Both the position numbers and the translations under genes were made by a program. DNA of 64,000 nucleotides from positions 62,001 to 126,000 of the forward strand of contig NZ_JNKW01000004.1 in assembly GCF_000702205.1 (NCBI RefSeq), written 5' to 3'. The DNA comes from Lachnospira multipara LB2003. GTDB taxonomy: Bacteria > Bacillota > Clostridia > Lachnospirales > Lachnospiraceae. Shown one piece after another: positions 1-64,000 of this stretch (the stretch's first letter is position 1; every line of letters starts with the position of its first letter). The notes below the pieces were generated by a model that searched no databases, was not told the DNA's origin, and saw only the letters and a list, made by a program, of their open reading frames with translations.

Positions 1-739
1 CAGGGATTCGTCTTTCTCCATCTTGAAGAATGACTACTAATATTACCATTATTACAACAATTGCTATAATAACAGCTGCAGCAAGAACGCCCTTTGCTGG
101 AGTCTTTGTTGCTACGAAAGAGCTGAATAATGTTGCGAAATCACTTGGCATTCCAGAAATAATATTAATTAATAATACTATTGAAATACCATTTCCTACA
201 CCATTTTCAGTTATTCTCTCACCTAACCACATAAGAGCTGCTGAACCAGCTGTAAGAGCCATAACTACTACAATAATAGCTACTACATAATGTAATTTGC
301 TAAATGTCTGGTATCCAGCGATTAAGCCAGATCTACCAAATCCAACAGCCATAGCAATACTTTCAACTAGTGATAAACCAATTGTTACATATCTTGTTAT
401 TGCTGCAATCTTCTTTCTACCGTCCTCGCCCTCTTTTTGCATTTCTTCCAATTTTGGAATGGCAATTGTAAGTAATTGCATTATGATCGAAGATGTGATG
501 TATGGAGTAATGCTTAATGCAAAGAGGGACATTCTTTCGAATGAACCTCCTGTAAATGCACTAAGATAATCCAAATCACCGGTATTAATTCCACTAAGTA
601 AGCTACTAAAGTAATCAGTATCTACACCAGGAATTGGAAGAAGACTTCCTATTCTTACAACAATTAATATTGCTAATGTGTATAATATCTTTTTTCTTAT
701 GTCTTTGTTTTTAAAAGCGCCTACAAGTGTTTTGAACAT
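1..739 (-). CDS. secY: Protein translocase subunit SecY (3' part outside window)
   Basis: Channel-forming subunit of the SecYEG preprotein translocase in the cytoplasmic membrane. About 246 N-terminal residues are present; the gene runs off the left edge, so roughly 40% of a usual 430-residue SecY is missing. The protein starts MFKTLVGAFKNKDIRKK, then shows the typical first hydrophobic segment followed by IPIPGVD-like sequence (LLPIPGVDTDYF), and several membrane spans with SIIMQLL and GRSGLIAGY-type loops. It begins one base after the rplO stop codon, its ribosome site lying inside rplO, so it is translationally coupled as the last visible gene of the S10-spc operon. Confidence 0.96.
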   Translation of the reverse strand, partial: MFKTLVGAFKNKDIRKKILYTLAILIVVRIGSLLPIPGVDTDYFSSLLSGINTGDLDYLSAFTGGSFERMSLFALSITPYITSSIIMQLLTIAIPKLEEMQKEGEDGRKKIAAITRYVTIGLSLVESIAMAVGFGRSGLIAGYQTFSKLHYVVAIIVVVMALTAGSAALMWLGERITENGVGNGISIVLLINIISGMPSDFATLFSSFVATKTPAKGVLAAAVIIAIVVIMVILVVILQDGERRIP

Positions 740-740
740 A

Positions 741-1181
741 CTAGATCACCTCGCAAGTTCCGCCGAGAGCTTCGATCTTCTCTTTTGCTGCTGCACTAAA
801 TGCATTAGCCTTAACTGTAAGCTTCTTTGTAAGCTCACCATTTGCAAGAATCTTTACGCCATCCTTAGTATTCTTTACAATACCAGCTTCGATTAATGTA
901 TCGATTGTTACTTCTGCACCATTATCGAATCTTTCTAATGTAGATACATTGATAGCTACGAATTCCTTACGATTTCTGTTAGTGAAACCTCTCTTAGGAA
1001 TTCTTCTATATAATGGCATCTGGCCACCTTCAAAACCAGGTCTTGGTGCTCCTGAACGAGCCTTCTGGCCCTTGTGTCCCTTACCAGCTGTCTTGCCGTT
1101 ACCTGAACCATGACCACGACCTCTTCTGAAATTATCACTCTGTACTGAACCTTCTGCAGGTCTTAAATTAGATAAATCCAT
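741..1181 (-). CDS. rplO: 50S ribosomal protein L15
   Basis: Late-assembling large-subunit protein that contacts 23S rRNA. 146 residues, the normal length. The N-terminus [12 protein letters not shown] and the glycine-rich, basic stretch [26 protein letters not shown]-like region (residues about 19-45) are diagnostic, followed by the [12 protein letters not shown] motif. A GGAGGTG ribosome site precedes the ATG. It sits between rpmD and secY as in other spc operons. Confidence 0.98.
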
Positions 1182-1209
1182 TCTTGCACCTCCTTCTATT
1201 TATTTTTTA

Positions 1210-1395
1210 TTAGATTTCTTCTACCTTTAACATATAACCAATCTGCTGAATCTGTCCTCTTGTAGCAGCATTATCTGGAAGTTCTACTGTCTTATGAAGC
1301 TTTGTAAGACCCATAGCTTCAACAGTTCTTCTATGCTTAGGAACAGCACTGATTGGAGACTTAACTAAAGTTATTCTTAACTTCTTATCAGCCAT
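1210..1395 (-). CDS. rpmD: 50S ribosomal protein L30
   Basis: Small large-subunit protein of 61 residues (MADKKLRITLVKSP...). The open frame extends six codons further upstream, but the ATG at 1395 lies five bases after a GGAGG site and gives the standard L30 length, so I use it. The KSPISAVPKHRRTVEAMGL segment carries the L30 signature. Lies between rpsE and rplO in the usual spc order. Confidence 0.97.
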   Translation of the reverse strand: MADKKLRITLVKSPISAVPKHRRTVEAMGLTKLHKTVELPDNAATRGQIQQIGYMLKVEEI

Positions 1396-1437
1396 TTTAA
1401 CCTCCATCTGCACCTATTACGGTGCTATCACAATTTC

Positions 1438-1947
1438 TTAACCTAAGATTTCTTCAACTGACTTACCACGAAGTCTTGCAACTTCTTCTGGAGTCTTCAT
1501 AGACTCAAGACCAGCGATTGTAGCTAATACTACGTTCTGCTTATTGTTAGAGCCAAGTGACTTTGTACGAATATTTCTGATACCTGCTAATTCAAGTACT
1601 GAACGTGCAGGACCACCAGCGATAATACCTGTACCTTCTGGAGCCTTCTTTAAAAGAACTGTTGCTCCACAGAACTTACCGATGAAATCATGTGGTACTG
1701 AACCATTTTCATCCATTGGAATTTCTACTAAATGCTTAATGGCATCTTCCTTTCCCTTGCGGATAGCTTCAGGAACTTCAGCTGCCTTACCAACACCAGC
1801 GCCAACGTGACCATTACGATCACCAACTACTACTAAAGCTGCAAAACGCATATTACGTCCACCTTTTACAACCTTAACTACGCGCTTGATTGATACTACA
1901 TTATCGTCTAATTCAAGCTGACTAGCATCAATTATTGTACGTTTCAT
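1438..1947 (-). CDS. rpsE: 30S ribosomal protein S5
   Basis: Small-subunit protein involved in decoding accuracy and in the mRNA entry channel. 169 residues. The S5 double-stranded RNA-binding-like N-terminal domain is seen as [18 protein letters not shown] with [15 protein letters not shown], followed by the C-terminal domain with [19 protein letters not shown]. Located between rplR and rpmD; all intact. Confidence 0.98.
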
Positions 1948-1966
1948 ACTGTTTTCTCCCTTCCGC

Positions 1967-2335
1967 TTAGAACTCGAGGCCAGCTTCTCTTGCTGCCTCT
2001 GCTAATGCCTTTACTTTACCTTGATAAATGAATCCGCCTCTGTCATAAACGACAGTTGTAATTCCCTTTTCTAATGCTTTCTTAGCAACTACCTTACCAA
2101 CAACAGTAGCAGCTTCTACATTATTTGTCTTCTCTACTTCAGCCTTAACGTCAGCGTCAAGTGTTGATGCAGAAACAAGTGTCTTACCAACTGTGTCGTC
2201 AATAATCTGAGCGTACATATGATTGTTACTTCTGAAAACAGCTAAACGTGGTCTTTCAGTTGTTCCGCTGAAACGGTTACGTGTTCTTTTATGCTTTGCT
2301 TCACGAACTAATGCTCTTGACTTCTTACTAACCAT
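1967..2335 (-). CDS. rplR: 50S ribosomal protein L18
   Basis: Binds 5S rRNA together with L5. 122 residues from the ATG at 2335 ([17 protein letters not shown]), which is eight bases after a GGAG site; a GTG three codons upstream overlaps that site and is less likely. The motifs [20 protein letters not shown] and the C-terminal [26 protein letters not shown]-type ending (last 26 residues) are typical of L18. Confidence 0.97.
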
Positions 2336-2352
2336 TATATTCACTCCTTTAA

Positions 2353-2895
2353 TTATTTCTTACCAGTCTTACCAACCTTACGTCTGATAACTTCATCAGC
2401 ATACTTGATACCCTTACCCTTATATGGTTCTGGAGCTCTCTTAGATCTGATTTCAGCTGCGTACTGGCCAACTTTTTCTTTATTAATACCCTTAACAAAA
2501 ATGATGTTCTGTCCATCAAGAGTTGTTTCAATTCCTTCTGGATCTTCCATCTCTACAGGATGTGAGTAACCTAATGAAAGGATTAACTTCTTACCCTGCT
2601 TCTGTGCTCTATAACCAACACCGTTAACTTCAAGCTTCTTTTCGTAGCCTTCTGTTACACCGATTACCATGTTGTTAATAAGAGTTCTTGTTAAGCCGTG
2701 TAATGACTTCATCTTCTTTAAGTCGTTAGGTCTAGAAACAACGATTTCTGTACCTTCAACCTTAATGTCCATTTCTGCAGGTAAAACTCTTTCGAGTGTT
2801 CCCTTAGGACCCTTTACAGTCACTTTATTATTTTCTGCTACCTCAACTGTAACACCAGCTGGAATAGCGATAGGCATTCTTCCTATACGTGACAT
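2353..2895 (-). CDS. rplF: 50S ribosomal protein L6
   Basis: Two-domain large-subunit protein near the factor-binding site. 180 residues starting [15 protein letters not shown]; the AGGAGG site eight bases upstream decides the ATG at 2895 over the GTG three codons earlier. The C-terminal signature [19 protein letters not shown] is present. A 143-base spacer to rpsH contains an 8-bp hairpin (GAAAACAT / ATGTTTTC) near 2916-2955, unusual for such compact operons. Confidence 0.97.
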
Positions 2896-3038
2896 GCCGT
2901 GCACCTCCTAAATATTATTAAGAAAACATTTACAATGATAGGAATATGTTTTCTTGGTTGGGTTAATAGTTATAGGATTAAATAAATTAAATCCGAACGA
3001 TTAAATTATACTTAAATTCCTTTGTAACGTCTATATAA

Positions 3039-3434
3039 TTACCAAACGAAGCAAAGAACTTCTCCACCAACGCCGAGCTTTCTAGCTTCCTTATCTGTTA
3101 CAACACCCTTGTTTGTAGAGATGATTGCAACACCAAGTCCTCCTAAAACCTTAGGAAGATCATTCTTGCTAGCGTAAACTCTAAGACCTGGCTTAGAAAT
3201 TCTCTGAAGTCCAGAAATGATTTTTTCATTCTTATCCTTACCATACTTTAAAGTAACACGGATATCCTTGAAGTTTCCATTTTCAACAACTTCATAAGAC
3301 TTAATGTAACCTTCATCTAAAAGAATCTTAGCGATTGAAAGCTTCATCTTTGATGATGGAATATCAACTGTGTCATGCTTTGCTGTGTTTGCATTACGAA
3401 TTCTTGTAAGCATATCTGCAATTGGATCTGTCAT
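3039..3434 (-). CDS. rpsH: 30S ribosomal protein S8
   Basis: Primary 16S rRNA-binding protein and, in enterobacteria, translational repressor of the spc operon. 131 residues from the ATG at 3434 ([18 protein letters not shown]), which follows an AAGGAGG site at normal spacing; the eight-codon upstream extension is not used. The C-terminal signature [20 protein letters not shown] is intact. Confidence 0.97.
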
Positions 3435-3561
3435 TAATATTTCCTCCTTATAATTCACTGGTTTCCAATTATTTAATTGGACTACGTCAATTGTTTACAC
3501 ATATTAATGTGCACTAAAGCTTTAAAAAAGCTTATATATATTGCTTAAAGCAAGATTTATT

Positions 3562-3586
3562 GTTGCAAGCTCATAGAACTTGCAAC
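3562..3586 (-). other. Perfect hairpin in the S14-S8 spacer
   Basis: GTTGCAAG and CTTGCAAC form an 8-bp perfect stem with a 9-base loop in the 165-base spacer between rpsZ and rpsH. There is no U-run right after it, so it is not a standard terminator; RNA processing or a regulatory fold is possible. The rest of the spacer contains only AT-rich short repeats. Confidence 0.4.
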
Positions 3587-3599
3587 ATTTATAAAAATC

Positions 3600-3785
3600 T
3601 TACCAAGAAGCCTTTTTAACACCTGGGATCTGACCCTTGTATGCTAATTCACGGAAGCAAATTCTGCAGATTCCGTACTTTCTTAAAACAGAATGTGGAC
3701 GACCACAAATTGTACAACGTGTGTATGCTCTAGTAGAGAACTTTGGTTTTCTCTGCTGCTTAACTTTCATTGAAGTCTTAGCCAT
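3600..3785 (-). CDS. rpsZ: 30S ribosomal protein S14, zinc-binding type
   Basis: 61-residue short form of S14 with the zinc ligands CTIC (residues about 24-27) and CRIC (about 39-42). This zinc-containing form is the usual housekeeping S14 of Firmicutes; zinc-free longer forms replace it under zinc limitation. Ends [11 protein letters not shown], the family signature. Lies between rplE and rpsH. Confidence 0.97.
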
Positions 3786-3802
3786 GAAATTTACCTCCTA
3801 TA

Positions 3803-4345
3803 TTAATTCTTCTTGAATGGCATGTTGAATAATCTTAATAATTCACGTGCTTCTTCATCTGTGTTAGCTGTAGTTGTAATAATAACATCCATACCTCTAA
3901 CCTTATCTACCTTATCATATTCGATTTCTGGGAAGATAATCTGCTCTTTAATACCAAGTGCATAGTTACCTCTTCCATCGAATGAGTTAGCGCTTACGCC
4001 TCTAAAGTCACGTACACGTGGAAGTGCAAGATTTACTAATCTATCAAGGAATTCGTACATCTTTTCACCACGTAATGTAACCTTACAACCAATTGCCTGA
4101 CCTTCTCTTAACTTGAAGTTAGCAATTGAATTCTTAGCTCTTGTAAGAACTGCTTTCTGACCTGCGATTGTCTCGAGATCCTTTACTGCTGCGTCAAGAA
4201 CCTTAGAATTTTCTTTAGCTTCACCAACGCCCATATTTATAGTGATCTTATCGATCTTTGGAACCATCATTGGGTTCTTATAACCGAATTTCTCAGTCAT
4301 CTTCTTAGCGATTTCATTATCATACTGTTCTCTAAGTCTACTCAA
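3803..4345 (-). CDS. rplE: 50S ribosomal protein L5
   Basis: Binds 5S rRNA and forms the bridge to S13 in the central protuberance. 180 residues, standard. The start is a TTG ([11 protein letters not shown]) placed nine bases after AAGGAGG; no better in-frame ATG exists nearby. The motifs [16 protein letters not shown] and GLRV-type [17 protein letters not shown] are typical of L5. Confidence 0.97.
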
Positions 4346-4366
4346 AATTATTGCCTCCTTCCTCGA

Positions 4367-4678
4367 TTAATCGATAGCCTTTCCTGTTGCCTTAGCAACA
4401 CGAACTTTCTTGCCATCCTTTATTTCATAACCAATCTTGCTTGCCTTACCATCTACTGAGTAAGCAATGTTTGATATATCGATTGGTGCTTCCTGATGGA
4501 GAATTCCACCCTGCTGATTAGCAGCACTTGGCTTAGCATGCTTAGTAACCATGTTAATACCCTCAACAACTGCTGTGTGGTTCTTAGCATTAACTGTTAA
4601 TACCTTGCCTTCTTTGCCCTTGTCCTTACCTGCGATAACAACAACTGTATCGCCCTTTTTAATTCTAACAGCTGACAT
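4367..4678 (-). CDS. rplX: 50S ribosomal protein L24
   Basis: Early assembly protein that nucleates large-subunit folding. 103 residues from the ATG at 4678 (MSAVRIKKGDTVVVIAG), chosen over a ten-codon upstream extension because AGGAGG lies just before it. The KOW motif IKKGDTVVVIAGKDKGKEGKV spans about residues 5-25. Its ribosome site overlaps the end of rplN. Confidence 0.97.
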   Translation of the reverse strand: MSAVRIKKGDTVVVIAGKDKGKEGKVLTVNAKNHTAVVEGINMVTKHAKPSAANQQGGILHQEAPIDISNIAYSVDGKASKIGYEIKDGKKVRVAKATGKAID

Positions 4679-4688
4679 TCGGCACCTC

Positions 4689-5057
4689 CTATAATACTTC
4701 TGGAGCAAGAGAAACGATCTTCATGAACTTCTTCTCTCTTAACTCTCTAGCTACTGGTCCAAAAATACGTGTTCCCTTTGGAGTATTATCATCTTTAATG
4801 ATAACAGCAGCATTCTCGTCAAATTTAATATATGAACCGTCCTTACGACGTGCGCCCTTTACAGAACGTACTACAACGGCTTTAACAACATCGCCCTTCT
4901 TAACAACGCCGCCTGGTGTTGCCTCTTTAACAGAAGCGACAATAACATCACCGATATTTGCATATCTTCTTGTAGATCCGCCCATAACTCTGATGCAAAG
5001 GATTTCTTTAGCACCTGTGTTATCAGCAACCTTAAGTCTGGTTTCCTGTTGTACCAT
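4689..5057 (-). CDS. rplN: 50S ribosomal protein L14
   Basis: Large-subunit interface protein, 122 residues starting [18 protein letters not shown], the standard start; a 15-codon upstream extension in the open frame is not conserved. The family signature [24 protein letters not shown] is seen at about residues 48-71. Between rpsQ and rplX. Confidence 0.97.
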
Positions 5058-5127
5058 AGTACTACCCCTTTCAGTAATATATGTCTCGTTTGTCTTAAAC
5101 AAACGCGTTTACTAAAATTAAATTGAA

Positions 5128-5385
5128 TTACTTAGCTCTGCTGATAATTTCAACTAATCTCCATCTCTTGTCCTTAGATAAAGGTCTTGTTTCCATAACC
5201 TTTACTACGTCGCCGATTAAGCATTCGTTGTTTTCATCATGAGCCTTAAGCTTATATGTTCTCTTTACAATCTTGTTGTAAAGTGGATGTTTAACGTTAT
5301 CTTCTACTGCAACAACAATAGTCTTGTCCATCTTGTTGCTGACAACCTTACCTGTACGAGTTTTTCTTAAATTTCTCTCTTCCAC
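5128..5385 (-). CDS. rpsQ: 30S ribosomal protein S17
   Basis: OB-fold small-subunit protein binding 16S rRNA. 85 residues, GTG start ([21 protein letters not shown]) after an AAAGGAGT site. The motif [23 protein letters not shown] is typical, and the C-terminal [22 protein letters not shown] region carries the S17 signature. Between rpmC and rplN. Confidence 0.97.
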
Positions 5386-5429
5386 AGTCGTACTCCTTTC
5401 TTAGGATTAATATTCCATCCAGTTAGCAA

Positions 5430-5630
5430 TTAAGCATTCTTCTGTGCAATTACAGTCTGGATTCTAGCGATGTTCTTACGAACCTCTTTAATTCTGCTTG
5501 TGTTATCCAACTGATTAGTTGCGTTCTGGAATCTTAAATTGAAAAGTTCCTTCTTAGCAGCTACTAATTCTTCATTTAACTCTGCAGCTGATTTTGCCTT
5601 TAAATCTTCTACATACTTATTAATTTTCAC
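5430..5630 (-). CDS. rpmC: 50S ribosomal protein L29
   Basis: Small helical protein at the peptide exit, docking site for trigger factor. 66 residues from a GTG at 5630 ([15 protein letters not shown]). A GTG three codons upstream overlaps the strong AAGGCGGTGAT ribosome site, so the downstream GTG is the better start and gives the normal length. The gene overlaps the end of rplP by 11 bases, which indicates translational coupling. Confidence 0.95.
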
Positions 5631-6057
5631 TGTTATCACCGCCTTCTAAGTCTGCACGTGAAACGATCTTGCACTTGCATGGAAGCTTATGAGTAGCAAG
5701 ACGAAGAGCTTCTCTAGCTGTCTCCTCTGCTACGCCTGAGATCTCGAACATAACACGTCCAGGTTTAACTACTGCTACCCAGCACTCTAAGTTACCTTTA
5801 CCTTTACCCATACGTACGCCGATTGGCTTACCTGTTACAGGCTTGTCTGGGAAAATCTTAATAAATACTTTACCGCCACGCTTGATATATCTTGTCATAG
5901 CAACTCTGGCTGCTTCTATCTGATTAGACTTGATCCAACATGGTTCTGTTGCAACGATACCGAAATCGCCATATGCAAGAGTGTTACCTCTTGTAGCCTT
6001 ACCAGCCATAGAACCACGGAACTGTCTACGATGTTTAACTCTCTTAGGTAGTAACAT
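5620..6057 (-). CDS. rplP: 50S ribosomal protein L16
   Basis: Essential large-subunit protein lining the A-site tRNA path. 145 residues beginning [17 protein letters not shown], with the signatures [17 protein letters not shown] and [13 protein letters not shown]. It overlaps the rpsC stop by one base (TAATG), a coupling arrangement also seen between rplD and rplW here. Confidence 0.98.
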
Positions 6058-6731
6058 TACTTATCGCTCCCTTCCTTATCATTAACCTTAGCGTTAGCCT
6101 TAGTAGGAAGAACCTCGCCTTCATAAATCCAAACCTTAACGCCAACTTTACCATATGTTGTGTTAGCTTCTGCGAAACCATAATTGATATCTGCACGAAG
6201 TGTCTGAAGAGGAATTGTACCCTCGCTATAGAATTCTGTACGAGCCATATCAGCACCGCCAAGACGACCAGAACAACTTGTCTTGATACCCTTAGCACCC
6301 TGCTTCATTGTTCTACCCATGCATGACTTCATAGCTCTTCTGAAAGAAATACGATTCTCTAACTGCTGAGCGATGTTTTCAGCTACTAACTGAGCATCAC
6401 GATCAGGTCTCTTAACTTCTTTGATATCGATGCTTAATCTCTTAGCAGATGTTAATTTTTCAACCTGCTTCTTTAATGCTTCGATTTCAGCACCACCCTT
6501 ACCAATTACAACACCTGGCTTAGCTGTGTGAATAATGATCTTAAGTCTATCTGAAGCTCTTTCGATTTCGATCTTTGAAATTCCTGCAGCATAAAGCTTT
6601 TTCTTAAGGAATTTTCTTAAATTATAGTCTTCTACAAGGTTATCAGCGAATGCTTCTTCAGCATACCACTTTGAGTCCCAGTCAGAAATGACACCGACTC
6701 TTAAACCATGTGGGTTAACTTTCTGTCCCAT
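6057..6731 (-). CDS. rpsC: 30S ribosomal protein S3
   Basis: Small-subunit protein at the mRNA entry with helicase activity. 224 residues, starting [18 protein letters not shown]-type RNA-binding domain carries the GxxG loop in [15 protein letters not shown] (about residues 75-89); the C-terminal domain has [13 protein letters not shown]. Ends with a charged tail. One-base overlap with rplP downstream; 86-base spacer to rplV upstream with no feature I can name. Confidence 0.98.
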
Positions 6732-6817
6732 AAAATCTCCTTTCTATTCTTTAGGAAATATTTGATTTAATATTCTAATTTCAAGTAATCTTGAAACAAT
6801 AAATCAAGTACGTTTAA

Positions 6818-7204
6818 TTATCTTTCATTAAGAATTACAGTGATGTGGCTCATTCTCTTTTCGATTCTGTAAGCTCTACCCTGTGCTCTTGGCTGTACTC
6901 TCTTCATTGTTGGTCCCTTGTTTGCGAAGCATTCTTCTACATATAACTTGCTTGGGTCCATTCCATTATTATTCTGAGCATTAGCTGCTGCAGACTTTAA
7001 TAACTTCTCTATAAGTGATGAAGCATATCTTGGATTATACATAACGATACCAAGTGCTTCTTCAAGGCTCTTGCCTCTAATAGCATCTAATACGAAACAA
7101 GCCTTCTGAACAGATACTCTAGCGTAGCTTAACTTAGCGCTTGGTCTTGTATCTTTAACGGCGTTTCTTTCACGTTTAATTTGGGATCTATGTCCTGTTG
7201 CCAT
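6818..7204 (-). CDS. rplV: 50S ribosomal protein L22
   Basis: Lines the peptide exit tunnel. 128 residues starting MATGHRSQIKRERNA after AAGGAGG. The signature region KACFVLDAIRGKSLEEALGI and the C-terminal RVQPRAQGRAYRIEKRMSHITVIL tunnel-loop sequence are intact. The N-terminal 15-20 residues before RPSAKLSYARVS are slightly longer than in Bacillus L22. Confidence 0.97.
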   Translation of the reverse strand: MATGHRSQIKRERNAVKDTRPSAKLSYARVSVQKACFVLDAIRGKSLEEALGIVMYNPRYASSLIEKLLKSAAANAQNNNGMDPSKLYVEECFANKGPTMKRVQPRAQGRAYRIEKRMSHITVILNER

Positions 7205-7319
7205 GGATTAGTCCTCCTTTCAAAAATTCAAATGTATACCAATTTCTTTTTTGTAAAAACGATTTCTATTTAAAGAATCCTACCGGAAAACCCCTAAGGG
7301 TCTTCCAAAGATTCATATA

Positions 7320-7595
7320 TTATCTAGACTTCTTTTCGTCCTTACCGTGACCTCTGTAAGTTCTAGTAGCAACGAACTCACCGAGCTTATGACCAACCAT
7401 ATCCTCTGTAATATATACAGGAACATGCTTTCTTCCATCATGAACAGCAATTGTATGTCCCACAAAACTTGGGAAAATTGTTGAACGACGAGACCATGTC
7501 TTGATTACCTGCTTATCGTTTGAAGCATTTAATGCATCAACCTTCTTAAGTAAGCTAGCATCAGCGAAAGGTCCTTTCTTTAATGAACGAGCCAT
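7320..7595 (-). CDS. rpsS: 30S ribosomal protein S19
   Basis: Head protein of the small subunit, in contact with S13. 91 residues, [22 protein letters not shown] nine bases after AAGGAGG. The C-terminal signature [23 protein letters not shown] is typical. Lies between rplB and rplV. Confidence 0.98.
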
Positions 7596-7643
7596 AGGTT
7601 AAACCTCCTTATAGTCTTGTTTTCAAAAGTTACAAGTATTAAA

Positions 7644-8486
7644 TTACTTAATACCCTTTCCGTCTCTTCTTCTAATGATAAGCTTGTTTGAAGCCTTCTT
7701 CTTCTTACGAGTCTTAAGACCCATAGCAGGCTTGCCCCAAGGTGTCATTGGACTTGGACGACCAACTGGTGCTCTACCTTCACCACCACCATGTGGATGG
7801 TCGTTAGGGTTCATAACAGAACCACGAACTGTAGGACGGATACCCATATGTCTCTTACGTCCAGCCTTACCAAGATTAATAAGGTTGTGATCACCATTAC
7901 CTACAACACCGATTGTTGCGCGGCAGATAATTGGAACCATTCTCATTTCGCCAGAAGGTAATCTAAGTGTTGCATACTTACCTTCCTTAGCCATTAACTG
8001 AGCTGAGTTACCAGCAGAACGAACAAGCTGTCCACCCTTACCTGGATAAAGCTCAATGTTATGTACCTGTGTACCAACTGGAATTTCTGTAAATGGTAAG
8101 CAGTTACCAACTCTAACTTCAGCGCCAGAACCGTTCTGAACTGTCATACCATCTGTTAAACCAGCAGGTGCAAGAATATATGATTTCTCACCATCAGCAT
8201 AAGCGATAAGTGCGATATTAGCTGTTCTGTTAGGATCGTATTCGATACCGATAACCTTAGCAGGAACGCCTTCTTTATTTCTCTTAAAATCGATTACTCT
8301 GTACTTCTGCTTGTTTCCACCACCGTGGTGACGTACAGTAATCTTACCCTGGTTGTTACGACCAGCAGTCTTGCTCTTCTTAGCAAGTAATGACTTCTCA
8401 GGAGAAGACTTTGTAATTTCAGAAAAATCTGAACCAGTCATGTTTCTTCTGGAAGGTGTATATGGGTTATATGTTTTAATTCCCAT
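7644..8486 (-). CDS. rplB: 50S ribosomal protein L2
   Basis: Core large-subunit protein needed for peptidyl transfer and subunit joining. 280 residues, [21 protein letters not shown]. The central RNA-binding OB/SH3-like domains and the C-terminal signature [18 protein letters not shown] containing the functionally important histidine of the HPHGGGEG loop are all present. Confidence 0.98.
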
Positions 8487-8534
8487 TTCTTTCTCCTTTC
8501 GGCTGTGTAATATTGTTTTCTACACTTCTATATC

Positions 8535-8837
8535 TTAAAGTCCTTCGAAGATTTCGATTTCTTTAGAATCAGCTGTTAACTGCACAATAGCCTTCTTTGT
8601 CTTAGCTGTGTAGCCCTGATCCTTTCTGTTAGCTCTCTTCTTCTTACCGTTGTTATTCATTGTGTTAACTGAAGCAACCTTAGTTCCTTCAAACATCTTC
8701 TCAACAGCTTCCTTAATCATTGTCTTATTAGCATCTGTATGAACTAAGAATGTGTACTTCTTAGAAGCCATATCTGCCATAGACTTTTCTGTGATTACAG
8801 GCTTGAGGATTACATCATAATACTGAATATTTGCCAT
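8535..8837 (-). CDS. rplW: 50S ribosomal protein L23
   Basis: Exit-tunnel rim protein that recruits trigger factor and SRP. 100 residues, [20 protein letters not shown]; the VITEKS motif and the NKKGKKKR-like loop ([13 protein letters not shown]) are typical. Its ATG overlaps the rplD stop codon by one base (TAATG). Confidence 0.98.
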
Positions 8838-9457
8838 TATGCATACACCTCCTCTAATTTTTCAACAGCTGCCTTAGTAACAACTAATGTATCATACTTA
8901 AGAACATCATAAGTATTGATTTCGCTAGTGTTAGATACCTTAGCACCGTTAACGTTTCTACCAGAAAGAACAACGTTCTTGTTCTCTCCTTCAAGAACTA
9001 CTAAAGCCTTAGAAACCTTAAGGTTATTTAAAACCTCAACGAATTTCTTTGTCTTAACTTCATCAAGATTGAATTCATCTAAAACAACAATCTTGCTATC
9101 AGCTACCTTAGAAGATAAAGCTGAAAGAAGAGCGATTCTCTTCTCTTTCTTATTCATCTTGAATGAATAATCTCTTGGCTTTGGTGCAAATACAACACCA
9201 CCGCCTGTCCACTGTGGAGATCTTGTAGAACCCTGTCTAGCATGACCAGTTCCCTTCTGTCTCCATGGTTTTCTTCCGCCGCCAGATACTTCTGAACGAG
9301 TCTTTGCAGACTGTGTTCCCTGACGATTATTTGCAAGCTGGCTTACAACTGCAAGATGTACAAGATGTTCATTAACTTCAACACCAAATACTGCATCGTT
9401 TAATTCGATTGAGCCAACTTCTTTGCCTTCAATATTGTAAACAGATACGTTTGCCAC
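8837..9457 (-). CDS. rplD: 50S ribosomal protein L4
   Basis: Exit-tunnel protein and, in gammaproteobacteria, the autogenous repressor of the S10 operon. 206 residues from a GTG start ([19 protein letters not shown]) after AAGGAGG. The tunnel loop with [26 protein letters not shown]-type sequence (about residues 50-75) is present. Because L4 is the known S10-operon regulator elsewhere, its possible target here is the folded leader in front of rpsJ. Confidence 0.98.
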
Positions 9458-9484
9458 TGTTTAGTCCTCCTTCCTTGGTAAAGA

Positions 9485-10120
9485 TTACTTACTAACCTTT
9501 ACTGTTTCTTTCAAAGTTACTAATGACTTCTTAGGTCCAGGTACTGCACCCTTAACTAAGATAACGTTATTCTCAACATCAACTCTTACTACTTCAAGAT
9601 TCTGGATTGTGATTCTCTTAGAACCCATATGTCCAGGCATTCCTTTTCCCTTGAATACTCTACCAGGTGTTGTTGCTGATCCGTTAGAACCCTGATGTCT
9701 GTGGAATTTAGAACCGTGTGCCATAGGACCTCTAGACTGTCCTAATCTCTTAATAGCACCCTGGAAACCTTTACCCTTAGAAATAGCAGTTGCATCTACC
9801 TTATCGCCTGCTGCGAAGATATCTGCCTTAATTTCGTCCTTTACATTGTATTCTGAAGAGTTTTCAAATCTGAATTCTCTTACGAATCTCTTGTAAGGTA
9901 CCTCTGCCTTGTCAAAATGTCCCTTAACTGGCTTGCTAACGAGCTTTTCTCTAATGTCAGCGAAACCAACCTGAACAGCTTCGTAACCGTCGTTTTCAAC
10001 TGTCTTTACTTGTGTAACTACACAAGGGCCAGCCTGTAATACAGTTACAGGTGTTAATACACCGTCTTCGTTGAAGATCTGTGTCATTCCGACTTTTGTA
10101 GCTAAAATAGCCTTCTTCAT
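9485..10120 (-). CDS. rplC: 50S ribosomal protein L3
   Basis: One of the first proteins to assemble on 23S rRNA, reaching the peptidyl transferase centre. 211 residues, [20 protein letters not shown]. The signature [28 protein letters not shown] (about residues 138-165) is intact. A spacer of 222 bases with a stem-loop separates it from rpsJ, larger than in most S10 operons. Confidence 0.98.
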
Positions 10121-10149
10121 ACTCTTTTCCTCCTGTTAAATCTACAGCG

Positions 10150-10185
10150 GACAAGATGATAAAAATAATTTCAGCGCATCCTGTC
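10150..10185 (-). other. Stem-loop in the rpsJ-rplC spacer
   Basis: GACAGGATG and CATCTTGTC pair over 9 bp (one G-U) with an 18-base loop, ending about 30 bases before the rplC start. No U-run follows, so a terminator is unlikely; it may be a processing or regulatory site. The remaining spacer, 10186-10342, shows no gene. Confidence 0.4.
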
Positions 10186-10342
10186 ATCCTAGATAAGTTA
10201 ATATAAGTGGAACCTGCACCCACTGTTAAACGAATGCTTTTGTTGCTTCTATATTAAACCCTTAGGATTAGCTTTCATTGTAATTGAAACCAAATGTTTC
10301 TTGCTGCATTTCCTTGAATTATCAAGAAAATCTTGGCAATGA

Positions 10343-10657
10343 TTAGTTCATTACCTTAAGGTTAATAAATACACCAGCTGGCATCTCTAACTTAGATAAA
10401 GCATCTACTGTCTTCTGAGATGGCTGTAATACGTCGATAAGTCTCTTATGAGTTCTCTGTTCGAACTGCTCTCTAGAGTCCTTGTACTTATGTACAGCTC
10501 TAAGAATTGTAACAACTTCCTTCTTTGTTGGAAGAGGTACTGGACCACTAACATTAGCTCCTGTCTTCTTTGCAGTTTCGATGATCTTCTTAGCTGACTG
10601 ATCGATTAACTGATGATCATAAGCCTTCAAAGTAATTCTGATTACCTGATTTGCCAT
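10343..10657 (-). CDS. rpsJ: 30S ribosomal protein S10
   Basis: Small-subunit protein that also partners NusB in antitermination complexes. 104 residues, [19 protein letters not shown], with the [30 protein letters not shown] signature region at about residues 37-67. First gene of the S10-spc operon; GAAGGAGGCGA precedes the ATG. Confidence 0.98.
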
Positions 10658-10689
10658 AAAAAAAGTCGCCTCCTTCGCACTTTATAAAT

Positions 10690-10900
10690 GTAAGTACGAC
10701 AAGCGGTGACTGTACACACTCCCACGTGTATCATATTATCTCTAACGAGAAACTTGATTCAACATGGTCCTACTAAAACCGATTTAGTAGAGTTTATAGT
10801 ACAGTGACTTGTCGCCAGATTCTTCGTTGGAATCAATCCAACCTTGACATTCGCTCCACGGAAAACCTATATTCGAGCTATTGTTCAAATATAGCAACCT
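10690..10900 (-). promoter_or_regulatory. Folded 5' leader of the S10 operon
   Basis: The roughly 270-base leader contains, in transcript order, a 10-bp hairpin (10885-10894 with 10867-10876), a 6-bp hairpin (10837-10842 with 10826-10831), and a closing helix (10808-10814 with 10697-10703, then 10799-10804 with 10710-10715) that encloses an 8-bp hairpin (10783-10790 with 10770-10777). All pairings are visible in the sequence. No terminator with a U-run is seen. A role in autogenous control of the operon is inference; I do not recognise a named leader family. Confidence 0.6.
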
Positions 10901-10935
10901 CACGCTTCACAGCTATCAATGTCACAGCATGTATA

Positions 10936-10964
10936 ACTATACACTAGCTAAAATTTATTTGCAA
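10936..10964 (-). promoter_or_regulatory. Sigma-A promoter of the S10-spc operon
   Basis: Minus strand TTGCAA (10959-10964), 17 bases, TATAGT (10936-10941). Start of transcription would be near 10929, giving a leader of about 270 bases before rpsJ. Confidence 0.65.
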
Positions 10965-10997
10965 CAAATTGTCTTGTATTTTTTTTAAAACAATAAT

Positions 10998-11050
10998 AAA
11001 TAAAGCCACGAAGCTTTCAAATTGTTTTTTGAAAGTCCGTGACTTTATTA
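10998..11050 (-). terminator. Intrinsic terminator after the TcaA-like gene
   Basis: Long inverted repeat (AATAAAGTCACGGACTTTCAA against its partner at 10999-11020, a few mismatches) followed on the minus strand by TTTATTATTGTTTT. It isolates the TcaA-like gene from the S10 promoter. Confidence 0.75.
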
Positions 11051-11081
11051 TTTTATTTGTATACTATATAACATATTCTTC

Positions 11082-12149
11082 TCAAATAGGAGTATGATAT
11101 AAATTAAGATAATATATATACCATTCTCCTTCTACATATGTGTAGCATATTGCTTCCTCCATATTTGTTATCACTGTTCTTGACCCGTTAAATGAATATT
11201 CTGCTTTTTCATGAAAAATAAATCCATACTGACTAAAACCTATATTAGGATTAAATGGCGGATGATCAGGATAATCTTTTCCATCATCTAATTCTAAAAT
11301 TTCAAGATTCTTATATTCTTTACACATTTTTTCATAACTAGCTCTAGCATATTCCGTCAATTTCAAATTATTCTCAGATAAAATTTCCTCAAAGCTTAAA
11401 TTTCTATTCCTTGCATCTGCCAAAGCATATACATCTGTTTTTGCTTTCTGTCTAAGCTCTTCTTTTGCCTCATCACTTATACGTAATTCTTTAAATAAAT
11501 CATCTTTAAAATAATCATCTTCATTTACATCCAATATTATCTCAAAATCCGATATAAAATCGCCGGTAATTTTAATTGTATTATTCCCAGCATAAAAATA
11601 AGGTATTGTATATGTTGTAAAATATTCACCTGATGATTCAATGTAAACTTCTGTTACTTCTACGCCATTAACATATAAAGTAGTATACTTAGGAACTCTT
11701 AAATGTCCATTTTTATATATAAATCCATCAGAGGTAATTTTATAGCCACCCTTTTCTTTCTTTAAGACCATATCCATAGTCAAGTTTTCATCAGATTCAG
11801 TTGAATATACTGCAGTCACAGTCTTTTTCCTTTTTACCCTACCGATTGGATTACTACCTTTTACTATAGAGATATCCCTAACCTCTTTTACTGTTTCATT
11901 TTTATTTGCTTCTGCAAATGTATTCTCTGTCAAAAATTCACTCTCTGGTAAATCCATATCTTTAAAAGCTTCTTGCCAATTACAAGTCTCAACTGCAGTT
12001 ACGTAATGTTTTGCTATCTTCTTATAATTTGTCGAAAACATTTTAAAACATACAACTATTGCAACAGCTAAAAGTAAAACTATAGCAATTATTATAACTT
12101 GTATTTTTTTATTTAATCCTGTCTTCTTTATATCACTACTTTTTTCCAT
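11082..12149 (-). CDS. TcaA-like membrane protein without zinc ribbon
   Basis: 355 residues from the ATG at 12149 (MEKSSDIKKTGLNKK), which follows GAGGGG. One membrane segment at about residues 18-40 (IQVIIIAIVLLLAVAIVVCF) with a short basic cytoplasmic N-terminus; the rest is predicted extracellular. The outside part aligns by eye with the neighbour at 12326-13915: NYKKIAKHYVTAVETCNW against DYKKTAKKYITALEQCDW, the LPxSEFLT motif, VPKxxxLxVNGVEV, and IPYxYAGxNTxKxT. This order (TM, then repeated small beta domains with a VNG motif, then an NTF2-like tail) resembles staphylococcal TcaA, a membrane protein linked to glycopeptide tolerance. Function here is unknown. Confidence 0.7.
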   Translation of the reverse strand: MEKSSDIKKTGLNKKIQVIIIAIVLLLAVAIVVCFKMFSTNYKKIAKHYVTAVETCNWQEAFKDMDLPESEFLTENTFAEANKNETVKEVRDISIVKGSNPIGRVKRKKTVTAVYSTESDENLTMDMVLKKEKGGYKITSDGFIYKNGHLRVPKYTTLYVNGVEVTEVYIESSGEYFTTYTIPYFYAGNNTIKITGDFISDFEIILDVNEDDYFKDDLFKELRISDEAKEELRQKAKTDVYALADARNRNLSFEEILSENNLKLTEYARASYEKMCKEYKNLEILELDDGKDYPDHPPFNPNIGFSQYGFIFHEKAEYSFNGSRTVITNMEEAICYTYVEGEWYIYYLNLYHTPI

Positions 12150-12172
12150 TTTACCCCTCATTCTACATACGA

Positions 12173-12216
12173 AAAGGCTACCAACTATACATCAATAAGT
12201 ATAATTAATAGCCTTT
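12173..12216 (-). terminator. Terminator between the two TcaA-like genes
   Basis: AAAGGCTA / TAGCCTTT 8-bp stem with an inner TATAC / GTATA hairpin. It lies downstream of 12326-13915 on the minus strand, but its U-tract (TCGTATG) is poor, so termination may be partial. Nothing else is seen in 12217-12325. Confidence 0.45.
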
Positions 12217-12325
12217 TTCATTTATTAAATCTAATTATATCACTAAACTTTTTAATAGTTAAACAACTTCAGTGTATAACCTATTATATAAGTAGAAACT
12301 TCTTCACTCTATCTTAGTTGTATTA

Positions 12326-13915
12326 TTAATACATATAGAAGTTAAGGTATACATCGCTGATTAACCAATTGCTTCCATCATACTTATATGTAATATAGTA
12401 GTAATTATCATATGTATGTGTTGCATCTTTTTCTTCCTTAGAATATGTAGATGTGTACTTACCAGAAATTGTATAGTTTACACTTACTCTCATCATTGGC
12501 ATTCCATCATCTGTGTCATAACGATAGTAGCTATCGTACATGCTTGTCTTAATTGATGATAAGCTATAAGAAGAGAATGTTCTTGATGATGGATGGAAAT
12601 CTTCAACTAAGTTCTTATAGTGATTATTTAAGCTTGAACTTGCATCCTTTACAAAAACACTACCCTTTAATTCAGAGATATCCTTCTTATTATATGCTGC
12701 ACCTGCAATTGTCTTAAGATCATTCTCAGCCTTAGACATTACTTCCTTCTCAACTGAATCCTTGAAATCAAGGTCAGAGTAAGAAATTGATGTAGTGCAT
12801 TCATCATATGTAACATTAAATGTTTCTTCGTAATCTTCAACTATATCACTTGTAACCTTAACTGTGTTCTTACCAGCATATAAGTAAGGAATTACATATG
12901 TATCACTTGTTGAGCCTGACTTTGAGTTATCAGCCTTAATGTATTTAGCATCTGCTTCAACACCATTAACTGAAAGTTTCATTCCCTTTGGTACTGTAAT
13001 AGCTGCATCCTTATATACGATACCTTCTGAAGATACCTTATACTTCTTAAAGAAAAGAAGATATTTATCATTAGTCTGAGATAATAATAAATTTACGCTA
13101 TTAGCAGACTGTGTTGGAGTTGAATATGTAACAACAACTGCTTCATTACCCTTTAAGTTACTAGCTGTGCTGTATCCCTTAGCAACTGTAATAGCAGTAA
13201 CCTTTTCACCTGTTTCATCAGCATGAGCATTAGCAAGAGCATCCTTTGTTAAGAATTCACTCTTAGGTAAATCAAGGTAATCATATGCACTATCCCAATC
13301 ACACTGTTCAAGAGCTGTAATATACTTCTTAGCTGTCTTCTTATAATCAACACCAGCCTTACCTACGTTAATAAATATAGCAAGAACTGCAACTACAGCA
13401 ATAACTGCACCAACAATAGCTATAATCTTCTTATTAACTGCTGGCTTAAATCCATTATTTGCACCATTATTGAAATTCTGTGTATTCTGATTAAATCCAT
13501 TATTTGCAAAGCCCTGTGTCTGTGCGTTCTGATCAAATCCATTATTTGCAAAGCCCTGTGCCTGTGCGTTCTGATCAAATCCATTATTTGCAAAGCCCTG
13601 TGTCTGTGCGTTCTGATCGAATCCGTTATTTGCAAAGCCCTGTGCCTGTGCGTTCTGATCGAATCCGTTATTTGCAAAGCCCTGTGCCTGTGCATTCTGA
13701 TCAAATCCATTATTTACAAAGTCCTGTGTCTGTACAGGTGTTTCTTCTGCAACAGTATTTTCTACTGTTTCATTTGTTTCATTTGTTTGTGTTGAGTTTT
13801 CATTAACTTCCTGATTAAGTGTTTCATTAAAATCATTAAGATCTAATTTGCTTCCGCAGTTTCCGCAGAAAACAGCACCATCTTCGTTATTTGTTCCACA
13901 ATTTGGACAAAACAT
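12326..13915 (-). CDS. Zinc-ribbon TcaA-like membrane protein with tandem repeats
   Basis: 529 residues from the ATG at 13915, seven bases after GGGAGG; a TTG two codons upstream is less likely. N-terminal zinc ribbon CPNCG (residues 3-7) and CGNCG (17-21), an acidic Gln/Asn-rich linker with about six 14-residue repeats of the type GFANNGFDQNAQAQ (about residues 62-145), one membrane span KKIIAIVGAVIAVVAVLAIFI (about 163-183), then extracellular domains homologous to the neighbouring 355-residue protein. This is the TcaA layout. The zinc ribbon would be cytoplasmic and the C-terminal domains outside. The repeats are probably a flexible cytoplasmic spacer and may vary in copy number between strains. 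Function unknown; a cell-envelope role is inferred from TcaA. Confidence 0.75.
   Translation of the reverse strand: MFCPNCGTNNEDGAVFCGNCGSKLDLNDFNETLNQEVNENSTQTNETNETVENTVAEETPVQTQDFVNNGFDQNAQAQGFANNGFDQNAQAQGFANNGFDQNAQTQGFANNGFDQNAQAQGFANNGFDQNAQTQGFANNGFNQNTQNFNNGANNGFKPAVNKKIIAIVGAVIAVVAVLAIFINVGKAGVDYKKTAKKYITALEQCDWDSAYDYLDLPKSEFLTKDALANAHADETGEKVTAITVAKGYSTASNLKGNEAVVVTYSTPTQSANSVNLLLSQTNDKYLLFFKKYKVSSEGIVYKDAAITVPKGMKLSVNGVEADAKYIKADNSKSGSTSDTYVIPYLYAGKNTVKVTSDIVEDYEETFNVTYDECTTSISYSDLDFKDSVEKEVMSKAENDLKTIAGAAYNKKDISELKGSVFVKDASSSLNNHYKNLVEDFHPSSRTFSSYSLSSIKTSMYDSYYRYDTDDGMPMMRVSVNYTISGKYTSTYSKEEKDATHTYDNYYYITYKYDGSNWLISDVYLNFYMY
13486..13731. repeat. 42-bp in-frame minisatellite, about six copies
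   Basis: The phrase GCCCTGTG (or TCCTGTG in the last) recurs at 13511, 13553, 13595, 13637, 13679 and about 13721, a strict 42-bp period. It encodes GFANNGFDQNAQ(A/T)Q. Because 42 is divisible by three, all other frames are also open here and yield false ORFs on both strands. Confidence 0.95.
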
Positions 13916-14096
13916 AAACAAACCTCCCGATATTTTTATTTTTTATTGCAAATTCATTGCTTTAACTAAATTCAAGTCCTATACATCCTGTCATAAGAAT
14001 TCGATTGAACAATCTAACCCTCAAAAAGCAACAAATTCTTTATAAAATCTTAAGAAATGATAACATGAGAACGTTATCAAATCAAGATAGTTTTTG

Positions 14097-15920
14097 TTAA
14101 TTTTTATTAATTTCTTCATTTAATTCATTTAAATATACCCATCTGTCCATTTTTTCCATAAGCAGATTTTCTTTTTCTTCTTTTTCCTTAGTTAATTCTC
14201 CTAGCTTAACAAAATCAGTAGCGCATTTAATTATAAGTTCATCTATCTCTTTAATGCGCTCCTCTAGTTTTTCGATTTCCTCATCAATTGTCTCAAATTC
14301 CTTCTTCTCTGAATAGCTGAACTTTCTACTATGAGATTTGTTAGCCTTGTACTCATTAGCAGCCTCCACATTACGAGTATTAGAAAAAGTCGTCTGTATC
14401 GTACCATTAATTCTTGCGCCGCTCTCATCAAGGACACCAGCCATAATAGCCTTGTCTCTATAATCTGAATATCCGCCCTCATACTGAACAAGTCTAGCAT
14501 TCTCAAAGGCAAAAATTCTATCAACAACCCTATCAAGGAAATATCTATCATGACTTACCGCAATTACAATGCCCGCAAAACCATCAAGGTACTCTTCCAA
14601 AATTTCTAATGTCTCTATATCTAAATCGTTAGTAGGCTCATCAAGAATTAAAACATTAGGAGCACTCATAAGAACCGACAATAAGTAGAGTCTTCTTTTT
14701 TCGCCACCAGATAGCTTTCTTATAGGAGTCCATTGTTGCTTTGGACCAAATAAAAATTTTTCGCACATCTGAGAAGCTGTAGCCTTACCCTCAGCAGTTG
14801 TTACATATTCCCCAATGCTTCTTACAAATTCAAGAACCGTCATATTCTCATCAAGGGGCTCATTTTCTTGCATAAAATAACCTATTCTAACAGTTTCACC
14901 AATTTCAACGCTGCCCTCATCAGGCTCAACTTCGCCTGTAATAATCTTCATTAAAGTCGATTTACCACAGCCATTACTTCCAATGATTCCGATTCTATCA
15001 TCTCTTAGAAAAATATATTCAAAATTTTCAAAAAGCTTCTTATCACCATAAGACTTTCCTATATTATGTAGTTCAATTGTCTTATTACCAAGACGTGTAC
15101 CAACCGAACTCATAATCAAATCTGACTTCATAAACTTTGCTCTAGCCTGTCTAGACGCTTCCTTCATATCTTCATATCTATCAATACGCGCCTGTTGCTT
15201 AGTTGATCTAGCAAGAGCACCACGCTTAATCCATTCAAGCTCACGTCTTAAAGTATTTTGTCTCTTTTTTTCAGTAGCCCTTTCCATCTCTTCTCTTTGA
15301 GTCTTAAGTTCAAGGAAGCCCGAGTAATTGCTGTCATATTCATAAAGATTAGCATAATCTAGCTCCACAATCTTATTAGTAACATTATCAAGAAAATATC
15401 TGTCATGAGTTACAACAATAATTTCGCCCTTAAAATTTTTAATATAGCCTTCCAACCAAACAACCATCTCATTATCTAAGTGGTTAGTAGGCTCATCAAG
15501 AATTAGCACCTCTGAAGGTTCAAGAATAGCCTTGCAAAGCGCCACTCTTTTTTTAAGGCCACCTGATAAATTAGAAATTAAGTTGTCATACTCATTAATA
15601 CCTAACTTATTAAGGATTTCTTTAGCCTCTGCTTCCGTAGCTCTATTCTTGCCCCTCATACAATAAGAAAGAACAGTTTCATTTTGAACAAAGGATGGCA
15701 TCTGTTCCAAATAAGTTATTTCCACATCATTGCCCTTAATAACCTTTCCAGAGTCAGGAAGCTCAATACCAGCAATAATTTTTAAAAAAGTAGACTTACC
15801 AGTACCATTAACACCAATAACACCTATTTTATCACCCTTATTAACGCCAAGGGAAACATTCCTAAAAAGGTCTTTTTCTCCGTAAGTCTTAGTTATATTC
15901 TCAACGTTTAATATATTCAT
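14097..15920 (-). CDS. ABC-F family ATPase, Uup-like
   Basis: 607 residues with two ABC domains and no membrane segments. First Walker A GVNGTGKST (about 36-44), signature LSGGLKKR and Walker B ILDEPTNHLD; second Walker A GSNGCGKST, signature LSGGEKRR and ILDEPTNDLD. The linker between them is the ABC-F interdomain region rich in Arg/Lys, and the C-terminal 80 residues form a charged coiled coil (EEIEKLEERIKEID) like that of Uup. ABC-F proteins act on the ribosome to relieve stalling; some give antibiotic resistance, but Uup-type members are mostly housekeeping. Divergently transcribed from the methyltransferase gene. Confidence 0.9.
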   Translation of the reverse strand: MNILNVENITKTYGEKDLFRNVSLGVNKGDKIGVIGVNGTGKSTFLKIIAGIELPDSGKVIKGNDVEITYLEQMPSFVQNETVLSYCMRGKNRATEAEAKEILNKLGINEYDNLISNLSGGLKKRVALCKAILEPSEVLILDEPTNHLDNEMVVWLEGYIKNFKGEIIVVTHDRYFLDNVTNKIVELDYANLYEYDSNYSGFLELKTQREEMERATEKKRQNTLRRELEWIKRGALARSTKQQARIDRYEDMKEASRQARAKFMKSDLIMSSVGTRLGNKTIELHNIGKSYGDKKLFENFEYIFLRDDRIGIIGSNGCGKSTLMKIITGEVEPDEGSVEIGETVRIGYFMQENEPLDENMTVLEFVRSIGEYVTTAEGKATASQMCEKFLFGPKQQWTPIRKLSGGEKRRLYLLSVLMSAPNVLILDEPTNDLDIETLEILEEYLDGFAGIVIAVSHDRYFLDRVVDRIFAFENARLVQYEGGYSDYRDKAIMAGVLDESGARINGTIQTTFSNTRNVEAANEYKANKSHSRKFSYSEKKEFETIDEEIEKLEERIKEIDELIIKCATDFVKLGELTKEKEEKENLLMEKMDRWVYLNELNEEINKN

Positions 15921-15956
15921 AAACTACCTCATTCTAAACTTCATATAGCACAAAAT

Positions 15957-15986
15957 ATGATAGACTAAATGAAACTTTCCTGTCAA
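15957..15986 (-). promoter_or_regulatory. Sigma-A promoter of the ABC-F gene
   Basis: TTGACA (15981-15986), 18 bases, TATCAT (15957-15962) on the minus strand, about 37 bases before the ATG. Confidence 0.65.
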
Positions 15987-16003
15987 ATAGATTAAAGTTT
16001 AAT

Positions 16004-16032
16004 TTGCCTTAAGACTTACAATCATATATAAT
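16004..16032 (+). promoter_or_regulatory. Sigma-A promoter of the methyltransferase gene
   Basis: TTGCCT (16004-16009), 17 bases, perfect TATAAT (16027-16032), leaving a 5' leader of about 70 bases. Confidence 0.65.
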
Positions 16033-16108
16033 CTTTAGTGCTAAATTAAAAGATACATTATAAACTTATGATTTAACATAAAATATTTATAATAGAAAGA
16101 AGGATAGC

Positions 16109-17014
16109 ATGTTTATAGCCAACAATTGGAAAGAATATGATGTTATTGATACATCAAAGGGTGAAAAACTCGAAAGTTGGGGCGGATACTTACTAGTTAG
16201 ACCAGACCCACAGGTAATTTGGGACACTCCAAAGAAAGAATATGGATGGAAGCACATGAATGGTCATTACCACAGAAGTTCTAAAGGTGGTGGAGAATGG
16301 GAATTCTTTGATTTACCACAACAGTGGAGCATTAATTATGAATTGCCAATCAATAAGACCTTAACATTTAACTTAAAGCCATTCTCATTCAAGCACACAG
16401 GCCTATTCCCAGAACAGGCAGCTAACTGGGACTGGTTCTCACAGTTAATATACAATAAGAAAAAAGAAAACCCAGACAAGGAAATAAAGGTTTTAAATCT
16501 TTTTGCATATACTGGCGGAGCAACCCTAGCAGCAGCTGCTGCAGGAGCAAAAGTAACACATGTAGATGCATCAAAGGGAATGGTAAACTGGGCAAAGGAG
16601 AATGCAGCATCATCTGGACTTTCAGATGCGCCAATTAGATGGCTAGTAGATGACTGCGTAAAATTTGTAGAAAGAGAAATTCGCCGCGGCAATAAATATG
16701 ATGCCATAATAATGGACCCACCTTCATATGGAAGAGGACCAAAGGGCGAAATCTGGAAGATAGAAGAATCAATACATAACCTTGTAAAGATATGTATGCA
16801 GATTTTAAATGATAAACCATTATTCTTCTTAATTAACTCATACACAACAGGTTTACAGCCAGCAGTATTAACATATTTATTAAGAACAGAATTAAAAGAC
16901 GTGTTAGACAAGAATCCAAAGGCATTTGTAGATTCACAAGAAGTAGGATTACCAGTAAGCAGTAACGGCTTAGTTCTACCATGTGGAGCAAGTGGCAGAT
17001 TCCAGAACGCATAA
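16109..17014 (+). CDS. Class I SAM-dependent rRNA methyltransferase, RlmI/RlmK-like
   Basis: 301 residues. The C-terminal two thirds is a Rossmann methyltransferase of the COG1092 type: SAM-binding VLNLFAYTGGATLAAAAAGA (about 130-149), acidic VDASKGMV, and the catalytic-type DPPSYGRGPKGE (about 199-210). The N-terminal part (about 1-110) lacks a recognisable PUA domain, so it is the shorter form of the family rather than a full RlmI. Such enzymes methylate cytosine or guanine in 23S rRNA; the exact base cannot be told from the sequence. One of the few plus-strand genes in the window, with its own promoter and terminator. Confidence 0.85.
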   Translation: MFIANNWKEYDVIDTSKGEKLESWGGYLLVRPDPQVIWDTPKKEYGWKHMNGHYHRSSKGGGEWEFFDLPQQWSINYELPINKTLTFNLKPFSFKHTGLFPEQAANWDWFSQLIYNKKKENPDKEIKVLNLFAYTGGATLAAAAAGAKVTHVDASKGMVNWAKENAASSGLSDAPIRWLVDDCVKFVEREIRRGNKYDAIIMDPPSYGRGPKGEIWKIEESIHNLVKICMQILNDKPLFFLINSYTTGLQPAVLTYLLRTELKDVLDKNPKAFVDSQEVGLPVSSNGLVLPCGASGRFQNA

Positions 17015-17033
17015 ACAAAATAAAAGGAAAAAG

Positions 17034-17078
17034 ACCACAGATATTAAGATAGAAATCCTAATAATCTGTGGTTTTTTT
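17034..17078 (+). terminator. Terminator between convergent genes
   Basis: ACCACAGAT (17034-17042) pairs with ATCTGTGGT (17064-17072), followed by TTTTTTT. It ends at the stop codon of the convergent Gx-transporter gene. Confidence 0.85.
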
Positions 17079-17574
17079 ATAATATTAGCTTTGGAATTTT
17101 CTTCTCAGCAAAAAACACAGCAAGCCCAGTAAATAAGCCAGTAATAATACCACTAATAATAAGAAATGGTATATAGGCAAAAATCCCGCTCATCTTTAAC
17201 ACAAAAAAGGCAGCAAGAATCTGTCCAATATTGTGGGCAATAGCGCCAAACACACTAGTCACAAAAAGGAACTCGCCCCTAAGAATAAAATTAATCAATC
17301 CCATAACAAGAAGGCACAATACCCCACCTGCAATAGAATAGGTAAATGAAACGATTTGACCTGCAAAAATACTAGCAAGAACAACCCTCATAAACAATAC
17401 TAAAGCAGCATCCCTGATACCATGTCTTTTTATTACAAAAAGAGTAACAATATTAGCAAGACCAAGCTTAACCCCTGGAATAGGAACAAGGGGTGGAATC
17501 GCCGATTCAATCATAAAAATCGTAAGCGCAATAGTTGTATAAACTGCTAAAAGCGTAATTTTTCTTGTAGACAT
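17077..17574 (-). CDS. Gx transporter family protein (Hpre_diP_synt_I type)
   Basis: 165 residues from the ATG at 17574, after GGGGAG; a GTG two codons earlier is the alternative. About five hydrophobic segments; conserved GxKLGLANIVTLFVI (about residues 35-49) and the Gly-rich stretches AGGVLCLLVMG and GAIAHNIGQILAAFF identify the family once misnamed heptaprenyl diphosphate synthase component I. It resembles an ECF S component in size and topology. To my knowledge EetB of the Listeria flavin electron-transfer locus belongs here. It lies 11 bases after the NusG-II gene, a pairing that recurs in flavin and Rnf-type loci. Confidence 0.8.
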   Translation of the reverse strand: MSTRKITLLAVYTTIALTIFMIESAIPPLVPIPGVKLGLANIVTLFVIKRHGIRDAALVLFMRVVLASIFAGQIVSFTYSIAGGVLCLLVMGLINFILRGEFLFVTSVFGAIAHNIGQILAAFFVLKMSGIFAYIPFLIISGIITGLFTGLAVFFAEKKIPKLIL

Positions 17575-17585
17575 AAACACTCCCC

Positions 17586-17984
17586 TTATTTGGCCACACT
17601 ATCATATGCACTATTTCCATCATCCAAAGAAGTCTTAACTTCAATAACAATCTTATTAGGAAGGCAGGTAATAGGCATAAGGCCATTCTTAATAAAACCT
17701 GTATTCATACAGATGTGATCAGGACAACTAGCATCAACAACACCAATACTACCATCCTTAGTCACTCGAATTAAATTATAGCCCCCATCCACTTCTATTT
17801 TAAATTCATAATCTTCTTTAACATTAGTTAAATCTACAACCTTAATAACTTCATTATTGTGGTAAATATATGCGTATGAACCCTTTTTAGTTTTAGTATT
17901 CATAATAAAAATACTACTAACAGCCGCGATGCCAATAACTACGGCCACAACAATCAAAATAATAGCCTTTTTCTTAATAGACAT
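17586..17984 (-). CDS. NusG domain II-containing membrane-anchored protein
   Basis: 132 residues: one N-terminal membrane anchor (AIILIVVAVVIGIAAVSSIFI, about 7-27), then an extracellular NusG-II domain with the signature VVDASCPDHICMNTG (two cysteines four residues apart, about 84-98) and a third cysteine in PITCLPNKIVIEV. This is not a transcription factor despite the domain name. The same domain is found in EetA-like proteins of flavin-based extracellular electron transfer. Located between ApbE and the Gx transporter, 25 bases after apbE. Confidence 0.85.
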   Translation of the reverse strand: MSIKKKAIILIVVAVVIGIAAVSSIFIMNTKTKKGSYAYIYHNNEVIKVVDLTNVKEDYEFKIEVDGGYNLIRVTKDGSIGVVDASCPDHICMNTGFIKNGLMPITCLPNKIVIEVKTSLDDGNSAYDSVAK

Positions 17985-18009
17985 AATAATCCTCTTAAAT
18001 AAAATCTAA

Positions 18010-19053
18010 CTACTCTGCTCTTACAAAATCATACTGTCCAATGCCATCACTTGCAGCAACATCGCCATTTTCATAAATAAGCACACATTCCACACCATCA
18101 ATTCCATTAATTAGGCTAAGTGCATCATCAGCTCCAAGGCAAAAACATGCAGTGGATAATGCATCACATTGAATAGATGAACTACCAATAATGCTGACAC
18201 TTGCCAAACCCTTTTTAGCAGGGAAACCCGTCTTAGCATCAAGAATATGATGATATCTAACTCCATCTTTTTCAAAATAACGCTCGTAATTACCAGAAGT
18301 AACCACACAAAGATCAGACACGCTAACGCCACCATAGACATTGCTATTATCAAAAGGATCAGTTATCCCCACTTTCCATTTTGAACCATCAGTTTTTCCA
18401 CCAATAGTCATAATATTTCCACCAAAATCAAGGATACCCGTAACCTTAGGATTCTTACTAAGAATAAGGCTTTTAATATCATCAGCAGCATAACCCTTAG
18501 CAATAGCACCAAGATCTATCTTAACCTTTCTAGAACTTACCCTTAATTCATTATTATCCTCATCAAGGCTTAAATAAGAACAACCCGTTCCAACAAGAGC
18601 CTCACTAATAGCTTCACTAGTTGGGAGATTTTCATGATCAGTACCAATTCCCCAAAGATCAATTAGGTTGCCAATAGTAATATCAAGAGCACCATTAGAA
18701 GCCTCATTTACATCAAGCCCATATTTAATAACCTTTTCAAGTTCATCAGAAATCGTAAAAGATTCCTCACCTCTAGCAATAGCCTGATTAATGGCATAAA
18801 GCTCACTAGATTCCAACTGAGCGCTAAAAATTTTCTCCAAATCATCAATTCTAGCATAGGAATCTCTAATTATACCTGTAAGCTCTTCCTTGTTATCACC
18901 ATAAAGACTAATATTCATAATTGTATCAAAATGAAGCTCCGATAAACTAACCTTCTCATTAGCATGGCTAGAATTACCACTAGAGCAGCCAACTAAATTA
19001 ACAACAAGAATCAAGCAAATTGATAAAAAAAGACATGATTTCTTCTTAAACAT
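18010..19053 (-). CDS. apbE: FAD:protein FMN transferase, lipoprotein
   Basis: 347 residues. ApbE cleaves FAD and attaches FMN covalently to a Ser/Thr of target proteins outside the membrane. Lipobox LVGC (residues 20-23) gives a lipid-anchored extracellular enzyme. Family motifs: FDTIMNISLYG near the mature N-terminus, KIDLGAIAKGYAADDI (about 176-191), GGNIMTIGGK, and HHILDAKTGFPA (about 267-278, metal and substrate binding). Its likely substrate is the SGAT motif of the FMN-binding protein encoded just upstream. A terminator lies between the two, so apbE may have its own weak promoter or depend on read-through. Confidence 0.93.
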   Translation of the reverse strand: MFKKKSCLFLSICLILVVNLVGCSSGNSSHANEKVSLSELHFDTIMNISLYGDNKEELTGIIRDSYARIDDLEKIFSAQLESSELYAINQAIARGEESFTISDELEKVIKYGLDVNEASNGALDITIGNLIDLWGIGTDHENLPTSEAISEALVGTGCSYLSLDEDNNELRVSSRKVKIDLGAIAKGYAADDIKSLILSKNPKVTGILDFGGNIMTIGGKTDGSKWKVGITDPFDNSNVYGGVSVSDLCVVTSGNYERYFEKDGVRYHHILDAKTGFPAKKGLASVSIIGSSSIQCDALSTACFCLGADDALSLINGIDGVECVLIYENGDVAASDGIGQYDFVRAE

Positions 19054-19119
19054 TTAAACACATTCCTTTCTAAATAAGCCAACAAGCATAATATAGCACT
19101 ATTTTCCACTAAATAAAAC

Positions 19120-19149
19120 AATGCCAGTAAGTTTAACCCCACTGGCATT
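19120..19149 (-). terminator. Internal terminator in the flavin module
   Basis: AATGCCAGT / ACTGGCATT 9-bp perfect stem, 12-base loop, followed by GTTTTATTT on the minus strand. It sits between the FMN-binding gene and apbE and would lower apbE, NusG-II and Gx expression relative to the two upstream genes. Confidence 0.7.
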
Positions 19150-19191
19150 AAATTTTATTATAAAAAATGTAGTAATGTCAACTATAGCAAA

Positions 19192-20574
19192 CTAGCCTTT
19201 AGCCTTGGCAACAGCCGCATTATAAGCACTCTTAATAGCTTTTGAAGAAAAAGTTGCCCCACTTACAGCATTCATACCAGAAGTAGATAATCCACCAGCA
19301 GCTTTTTCAGCATATTCATAATCCAAATCAGAAGCATCCGAAATATCCGCATATACCTTAGAAACCTTATCATTACTAATAACAACATAAACAGTAATGT
19401 TATAGAAATAATCATCAACTGTAGCAGATGCGCTATAAGTACCATCGCTCTTATAAGTACGTGAAATAGCCGGTTCATTAGCCTCTACATTTGAATTGCC
19501 TTGACTATTCTGATTGTTAGATGATGCTAAATCACCATTAGAATCATTACTAGATTTAGCAGTTTCAGTACCCTTCGAATTTTTAGCCTCTATAGAGTTA
19601 ACATTATCACTAGAAACTTCACTATTAGCTTCTGTGTTAGCCTCCTCACTTACAGCTTCACTACTAGCTTCCTCACTAACGACCTCATTATTATCATCTG
19701 CAGCAATTTCACCTAAATCAGAATTTATCATAGCTTCCAATTCCATTTGCTGTCTTTTTCTTTCAATCTTCTTCTGATTAGCAACATTGTAATTAGCAGC
19801 ATTTACGTAAGTAATACTTACAACAACAATAATGGCAATAATTGATACAATGCTAGTTCCAATTTTACTAAATCTGTCAAGAATTGCAATATCAACCCTT
19901 TTATACTTAGAAAGAAGATATTTTCTTACACGCATAATAACATAAGTGAAGAATAAGCAACTATATGCAACAATTATGATAACAGCATCAAAGTCAGCAT
20001 TTTTACACTTGTTAGCCTGCATAGTAACGCCGTGGATGTACATTAAAAAATAAAACAAATAAGCAGTTCTTTGTAAATTTTTCCAAGTCTTAGCCTTCAT
20101 CTTTCTTCTTACAACCTTAACAGATGTAATACCAAGATAGATAGTCTGGATAAGAAGAATAGTACCGCAAATAATACTAAATAGGAGACTGCCATTAATT
20201 GTATTAGAATTTTTAACAGCCATTTCAATGTACTGAGGTCCAAAAATTACAATGTGAGATAGCATTAAAATGCATGATATTATCGAAAGTTCGCCCCTTA
20301 TTTTCATAAGTTTCTTTATTAACTTTCCTTTTGCATTTAATGCACCAGTAAACATAACAATGTAAAAACCAGCAATACCCACGTAACCTGTAGTAAACAT
20401 AGCCAATATATCATTTCTTAAAAAGCCGGATAAAGCCGCATTTTTATATATAATAAAAGCTATAAGGTTTAATACAAAAGCACCAATATAGAAGTATGCA
20501 GGAGCCTTCTTTATAGCATTATCAAAAAGAAGGACTATTCCACACATAACAATTAAACTTATAATAAAAGCCAT
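19192..20574 (-). CDS. Ferric-reductase-like membrane protein with C-terminal FMN-binding domain
   Basis: 460 residues. About eight membrane segments in residues 1-270, similar to ferric reductase/MsrQ-type cytochrome cores; histidines in LSHIVIFG (about residue 106) and YIHGVTMQ (about residue 180) could bind one heme. A low-complexity acidic and Ser/Asn-rich linker (about 290-375) leads to an extracellular FMN-binding domain ending NAVSGATFSSKAI, in which Thr441 of SGAT is the expected ApbE flavinylation site. This design would move electrons across the membrane from heme to flavin. It is 14 bases downstream of the Tp47-like gene in one operon. The acceptor (ferric iron or other) is inferred only. 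Confidence 0.8.
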   Translation of the reverse strand: MAFIISLIVMCGIVLLFDNAIKKAPAYFYIGAFVLNLIAFIIYKNAALSGFLRNDILAMFTTGYVGIAGFYIVMFTGALNAKGKLIKKLMKIRGELSIISCILMLSHIVIFGPQYIEMAVKNSNTINGSLLFSIICGTILLIQTIYLGITSVKVVRRKMKAKTWKNLQRTAYLFYFLMYIHGVTMQANKCKNADFDAVIIIVAYSCLFFTYVIMRVRKYLLSKYKRVDIAILDRFSKIGTSIVSIIAIIVVVSITYVNAANYNVANQKKIERKRQQMELEAMINSDLGEIAADDNNEVVSEEASSEAVSEEANTEANSEVSSDNVNSIEAKNSKGTETAKSSNDSNGDLASSNNQNSQGNSNVEANEPAISRTYKSDGTYSASATVDDYFYNITVYVVISNDKVSKVYADISDASDLDYEYAEKAAGGLSTSGMNAVSGATFSSKAIKSAYNAAVAKAKG

Positions 20575-20588
20575 TTATATCCTCCGCC

Positions 20589-22196
20589 TTAAGCTCTCTT
20601 TCTTCTAATAACAACAGTAGTTAAGACACTGATAGAAGCAAGAGCTAATACAATATAAATAGCATAATTTAAGCCATCAAAAGTATTAGTCTTAGAATCA
20701 CTAACATTAGAATTGCCAGCAGCAGCTACTACAGCAGTTTCAGCAGCAACTTCACCATTAACACTATCATCTGATTTATCAATATTTTCACCAGCAGCTT
20801 CATTGCTTGTAGCACCCTTAACTACAACACCACTAATAATGCCATATCCTGGTACATCAAGTGTAACTTCATAACTACCATCAGATCCAAATAAAACCTT
20901 ACTTCCTCTACCAGAAGTCTTAGCATCAAGATTAACACTAGCATCCTCATTATAGAATACAGAAGCACCATTAGAAATAGGAGTACCATTAATAGTTAAG
21001 CTAGCATTTTTAATTGCAGCTAATACATCATTAACATCAAACTTGTTATCCTTAATAGAAAGTCTATTATTTTCAATAGTAATATCACCATCAGCCACAT
21101 CAGCTAAAACAATAGCATCTACATTAATATCTTCATACTTGTCATCAGTTAAGCGAATAGTATATTTGCCAGGCTTAACAGAATCAGCAAAATCCACACC
21201 AAAGCCTTGCTCAGTCTTTACAACACTATAATCAGTGCCATTTTCTAAGCCATTAATTGAAGCAACATTATAGTTAGCATCAGCAGGCACATTTAAACTA
21301 ACATTTGATACATTACCGTTTGCAGTAGAAGCATTGCTTGCAGTAGCACCGCTATTCTCATCAAGTAAATTCTTAACCTTTAACTCGCCAACATTATAAG
21401 TAGACTTATTAAATACTGCATTCCCACTTTCATCACTAGTCTTATAAATATAAGTTACGCTAGTAATAGTCTTACCTGTAAGACCTGTAAGGCTCTTTGT
21501 ATAAGGTGAATTACCATGAGGCTCCTTAAAATCAGGGTCAACTACCCAAGAAAATTCATAAGCCTGAAACCAAAGGTTTGCAGAATGATATAAAGGATAA
21601 GATTTACCCTCAGTAGTTGTTACATAAGCACCCTCAATTTCCTTACCAGAAGCAAGAGCCGAACCATCGTTAGGATAAATATAAAGAATATAATTACCCC
21701 AAGCAGAATCAGTAGAAATAGATGAAGTATTATTAGCAGCAACAACATTGTCATTTAAACCAACGTAAGCTCCAATAGAACCATCTTCATTAATATCCTT
21801 GTAAACTGAAAGTTCATCACAAGGAGTAAATCCTCTATCTAATAAAACAGCAACAGCGCTGTTGTTACCAGCAAGCGCGCTGTCATAGACAGACTTAGAA
21901 ATCCTAACAGGTACATTACTAATACCGTAAATAGACGTTAATCCAGTAGACTCATCTGTAGAGTACGCAGAGTTAACAAAAGACTTGTATTTAGCAGTTG
22001 TTGCAGAAGTAATAGTATCATAATCACCACTAGCAACAGCCGCACCCTCTCCCAACTCACTTGTAAAATACTCACCATATGTAAGGTAACTTAATCTACC
22101 ATATACATATTCATCCGCAGCTAATAAATTAGTTGTAGAAAAACTCAAAGCAACTAGCACTAAAGAAAGTACTAAAGCAATCTTTTTCTTTATCAT
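20589..22196 (-). CDS. Surface-anchored Tp47-like protein
   Basis: 535 residues from the ATG at 22196, eight bases after GGGAGG. Signal peptide (IALVLSLVLVALSFSTTNLLAA, about 5-26), a long extracellular part, an Ala/Asn/Ser-rich stretch, and a C-terminal membrane span with RRKRA tail. Mature start YVYGRLSYLTYGEYFTSELG resembles the YGYATLSYADYWAGELG start of Treponema Tp47, and KPGKYTIRLTDDKYEDINVD matches the GPGYYRLTLIADGYRD region of the same protein; these are from memory. Tp47 was reported as a penicillin-binding carboxypeptidase, but no such activity should be assumed here. First gene of the iron-box operon, so a role in metal or heme capture is a reasonable guess. Confidence 0.65.
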   Translation of the reverse strand: MIKKKIALVLSLVLVALSFSTTNLLAADEYVYGRLSYLTYGEYFTSELGEGAAVASGDYDTITSATTAKYKSFVNSAYSTDESTGLTSIYGISNVPVRISKSVYDSALAGNNSAVAVLLDRGFTPCDELSVYKDINEDGSIGAYVGLNDNVVAANNTSSISTDSAWGNYILYIYPNDGSALASGKEIEGAYVTTTEGKSYPLYHSANLWFQAYEFSWVVDPDFKEPHGNSPYTKSLTGLTGKTITSVTYIYKTSDESGNAVFNKSTYNVGELKVKNLLDENSGATASNASTANGNVSNVSLNVPADANYNVASINGLENGTDYSVVKTEQGFGVDFADSVKPGKYTIRLTDDKYEDINVDAIVLADVADGDITIENNRLSIKDNKFDVNDVLAAIKNASLTINGTPISNGASVFYNEDASVNLDAKTSGRGSKVLFGSDGSYEVTLDVPGYGIISGVVVKGATSNEAAGENIDKSDDSVNGEVAAETAVVAAAGNSNVSDSKTNTFDGLNYAIYIVLALASISVLTTVVIRRKRA

Positions 22197-22232
22197 TTTA
22201 TGTTCCTCCCTAAAAAAATATAACACCGTGCG

Positions 22233-22251
22233 TTAGCTTAGCCTAACTTAA
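22233..22251 (-). promoter_or_regulatory. DtxR/IdeR-type iron box
   Basis: The 19-mer TTAGCTTAGCCTAACTTAA matches the palindromic DtxR/IdeR consensus TTAGGTTAGCCTAACCTAA at 17 of 19 positions. It lies just downstream of the -10 element of the flavin-module promoter, so a bound repressor would block initiation. Confidence 0.7.
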
Positions 22252-22264
22252 GTTCGTGTCTGAT

Positions 22265-22292
22265 ATTATCATAATTTTTCTAAAAAGGTCAA
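22265..22292 (-). promoter_or_regulatory. Sigma-A promoter of the iron-box flavin operon
   Basis: TTGACC (22287-22292), 16 bases, GATAAT (22265-22270) on the minus strand. Transcription would start near 22258, directly in front of the iron box. Confidence 0.65.
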
Positions 22293-22306
22293 TTGTTTTA
22301 ATGATA

Positions 22307-22330
22307 AAGATTTTCAATAAGAAAAATCTT
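22307..22330 (-). terminator. Terminator after the P1 peptidase gene
   Basis: AAGATTTT / AAAATCTT 8-bp stem, 8-base loop, then TATCATTAA. Weak but directly after the stop codon of the peptidase gene and before the next promoter. Confidence 0.5.
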
Positions 22331-22331
22331 A

Positions 22332-23318
22332 TTAATTAAAATCCTCATAGGCCTTAAGACCATACGCTGGCTTAGCCTGTTTAACACCGTCAATAATAGC
22401 CTTTTCCATAACGTAAGCCGCAAGCATACCAACTGTATTAACATCGGAATTAACATCACCTACAGATAAGGCATAAATACTATCACCATCCATCATACTA
22501 TGAACAGGATTAATAGCTCTGCCATAACCATTATGAGCCATACCAGCAATCTTACAAAGCATAGACTTATCAAATTTAGCATTAGTTATAATAGCACCAA
22601 TAGTAGTATTAGCTCTTGAGTTCTCATTAGGAATGTCAGCTATAGTATTAGCTTTACTCCTAAGTTCCTGCCATTTAAGAATCTGATTAAAGCTACTAGA
22701 AATACCATCTCCCGCTTCATTAATAAGACCAGCAATAGCCTTGCCATCTTCAAAAATATCACCAATAGCATTAACAACCACAATAGCACCAACTTTTAAA
22801 TCACCAACTTCAACAGCGAAAGTTCCCACGCCAGATTTCATAGCACGTTCCATTCCACAGCACTTGCCAACACTAGCACCAGTACCAGCACCAACATTAC
22901 CTCTAACAACAGAGTCATAGCTTGCATTTTCACAAGCCTTTCTACCTGCAGCTTTATCAGGACGAACATCCCCCCTGCCAACGCCAAGATCAAAAATGCA
23001 ACTTTCAGGGACAAGAGGAACTCTAATACCACCAACATCTAAACCAATACCATTTTCACTAAGATATTCAAGCACACCACCAGCAGCATCCAATCCAAAG
23101 GCACTGCCGCCAGAAAGTAAAACCCCATTAATTTCCCCAGCAGCCATAAGAGGATTAAGGAGTTGTGATTCTCTTGATGCCGGGCCACCGCCCCTTATAT
23201 CCACACCAGCAGGACACATTTTATCGCAGATAATAACAGTACAGCCAGTAGCAGCCTCAAAATCACTATAATGACCTATTTTAAAGCCCTTTATACTCAT
23301 TAAATCTATTTCTTTCAT
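22332..23318 (-). CDS. P1 family (S58) peptidase, DmpA-like
   Basis: 328 residues. N-terminal-nucleophile-type aminopeptidase/D-esterase family that self-cleaves into two chains. Seen: VDIRGGGPASRE (about 38-49), the glycine-rich LLSGGSAFGLDAAGG (about 66-80), GNVGAGTGASVGK, and SRANTTIGAIITNAKF (about 238-253), where the first Thr or the following residue should be the new N-terminus and nucleophile. No signal peptide, so cytoplasmic. An in-frame ATG at 23300 is an alternative start. Monocistronic between two terminators. The substrate is unknown. Confidence 0.85.
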   Translation of the reverse strand: MKEIDLMSIKGFKIGHYSDFEAATGCTVIICDKMCPAGVDIRGGGPASRESQLLNPLMAAGEINGVLLSGGSAFGLDAAGGVLEYLSENGIGLDVGGIRVPLVPESCIFDLGVGRGDVRPDKAAGRKACENASYDSVVRGNVGAGTGASVGKCCGMERAMKSGVGTFAVEVGDLKVGAIVVVNAIGDIFEDGKAIAGLINEAGDGISSSFNQILKWQELRSKANTIADIPNENSRANTTIGAIITNAKFDKSMLCKIAGMAHNGYGRAINPVHSMMDGDSIYALSVGDVNSDVNTVGMLAAYVMEKAIIDGVKQAKPAYGLKAYEDFN

Positions 23319-23378
23319 ATAAATCTAAATCTCCCATTTAAAAATTTTAACTCTAACAAAATCCATTAAAATAAAAAA

Positions 23379-23425
23379 TAGGCATATGAAAACTAGCAAA
23401 CACTAATATTTATCTCATATGCCTA
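23379..23425 (-). terminator. Terminator after the ECF S-component gene
   Basis: TAGGCATATGA pairs with TCATATGCCTA (11 bp), loop 25 bases, followed on the minus strand by TTTTTTATTTT. Confidence 0.85.
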
Positions 23426-23448
23426 GATTATATTAATAGATACGTAAA

Positions 23449-24168
23449 TTACATAGTGCCATCAGCCACGTCTACATTAGCACTAGCACTAACATCATTC
23501 TTGTTAACATTCATTTTACTTTCCTGTGACTTATAAGGAATAGCGCTTGATTCCTTATTAACAGTTCTTACCAAAGCCTGACAAATTGCTGAACCAATAA
23601 TAGTACAAGCAATAGCCTCAACGATACCATTAACAGCAACAAGACCAAGCATAAATACTAATAAAGTAAAGCCACCATTACCATTATAACCACCTGTTAA
23701 AGAATCATTGCTTAACCATGTATCCTTAAATATTAACCAGTTAGCAAGAATATAAAGCACAGTGTTAATAATAGGAGTCAAGAAAGCACAGATAGTAATA
23801 GAAAGTGATTTATTCAAGTTAATCTTTCTAAAACCACGATAGATTAAAGCCGGAATTAAACCAACTAACACTCTGTTACCAACAAGTAAATAAAATGTGC
23901 CAATAGGATTAGCATTTAGCATCTGTTGTCCAAGTACATTGGAAAAACTCTGAGAAAAAGAAGTTAAACCAAAAACCAAACCTAAAAATGCGCCAGCCTT
24001 AGGTCCAAGAATAATACCACCAACAGCAACAGGAATTACAATTAAGGTAATCTGAATTCCCCAAGGTGTCATTAAATAGCCAAGAGGTGTAAAAGCCATA
24101 ATTAAAATAATGGCAGTTAAAACACCTAATTCTACCATCTTACGTACACTAAATTTGTTCTTCTTCAT
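23449..24168 (-). CDS. ECF transporter S component
   Basis: 239 residues from the ATG at 24168, which follows AAGGAGG; the open frame extends 43 codons upstream but that part is encoded by the double-hairpin repeat and is not protein-like. Five to six membrane segments with ITLIVIPVAVGGIILGPKAGAFLGLVFGL (about 39-67), the AxxGxxxG-like contact helix typical of S components that dock onto the shared EcfT module. The vitamin or metal bound cannot be told. No energising subunits are nearby, so it probably shares a group II ECF module encoded elsewhere. Confidence 0.8.
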   Translation of the reverse strand: MKKNKFSVRKMVELGVLTAIILIMAFTPLGYLMTPWGIQITLIVIPVAVGGIILGPKAGAFLGLVFGLTSFSQSFSNVLGQQMLNANPIGTFYLLVGNRVLVGLIPALIYRGFRKINLNKSLSITICAFLTPIINTVLYILANWLIFKDTWLSNDSLTGGYNGNGGFTLLVFMLGLVAVNGIVEAIACTIIGSAICQALVRTVNKESSAIPYKSQESKMNVNKNDVSASANVDVADGTM

Positions 24169-24216
24169 ATTGTCCTCCTTACTGTCGCTCTCGCCTTTCG
24201 CGGATGCAACGTAACC

Positions 24217-24286
24217 TGTTGCAATTACTTCGTAATTGCAATGTAGCCTCATGCTAGCGCGAAGCGCATTTAAATGCATGAGGTTC
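24217..24286 (-). repeat. Dispersed double-hairpin repeat, copy 1
   Basis: On the minus strand it starts GAACCTCATGC. Hairpin one pairs CCTCATGC (24276-24283) with GCATGAGG (24247-24254); a constant CTACAT linker leads to hairpin two, TTGCAATTAC / GTAATTGCAA (24219-24241, loop GAA). It closely matches the tandem pair at 58884-59030 but differs at both sides of the second stem in a compensating way. It lies in the leader of the ECF gene. Confidence 0.75.
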
Positions 24287-24455
24287 AAGTAATTCATAGT
24301 GATTATACCTTAAATACAAAGCTGCACTTAGCTTATGCGCTTTTAAAGTATAAATCATCGATTTCGAATTCAGCTATAGTATAAGATACTTTTGTAAAAA
24401 AGACAATAAATAATGACATAAATTTGTATACAATATGCAAAATTTTCCAAAAAAA

Positions 24456-24489
24456 CAAGGTGCTTGTAGATTTATCTACAAGCACCTTG
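24456..24489 (-). terminator. Terminator of tuf
   Basis: Perfect 15-bp stem (24456-24470 with 24475-24489), 4-base loop, followed on the minus strand by TTTTTTTGG. Beyond it, 24287-24455 contains the likely -10 element (TATAAT, 24302-24307) of the ECF gene and no coding sequence. Confidence 0.92.
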
Positions 24490-24542
24490 GCGTCCGAACT
24501 ATATATTATATTAATTACAAATTATTTCTAATTGATTAATAA

Positions 24543-25736
24543 TTATTCAATGATTGTTGCAACAGCACCAGAACCAACTGTTCTACCACCCTCACGGATA
24601 GCGAAACGAAGACCCTGTTCCATAGCTACGTTATGGATAAGTTCAACAGTCATTTCTACGTTATCACCAGGCATGCACATTTCTGTACCAGCAGGTAATT
24701 CACAAACACCAGTAACATCAGTTGTTCTGAAGTAGAACTGTGGTCTGTAGTTGTTGAAGAATGGAGTATGACGTCCACCTTCGTCCTTTGTTAATACGTA
24801 AACCTGAGCTGTAAACTTGTGGTGTGGTGTGATTGAACCTGGCTTACAAAGAACCTGACCTCTCTGGATCTCGTCTCTCTGAACACCTCTAAGAAGTGCA
24901 CCAATGTTATCACCTGGCTGAGCTTCATCAAGAAGCTTTCTGAACATTTCGATACCAGTAACAACAACCTTACGGATGTCTTCATGGATACCAACGATTT
25001 CAACTTCTTCGTTAACCTTAAGGATACCTCTTTCTACTCTACCTGTAGCAACTGTACCACGACCTGTGATAGAGAAGATATCTTCGATAGGCATAAGGAA
25101 TGGCTTATCTGTATCTCTTTCTGGATCTGGAACATATTCATCGATTGTATGCATAAGTTCAAGAATCTTGTCACCCCATTCAGAGTTAGGATCTTCAAGA
25201 GCCTTAAGAGCTGAACCCTGGATGATTGGAGTATCATCGCCTGGGAAGTCATATTCGTTAAGAAGTTCTCTGATTTCCATATCTACTAATTCAAGAAGTT
25301 CTGGATCATCAACCATATCACACTTGTTCATGAATACTACGATGTAAGGAACACCAACCTGTCTTGAAAGAAGGATATGTTCTCTTGTCTGAGCCATAAC
25401 ACCATCTGTAGCAGCAACTACAAGGATACCAGCATCCATCTGAGCAGCACCTGTGATCATGTTCTTTACATAATCAGCATGGCCTGGACAGTCAACGTGA
25501 GCGTAGTGTCTCTTCTCTGTCTCGTATTCAACGTGAGCAGTAGAAATTGTGATACCTCTTTCTCTTTCTTCTGGAGCCTTATCAATATTTTCAAATGCAA
25601 CAGCTTCACCTGTACCAAGTCTCTCATGAAGAGTCTTTGTGATAGCAGCTGTTAAAGTTGTCTTACCGTGATCAACGTGTCCAATTGTACCAATGTTACA
25701 ATGTGGTTTTGTTCTTTCAAATTTAGCCTTTGCCAT
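24543..25736 (-). CDS. tuf: Elongation factor Tu
   Basis: 397-residue GTPase that delivers aminoacyl-tRNA to the ribosome. G1 GHVDHGKTT (about 19-27), G2 RGITI, G3 DCPGHADY (about 81-88), G4 NKCD (about 136-139), G5 SALKA; domains II and III are complete with GRGTVATGR and the C-terminal [13 protein letters not shown]. Last gene of the str cluster but with its own promoter in the 222-base gap after fusA. Confidence 0.99.
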
Positions 25737-25810
25737 TGTTTAAAATCCTCCTTAATAATAACCAACTTTGATTAGTTGCCCGAATTTCGGGATTATCATA
25801 GCTGAAATCT

Positions 25811-25839
25811 ATTATATTTCATTTCTGAAATTTTTTCAA
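25811..25839 (-). promoter_or_regulatory. Sigma-A promoter of tuf
   Basis: TTGAAA (25834-25839), 17 bases, perfect TATAAT (25811-25816) on the minus strand. Confidence 0.75.
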
Positions 25840-25866
25840 CTACAATTTATTATCATTATTTTTATT

Positions 25867-25891
25867 ATGGGACAGGGATTAACCTATCCCA
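25867..25891 (-). terminator. Terminator-like hairpin after fusA
   Basis: GTGGGATAGG against CCTGTCCCAT, imperfect, followed by AATAAAAATAAT. Probably partial, before the separate tuf promoter. Confidence 0.5.
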
Positions 25892-25958
25892 CAATTTCAC
25901 TATATAATCAAGAGTTTGCACTCTTTAATTAACGTTTAAGATATTTACAGTTAACAAA

Positions 25959-28076
25959 TTACTTTGTATGAGCTGCAATAACCTTATCCTGAATTGACTT
26001 TGGAGCCTGCTGATACTTCTCAAAGAACATTGAGTAGTTACCACGACCCTGTGTTGAAGAACGAAGATCTGTTGAGTAACCAAACATTTCTGAAAGTGGT
26101 ACATAAGCCTTTACAAGCTTACCATTACCAATATCTTCCATACCTTCGATCTGTCCACGACGTGAATTTAAATCACCAATTACATCACCCATGTATTCTT
26201 CAGGCATTGTAACTTCAACCTTCATGATTGGCTCTAAGATAGCAGGAGCTGCCTTAGCCATAGCTTCCTTGAAAGCCATAGAACCAGCGATGTGGAATGC
26301 CATTTCAGAAGAATCGACTTCATGATATGAACCATCGTAAACAGTAGCCTTAACACCAAGAACTGGGAATCCAGCAAGGATACCAGCCTGAGCAGCTTCT
26401 TCAATACCTTCACCAACAGCTGGGATATATTCCTTAGGAATAGCACCACCAACTACTGCTGATTCGAACTTGAATAATTCATCACCGTTAGCATCCATAG
26501 GTTCAAACTTAACCTTACAGTGACCATACTGACCACGACCACCTGACTGCTTAGCATACTTACTATCAACATCAACTGCCTTAGTAAAGCATTCCTTGTA
26601 AGCAACCTGAGGAGCACCAACGTTAGCTTCTACCTTAAATTCACGGAGAAGTCTATCAACGATGATTTCAAGATGTAATTCACCCATACCAGCGATGATT
26701 GTCTGACCAGTTTCCTGATCTGTATGAGCACGGAATGTAGGATCTTCTTCAGCAAGCTTAGCTAAAGCTTCACCCATCTTACCCTGAGCATCCTTAGTCT
26801 TTGGCTCGATAGCAAGTTCAATAACTGGCTCTGGGAATTCCATAGACTCTAAGATAACTGGATGCTGTTCATCACAAATTGTATCACCTGTAGAAGTAAC
26901 CTTAAGACCTACAGCAGCTGCGATATCACCTGCGTATACCTTATCGATTTCTTCTCTCTTGTTAGCATGCATCTGAAGGATACGACCAACTCTTTCCTTC
27001 TTGTCCTTAGTAGCATTAAGTACATAAGAACCTGAGTTTAATGTACCAGAGTAAACTCTGAAGAAAGCTAACTTACCAACGAATGGGTCAGTCATAATCT
27101 TAAATGCTAATGCTGCGAATGGTTCTTCATCTGAAGACTTAACTGTAAGTTCGTTACCATCCATATCAGTACCCTTAATATCAGGTACATCTGTAGGAGC
27201 TGGCATGAATTCGATTACAGCATCAAGAAGCTTCTGAATACCCTTATTCTGGTGAGCTGAACCACAACAAACAGGTACTGCAGTACCGTCGATTGTACCC
27301 TTACGAAGAGCCTTCTTCATTTCAGCGATAGTTAATTCTTCGCCTTCAAGATACTTCTCCATAAGATCATCATCTAATTCAGCAATCTTCTCAACTAATT
27401 CTGTATGAGCGATTTCTGCCTCATCCTTCATATCTTCTGGGATATCTACAATTGAGATATCCTCACCCTTTGAATCATTGTAAATGTATGCCTTCATTTC
27501 GAAAAGGTCAATGATTCCCTTGAAGTAGTCTTCCTTACCGATTGGTAACTGGATAACTACTGCATTCTTACCTAACTTTGTTCCAATTTCCTTAACTGTG
27601 TTAGGGAAATTAGCACCAAGAATATCCATCTTATTAACGAAAGCCATTCTTGGAACACCGTATGTGTCAGCCTGACGCCATACATTTTCTGACTGTGGTT
27701 CTACACCACCCTTTGAGTCGAACACGCCGATAGCGCCATCGAGTACTCTTAAAGAACGTTCAACTTCTACAGTAAAGTCAACGTGACCTGGAGTATCGAT
27801 AATATTGATTCTGTGCTCTAATGCGCCCTTCTTAGGCTTTGCCTGCTCCTGTAATGTCCAGTGGCATGTAGTAGCAGCAGAAGTAATTGTAATACCTCTT
27901 TCCTGCTCCTGTTCCATCCAGTCCATAGTAGCAGTTCCTTCATAAGTCTCACCGATCTTATAGTTTACACCTGTGTAATATAAGATACGCTCTGTAAGTG
28001 TTGTCTTACCAGCATCGATATGAGCCATGATACCAATATTTCTTGTTCTCTCAAGCGGATATTGTCTTCCTGCCAT
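25959..28076 (-). CDS. fusA: Elongation factor G
   Basis: 705-residue translocation GTPase. AHIDAGKTT (about 18-26), [13 protein letters not shown] (about 92-99), NKMD (about 146-149), and GSA in G5, followed by domains II-V to the C-terminal tail. Full length and in the standard order after rpsG, 22 bases apart. Confidence 0.99.
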
Positions 28077-28098
28077 TGCCTATATCCCTCCGTTTTAA

Positions 28099-28569
28099 TT
28101 AAAATCTGTAATGAGCAAAAGCCTTGTTTGCTTCTGCCATCTTGTGCATATCTTCTTTTCTCTTAACAGATGCACCTGTATTGTTAGCTGCATCAAGAAT
28201 CTCGTTAGCGAGTCTTTCTTCCATAGTCTTCTCGCCTCTTGTTCTAGAGAAAGTTGTTAACCAACGAAGTGCTAAAGCCTGTCTTCTTTCAGGTTTAACT
28301 TCGATAGGTACCTGATATGTAGCACCACCGATACGTCTAGCCTTAACTTCAAGAACTGGCATGATATTGTTCATAGCCTCTTCGAAAACCTCTAAAGCTG
28401 GCTTATCGCTCTTAGCTGCTACCTTTTCAAATGCTCCGTATACAATCTTCTGAGCTACGCCTCTCTTACCATCAAGCATAACGTTGTTGATAAGCTTAGT
28501 AACTACCTTATTATTGTAAATAGGATCTGCTAATACATCTCTTTTTACAGTATGTCCTTTACGTGGCAC
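28099..28569 (-). CDS. rpsG: 30S ribosomal protein S7
   Basis: Head-nucleating small-subunit protein, 156 residues from a GTG ([16 protein letters not shown]) placed after AAGGAGGG; the 14-codon upstream extension is not conserved. The signature region [25 protein letters not shown] is present and the C-terminus [15 protein letters not shown] is typical. In E. coli S7 represses its own operon by binding the rpsL-rpsG spacer, which is unusually folded here. Confidence 0.96.
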
Positions 28570-28679
28570 GGTTCTTCCCTCCTTAATAATAATTAATTCA
28601 TAGGTACTCACAAAAATTCGTGTACGCGCCGTCTATCTTAATCTGCAACCGTGGATTAATCTAATTCCGGCACAATATA

Positions 28680-28755
28680 AATTTTGTTCGTAAAAACGTC
28701 TTACGACTATAATGCACATATGTGCTGTTGTTAATCTGGCTTACGCAGATTACAT
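28680..28755 (-). other. Hairpins in the rpsL-rpsG spacer
   Basis: The 221-base spacer holds TAATCTG / CAGATTA (28746-28752 with 28732-28738, 7 bp), TCGTAA / TTACGA (28688-28693 with 28701-28706) and the palindrome GCACATATGTGC. None is followed by a clear U-run. Location is that of the S7 control site in enterobacteria; equivalence is inference. Nothing coding is seen in the rest of the spacer. Confidence 0.45.
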
Positions 28756-28790
28756 TAATCAAATACTCGTTGTATTGGTTAAAGACTTAA

Positions 28791-29210
28791 TTACTTAGCG
28801 TCCTTAGGTCTCTTAGCACCATACTTAGAACGAGCCTGTCTTCTCTTAGCTACACCTGCAGTATCAAGTGTACCTCTGATGATATGATATCTTGTACCTG
28901 GTAAATCCTTAACTCTTCCACCTCTGATAAGTACTACAGAGTGTTCCTGAAGATTATGACCTTCACCTGGAATGTATGATGTTACTTCGATACCATTTGA
29001 AAGACGTACTCTGGCAATCTTTCTAAGAGCTGAGTTAGGCTTCTTAGGTGTTGCTGTCTTAACAGCTGTACACACACCTCTCTTCTGTGGAGCAGAGATG
29101 TCTGTAGACTTCTTCTTAAGAGAGTTGTATCCCTTCTGAAGAGCTGGAGCTGTAGACTTCTTTACAGTAGACTTTCTTCCTTGCTTTACTAACTGGTTAA
29201 ATGTAGGCAT
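28791..29210 (-). CDS. rpsL: 30S ribosomal protein S12
   Basis: Decoding-centre protein, 139 residues from the ATG at 29210 ([14 protein letters not shown]), after GGGAGGTGA. The family loops [15 protein letters not shown] and [29 protein letters not shown] are intact; the lysines of the KKPNSA and GHNLQEH loops, where streptomycin-resistance changes occur, are the wild-type residues. First gene of the str operon. Confidence 0.98.
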
Positions 29211-29287
29211 TCGTATTTCACCTCCCGGAATTAGAATAAAATTTGGTTGCATCTTAGTAATTCACTAAGAATGTTGCGCAACAAAAT

Positions 29288-29312
29288 AGGGCATACCTAT
29301 TTGGCACGCCCT
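29288..29312 (-). promoter_or_regulatory. Leader hairpin of the str operon
   Basis: AGGGCGTGCC pairs with GGTATGCCCT (10 bp, two G-U), loop AAATA, starting only a few bases after the expected transcription start and followed by ATTTTGTTG. A second 6-bp hairpin, CTTAGT / ACTAAG, follows. An attenuator or mRNA-stability role is possible. Confidence 0.5.
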
Positions 29313-29315
29313 AAA

Positions 29316-29344
29316 ATTATATTATTTTCATTCATATATGTCAA
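29316..29344 (-). promoter_or_regulatory. Consensus sigma-A promoter of the str operon
   Basis: TTGACA (29339-29344), 17 bases, TATAAT (29316-29321) on the minus strand: both hexamers perfect with optimal spacing. It should drive rpsL, rpsG and fusA very strongly. Confidence 0.9.
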
Positions 29345-29448
29345 GTAGGTATATTTATATTAACCTATAATTTAATCAGAAATCTATTTTTTATTTTTTC
29401 AACGATTTCTGTGCCTCTATAATAATAAAAAAACTCAAAAAACAAAAC

Positions 29449-29484
29449 AAAGACGTTCTATAAAATAATTTATAGAACGTCTTT
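29449..29484 (-). terminator. Terminator of rpoBC
   Basis: Perfect 16-bp stem (29449-29464 with 29469-29484), 4-base loop, followed on the minus strand by GTTTTGTTTTTTGAG. It closes the rpoB-rpoC operon before the str promoter. Confidence 0.93.
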
Positions 29485-29520
29485 ATTATACTATTATTAT
29501 TTAATTAAATTCAATGTTTA

Positions 29521-32500
29521 TTATTCTGTTACACTTATTTCTTCAGTAGCATCTGCATCTTCAGAAATAGTTAACTCTTCTACAGGTTCTTCATAATCAA
29601 GTCCTGTATCAAGCTGAACATTCTGATATCTCTTCATACCAGTACCAGCTGGAATTAACTTACCGATAATAACGTTTTCCTTAAGACCGATAAGTGGATC
29701 AATCTTACCATTAATTGCTGCATCAGTAAGAACCTTAGTTGTTTCCTGGAATGAAGCAGCTGAAAGGAATGAATTAGTTGCAAGTGAAGCCTTAGTAATA
29801 CCTAAGATAATAGGTGTACCTGTAGCAGTTCTCTTACCAGCTGCCTCTAATGCTTCATTAGTTTCTGTAAATTCTATAGTTTCAACTGTAGATCCTGGTA
29901 AGAATTCTGAATCACCTGGTTCATCAATAACAATCTTCTTAAGCATCTGACGAACAATAAGTTCGATATGCTTATCGTTGATATCAACACCCTGAATTCT
30001 ATAAACGCTCTGAACTTCTCTAAGGATATAATCCTGAACAGCTCTAACGCCTAAGATTCTAACGATATCATGTGGGTTTTCAGAACCTTCTGTGATTTCT
30101 TCACCCTTCTTAACAACCTGTCCTTCTTCAACTTTACGTCTAGTATCTTTAGATAATGGATAAGCCTTAGAATTACCTTCATCATCAGTGATGATAATCT
30201 CTTCCTTTTTCTCTGTCTTGTTGATACTTACAGTACCACCAAATTCAGCAAGAACAGCTAACATCTTAGGTTTTCTAGCTTCGAAAAGTTCTTCTACTCT
30301 AGGAAGACCCTGAGTAATATTATCACCGGCAACACCACCTGTATGGAAAGTTCTCATAGTAAGCTGTGTACCTGGTTCACCGATTGACTGAGCAGCGATA
30401 ATACCAACTGCTTCACCAACCTGTACAGTCTGACCTGTTGCAAGGTTTGCACCATAACACTTAGCACAAACACCAATATGTGAACGACAAGTAAGGATTG
30501 TTCTAATCTTAACTTCCTTAACACCTGTCTTACAAATAGCTTCTGCTCTCTTAGGAGTTACAAGATGGTTAGCCTTAACAATTATTTCACCTGTTTCAGG
30601 ATCAACAATATCTTCAGCTAAATATCTACCTGTAATTCTTTCCTGTAATGGTTCAAGAATATCTTCCTTAGAACCTGAATGTGATGATCTTTCATTAACG
30701 AAAGAATAAACATACATACCAGGAATTGCCTTACCTTCTGAACAGTCAGTTTCTCTAATAATAAGATCCTGAGATACATCAACAAGACGTCTTGTTAAGT
30801 AACCTGAATCGGCTGTTCTTAAGGCTGTATCAGAAAGACCCTTTCTAGCACCGTGAGCAGAGATGAAATATTCAAGTACATCAAGACCTTCACGGAAGTT
30901 AGACTTGATAGGAAGTTCGATAGTATTACCTGATGTATCGGCCATCAAACCACGCATACCGGCTAACTGTTTAATCTGCTGGTTAGAACCTCTGGCACCT
31001 GAATCGGCCATCATGAAGATGTTGTTATACTTATCAAGACCTTCAAGAAGGGCATCCTTTAACTGATCATCAGTTTCCTGCCATACTCTAATTACATTCT
31101 TATGTCTTTCTTCATCAGTTGAACGACCACGGTTGTAGTTTCTTGTAATCTGTTCAACCTTAGCTTCAGCTTCAGCAATAAGCTGCTTCTTAATAGGTGG
31201 CACTGTCATTTCTGAAATAGAAACTGTCATAGCCGCTCTAGTAGAATACTTATAACCCATTGCCTTAATATCATCTAATACTTCAGCTGTCTTAGTAGTA
31301 CCATGTGTATTAATAACATGCTGTAAGATATCCTTAAGCTGCTTTTTACCAACATGGAAATCTACTTCTGGAAGAAGGAAGTTTTCTTCCTTCGATCTAT
31401 CAACATAACCTAAATCCTGTGGAAGGATTTCGTTGAATAATAATCTACCAAGTGTAGTTTCAACATTACCTGATACTTCATTACCATTAGCATCAGTCTT
31501 AGTTACATGAACTAAAATCTTTGAATGAAGTGTAATAACACCATTCTCATAAGCTAAGATAGCTTCATTAGTACTCTTAAAGAATTTACCTTCACCCTTA
31601 GCGCCAGGTCTTTCCTGTGTTAAGTAGTAAATACCAAGTACCATATCCTGTGAAGGAACAGCTACAGGACCACCATCTGATGGCTTAAGTAAGTTGTTAG
31701 GTGAAAGTAACATAAATCTACATTCAGCCTGAGCTTCAACAGTTAATGGAAGATGGACAGCCATCTGGTCACCATCGAAATCGGCATTGAAGGCTGTACA
31801 AACAAGTGGATGTAACTTAATAGCCTTACCTTCTACAAGGATTGGTTCAAATGCCTGAATACCAAGTCTATGAAGTGTAGGAGCACGGTTAAGCATAACT
31901 GGATGCTCTTTAATAACATCCTCTAATACATCCCAAACCTCTGTTTCAAGATGTTCTACACTCTTCTTAGCTTTCTTAATATTATCAGCAAGACCACGTC
32001 TTACTAACTCTCTCATAACAAATGGCTTGAATAATTCAATAGCCATTTCCTTTGGAAGACCACACTGATAAATCTTAAGTTCTGGTCCAACAACGATAAC
32101 TGAACGTCCAGAGTAATCGACACGCTTACCAAGTAAGTTCTGTCTGAAACGACCCTGCTTACCCTTTAATAAATCAGATAATGACTTAAGAGCTCTATTA
32201 CCAGGACCTGTAACAGGACGACCATTACGACGACCGTTATCAATAAGAGCATCAACAGCTTCCTGAAGCATTCTCTTTTCGTTACGAACGATAATTTCAG
32301 GAGCGCCAAGCTCTAATAAACGAGCAAGACGGTTATTTCTGTTGATGATTCTTCTATAAAGATCATTAAGATCTGAAGTAGCAAATCTACCACCATCTAA
32401 CTGAACCATAGGTCTTAAATCTGGTGGAATAACTGGAATCTCTGTTAAGATCATCCATTCAGGCTTCTGACCAGCATTAATAAATGCTTCAAAAACCTCA

Positions 32501-33165
32501 ATTCTCTTGATAAGTCTAGCAGCTTTCTGAGATGTTGTAGTTGCTAATTCTTCCTTAAGCTTTGCAGCTTCTTCTTCAAGATTAACCATTGAAAGAAGCT
32601 CAAGAATAGCTTCAGCACCCATACCTACTCTGAAAGTATTACCATACTGATCATATAATTCTCTATATTCTGTCTCAGATAAAATCTTCTTAAATGGAAT
32701 ATCAGTTTCACCTGGGTCAATTACAATATAAGATGCAAAATAAAGCACCTTCTCTAAGTTCTTAGGACCGATATCAAGAATAAGATCCATTCTACTTGGA
32801 ATACCCTTGAAATACCAAATATGTGATACAGGAGCTGCTAAGTGAATATAACCCATACGATCTCTACGTACAGATGCCTTAGTAACTTCTACGCCACACT
32901 TATCACAGATAATACCCTTATCTTTGATCTTCTTATATTTACCACAGTGGCATTCCCAGTCTTTACTAGGTCCAAATATTTTCTCACAGAACAAACCATC
33001 TCTTTCAGGCTTAAGTGTTCTATAGTTAATAGTTTCAGGTTTAGTTACCTCACCGTAGTAACCATCACTACGACGAGCCCATTCCTTAATTGTTTCAGGA
33101 GATGCAAGCTTAATCTGAATCTTGTCAAATTTTAAAGACTTATTGCTCTTTAAATTCTCTGCCAT
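29521..33165 (-). CDS. rpoC: DNA-directed RNA polymerase subunit beta'
   Basis: 1214 residues. N-terminal zinc site CHCGK (about 72-76) with CDKCG (about 87-91); catalytic Mg loop [12 protein letters not shown] (about residue 460); second zinc cluster [13 protein letters not shown] (about 890); trigger-loop region MRTFHTGG. Complete, ending in a short acidic tail ([13 protein letters not shown]). Eighteen bases downstream of rpoB. Confidence 0.99.
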
Positions 33166-33183
33166 TATAGTGCTCCCTTCTCT

Positions 33184-36100
33184 TTATTCTTCGCTACCGT
33201 CACCGTAATCATCAGCTTCATCAAAACTATCATCAAAGCTATCGTCTACATCAGTAGCATCTTCAAAGCCATCTTCACCTATCTCTTGAATAGTTGAACC
33301 AGCCTTAGCATATTCAGCTTCCTGTTCTCTAGAGTTTCTTCTATAGTTACCATCATCTAAGACTTTCTTAAAATCAGTAACTTCATATTCAGAACTCTCA
33401 AGGAGCTTAACTTCGTTATTATCTGCATCAAGAACTCTAACATCAAGTGCAAGTGACTGTAATTCCTTAAGTAATACCTTGAATGATTCAGGGATACCTG
33501 GTTCAGGAATATTCTCACCCTTAATAATAGCTTCGTATGTCTTAACACGTCCAACAACATCATCAGACTTAACAGTTAAGATTTCCTGAAGTGTATATGC
33601 AGCACCATAAGCTTCAAGAGCCCAAACTTCCATTTCACCAAATCTCTGTCCACCGAACTGAGCTTTACCACCAAGTGGCTGCTGAGTTACAAGTGAGTAA
33701 GGACCTGTTGAACGAGCATGAATCTTATCATCAACTAAGTGGTGTAACTTTAAGTAATGCATGAAACCGATTGTAACTGGGCTATCAAAATATTCACCAG
33801 TTCTACCGTCACGAAGTCTTACCTTACCATCACTACCAATCTGAACACCCTTCCATTCAGCTCTATGATCTCTGTGCTCTGAAAGATATTCAAATACTTC
33901 GTCCTGAAGTACATCTTTATACTTATCTTCAAATGTTACTAAATCGCTTGGTAATTCTTCACCCTGCTTTTCAGCTTCTTCTTTCCATTCTTCTAATTCC
34001 TTAGCATCAAATGGAGTATTAGCATAGTCATTAGCAAGCTGTAATGTTTCAGTAATATCATTTTCATCAGCACCATCGAATACAGGTGTTGAGATATTAA
34101 ATCCTAATACCTTAGCAGCTAAACTTAAATGAATTTCAAGGACCTGACCGATGTTCATACGTGAAGGAACACCAAGTGGGTTAAGTACGATATCAAGAGG
34201 ACGACCATTTGGAAGATATGGCATATCTTCAACAGGAAGAACTCTTGAAACAACACCCTTGTTACCATGACGACCGGCCATCTTATCACCAACGCCAATC
34301 TTTCTCTTCTGAGCGATATAAATACGAACTGATTTATTAACGCCAGGAGCTAATTCATCGCCATTTTCTCTTGTAAATACCTTAACACCTACGATAATAC
34401 CGTATGCACCATGAGGTACCTTAAGTGAAGTATCTCTTACTTCTCTAGCCTTTTCACCAAAGATAGCTCTAAGTAATCTCTCTTCAGCTGTAAGTTCTGT
34501 TTCTCCCTTAGGAGTAACCTTACCAACTAAGATATCACCAGCACGAACCTCAGCACCAATACGGATGATACCGTTCTCATCAAGATCCTTAACAGCTTCA
34601 GCAGCAGTTGAAGGTAAATCTCTTGTGATTTCTTCTGGTCCAAGCTTAGTATCTCTAGCTTCTGTTTCATATTCTTCAATATGAATAGATGTATATACAT
34701 CATCTCTAACAAGACGCTCACTAAGAAGTACAGCATCTTCGTAGTTATAACCTTCCCATGTCATGAAACCGATAAGAGGGTTCTTACCAAGTGCAATTTC
34801 ACCATTAGAAGTTGAAGGACCATCAGCAATAACATCACCCTTCTTAACTTCATCGTTCTTAAATACGATAGGTCTCTGATTATAACAGTTAGACTGGTTA
34901 GATCTTGAATATTTAGTTAAATGATATTCTCTAACGTTACCATCTGTTTCTCTAACAACAATCTTGTTAGATTCAGAAGATAATACAACACCATCTTCTT
35001 CAGCAACTACACAAACACCTGAGTCAACTGCAGTCTTATTTTCAATACCTGTACCAATTACTGGAGCTTCTGTCATAAGAAGAGGTACTGCCTGACGCTG
35101 CATGTTAGAACCCATTAAGGCACGAGTACAGTCATCATTCTGAAGGAATGGAATCATAGATGTAGCAACTGAGAAGACCATCTTAGGAGATACATCCATT
35201 AAATCAATCTGTTCCTTGGCAAACTGAGAAGTTTCTTCTCTAAATCTACCAGAAACTGTATTACGAACGAAATATCCGTTCTCATCAATTTCAGCATTAG
35301 CCTGAGCAACATGGAAATCATCTTCTTCATCAGCTGTGAAGTATCTAACTTCATTAGTTACTCTAGGATTCTTAGGATCAGTCTTATCTACAATACGATA
35401 TGGTGCTTCAATGAAACCATAATCGTTAATTCTAGCATATGAAGCTAAAGAGTTAATAAGACCGATGTTAGGACCTTCTGGTGTCTCGATAGGACACATT
35501 CTACCATAGTGAGTATAGTGTACATCTCGAACCTCGAAACCTGCACGATCTCTAGAAAGACCACCAGGACCTAAGGCAGAAAGACGTCTCTTATGAGTAA
35601 TCTCACTTAATGGGTTATTCTGATCCATGAACTGTGACAACTGTGAACTACCAAAGAATTCCTTAATAGCAGCTGTTACAGGCTTAATATTAATTAATGA
35701 CTGAGGTGAAATACCTGAAAGGTCCTGAGTTGACATTCTTTCACGAACAACTCTTTCCATTCTTGAAATACCAATTCTAAACTGGTTCTGTAATAATTCA
35801 CCAACAGCTCTAATACGTCTGTTACCAAGGTGATCAATATCATCCTTTGTACCAATACCGTACTCTAAGTGCATATTGTAGTTAATAGAAGCAAAAATAT
35901 CTTCTACTGTAATATGCTTTGGTACTAAATCAGCAATATTCTTCTCAATTGCATCCTTAATATCATCAATATCAGAATTTTCTGAAAGAATCTGTTCAAG
36001 AACTGGGTAATAAACAGCCTCATTAACACCTAATTCTTTTAATTCTTCTTCTGATAAATCAACCCACTTTCTAATATCAACTGCACGGTTAGATAAAACC

Positions 36101-37146
36101 TTAACAGTTCTATTAGAAACTGTACCGTCAAAGTTCTTTATTTCAACATTGACAAATACAGAAGCAACAGCTGCATCCTGGATTTCCTGACCTAATTCTC
36201 TAGTGACTCTATCACCAGCCTTAGCAATTACCTGGCCATTTAAATCTACAACATCCTCAGCTAATATCTGACCGTTAAGTCTGCTTCTGAAAGATAACTT
36301 CTTATTAAACTTATATCTACCAACTCTAGCAAGATCATATCTTCTAGGGTCAAAGAACATACCATGAATAAGCGATTCAGCACTTTCTACTGATAAAGGT
36401 TCGCCTGGTCTTAACTTCTTATATAATTCAAGAATACCTTCCTGATAATTAGAAGAAGAATCCTTCTCCATAGTAGCAAGAAGTTTTGGTTCTTCACCAA
36501 AAATATCTATAATTTCGGCATTAGTATTAACACCCATAGCACGAATAAGAACTGTAATAGGTACCTTCTTATTACGGTCAACCTTAACATAGAATACATC
36601 GTTAGCATCTGTTTCGTACTCTAACCATGCACCTCTATTAGGAATAACCTGAGCGCTATAAAGGAAAATCTTACCGTACTTATCCTTCTGAATATCGTAA
36701 TATATTCCAGGTGAACGTACTAACTGGCTTACGATAACTCGTTCAGCACCATTAATTACAAATGTTCCTGTTCTAGTCATTAAAGGAAGATCACCCATGA
36801 AAATTTCATGTTCACTTATTTCTTCACTTTCTTTGTTGTGAAGTCTTACTTTAACTTTAAGTGGAGCTGCATATGTTGCATCTCTTTCTTTACACTCTTC
36901 GATGGAATACTTTACTTCATCCTCGCATAACTCATAATCTACAAATTCAAGACTCAATCTACCATTGTAGTCTGCAATTGGAGATATGTCATCAAAGACC
37001 TCTTTTAAGCCTTCGCGCAAGAACCACTGATAAGAATCCTTCTGGACCTCAATAAGGTTAGGCATTTCAAGAACTTCCTTGGTTCTAGAAAAACTCATGC
37101 GCATTGATTTGCCTGACTTTACTGGGCGTAATCTGTTCTTTTCCAT
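33184..37146 (-). CDS. rpoB: DNA-directed RNA polymerase subunit beta
   Basis: 1320 residues. The rifampicin-binding region is seen as [30 protein letters not shown] with wild-type Gln, Asp, His and Ser residues; further downstream are [14 protein letters not shown] and [10 protein letters not shown], and the C-terminal [24 protein letters not shown]. Longer than the 1190 residues of Bacillus because of an acidic C-terminal tail ([18 protein letters not shown]), common in Clostridia. ATG after AGGGGTGA. Confidence 0.99.
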
Positions 37147-37239
37147 TGACGTTTCACCCCTTGTGTTTATTTCGCAAATGTGGTTTTTATTTCAATAAAA
37201 GTGCCAAATAGACACACTTACCACAATAGTGCATTGTCC

Positions 37240-37268
37240 ATATTATCACAATAAGTCAAGTTAGTCAA
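37240..37268 (-). promoter_or_regulatory. Probable sigma-A promoter of rpoBC
   Basis: TTGACT (37263-37268), 17 bases, TAATAT (37240-37245) on the minus strand; an overlapping GATAAT with 15-base spacing is the alternative -10. About 95 bases before rpoB. Confidence 0.5.
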
Positions 37269-37309
37269 TATTAACATAGGGATTTTTTAAGAAATATTTT
37301 AATAGAATA

Positions 37310-37360
37310 AGCACTGCATCGCGTTAATGCAAAGAATCATTCTACGCAAAATGCAGTACT
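37310..37360 (-). terminator. Long hairpin after the HicB-like gene
   Basis: AGTACTGCAT / ATGCAGTGCT outer stem (one G-U or mismatch) with an inner GCGT / ACGC and AGAATGATTCT; followed by TATTCTATT. Probably the terminator of the HicB-like transcript. Confidence 0.55.
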
Positions 37361-37392
37361 ATAAATTTATATGATTTGTAAAGCTGCCTTTA

Positions 37393-37608
37393 TTAATCAG
37401 GCTCTACAATTTTAGTTCCATTTTTAACCGCTAAAGATAACCATTCATATTTAGCTTTTCTAACATTCTTTAAAGCTTCTTCAATAGTCTTACCTTCACT
37501 AACAACTTCAGGTAGTTCAGGATAACAAGCTGTAAATGTGTCATTATTTTTGTTCGGAATAATTCTAACCCTATATGGTAAATCGTTATAATACTCTACT
37601 GATTTCAT
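37393..37608 (-). CDS. Orphan HicB-like antitoxin-type protein
   Basis: 71 residues. The half-RNase-H fold of HicB/UPF0150 is visible: YRVRIIPNKNNDTFTACYPELPEVVSEGKTIEEALKNV, with the typical FTACYPELP and GxTxEEAxxN elements, but there is no DNA-binding helix-turn-helix or Arc-type C-terminus. No hicA toxin (a short basic protein with a GHxxxxH-like pattern) flanks it. GGGAGG lies 11 bases before the ATG. It sits between the rplL terminator and the rpoB promoter with no room for a clear promoter, so expression probably comes from read-through of the terminator. Confidence 0.75.
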   Translation of the reverse strand: MKSVEYYNDLPYRVRIIPNKNNDTFTACYPELPEVVSEGKTIEEALKNVRKAKYEWLSLAVKNGTKIVEPD

Positions 37609-37642
37609 ATCAAGTTGGACCTCCCAAATATAAGAATTAAAA

Positions 37643-37680
37643 AAGAGCCCAATCGAGAGCTAGCTCACCTTTGGGCTCTT
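37643..37680 (-). terminator. Terminator of rplJL
   Basis: Perfect 10-bp stem AAGAGCCCAA / TTGGGCTCTT (37671-37680 with 37643-37652), loop containing GAGCTAGCTC, followed by TTTTTTAATTC on the minus strand. Confidence 0.9.
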
Positions 37681-37723
37681 AATAATTATATCATAGTTTC
37701 AAATAAGAAATCTATAAGCTAAA

Positions 37724-38077
37724 TTACTTTAATGTTACTGTAGCACCAGCATCTTCAAGCTTCTTCTTGATTTCTTCAGCTTCTTCCTTAGAAACAGCTT
37801 CCTTGATAACCTTAGGAGCAGCTGTAACCATATCCTTAGCTTCCTTTAAGCCAAGACCTGTGATTTCACGTACAACCTTGATAACGCCTACGCCTGAACC
37901 TGCTGTTAATTCAACATCAAATTCTGTCTTTTCTTCAGCTGCTGCTGCACCTGCTGCTGCAACTACAACGCCTGCTGCTGCAGATACGCCGAATTCTTCT
38001 TCACATGCCTTAACTAAATCATTTAATTCTAAAACTGATAAACCCTTGATTACTTCAATAATTTCCTGTGTTGTCAT
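37724..38077 (-). CDS. rplL: 50S ribosomal protein L7/L12
   Basis: Stalk protein that recruits translation factors. 117 residues from the ATG at 38077 ([18 protein letters not shown]); a GTG two codons upstream is closer to the AAGGAG site, so the start is slightly uncertain. N-terminal dimer domain, Ala-rich hinge ([21 protein letters not shown], about 34-54), and C-terminal factor-binding domain with GLKEAKDMV. Promoted together with rplJ. Confidence 0.96.
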
Positions 38078-38186
38078 AATCACTAAATCTCCTTTTCTAA
38101 AAAGTTGTGGTTAAACCACTATTTATAAATTGCTTAAACATGTTATGCATACGCATAACCAAATACTTCTAATTTGTATCAGCTAA

Positions 38187-38684
38187 TTAAGCTGCACCAT
38201 TCTCGTTCTTTTCAGCGATCTGCTTAATAACACGAGCGAAGTTTGTAATAGGTGACTGCATAGAGCCAAGTAACTTGCTGAGAAGTTCTTCTCTTGAAGG
38301 GATGCTTGCGATAACCTTAACGCCATCCTTATCATAAAATGTACCTTCAACAACAGCTGCCTTTAACTCAAGTGCTTCTGCCTTTTCTGCGAACTTAGCT
38401 AAAACTCTTGCTGGAGCTGTAGCATCATCCTTAGAAATTGCAATAGCGTTAGTACCATCAAGTAACTCTGTGAAGTTCTCGAATTCTGTACCAGCAATTG
38501 CTCTCTTAACTAAAGTGTTCTTATAAACCTTGTAAACTACACCAGCTTCTCTTAACTGCTTACGAAGTTCTGTATCTTCAGCAACAGTTAAACCCTGGTA
38601 GTTAACTAATACAACGCCACAAGCGCCATCTAAGTTAGCCTTAATTTCGTCTACGATAGGTGCTTTAAGTTCTACCTTTGCCAT
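38187..38684 (-). CDS. rplJ: 50S ribosomal protein L10
   Basis: Stalk base that holds L7/L12 dimers. 165 residues, MAKVELKAPIVDEIK, with GLTVAEDTELRKQLREAGVVYKVYKNTLVKRA (about 30-61) and a C-terminal helical tail for L12. Preceded by an L10-type leader with an attenuator. Confidence 0.97.
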   Translation of the reverse strand: MAKVELKAPIVDEIKANLDGACGVVLVNYQGLTVAEDTELRKQLREAGVVYKVYKNTLVKRAIAGTEFENFTELLDGTNAIAISKDDATAPARVLAKFAEKAEALELKAAVVEGTFYDKDGVKVIASIPSREELLSKLLGSMQSPITNFARVIKQIAEKNENGAA

Positions 38685-38754
38685 TAATATTTACCTCCTA
38701 TTTAGATTCTTTCCACTACTAAGAGTGGTGAATTGCCACATGAAGTAAAGAAAA

Positions 38755-38862
38755 AGCCCTTCTGCCAAAGACAGAAGGGCTGAAATTACAAATTCAAATT
38801 TCTTTCCTCGGCGAGCGTGTTACCTTTAACCTTACGGACTCACTGTCTTAGGGCAATATATA
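38755..38862 (-). ncRNA. Ribosomal protein L10 leader with attenuator
   Basis: Between the rplJL promoter and rplJ. The upstream fold includes CCTAAGACAGTGAGTCCGTAAGG and CTCGCCGAGGAAAG, typical of the Firmicute L10 leader that binds L10(L12)4. It is followed by a strong terminator: AGCCCTTCTG / CAGAAGGGCT (38772-38781 with 38755-38764), then TTTTTC. L10 binding is expected to favour termination; this is family knowledge, not seen. Confidence 0.85.
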
Positions 38863-38899
38863 TATGATAAATAACCGAAGTTAATCATCAACGTGTGAT

Positions 38900-38929
38900 A
38901 GTATACTATCAAAATATATAGGTTGTCAA
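38900..38929 (-). promoter_or_regulatory. Sigma-A promoter of rplJL
   Basis: TTGACA (38924-38929), 18 bases, TATACT (38900-38905) on the minus strand, immediately after rplA. It makes rplJ-rplL independent of the upstream genes. Confidence 0.8.
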
Positions 38930-38938
38930 GCGTTAATA

Positions 38939-39634
38939 TTAGCCAACGTATTTAGCTGTTGAAACCTTAACACCAGGACCCATTGTAGAAGTAAGAACTA
39001 CACTTCTTAAATACTGACCCTTAAGTGTTGCTGGCTTAGCCTTAACGATTGCATCCATAATAGCCTGGAAGTTGTCTGATAACTGTTCTTCTGTGAAAGA
39101 AGCCTTACCAATTGGCACGTGAATGATATTTGTCTTATCAAGACGGTACTCAATCTTACCAGCCTTGATATCATTAACAGCCTTTGTTACATCCATAGTA
39201 ACTGTACCAGCCTTAGGGTTTGGCATTAAGCCCTTAGGACCAAGTACTCTACCGAGACGACCAACAACGCCCATCATATCAGGTGTAGCAACAACTACAT
39301 CAAAATCAAACCAACCATCGTTCTGGATCTTTGGAACTAATTCCTCAGCACCAACGAAGTCAGCACCAGCTGCTAAAGCTTCATCAGCCTTTGCACCCTT
39401 AGCGAATACTAAAACCTTTACAGTCTTACCTGTACCGTGTGGAAGAACAACAGCACCTCTGATCTGCTGTTCAGCATGACGTCCGTCACAACCTGTTCTA
39501 ATGTGTGCTTCGATTGTCTCATCAAATTTAGCAACTGCAGTCTTCTTAACTAATGAAACTGCTTCTGTTGCATCGTATAATGTAGCGCGGTCAATATTCT
39601 TGGCTGCTTCTACATATTTCTTTCCTCTTTTCAT
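38939..39634 (-). CDS. rplA: 50S ribosomal protein L1
   Basis: L1 stalk protein and known translational repressor of rplK-rplA in other bacteria. 231 residues, [18 protein letters not shown]. The signature [21 protein letters not shown] (about 122-142) is present and complete. A 155-base spacer to rplK contains a 9-bp hairpin (CATATATCA / TGATATATG) just before a GTGGGAGGAAAG stretch, a possible L1 target. Confidence 0.98.
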
Positions 39635-39789
39635 TATATAAACCTCCTAGTGGTAATAACGGAAGGATTAACTTTCCTCCCACATATATCAAAGTATGTG
39701 ATATATGTTGTATTTTGCTCCTGCAATTCACATATGTGATAAAGAGCCGTTTCTAAATAACTTTCGTAAGTTTGTTAACTAAAGGCTAA

Positions 39790-40215
39790 TTAGTCCTCTA
39801 CAACAATACCCATACTCTTAGCTGTACCTTCGATCATTGAAGTAGCTGCTTCGATTGAAGCTGCATTTAAATCTGGCATCTTAAGTTCAGCAATCTTCTG
39901 AACTTCAGATCTCTTGATTGTAGCAACCTTAGTCTTGTTAGGAACACCTGAACCTGACTTAATGTTGCAAGCCTTCTTAAGAAGAACAGCAGCTGGTGGA
40001 GTCTTTGTAATAAAACTAAAGCTTCTATCAGCATAAACAGTAATAACTACAGGGATGATTAAATCGCCCTGATCTGCTGTCTTAGCATTGAACTGCTTAG
40101 TAAATTCTACGATATTAACTCCGTGCTGACCAAGTGCAGGACCAACTGGTGGTGCTGGTGTTGCCTTGCCTGCAGGGATCTGTAATTTAATATAACCTGT
40201 TACTTTCTTTGCCAT
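39790..40215 (-). CDS. rplK: 50S ribosomal protein L11
   Basis: GTPase-centre protein required for the stringent response. 141 residues from the ATG at 40215 ([20 protein letters not shown]), after AGGAGGTG; a 24-codon upstream extension in the open frame is not real. The [17 protein letters not shown] motif (about 21-37) and C-terminal domain are intact. Confidence 0.97.
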
Positions 40216-40306
40216 AGTGGCACCTCCTAAAAATAATGTGGTAAATGGCGACCAATAATAAAAAGGAATATAAGCACTATAGAACAATCTTAATTCCCTG
40301 GTCTCC

Positions 40307-40350
40307 CACGCTCGAATATCGAGCCGCTTATTCTAACAAATAAGCCTTAA
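40307..40350 (-). other. Hairpins in the nusG-rplK spacer
   Basis: GCTTATT / AATAAGC (40339-40345 with 40326-40332) and GCTCGA / TCGAGC (40319-40324 with 40310-40315), both perfect, followed by GTGGGAGACCAGGG. This could be an autogenous L1/L11 control site; no terminator U-run is seen. Confidence 0.45.
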
Positions 40351-40353
40351 TTG

Positions 40354-40887
40354 TTACATTAATTTCACGTCTGTGAAATCAATTTCGACCGGTGTTTCAC
40401 GGCCAAACATTTCAACGTTAATAGTAAGTACTTGCTTACTTTCGTTGATACTAGTAATCTCTCCAATAGTGTCTTCCCAAGCACCAGAAAGAATCATTAC
40501 CTTATCTCCAACCTTACCGTCGAACTGAACTGTTTCTTTCAATTCTCCTGTTGGAAGGTTAATTCCTAATGACTTGATTTCACTTGGAGTTAATGGAACT
40601 GGTTTTGATCCAGGTCCTACGAATCCTGTAACGCCTCTTGTATTACGAACGACATACCAACTATCATCATTCATAACCATTTTGATAAGGACATATCCAG
40701 GAAGCATCTTCTTTTGAGCAGTCTTCTTAGAGCCGTCCTTAACTTCGACTACAGTCTCGAGAGGAACGAGCACTTCTAGAATCTGGTCTTGAAGATTTCT
40801 GTTTTCAACTGTTTTTTCTATGTTGGCCTTTACTTTATTCTCATAACCGGAATAAGTATGAACAACATACCATTTTGCTTCGTCCAT
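40354..40887 (-). CDS. nusG: Transcription termination/antitermination protein NusG
   Basis: 177 residues, MDEAKWYVVHTYSGYENKVK. N-terminal NGN domain with the MLPGYVLIKM and VVRNTRGVTGFVG motifs binds RNA polymerase; C-terminal KOW domain with VGDKVMILSGAWEDTIGEI-like sequence (about 124-143). Overlapping function with transcription-translation coupling. Nineteen bases downstream of secE. Confidence 0.98.
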   Translation of the reverse strand: MDEAKWYVVHTYSGYENKVKANIEKTVENRNLQDQILEVLVPLETVVEVKDGSKKTAQKKMLPGYVLIKMVMNDDSWYVVRNTRGVTGFVGPGSKPVPLTPSEIKSLGINLPTGELKETVQFDGKVGDKVMILSGAWEDTIGEITSINESKQVLTINVEMFGRETPVEIDFTDVKLM

Positions 40888-40905
40888 TCTATCACCTTTT
40901 CCTTA

Positions 40906-41106
40906 TTATTTTACGATGAATTCAATACCAAAGCGGACAATTAAATCCACTACCGCAATAATTACACCTAATAATACGGATACAAATAGAACTGAAACTG
41001 TCTCTCTAGTAAGTGTCTGACGATCTGGCCAAACAATTTTAGAAAATTCTGCCTTTAATCCTTTAAACCAGCTCTTCTTCTGCTTTTTAACGTTAGCTTC
41101 GCTCAT
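40906..41106 (-). CDS. secE: Protein translocase subunit SecE
   Basis: 66 residues, a short basic N-terminus (KKQKKSWFKGLKAEFSKIVWPDRQTLTRETV), then one membrane span (VLFVSVLLGVIIAVVDLIV). The EFSKIVWPDRQ motif is the SecE signature. Between rpmG and nusG as in most Firmicutes. Confidence 0.97.
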   Translation of the reverse strand: MSEANVKKQKKSWFKGLKAEFSKIVWPDRQTLTRETVSVLFVSVLLGVIIAVVDLIVRFGIEFIVK

Positions 41107-41127
41107 AATTGCACCTCACTGTTTAGA

Positions 41128-41277
41128 TTACTTTGTTTCCTTGTGTAATGTGTGTGACTTACAGAACTTGCAGTACTTCTTAGTTTCCATTCTGTCAGGA
41201 TGTGTCTTCTTATCCTTAGTTGTGTTGTAGTTACGCTGTTTACACTCTGTACATGCCAATGTTATCTTTATACGCAC
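41128..41277 (-). CDS. rpmG: 50S ribosomal protein L33
   Basis: 49 residues read directly from the sequence: GTG start, [17 protein letters not shown]..., with zinc ligands CTEC (about 9-12) and CKFC (about 36-39). This is the zinc-binding form of L33. GGAGGTGG precedes the start. First gene of the rpmG-secE-nusG-rplK-rplA run. No tRNA-Trp gene lies between rpmG and secE. Confidence 0.93.
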
Positions 41278-41405
41278 AACTTCCACCTCCAATTTACTTA
41301 ATTTTGTAGGTGTTTATAACACCAATTGGTAGCTTTAATTTATGCTTAAATTATAGGGTTATTTAATTTAGGGCATAAAAAAAAGACCTCTTCCATAGCC
41401 GTTCT

Positions 41406-41435
41406 AATATATCACAGTCAAAACAACATAGTCAA
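41406..41435 (-). promoter_or_regulatory. Sigma-A promoter of rpmG-secE-nusG
   Basis: TTGACT (41430-41435), 18 bases, TATATT (41406-41411) on the minus strand; leader of about 120 bases before rpmG. Confidence 0.6.
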
Positions 41436-41495
41436 CATGAAAATTAAAAAATATTCTTTTGGTAATATTTTATTATCAAATATATCAAATTTTGC

Positions 41496-41524
41496 TTTAC
41501 AAATGTTTAGTACCATGGTACTAT
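41496..41524 (+). promoter_or_regulatory. Promoter with palindromic operator candidate
   Basis: TTTACA (41496-41501), 17 bases, TACTAT (41519-41524). The perfect 16-bp palindrome TAGTACCATGGTACTA (41508-41523) fills the spacer and overlaps the -10 element, so a repressor bound there would block the promoter. No SigD-type motif is present. Confidence 0.5.
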
Positions 41525-41627
41525 AAGATTAAGATAAAGGATGGATTAGTATGTAATTTTATAATTTAGTAGGGAAAGGATTCCTATTACTATCTATATT
41601 GATTATACAGACAAGGAGGTGACTGTT

Positions 41628-42950
41628 ATGATCAGTAGCGTGTACGATTACTATTTGTCCCAGTATGGACACAAAAGTAATGCCAAGTACGATTCGCATA
41701 CCAAGAATGAGTTAAAAAATACATATAACAAAGTAATAAAGCATAACAGTCTTACTCCAACCTATAAGACTGATACTTCTAATGATGCGCTTAAATATGC
41801 CATCGACCTTAAAGAGAATGCTAGAGAGCTTAGTAATATTGCCAATGATTTATCTAGCGAAGACGGAACTAGCTTAGTATATAAAAAAGCAGCCATTTCA
41901 AGTAATCCTGATGTTGTAGAAGCAATTTATATAGGTGATTCCAAAAAAGACTTAGACACGTTAAGCATAAGCGTAGAACGCTTAGCAAGCAATCAGGTTA
42001 ACACTGGAAATTATTTGCAGCCAAATACTAGTCTTTTTGAAGCAGGGGATTATTCCTTTGATTTAAGCATACATAATATAACCTATGAATTTCAGTTTAA
42101 GGTATATGACAACGAATCAAATCTTGATGTACAAGAGAATATATCAAGACTAATTAATAATTCAAATATAGGACTCTCATCACAGATACTAACTAATAAT
42201 CTAGGAAATACTGCACTAAGCATAGAGTCCAAAGCCACAGGTATAAAAAATGTAAAGCCTATTATTTTTAATATAATGGCTAACACAGATACAAGTGGCG
42301 ATGAATTAACCAATGACGAAACTTCCAATAAACAAGTTCGCAATTCTAATCTAATGCGAACGCTAGGCTTAAATAGGATTTCCCAATTTCCTACTAATGC
42401 CTCTTATACAATTAATGGAGATCAAAGAGCAAGTCCTAATAATGATGTTATTTATAACAAAGAATTTGTTCTTAATCTTAAGGCCGTCTCCGAGGAGCCG
42501 GTTACTGTAAGTCTTCTTGCAGATGCAGATTCAATAGTAGAATCCATTGAGGAGCTTGTATCCGGCTACAACAAGTTGATTTCAGTAGCTACGGATGAAA
42601 CCAATAACAGATTTGGTGGCAACGAGAAGCTACGTAAAGAGATTATCGGAATAGCAAATTCCTATAAGGAACAGCTATCAACCAACGGTCTTACAGTAGA
42701 TGACCATGGTTTAATAAACGTAGATAAAGGGCAAATTGTTGAACTTGCTAGAACTAACGATTTAACTGGTATTTTCAATGATTTAAATTCATTTAAGAGT
42801 AACATTCAGAAGAAGGCTGAAGAAATATCTCTTGACCCAATGAACTACGTAAACAATAAGATTGTGGCTTATAAAAATCCACAAAGAACAACTACTGACC
42901 CATACAACCCTTCTGCCTATAGCGGAATGATGTTTAATGGGTATACGTAG
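41628..42950 (+). CDS. FliD-like (flagellar cap-related) protein
   Basis: 440 residues from the ATG at 41628, after AAGGAGGTGA; a GTG three codons upstream overlaps that site. N-terminus MISSVYDYYLSQYGHKSNAKY is polar and not a signal peptide. Residues about 105-195 (LDTLSISVERLASNQVN... GDYSFDLSIHNITYEF... NLDVQENISRLINNSNIGLSSQIL) follow the pattern of the FliD N-terminal domain, and the C-terminal part has helical cap-like sequence (VESIEELVSGYNKLISVA). It is shorter than FliD, and a true fliD is at the right end of the window, so this may be a second cap-like or hook-associated protein. It stands alone on the plus strand. Confidence 0.55.
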   Translation: MISSVYDYYLSQYGHKSNAKYDSHTKNELKNTYNKVIKHNSLTPTYKTDTSNDALKYAIDLKENARELSNIANDLSSEDGTSLVYKKAAISSNPDVVEAIYIGDSKKDLDTLSISVERLASNQVNTGNYLQPNTSLFEAGDYSFDLSIHNITYEFQFKVYDNESNLDVQENISRLINNSNIGLSSQILTNNLGNTALSIESKATGIKNVKPIIFNIMANTDTSGDELTNDETSNKQVRNSNLMRTLGLNRISQFPTNASYTINGDQRASPNNDVIYNKEFVLNLKAVSEEPVTVSLLADADSIVESIEELVSGYNKLISVATDETNNRFGGNEKLRKEIIGIANSYKEQLSTNGLTVDDHGLINVDKGQIVELARTNDLTGIFNDLNSFKSNIQKKAEEISLDPMNYVNNKIVAYKNPQRTTTDPYNPSAYSGMMFNGYT

Positions 42951-42991
42951 CAGCAAGTTTTATACTTGCACCCTAAAGCACATCAAATATT

Positions 42992-43026
42992 AAAGCGCTT
43001 ATAACATATGTTATAAGCGCTTTTTT
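42992..43026 (+). terminator. Terminator after the FliD-like gene
   Basis: AAGCGCTTATAACAT pairs with ATGTTATAAGCGCTT, followed by TTTT. Because the stem is a perfect palindrome, it may work in both directions and also terminate the minus-strand locus at 43167. Confidence 0.85.
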
Positions 43027-43166
43027 ATTAACTTCTCTACAATTTTAACCCCACCCCCTTTTTAGTTTCTGCCTTCTTGGATGCATCCGCGAGATTCTGC
43101 TTCTGGTGCAGAATCTGATACATTTACCACACTATCCTTGCCTTATTGTTTCAACACTTTTTTCGT
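43027..43166. other. Intergenic stretch with an 8-bp hairpin
   Basis: Contains GATTCTGC / GCAGAATC (43091-43115 region) preceded by TGCATCCGCGA. The same TGCATCCGCGA occurs on the minus strand near 24196-24206, right next to the double-hairpin repeat. It may be a fragment of a second repeat family; nothing coding is seen. Confidence 0.35.
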
Positions 43167-44344
43167 TCACAAAATGGAATACCACGCATTGTCAAGCTTG
43201 CTATACCCATCAAAAATCATATCCTGGTCCATATCTTTCAGCCCATTTTTCCCATATTGAACTTTTAATATCAGATCTGACATATTATTCCATCCTTTAT
43301 TCGCAACCTTTGATAACAAATCCCTGACCCAGTTTTGCATCTGGTCACGATAATCTGATGGTACTGTCTTTTCAATGCTTTGATCTGCTATTTCCAGCAC
43401 ATCCTTCCCTTCATCTGTATAAAATGAGCCGTTCTTTTGAATCAGATCATTCAATTTTAGACCAGTCAATTCATTTATACGTGCGAAGGCTTGATATTTA
43501 GTATTCGCTTCTTCCGATATTTGAATACTATTACAATTATCCTGTGTGCTTAGCTTGTATAAATGCAAAAACAGGTTCTTCCCATTCGTTCCGACATTCA
43601 TACCTTCTTCTATCATATCTTTTATTGTGTCTTCAATACCGCTAACAGAAATGTATTTGCTGTACGGATCAACAGAAATAATACAATTGTCTTGTATCTC
43701 ATTAGGATCAATTCCGGTATCTCTTAAAATATTGTCAATTTGAGTATTAATCACACGTCGTTCCCATTGTAATCGATCATGATCCATTACATCTGAATTA
43801 AATTCCATACCTCTAAACAGAGAATCCGAGAAATTAACTCCTCTGACATGTCCAGTGTTCAAATACGACTTTTCATTCCTATACCCAGCCATTCTCTCTT
43901 CTTCAGAAAGATCTCTTTCGTATATAGCGGAATACTTATTAAAATACTTGTTGTTCAAATATTCATCTGTATCGCCGTACCTCTTTGCAGCTGCCGAAAC
44001 TTTTGAATACTTTTCGTCTAGTGCTGCTTTAAGTGCCGAAATCAAATCATGATACTTCACAGCACTTTTATCTATACTTGTCCCGGCATTTTTTATTTCT
44101 GTATCGTTTTTTCCCTCGCCTCCTGTATGTATCCTGTAATATCAATTGTTTTATCTACATATCGTGTCTCACATTTAAAGTCATTGCAACCGTATGACAT
44201 CATCAACTTTGCATCATTGCTTATGCTGTAACTGTCTTTTACGGATGTGCACTCCAGCGAGCTTTTCAATTCTTTTTTTCCACTTGATACATAAGATGGC
44301 TTTATCTGATTAGTTACTACCTGATTGTCAAAACGAATGTTCAT
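43167..44344 (-). pseudogene. DUF4885-like gene broken by a frameshift
   Basis: Two minus-strand frames: an 83-codon part from the ATG at 44344 (MNIRFDNQVVTNQIKPSY..., ending TAA at 44093) and a 297-codon part ending at 43167. The second frame is open upstream of its first GTG (44060) through KNDTEIKNAGTSIDKSA, and overlaps the first frame at GAGGGAAAAAACG (near 44107), so a one-base slip in the A-run would join them into about 390 residues. No ribosome site precedes the GTG. The long part (DLSEEERMAGYRNEKSYL, NILRDTGIDPNE) resembles DUF4885 proteins of Clostridia, recognised from memory. Base composition is less AT-rich than its neighbours. An assembly error, a true pseudogene or two proteins are all possible. 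Confidence 0.55.
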
Positions 44345-44357
44345 CTTTTATATCACC

Positions 44358-44699
44358 TCAATATGTTGTGTAGTCTGTAAATGCCATATCATATTCCCAG
44401 TTGAGCGTAAGTTTAACATTTTTCATGGTAGATTTTGCTGTTGCAAGCGCATTATATTTAAATTTCCATTGCTGTTTAGCCTCAATGTCATCGCTTGAAT
44501 TAATCGTATAACTTCCGCTTGATGAGCTTGCATATGTAGATGTATACCACGTTCCATCCACTCTTAACATGTGGTGAACATTACCCTGGCTTGGCGTCTG
44601 TGTTCCGCTTGTAGAAGCAGACGTTACAATAGCATGTGGGGGTATCGTTGTATTATTTGTAAGATTAAGCGTTAATTCTGTGGAATCCGCACCGGAAGG
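44358..44699 (-). pseudogene. Truncated beta-rich protein remnant
   Basis: An open frame of 113 codons runs from immediately after the TAA of the upstream gene (44700) to 44358, reading PSGADSTELTLNLTNNTTIPPHA... ending NWEYDMAFTDYTTY. The only ATG is at 44570; there is no ribosome site for it and the conserved-looking part extends upstream of it. It is therefore likely the C-terminal end of a longer Ser/Thr-rich extracellular-type protein that lost its beginning through a deletion joined exactly at the neighbour's stop codon. I do not recognise the family. Confidence 0.5.
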
Positions 44700-45068
44700 T
44701 TAAGCTGCAGCAATCTTTAAATCAGCTTCACGCTTAAAGTCTTCAACAAACTTTAAAATGCCTGTAAATGCTTCAACTCTTGCAGCATCATCTTCATCCT
44801 GATTAGCCTTATTTAATTCAAGAACATAAGCATTAACTTCATCCTGATCAATAACTGCGCCATTAGGATTAATCATATCCTGTGTAGAACCATAGATACT
44901 AAAAATCCAATAAAGGCCCATTAAGATATGATGCATATATTCGTCTGTATCTGGAAGTTTGTTGCCAGAATATTCATCAATAATACGACTAATAGCTGTA
45001 ATAAGCTTTTCGCAATATGGGCTTGCTGCCTGTAATGCTTCAATCTGTTCTAATTCTAATTTACTCAT
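44700..45068 (-). CDS. SigD-regulated conserved protein of unknown function
   Basis: 122 residues, MSKLELEQIEALQAASPYCEK, mostly helical and acidic, with no signal peptide, membrane segment or catalytic motif that I recognise (LPDTDEYMHHILMGLYWIFSIYG and QDEDDAARVEAFTGILKFVEDF are its distinctive parts). AAGGAGG precedes the ATG. It is preceded by a SigD-type promoter identical in form to those of the flagellins and by a highly folded leader of about 190 bases, so it belongs to the motility regulon. A small flagellar accessory or chaperone role is a guess. Confidence 0.7.
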   Translation of the reverse strand: MSKLELEQIEALQAASPYCEKLITAISRIIDEYSGNKLPDTDEYMHHILMGLYWIFSIYGSTQDMINPNGAVIDQDEVNAYVLELNKANQDEDDAARVEAFTGILKFVEDFKREADLKIAAA

Positions 45069-45079
45069 AAGTAAACCTC

Positions 45080-45243
45080 CTTACTCTACCGACAAAGCGG
45101 TAATTATCCAAATATCCACCTTTACAATAAAGGTATGTTTTTGTAGAACAGCTGGCGCCTATACGCTAAAAAAGGTTATTCAAATATATAATAACGATTT
45201 GTGGTACATGCGTAACAACTACTTAATTGACGCCAGCCCTACA
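45080..45243 (-). ncRNA. Structured 5' leader with three-way junction
   Basis: In transcript order: closing helix GTAG-G-GCTGGCG (45231-45242) pairs with CGCCAGC...CTAC (45143-45157), enclosing hairpin TTGT-TAC / GTA-ACAA (45199-45218) and hairpin GTTATT / AATAAC (45175-45195). It is followed by ACCTTTA / TAAAGGT (loop TTG, about 45117-45133) and TACCG / CGGTA (45087-45102), which ends just before the AAGGAGG site. No U-run terminator is present, so control of translation would be the likely mode. It does not match a riboswitch class I know (checked by eye for c-di-GMP-I and FMN cores). Confidence 0.6.
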
Positions 45244-45258
45244 GCACATCTGTAATAT

Positions 45259-45284
45259 ATATCGGAACAACCTTTTTATTCTTA
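45259..45284 (-). promoter_or_regulatory. SigD/sigma-28 promoter
   Basis: GGGTTAAG (TAAG at 45281-45284), 14 bases, TCCGATAT (45259-45266) on the minus strand. Same form as three flagellin promoters in this window. Confidence 0.75.
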
Positions 45285-45290
45285 ACCCTT

Positions 45291-46682
45291 TTATTGATTT
45301 TTCAAAAATTTTTCTATAATCATCTCTTCATCATGCTCGCCATTAGCCTTAACAGGTAGTGCTTCTTGGCTTACAATGATTTTTTGTATTTCCCAACGAT
45401 AGCCTTTTTTCTCATTATATTTATCAATTAGGTGTTTAAATCTAGCCTCGTTGTCATTTTTATTAATAGGAACAATAATAGCAGTTAACATATCTGCATA
45501 TTTAATAACAAAAGTATCAGCAATGCCAGAAAGTTCAGACAACTGTTTGCATGTTACCTTTTTACTAATCTTCTCACCTGTAGCAAGCTGAATAAGATCA
45601 GGATTTGTCTTTTTAAGATGAAGTCTACCATCTGCAGTTATTTCACCATAATCCTTAGTATGGTAAACACCTCCATCAAGCGCCTTAGAAGTATATTCTG
45701 GATCAGTTTCATAACCTGCCATAATCATATCGCCGCCAATTAGTATTTCACCATCATCTGCAATACTTGCACTAACCCCATCAAATAACTCAAAGCTCTC
45801 ATCGCCAGCCTTGCCAATACCAATACAGCCAGATGTTTCAAGGGCTCCATATACGCTATAAGCTTCAACGCCCCTGTTCATCATTTCCTCAAGGTATTTC
45901 TTAGGACACTTAGCTTCACCCACAATAATTTTCTTAATTTCCTTATTATAGCCATTAACTCTATAAAGATATCTAGCCATAGCAGGTGTTATAGGAAGAA
46001 CTGTTGCATTGTAATAATAAGTATCTGCATCAATATGACGAAGACCTCTACCAACAGCAATACATGCGCCATTAGACAGTGGCCACATAAGGCCATAAAG
46101 CACAGCAAAAATTCTATGCATGCTAATAGGTGTAAGAACAGTATCATTTACACCACAAGTTAATTTACTATTAACAGCATTAGCTGCTGCCACAAGGTTT
46201 TCTGAGGTAAGGACAGCAGCCTTATCATATTCACCACCAGTAGCAGTAAACATAAGAATATTGCCCTCTCCATCCTTTTGATTTAATTTAAGTCCATCAA
46301 CATTGTCCTTTTCAGCATTCTTAATAATTCTAGCATCTGCATCAGCTAAGATGTACTGATTAGTCGATGTAAGAATAAATTCAACGCTGGCTTTGCCTAG
46401 GAGATCTTTTCTAACTTGAGAAGGAAGGAAAAAATCCACCAAAACCACGTCCTTACCTGAAACAATCGTTCCAAGCATATTAACAATCCATCTATAGGAA
46501 GATGGGCCATAAATTGCAACCCTTTGTCCCTGAAATCTCTGTAAATGAATTGCTTTATGAACAACATCATCTAATAATTGCTTATATGTCACTTCAAAAG
46601 TATCATAAATAATCGCCCTTTTATCAGGCCATTTTCTAGCAGCTTCTTCTAAAAAATTATAAATAAAACAATCTTTGTTCAT
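45291..46682 (-). CDS. Divergent ANL-superfamily adenylate-forming enzyme
   Basis: 463 residues from the ATG at 46682 after AAGGGG. Fold of acyl-CoA ligases: N-terminal TYKQLLDDVVHKA, the phosphate loop is degenerate (MFTATGGEYDKAAVLT instead of the Ser/Thr/Gly-rich SGTTGxPKG), VYGALETSG (core A5, about 281-289), YHTKDYG in place of the TGD motif, and LPVKANGEHDEE near the end where the catalytic Lys is expected. It may activate a carboxylic acid for modification of a surface glycan or be catalytically changed. Divergent from the glycosyltransferase pair. Confidence 0.75.
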   Translation of the reverse strand: MNKDCFIYNFLEEAARKWPDKRAIIYDTFEVTYKQLLDDVVHKAIHLQRFQGQRVAIYGPSSYRWIVNMLGTIVSGKDVVLVDFFLPSQVRKDLLGKASVEFILTSTNQYILADADARIIKNAEKDNVDGLKLNQKDGEGNILMFTATGGEYDKAAVLTSENLVAAANAVNSKLTCGVNDTVLTPISMHRIFAVLYGLMWPLSNGACIAVGRGLRHIDADTYYYNATVLPITPAMARYLYRVNGYNKEIKKIIVGEAKCPKKYLEEMMNRGVEAYSVYGALETSGCIGIGKAGDESFELFDGVSASIADDGEILIGGDMIMAGYETDPEYTSKALDGGVYHTKDYGEITADGRLHLKKTNPDLIQLATGEKISKKVTCKQLSELSGIADTFVIKYADMLTAIIVPINKNDNEARFKHLIDKYNEKKGYRWEIQKIIVSQEALPVKANGEHDEEMIIEKFLKNQ

Positions 46683-46721
46683 CAATATTCCCCTTAAAAT
46701 GTAATCTCATATTACAAGTAA

Positions 46722-46750
46722 ATAATAGCACAAGAAAGGTACTTTTCCAA
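46722..46750 (-). promoter_or_regulatory. Sigma-A promoter of the ANL gene
   Basis: TTGGAA (46745-46750), 17 bases, TATTAT (46722-46727) on the minus strand. Confidence 0.55.
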
Positions 46751-46768
46751 CTAAGTTTTTTAAGATTA

Positions 46769-46797
46769 TTTACATAATTTTACTATTTTGTTATAAT
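46769..46797 (+). promoter_or_regulatory. Sigma-A promoter of the plus-strand glycosyltransferases
   Basis: TTTACA (46769-46774), 17 bases, perfect TATAAT (46792-46797); back to back with the ANL promoter. Confidence 0.7.
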
Positions 46798-46846
46798 TAT
46801 ATAAGAATGTTTTGTAGCGTGAACAAGTTAAGAATTTGGGGGATTT

Positions 46847-48022
46847 ATGAAGGTATTAATTTACAGATACGGAAGCATTTGTGAACCTGATATAATAAGC
46901 GGCTTAAACTATTTAGGCTTTGATACCATAGAATGTACTAAGGAAATGGAAGATAAATCCTTAAAGCCTGCAGTTGCAGCCAAGATTGTATCAGGGATAA
47001 TAATGGAGAATAAATTTGATTTTTGCTTTAGCATTAATTTTTTCCCATGGTTATCAGATATCTGCCAGCTGCTTAATTTAAAATACATAAGTTTGATTGT
47101 AGATAGTCCAGTGCTAGAGCTATATTCGGACTCAATTAAAAATCCCGTAAATAAAATCTTCTTATTTGACCTAGAGCTATTTAATAGCTTTAATAAATTT
47201 AACCCGGCTAATATATTTCATATCCCCCTATTTGCTAATACAAGGCGAATTGATGACCTTATAAAAAACACAAGTAAAGAAGTCAAAGAAAAATATAAAT
47301 CTGACATATCATTTATAGGTTCAACCTACGAAGAAAAAAACATCTATACTAGCAAAGAAATGTCCGATTATAACAGGGGCTTCCACGACTCTATAGTAGA
47401 GGCGCAATCAAGAATCTCTGGGCTAAATCTACTATATGACTTAATTGATGAAAATTTTACAGATGAATTTTTAAAAAAATCCCAGGGCTTGCTCTTTTTA
47501 CCAAAGGATAGTAGTAATGGGGATATTAAAGCTTTAGTTAGTGATGCTTATTTAAGCTATAGAGCTAGCTTCCTTGAAAGGCATCGAATACTTTTTGAAC
47601 TATCAAAGGAATTTAATGTGGATTTATACACTGCAAGTAATATCTCTAATCTTCCAAATGTTAATTATAGAGGAATGGCAAGAACACTTACAGAAATGCC
47701 ACTGATTTTTAATATGAGTAAAATCAATCTAAATATCACTTCAAAAGCTATAAAATCAGGGCTTCCATTGAGATTATTTGATTGCTTAGGAAGTGGAGGC
47801 TTTACACTAACTAACTATCAAAGTGAGCTTTTAGTTTTATTTGAAGATGGCAAAGATTTAGTTTGTTATGAAGATATAGATCATCTAAAAGAGCTTTGTA
47901 GCTATTATTTAAGCCACGAAGAAGAGCGACTAATAATTGCAAAAAATGGACATGATAAAGTAGCAAAATACCATAATGTGACCACTAGATTATTGCAAAT
48001 AATAGACATCGCATTTAAATGA
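46847..48022 (+). CDS. CgeB-like glycosyltransferase (DUF3880 / GT1-type C-terminus)
   Basis: 391 residues, MKVLIYRYGSICEPDII. N-terminal DUF3880-type Rossmann half with FDFCFSINFFPWLSDI and LIVDSPVLELYSD (about 57-97); C-terminal Glyco_trans_1_2 half with KINLNITSKAIKSGLPLRLFDCLGSGG (about 290-317) and DLVCYEDIDHL. No membrane segments. Two homologues follow immediately, and a third has the same C-terminal half. Such enzymes occur in flagellar and spore-coat glycan loci; sugar and acceptor are unknown. Confidence 0.8.
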   Translation: MKVLIYRYGSICEPDIISGLNYLGFDTIECTKEMEDKSLKPAVAAKIVSGIIMENKFDFCFSINFFPWLSDICQLLNLKYISLIVDSPVLELYSDSIKNPVNKIFLFDLELFNSFNKFNPANIFHIPLFANTRRIDDLIKNTSKEVKEKYKSDISFIGSTYEEKNIYTSKEMSDYNRGFHDSIVEAQSRISGLNLLYDLIDENFTDEFLKKSQGLLFLPKDSSNGDIKALVSDAYLSYRASFLERHRILFELSKEFNVDLYTASNISNLPNVNYRGMARTLTEMPLIFNMSKINLNITSKAIKSGLPLRLFDCLGSGGFTLTNYQSELLVLFEDGKDLVCYEDIDHLKELCSYYLSHEEERLIIAKNGHDKVAKYHNVTTRLLQIIDIAFK

Positions 48023-48042
48023 TAGATGTAAGGGGATAGAAT

Positions 48043-49212
48043 ATGAATATATTAATATACGAACACAATCACTTTGGAATAGATGATTTAAAGGAAGTCC
48101 TTACTAAGATGGGACATAGCTTTAAAATAGTCTCAGACTATGACTTGTCAGAAAGAAAGGACTCTAAGTTTGAAAAAGAGTTTTTTAAGCTCTATGAAGA
48201 AGGTAAATATGATTTTGTATTTACTTTTAATTACTATCCAATAATTTCCAACTGCTGCCAGAAAATAAATAAGCCCTATCTATGCCTTATTTATGACAGC
48301 CCACATATAAATACCTATTCCTATACCCTGATTAATTCCTGCAATCATGTATTTACCTTTGATAGCGCCGATTTCTTCTTTTTTAGGGATAGAGGAATAA
48401 ATACAATAAATTACATACCACTACCAGTGAATACATCTAGATTAGAAAGACAAACAAAAGTACCAAATCCCCACTTTGCATCAGATATATCCTTTGTAGG
48501 GGCACTCTATAATGAGAAACACAACTTTTATGAACGACTAGTAGATAGTAAAATAAGCGATTATACCAAGGGATATTTAGAAGGCATTATGGCAGCCCAG
48601 GAGCATATCTATGGAAATTTTCTCTTAGAAAGCCTAATTAATGGCCCCATACTAGATGATATGATGGATAAAATGCCTGCAAATCCTAATGCTGATGGAG
48701 TTGAAACAAGTAGCTACATTTATGCCAATTACTTTTTAAGTAGAAAAATCACAAGTAATGAGCGCATGCATATATTGGAAAAATTAGACAAAAGCCTAGC
48801 AAGTAAATACAAAGTAAATCTATACACCCATACGCCACCCAAAAATCTTAAGCATATAAACTGTTATGGAGCAATCGATTACATCAATGATATGCCTCAG
48901 GTTTTTAAAAATTCAAAAATCAATTTAAACATATCTCTAAAAAGTATAAAGACAGGAATACCACTTCGCTGCATGGATATACTTGGATCTAATGGATTTT
49001 TATTAACTAATTACCAGGAAGATATCCTAAGGCATTTCAGAGATGGTGTAGATTTAGTTATATATGAAGACTACGATGATTTAATTAGAAAGTGCGACTA
49101 CTATCTAGAACATGATAATAAGAGGGAAGAAATTAGCCACAACGGATTTATGAAAGTGTCTAAAAACCACAGCTATGAAAAGGTGTTAAATACCATGTTT
49201 AATAGCCTATAA
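48043..49212 (+). CDS. CgeB-like glycosyltransferase, second copy
   Basis: 389 residues, MNILIYEHNHFGIDDLK. Same two-domain plan as the preceding gene: YDFVFTFNYYPIISNCC and LIYDSPHINTYS in the N-terminal half, KINLNISLKSIKTGIPLRCMDILGSNG and DLVIYEDYDDLIRKC in the C-terminal half. It is 20 bases downstream of its homologue and ends exactly where the convergent gene's stop codon begins (zero-base spacing). Confidence 0.8.
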   Translation: MNILIYEHNHFGIDDLKEVLTKMGHSFKIVSDYDLSERKDSKFEKEFFKLYEEGKYDFVFTFNYYPIISNCCQKINKPYLCLIYDSPHINTYSYTLINSCNHVFTFDSADFFFFRDRGINTINYIPLPVNTSRLERQTKVPNPHFASDISFVGALYNEKHNFYERLVDSKISDYTKGYLEGIMAAQEHIYGNFLLESLINGPILDDMMDKMPANPNADGVETSSYIYANYFLSRKITSNERMHILEKLDKSLASKYKVNLYTHTPPKNLKHINCYGAIDYINDMPQVFKNSKINLNISLKSIKTGIPLRCMDILGSNGFLLTNYQEDILRHFRDGVDLVIYEDYDDLIRKCDYYLEHDNKREEISHNGFMKVSKNHSYEKVLNTMFNSL

Positions 49213-50346
49213 TTAAAAGCTAAACATGTGATTAACTCTATCCTCATAACTAAAGGCTTTTTTTATAATATCCATACCCTCATTAATAATTTCATTTCTA
49301 ACAGTGTCGTTGTTAACAAGAAATATAACCTTGTCCATTAATTCTTCAATAGAATCAAAAGTAACAATACTCTCATTAGGAGTAAAGTACTCAAAAATCT
49401 CTGGCTGTGGATTAGAACACACAAGACCACCGCAGCCAATAATATCAAGGACTCTAAGGGGAATTCCACTTTCAATTCCACTAAAGCTAATATTTAAATT
49501 TACCTTGGAATTTCTATAAATATCTGGCGTCTTATCATAACTAATTTCGCCACCCATAAAGGTATTATCAAGTCCCTCAACTTTGTCCTTAGAATAAATA
49601 GCAGTCCCCACCTTATTTTCAAGAAGCAAAAAAGCCTTCATTCTCTCACGCCTAGTAACTTCCCTACTAAAGCAAAGCGCAATATCACTTTTACTTAATT
49701 TAGTAAAATCCCCAATGTCCGTTTTTTTCATAAGGCAAGTATTAATATCTTCTACAATATCATCAGCTAAACAACTTTCAATAATATTGCCCCCTTGAAG
49801 CTTACGCTGAAACTCCACCAAGCCATCAATATAGCCCTTTAGATACTTATTTACAGAGGAGAGTAAATTTAAAGAATCAGATTCATACATGGAAGCCACC
49901 ATGGAAAAATCATGAATATAACATGGACTATTATTAGCAACAGGCCTTATACTTGTGGCAAGGGGAAGATGATAGCTATTTTTATAGCCTTTCTTATGAA
50001 GTTTCTCAACATAATTTCTATCATAGAAAAATGCCTTATTAAAGTCATAAGAAAGTCCTGCCAATTCACTTAAATCAAAAGGCATTGTAAGGTTCCAGCT
50101 AATATAAATAAGCTTTCCACCTGCTAAATCAACTGCCTTAGAAATAATAGGCTTAAAATCAACGGAGAAGACATGGCTATAACCACCATTCTTAATTTCT
50201 TTTACTAAGCTTACAAGCTCTTCTTCACAAGATTCTATTGGGTTTACTTTTCCATTATAATTTTTCACATCAAAGCCTAATTTATCAAAACATTTGCTAA
50301 GCTCATCTTCAATTATAGAATTACACCTATAAAATAAAATCTTCAT
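49213..50346 (-). CDS. CgeB-like glycosyltransferase, third copy
   Basis: 377 residues from the ATG at 50346 (MKILFYRCNSIIEDEL); an ATG four codons upstream exists, but the homologues begin with the same MKxLxYR sequence and GGGGGA lies before 50346. YSHVFSVDFKPIISKA, KVNLNISFSGIESGIPLRVLDIIGCGGLVCSN and ESIVTFDSIEELMDKV follow the family plan. Last gene of the Maf-neuBCA operon, 20 bases after the 644-residue transferase. Confidence 0.8.
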   Translation of the reverse strand: MKILFYRCNSIIEDELSKCFDKLGFDVKNYNGKVNPIESCEEELVSLVKEIKNGGYSHVFSVDFKPIISKAVDLAGGKLIYISWNLTMPFDLSELAGLSYDFNKAFFYDRNYVEKLHKKGYKNSYHLPLATSIRPVANNSPCYIHDFSMVASMYESDSLNLLSSVNKYLKGYIDGLVEFQRKLQGGNIIESCLADDIVEDINTCLMKKTDIGDFTKLSKSDIALCFSREVTRRERMKAFLLLENKVGTAIYSKDKVEGLDNTFMGGEISYDKTPDIYRNSKVNLNISFSGIESGIPLRVLDIIGCGGLVCSNPQPEIFEYFTPNESIVTFDSIEELMDKVIFLVNNDTVRNEIINEGMDIIKKAFSYEDRVNHMFSF

Positions 50347-50366
50347 CCTATCCCCCATACCTATAA

Positions 50367-52301
50367 TTAATCATCAAGGCCTAATATCTCATTTATAATA
50401 TTATCTAAGTCTTCTACTCTTCTCTCCCAGGAATGATTCTTACTAACCTTCTTATAAGCATTAGCAATAATTCTTTCCCTTTCATTATCATTATTAAGAT
50501 AGAACCTAACTTTATCTGGCAATTCATCAATATTTTTTAGATTAAAAAGTACCAGCTCCTCACCATCAATAAAGTTTTCATGTAAAGCCTTAGAATCATC
50601 CGAGATACATAAACTCATATTAAACATAGAATTTAGTACCCTCTCAGTTATGCAATCCTTATGCCAAGAAAAAACATTAAGAGAAATCTTACTCTTAGCC
50701 ATTTCAAGAAGTCCCTCTTCATAGTTTACTTCCCCATGAATCTTTAGATTCTCATATTTTGCAAATATCTTATTTTTCCAACTATTGCCATAGACATGAA
50801 GCTCTATATTACTATCAAGCAAAGCCTTAATAACCTTCTCTCTATAAAGAGCAGTTACAATCCTTGCTACCATCCACAAATGATTCATAGTTACTAAAGT
50901 AAGCTTTCTGTCATTATATAGATCATGTAAATATTCATCTTCTCTAAAGACCAAGTCAATGGTTTCCTTATAGGCCACTTCAAAGGTCTTAGCTGGGTCC
51001 TTTTTTAGAAGCTGCAGCATTTTATTAGCAATATAGCGTTCCTCTCCCTTTAGATTATAAAGGTCTCTAATATAATCTCTATAATCCGTAAAAGAGCCCA
51101 TAAAAATTAAATCATATGTCTTATTTTTCCAATCAAGACTAAGACCAGAAACTCTACTACCTCCTGGCCACCAAGAATAACCTTCCTTAACAGAAGTAAA
51201 ATTAGTCTTAGCAAATTTAGCATAGTCCATATCCGGTGATAGACAGTAATAATCATTTACAGGGAACATTAAAAAATAGCTAATATAAAGTGGATGGTCA
51301 AAAATATCCATAAACTTAGGGCAATCTATGGCATTAATATTTACTTCATCTGAGTTAATGTCTGCAAAAATATCAGACTGAAAACCAAGAATTGCCCTTA
51401 TATGCATATTTTTTGCATCTTCAATCCATTGTTTATTCTTATTCTTAATTAAGATTACACCCCTGCCCACATTAAGAGCAGCCTTATAAAATCTACTAGC
51501 AAATTCTTCTATAACATCAAGGCATAAATTATCCTCATCCATAATAACCACAATAGGATCCTTTATCCCCATCTGCTTAAGTAATTTCTCATCATTATCA
51601 ACAAAAGCACTAAAGCTTTTGTTAAGAAGTTCCTTTTGATCAAAGAGCTTAGCCCAATCTTCCGTTCTCTTAACAGCAGAAGTTAAAAGTTTTATCTGCT
51701 CTAATTTTTTTCTGTATCTCGCTAGAACATATGCATAAGTTACAAAATCTTCCCTATAAACAGGCTTAATTTCAAAATTAGCAAACTTAACAAAATAATC
51801 TAAGCTATCAAGAAATGGGCTATATTCTTCAAGTCTTAATAAAAGCTCATAATCCTCTGCACTTTCAAGCAAGTCATTAAATCCACCAACCTGTTTTATA
51901 GCATTAACACTTACACAAAGCCCTGATAATCTTGAATTGTTGAGCATCATAATTCTTTCAAAGGAATATTTATAGCTAAAAGCTCTATCAATATCTTTAG
52001 GATCATCGCTGTTTGCAATGGCTCCAATCCAGATTTGATCATAGAAATTTTTAAGGAATTCCTCATCCTTTACAAAAATCACATATTTAGTTTGAACATA
52101 TTTAATGGCAGCATTTTTAGCCATGGAATAATTTTCTATTGTTTCATCATCCCACACACATTCAATACATATATTAAGTTTTGTCATTTCCCTTTGTAAG
52201 CCAAAGGCACTATCCTTAACACCCTCAAGAATGTTTTTGTCATTTACAATAACAACAAGGGTTAATAAACCTTCCGTCTTATTTAGCTCAATCCAATTCA
52301 T
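50367..52301 (-). CDS. Two-domain glycosyltransferase (GT2-like N-terminus, CgeB-like C-terminus)
   Basis: 644 residues. N-terminal part (about 12-230) looks like a GT-A/GT2 fold: GLLTLVVIVNDKNILEGV, SMAKNAAIKYVQTKYVIFVKDEE and VKQVGGFND-like sequence (AIKQVGGFNDLLESAEDYELLLRLEE). C-terminal part (about 540-635) is CgeB-like: SKISLNVFSWHKDCITERVLNSMF, ALHENFIDGEELVLFNLKNIDELPDKV and SKNHSWERRVEDL. Four bases before it ends neuA. It may add two sugars or one with an extra binding domain. Confidence 0.75.
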   Translation of the reverse strand: MNWIELNKTEGLLTLVVIVNDKNILEGVKDSAFGLQREMTKLNICIECVWDDETIENYSMAKNAAIKYVQTKYVIFVKDEEFLKNFYDQIWIGAIANSDDPKDIDRAFSYKYSFERIMMLNNSRLSGLCVSVNAIKQVGGFNDLLESAEDYELLLRLEEYSPFLDSLDYFVKFANFEIKPVYREDFVTYAYVLARYRKKLEQIKLLTSAVKRTEDWAKLFDQKELLNKSFSAFVDNDEKLLKQMGIKDPIVVIMDEDNLCLDVIEEFASRFYKAALNVGRGVILIKNKNKQWIEDAKNMHIRAILGFQSDIFADINSDEVNINAIDCPKFMDIFDHPLYISYFLMFPVNDYYCLSPDMDYAKFAKTNFTSVKEGYSWWPGGSRVSGLSLDWKNKTYDLIFMGSFTDYRDYIRDLYNLKGEERYIANKMLQLLKKDPAKTFEVAYKETIDLVFREDEYLHDLYNDRKLTLVTMNHLWMVARIVTALYREKVIKALLDSNIELHVYGNSWKNKIFAKYENLKIHGEVNYEEGLLEMAKSKISLNVFSWHKDCITERVLNSMFNMSLCISDDSKALHENFIDGEELVLFNLKNIDELPDKVRFYLNNDNERERIIANAYKKVSKNHSWERRVEDLDNIINEILGLDD

Positions 52302-52305
52302 TTAA

Positions 52306-53007
52306 CTATTTCCTTCCTAATAGGCCTAGATAATAATTAACTTCCGCAATATCCTTATATTCATCAATATCTGCTGAATGTGTTTTATCCATAATGTAAC
52401 CAATTTCGTTATCATTAAGACTTGTATCCTTGTTTAAATCATCAACTCTATTAATATAAATAGCGCCATTAACCTTGTAATAGGTTGGTAAATCTTGTCT
52501 TCTTATTGTTGAATTGCCTTCTATAATCCTTACTAAAAAACCATTTTCATCAAACTTTCTCATAAGTATAGGAGATTCCTCAGCCTCAGACACAGATACA
52601 AGTCCTTTTTCTTCATTCTTAACAAATGTATCTAGGGCTCCTGCTATATCTGATGCTGTTCTTAGTGGAGAAGTTGCCTGTAATAAAACCACATAGTCAA
52701 ACTCTCTCCCCATATTCTTTAGAGCTTCTATGGCATGCAATACCACATCTATGGTCTTAGAAGTATCACTTGCTAGTTCGCTAGGACGCATAAATGGAAC
52801 TTCCGCTCCAGCTCTAATAGCTGCCTTAGTTATAACTTCACTATCCGTTGAAACAACAACACTGTCTATATAATCGCACTCAAGTGCTGAATTAATAGTG
52901 TAGGCAATTAGCGGTTTTCTGTTAATTTTGTAGATATTCTTATTAGGAATACCTTTGCTCCCCCCTCTTGCTGGAATTAATGCCAAAACCCTTTTACCAT
53001 TAATCAT
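52306..53007 (-). CDS. neuA: Acylneuraminate/legionaminate cytidylyltransferase
   Basis: 233 residues. Activates a nine-carbon acidic sugar with CTP to give the CMP-sugar. The CTP-binding motif LALIPARGGSKGIPNKNI (about 8-25) and VVVSTDSEVI, LLQATSPLR (about 108-116) are family signatures. Length and motifs fit NeuA as well as PtmB/LegF; which sugar (Neu5Ac or legionaminic acid) cannot be decided from sequence alone. Third enzyme of the nonulosonate genes and next to a Maf protein. Confidence 0.9.
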   Translation of the reverse strand: MINGKRVLALIPARGGSKGIPNKNIYKINRKPLIAYTINSALECDYIDSVVVSTDSEVITKAAIRAGAEVPFMRPSELASDTSKTIDVVLHAIEALKNMGREFDYVVLLQATSPLRTASDIAGALDTFVKNEEKGLVSVSEAEESPILMRKFDENGFLVRIIEGNSTIRRQDLPTYYKVNGAIYINRVDDLNKDTSLNDNEIGYIMDKTHSADIDEYKDIAEVNYYLGLLGRK

Positions 53008-53029
53008 AGCTACACCACCTTATCTATTT

Positions 53030-54178
53030 TTAATCATCTAAATCCACAAATTTCTTTTGTATATCATATTTCCATATATCTTCCCTGTTTATTATTTCCA
53101 TAAATTTATCTGTAGAATTACCCGTACCAAAATCGTTTCTAGTGATCCTATAATCATCTACATTATTAATACAAGTCAGTATATCTTTTTTTCTTTCGTT
53201 AGCATGTTGAATATTAGAATTTTCTAGTTTATATCTTCCCTGCTGCCTTGTGCCTAAATCAATTGCAGGAACACCATAAACAGAAGTTTCTCTAATACCA
53301 GCGGAAGAATTACCTATTACAAAATCCGCAGATTTCATTAAAGTTAAAAAATACTCAAATCTAATAGATGGAAAAAGCCTAAACCTTACATTATCCTCAA
53401 GCCTTTGATATTCATTTAGAATAATCTCAGAGCCATAATCATTATTTGGAAAAATCACTATATAATTCCTATTAGATTCTATTAATGCATCAACAAGATT
53501 CTTTACCTTATTACCTATTTTCTTATATTCTGTGGTAACGGGATGATACATGCATATTCCGTAATTTTCAAAATTAATGTCATATCTAATTTTTGCAAGG
53601 CCAATACTTGGTAACTTATTAGAAAGCATAATATCAATATCAGGTGAACCCATTATAAAAATTCGTTTTTCCTCTTCCCCCAACTGTAGCAGGCGATTCT
53701 TTGCCTCTACGTTACTAACAAGGTGAATATGGGCAAATTTAGAAATAGCGTGTCTAATAGATTCATCAATTGTACCTGAAAGTTCTCCACCCTCAATATG
53801 CGCCACTTTTATATTTTTTAATGCACCAACAATAGCACCAGCAAGGGCATCATTTCTATCTCCATGTACAACTATTAAATCCGGGTTAACATGATCGATA
53901 TATTTTGTAAAATGGCAAATAACGCTACCTAAATCAAAGCTCATATCTCCTGTATTTCCCTGAGAAAAATCCACATATACGTTAGAATATCCATCCTTTA
54001 AAACCTCCCTATATGTACAACCAAGATGCTTTACAAGATGCATACCAGACACATAAACATAAGCTATAAAACTTGAGCTTTTCTCAACTTGTCCAATTAA
54101 TGATTTAATTTTTCCATAATCAGCTCTTGTACCTGTAACAAACACAATTTTTTTGATTTTCTTTCTTGTATCCCCCAT
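53030..54178 (-). CDS. neuC: UDP-sugar 2-epimerase, hydrolyzing (NeuC/LegG type)
   Basis: 382 residues. Converts UDP-GlcNAc or UDP-diNAcBac to the free ManNAc-type sugar. GTRADYGKIKSLIG (about 15-28), VHGDRNDALAGAIVG (about 101-115), HIEGGELSGTIDESIRHAISKFAHIHL (about 124-150) and NSSAGIRETSVYGVPAIDLG are typical of the hydrolyzing family rather than the non-hydrolyzing WecB. Placed between neuB and neuA, 19 and 22 bases apart. Confidence 0.88.
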   Translation of the reverse strand: MGDTRKKIKKIVFVTGTRADYGKIKSLIGQVEKSSSFIAYVYVSGMHLVKHLGCTYREVLKDGYSNVYVDFSQGNTGDMSFDLGSVICHFTKYIDHVNPDLIVVHGDRNDALAGAIVGALKNIKVAHIEGGELSGTIDESIRHAISKFAHIHLVSNVEAKNRLLQLGEEEKRIFIMGSPDIDIMLSNKLPSIGLAKIRYDINFENYGICMYHPVTTEYKKIGNKVKNLVDALIESNRNYIVIFPNNDYGSEIILNEYQRLEDNVRFRLFPSIRFEYFLTLMKSADFVIGNSSAGIRETSVYGVPAIDLGTRQQGRYKLENSNIQHANERKKDILTCINNVDDYRITRNDFGTGNSTDKFMEIINREDIWKYDIQKKFVDLDD

Positions 54179-54196
54179 ACGGCCTCCATCACTTAG

Positions 54197-55264
54197 TTAC
54201 TCTAAGATGTCATCATAACTAATATGAGTATCTACTTTTAAATCCTTACTTGCCCTTTTCCCAAGTAAAGACTCATATTCAATCGCCTTTATTGCCCCAA
54301 TTCCAGGTCTTTTAACCCATAGATTATCCTTTGTAAATATTTCACCTTTTTTAATGTCCTTAATGGTAACCACCGTAGCAAAAGCAAAATCAATAGTTAC
54401 CTGTTCTTCCTTACATGCCTCCTTCTTGCCCCCAAGCATTAAAGGAATTTCATAGGATGCATTAATTAAATCCTTTAATTCAGCCTCATCCATAGAACAC
54501 ACAATATCAGGACCAGTTCGGCTCTTAACATCTGTGTAATGCCTTTCAATTAGCTTAGCTCCAAGAGTCATTGCAGCAATACTTGAGTTATTATTAAGAG
54601 TGTGGTCAGAAAGGCCAATTGGCACACCCTTAAAATGCTCCATCATTTCCTCCATAGCCCCAAGCCTTACAAGTCTAGGGTCTGTTGGATAAAGATTGGT
54701 TGTATGCATAAGGGCATAGCTTACCCCTCTTTTTTCCATAATATTTACAGCTATATCAATAGCCTTAATATCATTCATTCCAGTGGATACAATCATTGGT
54801 TTACCATACTCTGCTATTTCCTCAATTAAGGGATAGTTATTTAATTCACCAGAACCAATCTTAAATGCACTAACGCCAAATTTTTTTAGACGTCTTGCTG
54901 CTGCCCTTGAAAAAGGTGTAGATAAAAAAACCATACCTAGCTCTTCTGTATAACGCTTTAGTTCTAATTCCTCTTCTTCATTTAGAGCGCACCTTTTCAT
55001 AATGTCATAAATGGACACATCAGCATTCCCAGGGACAACCGATTTTGCTAAATGGCTCATTTCATCATCCACCACATGGGTTTGATGCTTAATTATCTTA
55101 GCCCCTGCCCTACTTGCTGAAAGTACCATTTCACATGCAACAGATAAACTGCCTTCGTGATTAATTCCGATTTCTGGAATTATTAGAGGATTATTATTCC
55201 CACCAATCTTAATATTTTCAATCCTAAATTCCTTCGTTTCTGTATGTATCAAAGAATATTTCAC
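54197..55264 (-). CDS. neuB: N-acetylneuraminate/legionaminate synthase
   Basis: 355 residues. Condenses a ManNAc-type sugar with phosphoenolpyruvate. IIPEIGINHEGSL (about 28-40), KHQTHVVDDEM, SAFKIGSGELNNYPLIE (about 132-148), STGMND and GLSDHT are NeuB motifs; an SAF domain occupies about 290-350. The first start codon is a GTG at 55264 overlapping the Maf gene by 41 bases; a TTG at 55252 with better spacing to GGTG is possible. Confidence 0.9.
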   Translation of the reverse strand: MKYSLIHTETKEFRIENIKIGGNNNPLIIPEIGINHEGSLSVACEMVLSASRAGAKIIKHQTHVVDDEMSHLAKSVVPGNADVSIYDIMKRCALNEEEELELKRYTEELGMVFLSTPFSRAAARRLKKFGVSAFKIGSGELNNYPLIEEIAEYGKPMIVSTGMNDIKAIDIAVNIMEKRGVSYALMHTTNLYPTDPRLVRLGAMEEMMEHFKGVPIGLSDHTLNNNSSIAAMTLGAKLIERHYTDVKSRTGPDIVCSMDEAELKDLINASYEIPLMLGGKKEACKEEQVTIDFAFATVVTIKDIKKGEIFTKDNLWVKRPGIGAIKAIEYESLLGKRASKDLKVDTHISYDDILE

Positions 55265-57521
55265 CTACCTCTAAGTTAGCAATTCTAAATTCATCTATAA
55301 GCTCATATATAACCTGAAGAAGCTTTATAGGATCTGATTCCGATTCACTTTCATTATTTTTAAATACCTCCATGGCTTTATTTTTTTGCTTTTCCTTAGT
55401 TTTAATATCAACTAATTGGAGATATTCGTTATCTCTAACACTTTCATCATGATCATTAATTCTTTCAAAAAGCGATGATAAATCTATGTTCTTATTCTTA
55501 GAAAGCTTATAGGTAGCAACTTTTATATCTGCAAGAAGCAATTCAAGCTTTTTATTCTCAGAATGACTATATTCCCCATACTCCTTAAATGAGCTAAGTA
55601 TTTCTTGCTGCTCTTTACTAGTATATGTACATTCAGCTTTATCTATATAGTAGCTAAAATCAACATCTTCTAAATCCTGAACAAGTAAACTTTCACTTAA
55701 GGCAGTCCTATTTTCTATTCCCTTTAGCTTTCGTCCACCCTCTGTGCAGTTAATAATCTCAAGATCAGGATATTTTTTATTTAGACCTTCTATCCACTCA
55801 CCATAAGCTAACATATCACTAGAAGTATAAACTTCATTGCCATCAAAGCCTTCACACTTAATTAAATCTAGCGCAACCGGGTCTGCCTCGCCTTCGTTAT
55901 AAATATCACTGGCATGGAATTTCATATCAGTCATTGCTAAATCAAGACCCATCAAAACAATTTTCTTAAAGCCAGCTATCATAGCAAAAAATATTCCTGA
56001 TGTAGCTACTGAACCACCTGTATCAAAGAGATAGTCCTTTTTTTCATACTTAACAAGAAAATGCAGATAAAATTCCATATCATTCACGCAAAAAATCTTA
56101 GATCTATGCTTAGTAACCACATTATATAAAGACTCTGCACCGCAAATCATTGCTATATCATTTATCCTGTCATCATCAAATGTTTCAGGTCTTTTCTTTG
56201 AATCAATTGTAACCATAATATCTGGTACAATTCCATGGTTTAACATTACCCTAACTGCAGTATCAGCTGCAATTATTACGGCCTTACCCTTGACCTTTTT
56301 TAATACATCTACATTTTTATCAAGAGAAGGTCCAGCACCAACAATAAATACAGTTCTATCCTTTATAGGCTCTAATGCAGCACAGGCATTTATAACACTT
56401 GATGCCTTTATTAGGGTTGGAAAATTCCTAATAACATTTTCAACGATATTAATTCCCCTTGTAACACTAACGTTATATAGCATACTTGCATGCTTATGTA
56501 GAGCTTCTATTTTTTCCTTTACTTTATAGAATTCATCTTGATAATATCTTAGATAAACCATAGAAAAAACCGTTGTTATAACAGGAGCCCTCTGTGGTGT
56601 TACAAGCATTGTAAAAATCTGATCAAAGGCCTCATCATTAATGCCCTTCACAAATACAAATCCCTTTGTCTTATTCTCTTGTTTTGGCAAATTAAAAATA
56701 TGAAGTGCCTTAAAAAAAAGTTCTACATCCGGCTCAATACAAAGAATTTCGTTATCATCATTGGTATTTTTAAAAAACTCATTATATATATTTCCATTTC
56801 CAAGCCCCCAGAGAATAAAAGCAGCATCAAACTGATACTTGGTATTCTTAAAAACGCTTTCTGCTTCTCTTTTGGTATCATATCCACTAGCATGATAATA
56901 ATTACTGCCATTATCAACAATTCTTACTATTTTTTCCCCTGTAAAATTTCTTTCAATATAGTATTTTCTATTATCATAAAAATTGCAGTCTTCAAGCAGT
57001 CTTTCATCAACTTGTAACTTTAATGCGTAATCCCTAAAAGAACTATCAATTAATTCGCCATTATATAAATCAATCTTATCAATGTATCTATCTAATATAT
57101 TATCAATATCATCAATATCAGTTGTATCTATTAGCGTTTTGGCACTCTCATCATAAAAAAGCCTAATCATAACGCCGAAAAAAAGAGACCTATAGTGCTT
57201 ATACATCACCCTTAAATTACTCTTAAAGGTATCTATAAGCTCCTCTCTATCTATAGGCATAAGATCAACTAATCTTTTATTTTTTACATCAAAAAAAAGA
57301 TGTATTAAATCTACTCCCTTAGCAATTTCTCCATTTTCTAATGTTGCCTTTATTTCCTGTAATAAAAAAGATAATTCTTTTCCATTTTCACCTGATGCAT
57401 CTTTCACTGTAATTTCACACAAATTGCCAAAAATCTCGTTAATCCTATCAAGAACAACATTATCAACCATTTCATAACAATATAGGTTATCAATGTAGCT
57501 TATAATCTCAGATTCAGTCAT
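55224..57521 (-). CDS. Maf-type motility accessory factor, flagellin glycosyltransferase (DUF115)
   Basis: 765 residues. The central DUF115/MAF_flag10 domain begins at IVGAGPSLDKNVDVLKK (about 392-408) and includes ADTAVRVMLNHGIVPDIMVTID, DTGGSVATSGIFFAMIAGFKKIVLMGLDLAMT and the His of KFHASDIYN. Long helical N-terminal region. Maf proteins transfer pseudaminic, legionaminic or sialic-type acids to flagellin Ser/Thr in the cytoplasm. First gene of an operon running through neuB, neuC, neuA and two transferases, next to the flagellins that are its likely substrates. Confidence 0.88.
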   Translation of the reverse strand: MTESEIISYIDNLYCYEMVDNVVLDRINEIFGNLCEITVKDASGENGKELSFLLQEIKATLENGEIAKGVDLIHLFFDVKNKRLVDLMPIDREELIDTFKSNLRVMYKHYRSLFFGVMIRLFYDESAKTLIDTTDIDDIDNILDRYIDKIDLYNGELIDSSFRDYALKLQVDERLLEDCNFYDNRKYYIERNFTGEKIVRIVDNGSNYYHASGYDTKREAESVFKNTKYQFDAAFILWGLGNGNIYNEFFKNTNDDNEILCIEPDVELFFKALHIFNLPKQENKTKGFVFVKGINDEAFDQIFTMLVTPQRAPVITTVFSMVYLRYYQDEFYKVKEKIEALHKHASMLYNVSVTRGINIVENVIRNFPTLIKASSVINACAALEPIKDRTVFIVGAGPSLDKNVDVLKKVKGKAVIIAADTAVRVMLNHGIVPDIMVTIDSKKRPETFDDDRINDIAMICGAESLYNVVTKHRSKIFCVNDMEFYLHFLVKYEKKDYLFDTGGSVATSGIFFAMIAGFKKIVLMGLDLAMTDMKFHASDIYNEGEADPVALDLIKCEGFDGNEVYTSSDMLAYGEWIEGLNKKYPDLEIINCTEGGRKLKGIENRTALSESLLVQDLEDVDFSYYIDKAECTYTSKEQQEILSSFKEYGEYSHSENKKLELLLADIKVATYKLSKNKNIDLSSLFERINDHDESVRDNEYLQLVDIKTKEKQKNKAMEVFKNNESESESDPIKLLQVIYELIDEFRIANLEVGEIFFDTYRNEGI

Positions 57522-57618
57522 AGGTTCTTACTAATCCCCCTAATATAAATTTTACATTTATTAATCACGACCATAAACAAAGGTTAATGACCACCTTTAC
57601 ACAATTATTACTAAATTA

Positions 57619-57647
57619 ATCATACCACAAGAATAGTTCCTTCGCAA
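57619..57647 (-). promoter_or_regulatory. Sigma-A promoter of the Maf-neuBCA operon
   Basis: TTGCGA (57642-57647), 17 bases, TATGAT (57619-57624) on the minus strand; about 95 bases of leader. No SigD-type site, so glycosylation genes appear to be constitutive compared with the flagellins. Confidence 0.6.
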
Positions 57648-57692
57648 TTACATCAAATTTAAGAAGCAGCCTCTAGTCTTATTAAATGAAAA

Positions 57693-57716
57693 AGAGCTAG
57701 TCTTTCGACTAGCCCT
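57693..57716 (-). terminator. Terminator of flagellin gene 1
   Basis: AGGGCTAGTC / GACTAGCTCT stem with GAAA tetraloop, followed by TTTTCATTT on the minus strand. Confidence 0.88.
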
Positions 57717-57787
57717 TTTCCTGAAGGATTTGAAATTTATAAAGAGATTTATGATACTATCAATTTTATCAAAAATCGTTATTATCT

Positions 57788-58609
57788 TTAGCCCTGTAAG
57801 AGTGATAATACACCCTGTGTCTGAGAATTTGCCTGTGTAAGCATTGACTGGCCTGCCTGAGTTAAGATGTTATTCTTTGAATATTCAACCATCATCTCAG
57901 CCATATCTGTATCACGAATACGTGATTCAGCTGCCTGTGTATTCTCAGTTGTTGTATCTAGGTTATTAATTGTATGTTCAAGACGGTTCTGAATAGCACC
58001 AAGTGTTGATCTTTGTGTAGACACCTTATCAATAGCTGTCTGTATTCTTGTCATTGCAGTACCAGCTTTAGTAAATGTTGATAATGAAATAGCCGAAATA
58101 TTAAGTCCATTAGTTCCTGCACTAAATGTAGTAATATTTATCTGAATTGTCTGACCTGCAATTGAACCTACTTGAAGATTCTTACCTGTAAATGTACCAT
58201 CTAATAAGTTCTGTGTATTAAACTGTGTAGTACTCTTGATTCTGTTAATTTCAGAAACAAGCTGATCAACTTCTGACTGAAGAGCATCTCTATCTGTCTT
58301 TGTATTTGTATCATTAGCTGCCTGTGTTGCAAGTTCATTCATTCTTTGTAAGATTGAATGAGCTTCATTTAGGGCACCTTCAGCTACCTGTATAAGTGAG
58401 ATACCATCCTGTGCATTGTCTGATGCTCTTGTAAGACCTCTGATCTGAGCACGCATCTTCTCTGAAATTGAAAGACCTGCTGCATCATCAGCTGCTCTGT
58501 TAATTCTATAACCAGAAGATAACTTCTCTGTTGCTTTTGATAATGAACTTGAAACTCCACCTAACTGTCTGTTAGTGTTCATTGAAGAAAGGTTGTGCTG
58601 TACTACCAT
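57788..58609 (-). CDS. Flagellin, minimal form, copy 1
   Basis: 273 residues, [18 protein letters not shown]. Only the conserved D0/D1 coils remain: N-terminal [30 protein letters not shown] (about 30-59) and C-terminal [42 protein letters not shown]; the outer D2/D3 domains are absent. The most divergent of the four copies. Ser/Thr-rich centre (about 165-190, [26 protein letters not shown]) is a plausible glycosylation site. Driven by a SigD promoter. Confidence 0.95.
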
Positions 58610-58828
58610 AATTATTTCCTCCTTGATTTAGAAAATCTCCATAACTTTTTACTTTAATGTGCTAATTTTACTTTTACTTTTAATGTGCTTTTACTTTTTA
58701 CTTTTTATTTTTATATTTGCTATACCTGTTACTTAAGTGGGTTCTTAAGTATTAATTATTCTAATCTGGGTAGGATTAGAATTAAGTGAATTTCTTATTG
58801 GGTACCTTGTTTATCACTTACACAATAT

Positions 58829-58854
58829 TTATCGGAGTAAATGGAAAAAACTTA
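58829..58854 (-). promoter_or_regulatory. SigD/sigma-28 promoter of flagellin 1
   Basis: GGGTTAAG (TAAG at 58851-58854), 14 bases, TCCGATAA (58829-58836) on the minus strand, about 215 bases before the ATG. Confidence 0.8.
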
Positions 58855-58883
58855 ACCCTTTTTGAATACTTTTTTTCAAAATT

Positions 58884-59064
58884 GGGAACCTCTCGCATTT
58901 TTTGCGCTGCGCGCAGGCTCGAGGCTACATTGCAACTGCTTCGCAGTTGCAACAAGCGGGGAACCTCTCGCATTTTTTGCGCTGCGCGCAGGCTCGAGGC
59001 TACATTGCAACTGCTTCGCAGTTGCAACAATAAGCAGTTGCAACAATAGGCAGTTGCAACAATA
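58884..59064 (+). repeat. Dispersed double-hairpin repeat, copies 2 and 3 in tandem, plus short 16-bp repeats
   Basis: Two 72-base copies (58884-58955 and 58959-59030, 75-bp period) start GGGAACCTCTCGC and end TTGCAACTGC-TTC-GCAGTTGCAACAA. They match the copy at 24217-24286. Copy 3 is followed by two more partial copies of GCAGTTGCAACAATA with 16-bp period (59018, 59034, 59050). The elements lie between the SigD promoter of flagellin 1 and the terminator of flagellin 2. They generate false ORFs on both strands. Confidence 0.85.
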
Positions 59065-59065
59065 A

Positions 59066-59103
59066 AAAAAAGAAAGGGACCAGTTGCCTGGCCCCTTCTT
59101 TAG
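59066..59103 (-). terminator. Terminator of flagellin gene 2
   Basis: AAGAAGGGGCCAG / CTGGTCCCTTTCTT stem with loop GCAA, followed by TTTTTTT on the minus strand. Confidence 0.9.
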
Positions 59104-59113
59104 GTTGGTAGTT

Positions 59114-59926
59114 TTAACCGAGAATTGATAATACACCCTGGTTAGCCTGATTTGCCTGTGAAAGCATTGATAAGCCTGCCTGAGAAAGGATGTTATTCTT
59201 AGAGAATTCAACCATCTCAGAAGCCATATCTGTATCACGAATACGTGATTCAGCTGCCTGTGTATTCTCGCTTGTTGTATTTAAGTTGTTAATTGTGTGT
59301 TCAAGTCTGTTCTGAAGGGCACCGAGTGTAGATCTCTGTGTAGATACTGCATCAATAGCTGACTGTACTTTTGTAATAGCGCTACCAGCTGTTGTAAATG
59401 ATGCTAATGAAAGAGAATCTACTGATAATGAAGCTGCATCCATTTTGCCAATACTAATCTGAATCTTCTGATTTGCAAGTGAACCAACCTGTAAATTCTT
59501 ACCTGTAAATGATCCATCAAGCAAGTTCATAGTATTAAACTGTGTTGTTGTACTAATTCTATCAATTTCAGTCTGTAACTGAGTAACTTCTGCCTGTAGA
59601 GCTGTTCTATCAGTTGATGTGTTTGTATCGTTAGCTGCCTGTGTTGCTAATTCATTCATTCTTTGTAAGATAGAATGTGTTTCATTTAGCGCACCTTCAG
59701 CAACCTGTATAAGTGAGATACCATCCTGTGCATTTGTTGAAGCCTTATTAAGACCTCTAATCTGTGCACGCATCTTTTCTGAAATTGAAAGACCTGCAGC
59801 ATCATCTCCGGCTCTGTTAATCTTATAACCTGATGATAACTTCTCGGTTGACTTAGACAAAGCGCTCTGTACAGAGTTCATCTGTCTATTTGTGTTCATT
59901 GCTGTTACGTTATGTTGTACTACCAT
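59114..59926 (-). CDS. Flagellin, minimal form, copy 2
   Basis: 270 residues, [18 protein letters not shown], ending [20 protein letters not shown]0/D1 only. Together with copy 4 it forms a closely related pair (same N- and C-termini, same AAGGAGGAAAAAATT leader); copy 3 ends in SILQ instead. Central [11 protein letters not shown] region and Ser/Thr residues in [20 protein letters not shown] are the likely surface-exposed part. SigD promoter at 60046-60071. Confidence 0.95.
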
Positions 59927-59952
59927 AATTTTTTCCTCCTTGAAAAAAAGCT

Positions 59953-59970
59953 CATACCATCCATGATATG
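59953..59970 (-). promoter_or_regulatory. CsrA-type hairpin in the flagellin 2 leader
   Basis: CATATC / GGTATG 6-bp stem (one G-U) with hexaloop ATGGAT carrying GGA, 14 bases before AAGGAGGA, which holds a second GGA. This two-site arrangement matches CsrA repression of flagellin in Bacillus. Confidence 0.6.
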
Positions 59971-60045
59971 TTATTTATTAATTTGCAGCCTCAAGATTAA
60001 ATGTTGACTTTAATAATTTGCACATTTATCTTTTAGCTATTAATT

Positions 60046-60071
60046 ATATCGGTAGCAATTTTATAAACTTA
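60046..60071 (-). promoter_or_regulatory. SigD/sigma-28 promoter of flagellin 2
   Basis: GTTAAG (TAAG at 60068-60071), 14 bases, ACCGATAT (60046-60053) on the minus strand. Confidence 0.75.
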
Positions 60072-60114
60072 ACAGCAAAATTTTAAAAATTAAGCGGTTT
60101 TTTCACATAAAAAA

Positions 60115-60134
60115 AGGGCGTCATAAGACGCCCT
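60115..60134 (-). terminator. Terminator of flagellin gene 3
   Basis: AGGGCGTC / GACGCCCT 8-bp stem, loop TTAT, followed by TTTTTTT on the minus strand. Confidence 0.9.
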
Positions 60135-60145
60135 ATAAAGTCTAT

Positions 60146-60958
60146 TTATTGTAAGATTGATAATACACCCTGTGTTGCCTGATTTGCCTGAGTAAGCATT
60201 GACTGACCAGCCTGAGCTAAGATGTTATTCTTAGAGTACTCAACCATCTCACCTGCCATATCAGTATCACGAATACGTGATTCAGCTGCCTGTGTATTTT
60301 CACTTGTTGTATTTAAGTTATTAATTGTGTGTTCAAGTCTGTTCTGAACAGCACCAAGTGTAGATCTTTGTGTAGATACTTTATCAATAGCTGACTGAAT
60401 CTTTGTAATTGCTGATCCAGCTGTTGTAAATGTTGATAATGAAAGTGCATTTACTGATAATGATGCTGCATTCATATTTCCAATACTAACCTGAATTTTT
60501 TGTCCTGCTAAAGAACCAACCTGTAAATTTTTACCTGTAAATGAACCATCAAGCAAATTCATTGTATTGAACTGTGTTGTACTCTGAATTCTGTCGATTT
60601 CTGATACTAACTGGTCAACTTCTGCTTGAAGAGCTGTTCTATCAGTAGCTGTATTTGTATCATTTGCTGCCTGTGTTGCAAGCTCATTCATTCTTTGTAG
60701 AATTGCATGAGTTTCATTTAGGGCACCTTCAGCTACCTGAATAAGTGAAATACCATCCTGTGCATTTGTAGATGCTTTGTTAAGACCTCTAATCTGTGCA
60801 CGCATTTTTTCTGAAATTGAAAGACCCGCAGCATCGTCACCAGCTCTATTAATCTTGTAACCTGATGATAACTTTTCAGTTGATTTTGATAAAGCTCCCT
60901 GGACAGAACCCATTTGTCTGTTAGTGTTCATGGCTGTTAGATTGTGCTGTACTACCAT
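60146..60958 (-). CDS. Flagellin, minimal form, copy 3
   Basis: 270 residues, [18 protein letters not shown], ending [17 protein letters not shown]0/D1 only. Its leader (GGAAATTTTCTAAATCAAGGAGG) resembles that of copy 1 and has a GGA upstream of the ribosome site. SigD promoter at 61100-61125. Confidence 0.95.
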
Positions 60959-61099
60959 ATTGTTTCCTCCTTGATTTAGAAAATTTCCTTATAATTTGTT
61001 TCTATACACATCTATTAATTGATTGGGTAATTCAATTTAGATGTAACTTTGAAGTGAATTCTTTTTTGGGTACCATTGCTTTCACTCTTCATACTTCAT

Positions 61100-61125
61100 A
61101 TATCGGAAAAATTCTTTAGTACTTA
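61100..61125 (-). promoter_or_regulatory. SigD/sigma-28 promoter of flagellin 3
   Basis: GGGGTTAAG (TAAG at 61122-61125), 14 bases, TCCGATAT (61100-61107) on the minus strand. Confidence 0.8.
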
Positions 61126-61197
61126 ACCCCTAAACAAAATATTTTTTTATTTTTCACATTTAAATTTATTATAGCTTAATTATTGCAAAAATAAAAA

Positions 61198-61224
61198 GAG
61201 CAGTCAAGTTATTCTTGACTGCTC
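61198..61224 (-). terminator. Terminator of flagellin gene 4
   Basis: GAGCAGTCAAG / CTTGACTGCTC 11-bp perfect stem, loop AATAA, followed by TTTTTATTTTTG on the minus strand. Confidence 0.92.
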
Positions 61225-61290
61225 CTTTTATAGTAGCTTATATTTACAAACTTAAGTCATAAACAAATACTAATACTTATTCTAACCTAA

Positions 61291-62103
61291 TTAACCAAGT
61301 ATTGATAATACACCCTGGTTAGCCTGATTTGCCTGTGAAAGCATTGATAAACCAGCCTGAGAAAGGATGTTATTCTTAGAGAATTCAACCATCTCAGAAG
61401 CCATATCTGTATCACGAATACGTGATTCAGCTGCCTGTGTATTCTCACTTGTTGTATTTAAGTTATTAATTGTGTGTTCAAGTCTGTTCTGAACAGCACC
61501 AAGTGTAGATCTTTGTGTAGACACCTTATCAATAGCTGACTGTACCTTAGTAATAGCACTACCTGCTTTAGTATATGTTGATAATGAAAGTGCATTTACT
61601 GATAATGAAGCTGCATCCATCTTGCCAATACTAAGCTGAATCTTCTGGTTAGCTAAAGAACCAACCTGTAAATTCTTACCTGTGAATGAACCATCAAGTA
61701 AGTTCATAGTATTGAACTGTGTTGTTGTACTAATTCTATCGATTTCTGTCTTTAACTGAGTAACTTCAGCTGCAAGAGCTGTTCTATCAGTTGCTGTATT
61801 AGTATCATTTGCTGCCTGTGTAGCTAGTTCATTCATTCTCTGTAGGATAGAGTGTGTTTCATTTAAAGCACCTTCAGCTACCTGAATAAGTGAGATACCA
61901 TCCTGTGCATTTGATGAAGCCTTATTAAGACCTCTAATCTGAGCACGCATCTTCTCAGAAATTGAAAGACCAGCTGCGTCATCACCAGCTCTGTTAATCT
62001 TATAACCTGATGATAACTTTTCTGTTGACTTTGACAAAGCGCCCTGTACAGAGCCCATCTGTCTGTTTGTGTTCATTGCTGTTACGTTGTGTTGTACTAC
62101 CAT
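61291..62103 (-). CDS. Flagellin, minimal form, copy 4
   Basis: 270 residues from the ATG at 62103 ([18 protein letters not shown]); an 11-codon upstream extension in the open frame covers the ribosome site and is excluded. Near twin of copy 2, including the C-terminus. Unlike copies 1-3 it has no SigD-type promoter; a sigma-A promoter precedes it. Confidence 0.95.
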   Translation of the reverse strand: MVVQHNVTAMNTNRQMGSVQGALSKSTEKLSSGYKINRAGDDAAGLSISEKMRAQIRGLNKASSNAQDGISLIQVAEGALNETHSILQRMNELATQAANDTNTATDRTALAAEVTQLKTEIDRISTTTQFNTMNLLDGSFTGKNLQVGSLANQKIQLSIGKMDAASLSVNALSLSTYTKAGSAITKVQSAIDKVSTQRSTLGAVQNRLEHTINNLNTTSENTQAAESRIRDTDMASEMVEFSKNNILSQAGLSMLSQANQANQGVLSILG

Positions 62104-62128
62104 AATTTTTTCCTCCTTGAAAAAACCT

Positions 62129-62146
62129 AATACCATCCTTGGTATT
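62129..62146 (-). promoter_or_regulatory. CsrA-type hairpin in the flagellin 4 leader
   Basis: AATACC / GGTATT 6-bp perfect stem with hexaloop AAGGAT carrying GGA, shortly before AAGGAGGA. Base changes relative to the copy-2 hairpin are on both sides of the stem. Confidence 0.6.
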
Positions 62147-62254
62147 ATTAATGTTTAGTGAAGCGTTATTGCTTCATCTATTTATTATCGCTTACGCGAT
62201 TAATAAACTATTTAATTTGCCACCTTTTTAGTCATTTAATCTTTTTCTAGTACT

Positions 62255-62283
62255 AATATACCATTTAGCATATTTTTTGTAAA
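62255..62283 (-). promoter_or_regulatory. Sigma-A promoter of flagellin 4
   Basis: TTTACA (62278-62283), 17 bases, TATATT (62255-62260) on the minus strand. Two further leader hairpins, AATCGC / GCGATA-type and GAAGC / GCTTC, follow. Confidence 0.6.
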
Positions 62284-62334
62284 GCTATTTTGATTATTTA
62301 TTATTATTAAAATAATATTAAACCCACACATTTT

Positions 62335-62808
62335 CTATCTTTTTGAATCCATAAACTGTGGATCCACATTGGCTATTTTATTCATGGTGCTATAGTACTG
62401 TTTAGCAAGACTTGTACTTCTTTTCGCATTGGATAATTCTTTCCTCATGCTAGAAAGATTTCCATTAACTAGAGATTTATTTCTTTTTTCCTGGGCTTCT
62501 ATATGCATGCTTAAATCTGTTATCCTTTTAATTAATTCCTGCATTTCCTTTATTTCTTTTTTATACTCATCTTTTCTATTATCAAGTTGCTCCTTGACCT
62601 TTTCAAAGACAGATTCAAAACCTGCATCCATTCTATTTATCTCATCTATTAGTGCACTCTTTCTATCAAAAGTCTCCCTGATTCTATCTTCATTATCCTT
62701 ATCTGTACTAAAAAGAGTTGTCTGCTCATCATCTATTTTTACTATTTCCTCTAATATCCTAATTTTCTTTATTAAGCTGTCCTTTAATATCTCTAAGTAA
62801 TTCTCCAT
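62335..62808 (-). CDS. FlgN-like flagellar export chaperone
   Basis: 157 residues, all helical and charged (MENYLEILKDSLIKKIRILEEIVKI... ending KIANVDPQFMDSKR). The FlgN pattern of heptad-like Leu/Ile with a C-terminal YYSTMNKIANVDPQFMDSKR tail is typical of the chaperone for hook-associated proteins. A FliT-like role is possible. Between fliS and the flagellins; TATTATAAGGAGAGG-type ribosome site precedes the ATG. Confidence 0.65.
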   Translation of the reverse strand: MENYLEILKDSLIKKIRILEEIVKIDDEQTTLFSTDKDNEDRIRETFDRKSALIDEINRMDAGFESVFEKVKEQLDNRKDEYKKEIKEMQELIKRITDLSMHIEAQEKRNKSLVNGNLSSMRKELSNAKRSTSLAKQYYSTMNKIANVDPQFMDSKR

Positions 62809-62849
62809 AAGTCCCTCTCCTTATTACAAATCCCTTTTTTATTCTTTAA

Positions 62850-62875
62850 AAGCCAGGCGTTTTACCGCCTGGCTT
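62850..62875 (-). terminator. Terminator between fliS and the FlgN-like gene
   Basis: AAGCCAGGCG / CGCCTGGCTT 10-bp perfect stem, loop GTAAAA, followed by TTAAAG. Tail is short; partial termination is likely. Confidence 0.75.
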
Positions 62876-62890
62876 CTTATCTAGTGTTCC

Positions 62891-63307
62891 TTAACTGTTT
62901 TTCGGCGATGTACCTTTAGTTTTTTCCATAACTTTTTTCCAAGTATCGCGCATTCCTCTTATTTCATTAAGAGCTTTCGTTAGTATTTCTATATCTTTTT
63001 TTATATTTCCTTCTACTAGAAGGTCATATATGTATATGTACACCCTGTCAAAATCTTCAGCCACCTTATATTTTCTATCAAGCGTTGATCTAAACTCCAC
63101 AATTATATCTTCTGTCTTCTTTATGTAGATATGCGCTCTTTCCATATCGCCCTTCTCTATAGCCATAATTGCAATATTGCAAAACTTTATAGCGCCTTCA
63201 TAAAGCATCAGTGTAAGTTCTGCAGGAGATGCTGTTAGGATTTTACTTCTTCTATATTGTTCTGCTAATGCTTGTTGTTGATTGTTATATCCATTAGTCA
63301 TTGCCAT
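62891..63307 (-). CDS. fliS: Flagellin export chaperone FliS
   Basis: 138 residues. Holds flagellin subunits in the cytoplasm before export. Motifs ILTASPAELTLMLYEGAIKF (about 24-43) and the helical KKTEDIIVEFRSTLDRKY segment are diagnostic. Start at 63307 or the second ATG at 63301; ribosome site is weak for either. Lies 30 bases after fliD. Confidence 0.93.
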   Translation of the reverse strand: MAMTNGYNNQQQALAEQYRRSKILTASPAELTLMLYEGAIKFCNIAIMAIEKGDMERAHIYIKKTEDIIVEFRSTLDRKYKVAEDFDRVYIYIYDLLVEGNIKKDIEILTKALNEIRGMRDTWKKVMEKTKGTSPKNS

Positions 63308-63337
63308 TTCCTAATCCCCCTACGTTTAAATATATGT

Positions 63338-64000
63338 TTAGCCCTTTCCAAAATATCCAGAAAGTGAAGATTGCTGTGAATTTATATTAGAAAGTGCTGA
63401 CTCCATGGCTGAGAATTTCTTGTAATAATAATCTTCCCATGTAGTTACCTTATCTTCCGCATCTGTTATTTTAGTTTTATATTCAGAATACTGAGTATTC
63501 ATTTCTTTATCATTATAAATTGTATAAGCACTACTTGTTGCAGATGTTGCCATTCTATCTCCAAGATCTGTATATACCTTTGTAGCTAATTGTGAGAAAA
63601 AACTAATTACTGTATCTGCATCACTAGCAATTGCTTTTCTTAATTTATCTGATGTACCTGCAGTTGCTGTATCCTCAGAATCGCCATCTATATGATATAC
63701 GCCAGTTTCATTTTCTGGAGATGCGAAATATCCTAATGTCTGAATTCCAAAGGAAGCAAGTGAATAACTCTTTCCATCAACCTTAATTGCTGCTGCCATA
63801 TCTGCCTTTAATGAATTCATTGTCATTCCAAGAGTTCCATCTTTACGTAGAAGTGAAGTCTTAATTTTTTCTTCCCATTTTTCCACTTCATCATCTGACA
63901 TTGCGCTCTTCTCATCATCTGTTAAAGGTTCAAAACCTTTAGATGATGCTGCATTATAATTAACGTCCATTTCCTTTATTAACATATTATATTCTTTAAT
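63338..64000 (-). CDS. fliD: Flagellar filament cap protein FliD (5' part outside window)
   Basis: 220 C-terminal residues are visible; the frame is open to the right edge (reading IKEYNMLIKEMDVNYNAASSKGF at the edge). FliD C-terminal features: GFEPLTDDEKSAMSDDEVEKWEEKIKTSLLRKDGTL, and the helical tail KITDAEDKVTTWEDYYYKKFSAMESALSNINSQQSSLSGYFGKG. This is the genuine cap gene; the shorter FliD-like gene at 41628 is a separate paralogue. Confidence 0.93.
   Translation of the reverse strand: MKEYNMLIKEMDVNYNAASSKGFEPLTDDEKSAMSDDEVEKWEEKIKTSLLRKDGTLGMTMNSLKADMAAAIKVDGKSYSLASFGIQTLGYFASPENETGVYHIDGDSEDTATAGTSDKLRKAIASDADTVISFFSQLATKVYTDLGDRMATSATSSAYTIYNDKEMNTQYSEYKTKITDAEDKVTTWEDYYYKKFSAMESALSNINSQQSSLSGYFGKG

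Follow-up and report, generated by a model that had tools for sequence, protein, structure and literature searches.

Clusters in which an MsrQ-like membrane protein lies together with apbE and an FMN_bind protein have been described by Meheust et al. (2021; PMC8238504, section 10), Fig. 5B of Huang et al. (2024; PMC11334425) shows a model of the fused MsrQ-like/FMN_bind form, and passages of PMC9973259 place eetB beside some MsrQ-like systems. With these flavinylated systems the locus reported here shares the PF01794 core with its haem histidines, the FMN_bind domain and apbE within the cluster, as well as the eetB found beside some of them. It differs in that the C-terminal NAD-binding domain, frequent though not universal among them, is lacking (PF00175 was not matched in the 460-aa membrane protein at E up to 1), and in having a Tp47-family surface partner. 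The preliminary description had proposed that the combination of genes may be a distinct system. For the core this has to be given up, as it belongs to the known flavinylated MsrQ-like type presented in PMC8238504 and in parts of PMC11334425 and PMC9973259, while for the Tp47 partner it stands, no Tp47 link having been found in the literature. In fact the word Tp47 is absent from the main texts (supplements aside) of these three papers, and our literature searches (Tp47 with flavinylation, FMN-binding or Ftp; the Tp47 Pfam names; TP0572) returned no report of a link between Tp47 and flavin transfer, with most subscription papers and all supplements lying outside their scope. What appears to be new here is the Tp47-family surface partner, the MsrQ-like flavinylated core being already known. 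Altogether we consider it likely that the locus is an MsrQ-like flavin-based extracytosolic electron-transfer module with a dedicated Tp47-family surface partner.

The locus occupies positions 17077-22196 on the minus strand of the window, that is, of the whole 64,000-nucleotide stretch of DNA that was analysed, and the ORF list with the Pfam matches gives five genes at the positions first proposed, in the order Tp47-like protein, MsrQ-FMN_bind fusion (hereafter MsrQ-FMN), ApbE, NusG_II and PF07456, separated by gaps of 14, 138, 25 and 5 bases. The identities previously assigned to the last three are borne out by Pfam matches well above the cut-offs: ApbE flavin transferase (18010..19053, minus strand, 347 aa; 265.7 bits against 25.6), with a lipoprotein-type N-terminus, LVGC, by inspection; the NusG domain II protein (17586..17984, minus strand, 132 aa; PF07009, 105.3 bits against 29.6), with an N-terminal membrane segment by inspection; and the PF07456 membrane protein of the Gx transporter family, an EetB-type ECF-S subunit (17077..17580, minus strand, 167 aa; 133.5 bits against 30), whose listed ORF starts with GTG and has an in-frame ATG two codons inside. 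Within the intergenic stretch 19119..19191 (minus strand) there are, at 19181-19152, a promoter-like site and, at 19150-19119, a hairpin with a T tail, the counts of promoter- and terminator-like sites in the region being not above those of shuffles. The locus itself contains no electron-donor gene.

The membrane protein (19192..20574, minus strand, 460 aa) joins an MsrQ/ferric-reductase-like core (PF01794, 28.7 bits against a cut-off of 28) to a C-terminal FMN_bind domain (27.9 bits against 22) in one chain, just as the preliminary description had it with its heme-type membrane core. Among relatives, PF01794 is matched in L027 (30.4 bits) and L028 (31.8 bits) and was not matched in Pfam scans of L023, L024, L025, L069 and L072, all of which align along the core. 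His107 is conserved in 15 of 15 aligned relatives and His181 in 14 of 15, and we infer that they are the conserved haem ligands of a predicted two-histidine haem core. A weak match of the core to MamZ was also seen. The SGAT motif noticed earlier in the FMN_bind domain is indeed there and ends at Thr441; it is part of the predicted FMN attachment heptad NAVSGAT (19252..19272, minus strand), assigned from sequence and alignment by the motif definition D-x-x-[S/T]-G-A-[S/T] given in a passage of PMC12052999, and has Asn where most relatives have Asp. An AlphaFold model of this protein, built from three sequences, reached pLDDT 42 and was set aside. At the genome level, the ApbE of this locus is the sole ApbE match, and the only other FMN_bind match is RnfG, encoded in an Rnf operon on a different contig, in which both RnfG and RnfD (subunits named by inspection) bear flavinylation-type motifs.

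The Tp47-like extracytoplasmic protein (20589..22196, minus strand) has 535 aa from an ATG at 22196 behind GGGAGGA, a longer GTG-start ORF running to 22226, and by inspection it has a signal peptide and a C-terminal membrane anchor with an RRKRA tail. Its N-terminus is like domain A of Tp47 and its C-terminus is Ig-like and Shr-HID-like. Searched alone, it has no match to the Pfam Tp47 families (PF14889, PF14888) at E up to 1 and none in the PDB at E up to 10, whereas the profile of its family matches Tp47 (PDB 1o75) at E 6.6e-5 and 1.7e-5, and hhalign of the Tp47-like and genuine Tp47 profiles gives 94.7% and E 5.6e-8 over 123 columns, confined to domain A, whereas three small, unrelated alignments reach 0.1% at most. 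Moreover 5 of the 41 family members match PF14889 with E no higher than 0.05, and one relative, L022, exceeds its gathering score (26.3 against 25). Domain C (PF14888) was undetected in the window protein, the hhalign alignment reaching domain A only. The resemblance to Tp47 put forward from the sequence therefore survives the profile search for domain A, and by the profiles of its relatives, though not demonstrably from the single sequence, the window protein is to be classed as a distant Tp47 domain-A homologue. As for the C-terminal part, 26 of the 41 family members match the HID domain (E up to 0.05), though the window protein itself does not, and the corresponding part of the family profile matches 6dkq at E 4.4e-4. 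A model of the ectodomain (AlphaFold, four sequences; pLDDT 63, pTM 0.42) has 1o75_A as its best Foldseek match (E 6.1e-6), which gives weak support for a Tp47 fold because 1o75_A is tied with 6e57_A and the TM-scores are under 0.2. A search of the defence library with the protein gave no match.

The protein also bears the heptad DTITSAT (21999..22019, minus strand), which aligns with DxV[ST]RAT of genuine Tp47 and resembles the ApbE motif DxxSGAT with its Gly replaced. At the Gly position Ser or Thr stands in all 41 Tp47-like rows and Arg in all 15 genuine Tp47 rows; in FMN_bind heptads, 102 of 121 distinct readable rows have the Gly and 19 do not, one further row being without the heptad, in a count that leaves out eight rows (seven from repeated stretches, plus L120, whose heptad is that of the adjoining Tp47-like domain). 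Tp47-type domains carry a variant of the flavinylation heptad, a candidate FMN site. As an observation in itself, the heptad is invariant, as D-x-V-S/T-R-A-T in genuine Tp47 and as D-x-x-S/T-S-A-T in the Tp47-like form. The idea that the N-terminus of Tp47 is a homologue of FMN_bind was rejected: hhalign gives 9.4% for the region and 4.4% for the full profile, over 15 columns round the heptad, and therefore only the motif is alike, with no domain homology between Tp47 and FMN_bind.

The decisive evidence comes from the genus sample of 22 genomes, where full-length MsrQ-FMN is present in six, and in all six a Tp47-family gene stands beside it or one gene away. Three of these partners, L137, L138 and L139, are unmistakable Tp47 lying with MsrQ-FMN and ApbE (PF14889 at E 2.5e-75, 4.1e-74 and 1.5e-70), with single-sequence matches to 1o75 at E 6.3e-17 for L137 (residues 34-349) and E 1.6e-15 for L139; the 16 genomes of the genus sample that lack the pair lie outside the search with the genuine-Tp47 profile. 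In two other loci, L072 and L073, the four-gene core is kept, but Tp47 gives way to a surface protein with two FMN_bind domains, for which Pfam confirms SLH and FMN_bind in L072. The conserved unit is the pair of Tp47-like protein and MsrQ-FMN more than the five genes, since 6 of 14 MsrQ-type Tp47 loci (L023, L024, L025, L069, L107 and L124) have no apbE within the stretch that was fetched. For L025 the reductase was identified separately from the ORF annotation of the loci.

The linkage extends to the family. In the Lachnospiraceae sample FMN_bind lies within 10 kb of the Tp47-like domain in 25 of 27 genomes, where 0.52 would be expected under uniform placement, the FMN_bind places being an incomplete set among the matches listed. 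This count includes G000, G020, G072 and G088, whose proteins are in the search profile A1, and becomes 21 of 23 without them, again among the matches listed; L130 is the genome of L028 and L131 that of L027, each counted once, and in G880 and G010 the nearest FMN_bind among the matches listed belongs to the very chain that bears the Tp47-like domain. Together with the six pairs of the genus sample, this shows the neighbours to be co-conserved. The membrane modules in the 25 linked genomes (by FMN_bind among the matches listed) are MsrQ in 8 and NapH in 15, so the Tp47-type partner goes with more than one membrane module, and the Tp47 family is wider than the window-type locus since it is found in NapH-type flavinylation clusters. 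Genuine Tp47 exceeds the cut-off in 12 of 304 family-sample genomes, with one more below it, and in 10 of the 12 it is within flavinylation clusters. Moreover, FMN_bind and Tp47 domains are joined in a single chain in L116 (FMN_bind at 31.2, PF14889 at 237.1 and PF14888 at 250.8 bits), and in-house profiles find six chains of this kind. In Lachnospiraceae, then, the Tp47 family is tightly linked to flavinylation genes, one-polypeptide fusions included. Beyond the Lachnospiraceae the link weakens. Flavin features nearby in Mogibacterium timidum (L029) and the class relatives L070 and L071 are limited to an FMN_bind-like stretch at the N-terminus of the chain itself, which where scanned scores 15.5 and 17.1 bits against a cut-off of 22; in G350 and G505 the membrane core is far from the Tp47-like gene; and several class genomes with the membrane core (e.g. 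G178, G412, G402 and G241) have no Tp47-like match. In a phylum sample PF14889 was matched in 0 of 299 genomes, where no control matched either.

Read together from the sequences, these features suggest that the cluster probably carries membrane electrons outward to the surface of the cell via covalently bound flavin. The PF07456 protein, whose counterpart EetB exports FAD in Listeria according to a passage of PMC9973259, would deliver FAD outside; the lipid-anchored ApbE would attach FMN at Thr441 in the FMN_bind domain of the membrane protein, and presumably also flavinylates RnfG because the genome has one ApbE only; the two-histidine haem core would pass electrons from a membrane or cytosol donor to the FMN; and on the outer face, where it is anchored, the Tp47-like protein would receive the electrons or bring an acceptor to them. 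In this scheme we infer the occupancy by haem and FMN, the direction of flow, the identity of donor and acceptor, and the exact role of the Tp47-like partner.

As to the acceptor, extracellular Fe(III) is perhaps the leading candidate, if a weak one, and a special case of the main explanation follows this line: the module would be a ferric reductase for iron uptake, with the Tp47-family protein binding a ferric complex or a haem protein. We regard this as possible but tentative. FeoB adjoins the pair in L069, where a DUF6110 protein and a heavy-metal P-type ATPase follow it, FeoB-type ORFs were found by a one-sequence profile in L129 (adjoining the NapH gene) and L121, and a ferritin lies 1.7 kb upstream in L029; yet any of four iron-type profiles occurs in only 4 of 44 annotated stretches, with none next to the window locus, and L121 belongs to the two loci that have no FMN_bind close by (among the matches listed). 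The likeness of the C-terminal domain to Shr haemoglobin-interacting domains points the same way, but HID-type domains are common surface folds; likewise the MamZ scores of the membrane core, at most 38.5, are far below the cut-off of 650. It is also conceivable, though unlikely, that ApbE, NusG_II and PF07456 serve Rnf and that the Tp47-like/MsrQ-FMN pair is a separate unit sharing the ApbE. The single ApbE of the genome, the flavinylation-type motifs of RnfG and RnfD elsewhere in it, the loci with the pair and no apbE in the fetched stretch (6 of 14), and the 138-base gap between the pair and apbE, with its promoter-like and hairpin sites (not above shuffles), are all consistent with such a division, as is the statement in PMC9973259, in a passage, that eetB is most often co-located with Rnf and EET systems. 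Against it, the pair itself includes an FMN_bind domain that bears a flavinylation motif, the five-gene order of the window recurs in another genus (L068), and apbE adjoins the pair in L137 and L138 and sits within it in L139. Still less probably, the Tp47-like protein would be of the cell-wall or penicillin-binding type and merely co-operonic with the flavin genes, a reading that draws on the naming of the Pfam Tp47 families and on the description of T. pallidum Tp47 as a PBP and penicillinase in a passage of PMC11057208, and that is opposed by the FMN_bind linkage in 25 of 27 genomes (among the matches listed) with two different membrane modules and by the several chains in which FMN_bind is fused to Tp47 domains, the neighbour annotation of Tp47-family loci having covered chosen families only.

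Returning to the flavin-based module with a Tp47-family partner, its relation to the other known systems can be outlined as follows. With the Listeria EET locus (EetB/FmnA/FmnB/PplA), as given in part of PMC9973259, it shares the PF07456 (EetB) FAD exporter, ApbE (FmnB) and extracytosolic flavinylation, so that the partial likeness noted beforehand holds with EetB/PF07456 (133.5 bits) and ApbE present; it differs in having an MsrQ-like core instead, and, as also noted beforehand, none of the nine genes scanned at 14097-24297 encodes NDH-2 or PplA or is a demethylmenaquinone gene. With the NapH-like and multi-flavinylated clusters (PMC8238504, sections 9 and 18) it has in common surface proteins beside FMN_bind carriers and ApbE, and Tp47-type domains also occur there, but those clusters have an iron-sulfur NapH core and a multi-domain FMN carrier where our locus has the single MsrQ-FMN protein. 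The Rnf flavoproteins RnfG and RnfD carry the same ApbE modification, but the nine genes scanned at 14097-24297 include no rnf gene, Rnf lying elsewhere in the genome. Tp47 (TP0574, 1o75), a 47-kDa lipoprotein, ranks among the leading antigens of Treponema pallidum, which causes syphilis, and to our knowledge its cellular job is unsettled beyond the reported penicillin binding. It shares domain A with the window protein, whose place is held by genuine Tp47 proteins in sister genomes; Tp47 is a lipoprotein, whereas the window protein has a transmembrane anchor (by inspection) and is without a detectable domain C. The strong and repeated genomic link between the Tp47 family and flavin electron export suggests a new and testable physiological role for Tp47, for which Lachnospira and its relatives offer a cultivable setting. 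In T. pallidum itself, a passage of PMC5607219 lists TP0572, whose locus tag is two away from that of Tp47, as an FMN-binding membrane protein. Tentatively, and with some doubt, one may suppose that the Tp47 family are redox partners of flavinylated carriers and not primarily penicillin-binding, that the two forms of the heptad are either a variant ApbE site or a copy of it for FMN docking, and that T. pallidum Tp47 works in a flavin chain with TP0572. Among the flavinylated electron-transfer systems, whose terminal components are often unknown, the Tp47 family adds a class of surface partners.

In the Lachnospira multipara host genome (2.58 Mb, 99.95% complete) the window carries five consecutive minus-strand genes, and a Tp47-like protein (20589-22196), the first in order, is the only one of the five products that passes no Pfam cut-off. 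It is followed by MsrQ-FMN, a MsrQ/ferric-reductase-like core fused to an FMN_bind domain (19192-20574), ApbE (18010-19053), a NusG_II protein (17586-17984) and a PF07456 protein (17077-17580), all of which exceed their cut-offs, with successive spacings of 14, 138, 25 and 5 bases. According to the locus comparison, the named relatives from L. pectinoschiza and L. multipara, two species of this genus, have the identical set in the identical place, with EF-Tu, ECF-S and S58-peptidase genes on one side and a methyltransferase gene on the other; the Tp47-like protein of the window shares 61-64% identity with theirs, and the same five-gene order is found again outside the genus, in the locus L068. 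Two genes upstream of the pair of Tp47-like and MsrQ-FMN genes, beyond the S58 peptidase, an ECF-type S component is encoded at 23449-24297 (PF12822, 58.1 bits), and this position is kept in both named relatives. Elsewhere in the window, the protein encoded at 12326-13921 (531 aa) has a zinc-ribbon-like segment, CPNCG..CGNCG, in its N-terminal part and a QGFANNGFDQNAQ repeat in tandem.

For the membrane core, His107 is kept in 15/15 aligned relatives and His181 in 14/15, the pattern expected of a single MsrQ-type haem site with two histidine ligands, as portrayed in an excerpt of PMC11334425. PF07456 is the EetB family, in Listeria an ECF-S subunit that exports FAD (PMC9973259, excerpt). The ApbE of this locus is the single ApbE match in the genome, while the second FMN_bind match is RnfG, located inside the Rnf operon on another contig; therefore the window ApbE presumably serves both MsrQ-FMN and RnfG.

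The relationship to Tp47 emerges at the level of the family. As a single query the window protein gave no Tp47 match in Pfam or PDB; a family profile of 7 rows reached the Treponema pallidum Tp47 structure (1o75) at E 6.6e-5, and a profile of 41 rows reached it at E 1.7e-5, the next matches of the latter, at E 4e-4 to 5e-4 and for the C-terminal part, being a Shr haemoglobin-interacting domain and one entry like it. One relative, in L022, exceeds the PF14889 (domain A) cut-off, with 26.3 vs 25. By hhalign, the family aligned with genuine Tp47 at 94.7% (E 5.6e-8, 123 columns in domain A), whereas three unrelated small alignments used as controls each gave 0.1% or less. Tp47 domain C was not found in the window protein. 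So, as judged from sequence, the window protein has domain A in common with Tp47 and falls short of Pfam's definition of the family.

In the family sample, window-type domains occur in 27 of 299 genomes, and among the matches listed an FMN_bind domain is no more than 10 kb away from the top window-type match in at least 25 of these 27 (21 of 23 without the four genomes whose proteins are in the profile), vs 0.52 expected under uniform placement; among the same matches there is none in G875 or in G811, whose contig is 8.5 kb long. By our own calls, 8 of the 25 linked genomes have MsrQ-FMN, and 15 have a NapH-like module together with one-domain and multi-domain FMN_bind proteins, a module that in G010 is next to a further Tp47-like match, on a different contig; in G102 FMN_bind proteins of both sorts occur but NapH was not called, and in G880 ApbE, NusG_II and PF07456 accompany an FMN_bind domain fused to the Tp47-like protein. 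Genuine Tp47, passing the PF14889 cut-off, is present in 12 of 304 genomes and lies within flavinylation clusters in 10 of them, one of which (G014) shows nothing but NapH up to the end of its contig. The two outside are G914:C2 and a fragment on G845:C6. The latter (6142-6417, L156) has an internal stop and lies away from flavinylation genes; G845 also has a window-type copy inside a flavin cluster. Six chains join FMN_bind, window-type and genuine Tp47 domains according to our own profiles, and the one in L116 is confirmed by Pfam. At L115:8031-14435 four FMN_bind domains and a Tp47-like domain are united in one protein of 2134 aa, and no further flavinylation gene was called in that stretch.

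The comparison that decides the matter is the one within the genus. A full-length MsrQ-FMN protein was found in 6 of the 22 genomes of the genus sample, and in three of the six the window-type partner adjoins it. In the other three genuine Tp47 is found there, adjoining MsrQ-FMN in L137 and L138 and standing one gene off in L139, with apbE between (PF14889 E 2.5e-75, 4.1e-74 and 1.5e-70, and PF14888, domain C, E 5.8e-82, 1.7e-81 and 2.0e-73, respectively; direct matches to 1o75 at E 6.3e-17 in L137 and 1.6e-15 in L139). Thus one and the same slot is filled either by the window-type partner or by genuine Tp47.

Treponema suggests that the pairing may exist in another phylum as well. In T. pallidum subsp. 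pertenue, TP0572 is listed as 'FMN-binding domain protein, putative membrane protein' at 622652-623734 (PMC5607219, excerpt), a span of 360 aa plus stop, similar in length to L023, L024 and L025 (355-404 aa); Tp47 is TPANIC_0574/TP0574 (excerpts of PMC5956850 and PMC11100446), two locus tags apart.

The heptad motifs offer another point of comparison. The ApbE motif is D-x-x-[S/T]-G-A-[S/T], in which replacing Gly by Ala lowers flavinylation and loss of the Asp had only a minor effect in one target (PMC12052999, as excerpted). The window MsrQ-FMN heptad is NAVSGAT (19252-19272); its first residue, Asn here, is Ser in L027 and L028 and Asp in the remaining aligned relatives with the domain. In the window-type domains themselves the pattern D-x-x-[S/T]-[S/T]-x-T is conserved (Asp 40/41, Thr 40/41, Ser/Thr at the Gly position 41/41), and genuine Tp47 has D-x-V-[S/T]-R-A-T in 15/15 aligned rows, 1o75 reading DAVSRAT. 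These heptads resemble the ApbE motif with its Gly replaced, and no homology was detectable between their domain and FMN_bind. The fetched loci yielded 122 distinct FMN_bind rows; 102 of them have the Gly, 19 another residue (DTVSSAT, DTVSRAT and DAVSRAT included) and one no heptad. In the 19 non-Gly heptads (of 121) the Gly is replaced by Arg, Ser, Thr, His or Lys; these heptads frequently belong to the final domain of a multi-domain carrier, and come from L114, L116, L118, L119, L120, L022, L125 and others.

By analogy with characterised systems, FAD would be exported out of the cell, FMN would be loaded on the membrane protein by ApbE, and electrons would run from the haem of this protein onto the FMN and from there to the surface partner or through it. 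Several observations favour iron as a possible acceptor. FeoB adjoins the pair in L069, where FeoB, Tp47-like, MsrQ-FMN, DUF6110 and heavy-metal P-type ATPase genes stand side by side (4133-11833), and the last two presumably resemble ferrosome genes; iron storage or transport is possibly tied to the pair there. FeoB-type ORFs occur in L129 and L121, a ferritin gene is close by in L029, and the membrane core matched MamZ weakly. However, an iron-type gene of any such sort appears in only 4 of the 44 annotated stretches, and because of this we regard iron as a tentative candidate, rather less likely than not.

Other results point in the opposite direction. No apbE lies within the fetched stretch in 6 of 14 MsrQ-type Tp47 loci. 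Of 391 genomes sampled from the class, 147 match the MsrQ-FMN profile in its membrane core or its FMN_bind part and 7 match the window-type profile, two of these at the C-terminal end only, so a Tp47 partner is missing from most flavinylation loci in that sample. G350 and G505 have the membrane core at a great distance from their Tp47-like genes; in these two and in Mogibacterium timidum (L029), the fetched stretch shows no flavin feature other than an FMN_bind-like part at the N-terminal side of the Tp47-like chain itself, under the Pfam cut-off where scanned. Two genomes of another family (L072:6157-12418 and L073:6486-12806) have the core of MsrQ-FMN, ApbE, NusG_II and PF07456, but the place of the Tp47-like protein is taken by a surface protein that bears FMN_bind twice, its SLH domains confirmed in L072.

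As to known systems, flavinylation clusters with MsrQ-like and NapH-like proteins, as well as surface proteins beside multi-flavinylated ones, are already described in the portions consulted of PMC8238504 and PMC11334425, and eetB beside some such clusters in that of PMC9973259. The word Tp47 is absent from the main texts of these three papers, and our literature search found no report tying Tp47 to flavin transfer. Therefore we place the novelty in what these comparisons point to, namely the link of the Tp47 family to otherwise known flavinylation clusters.
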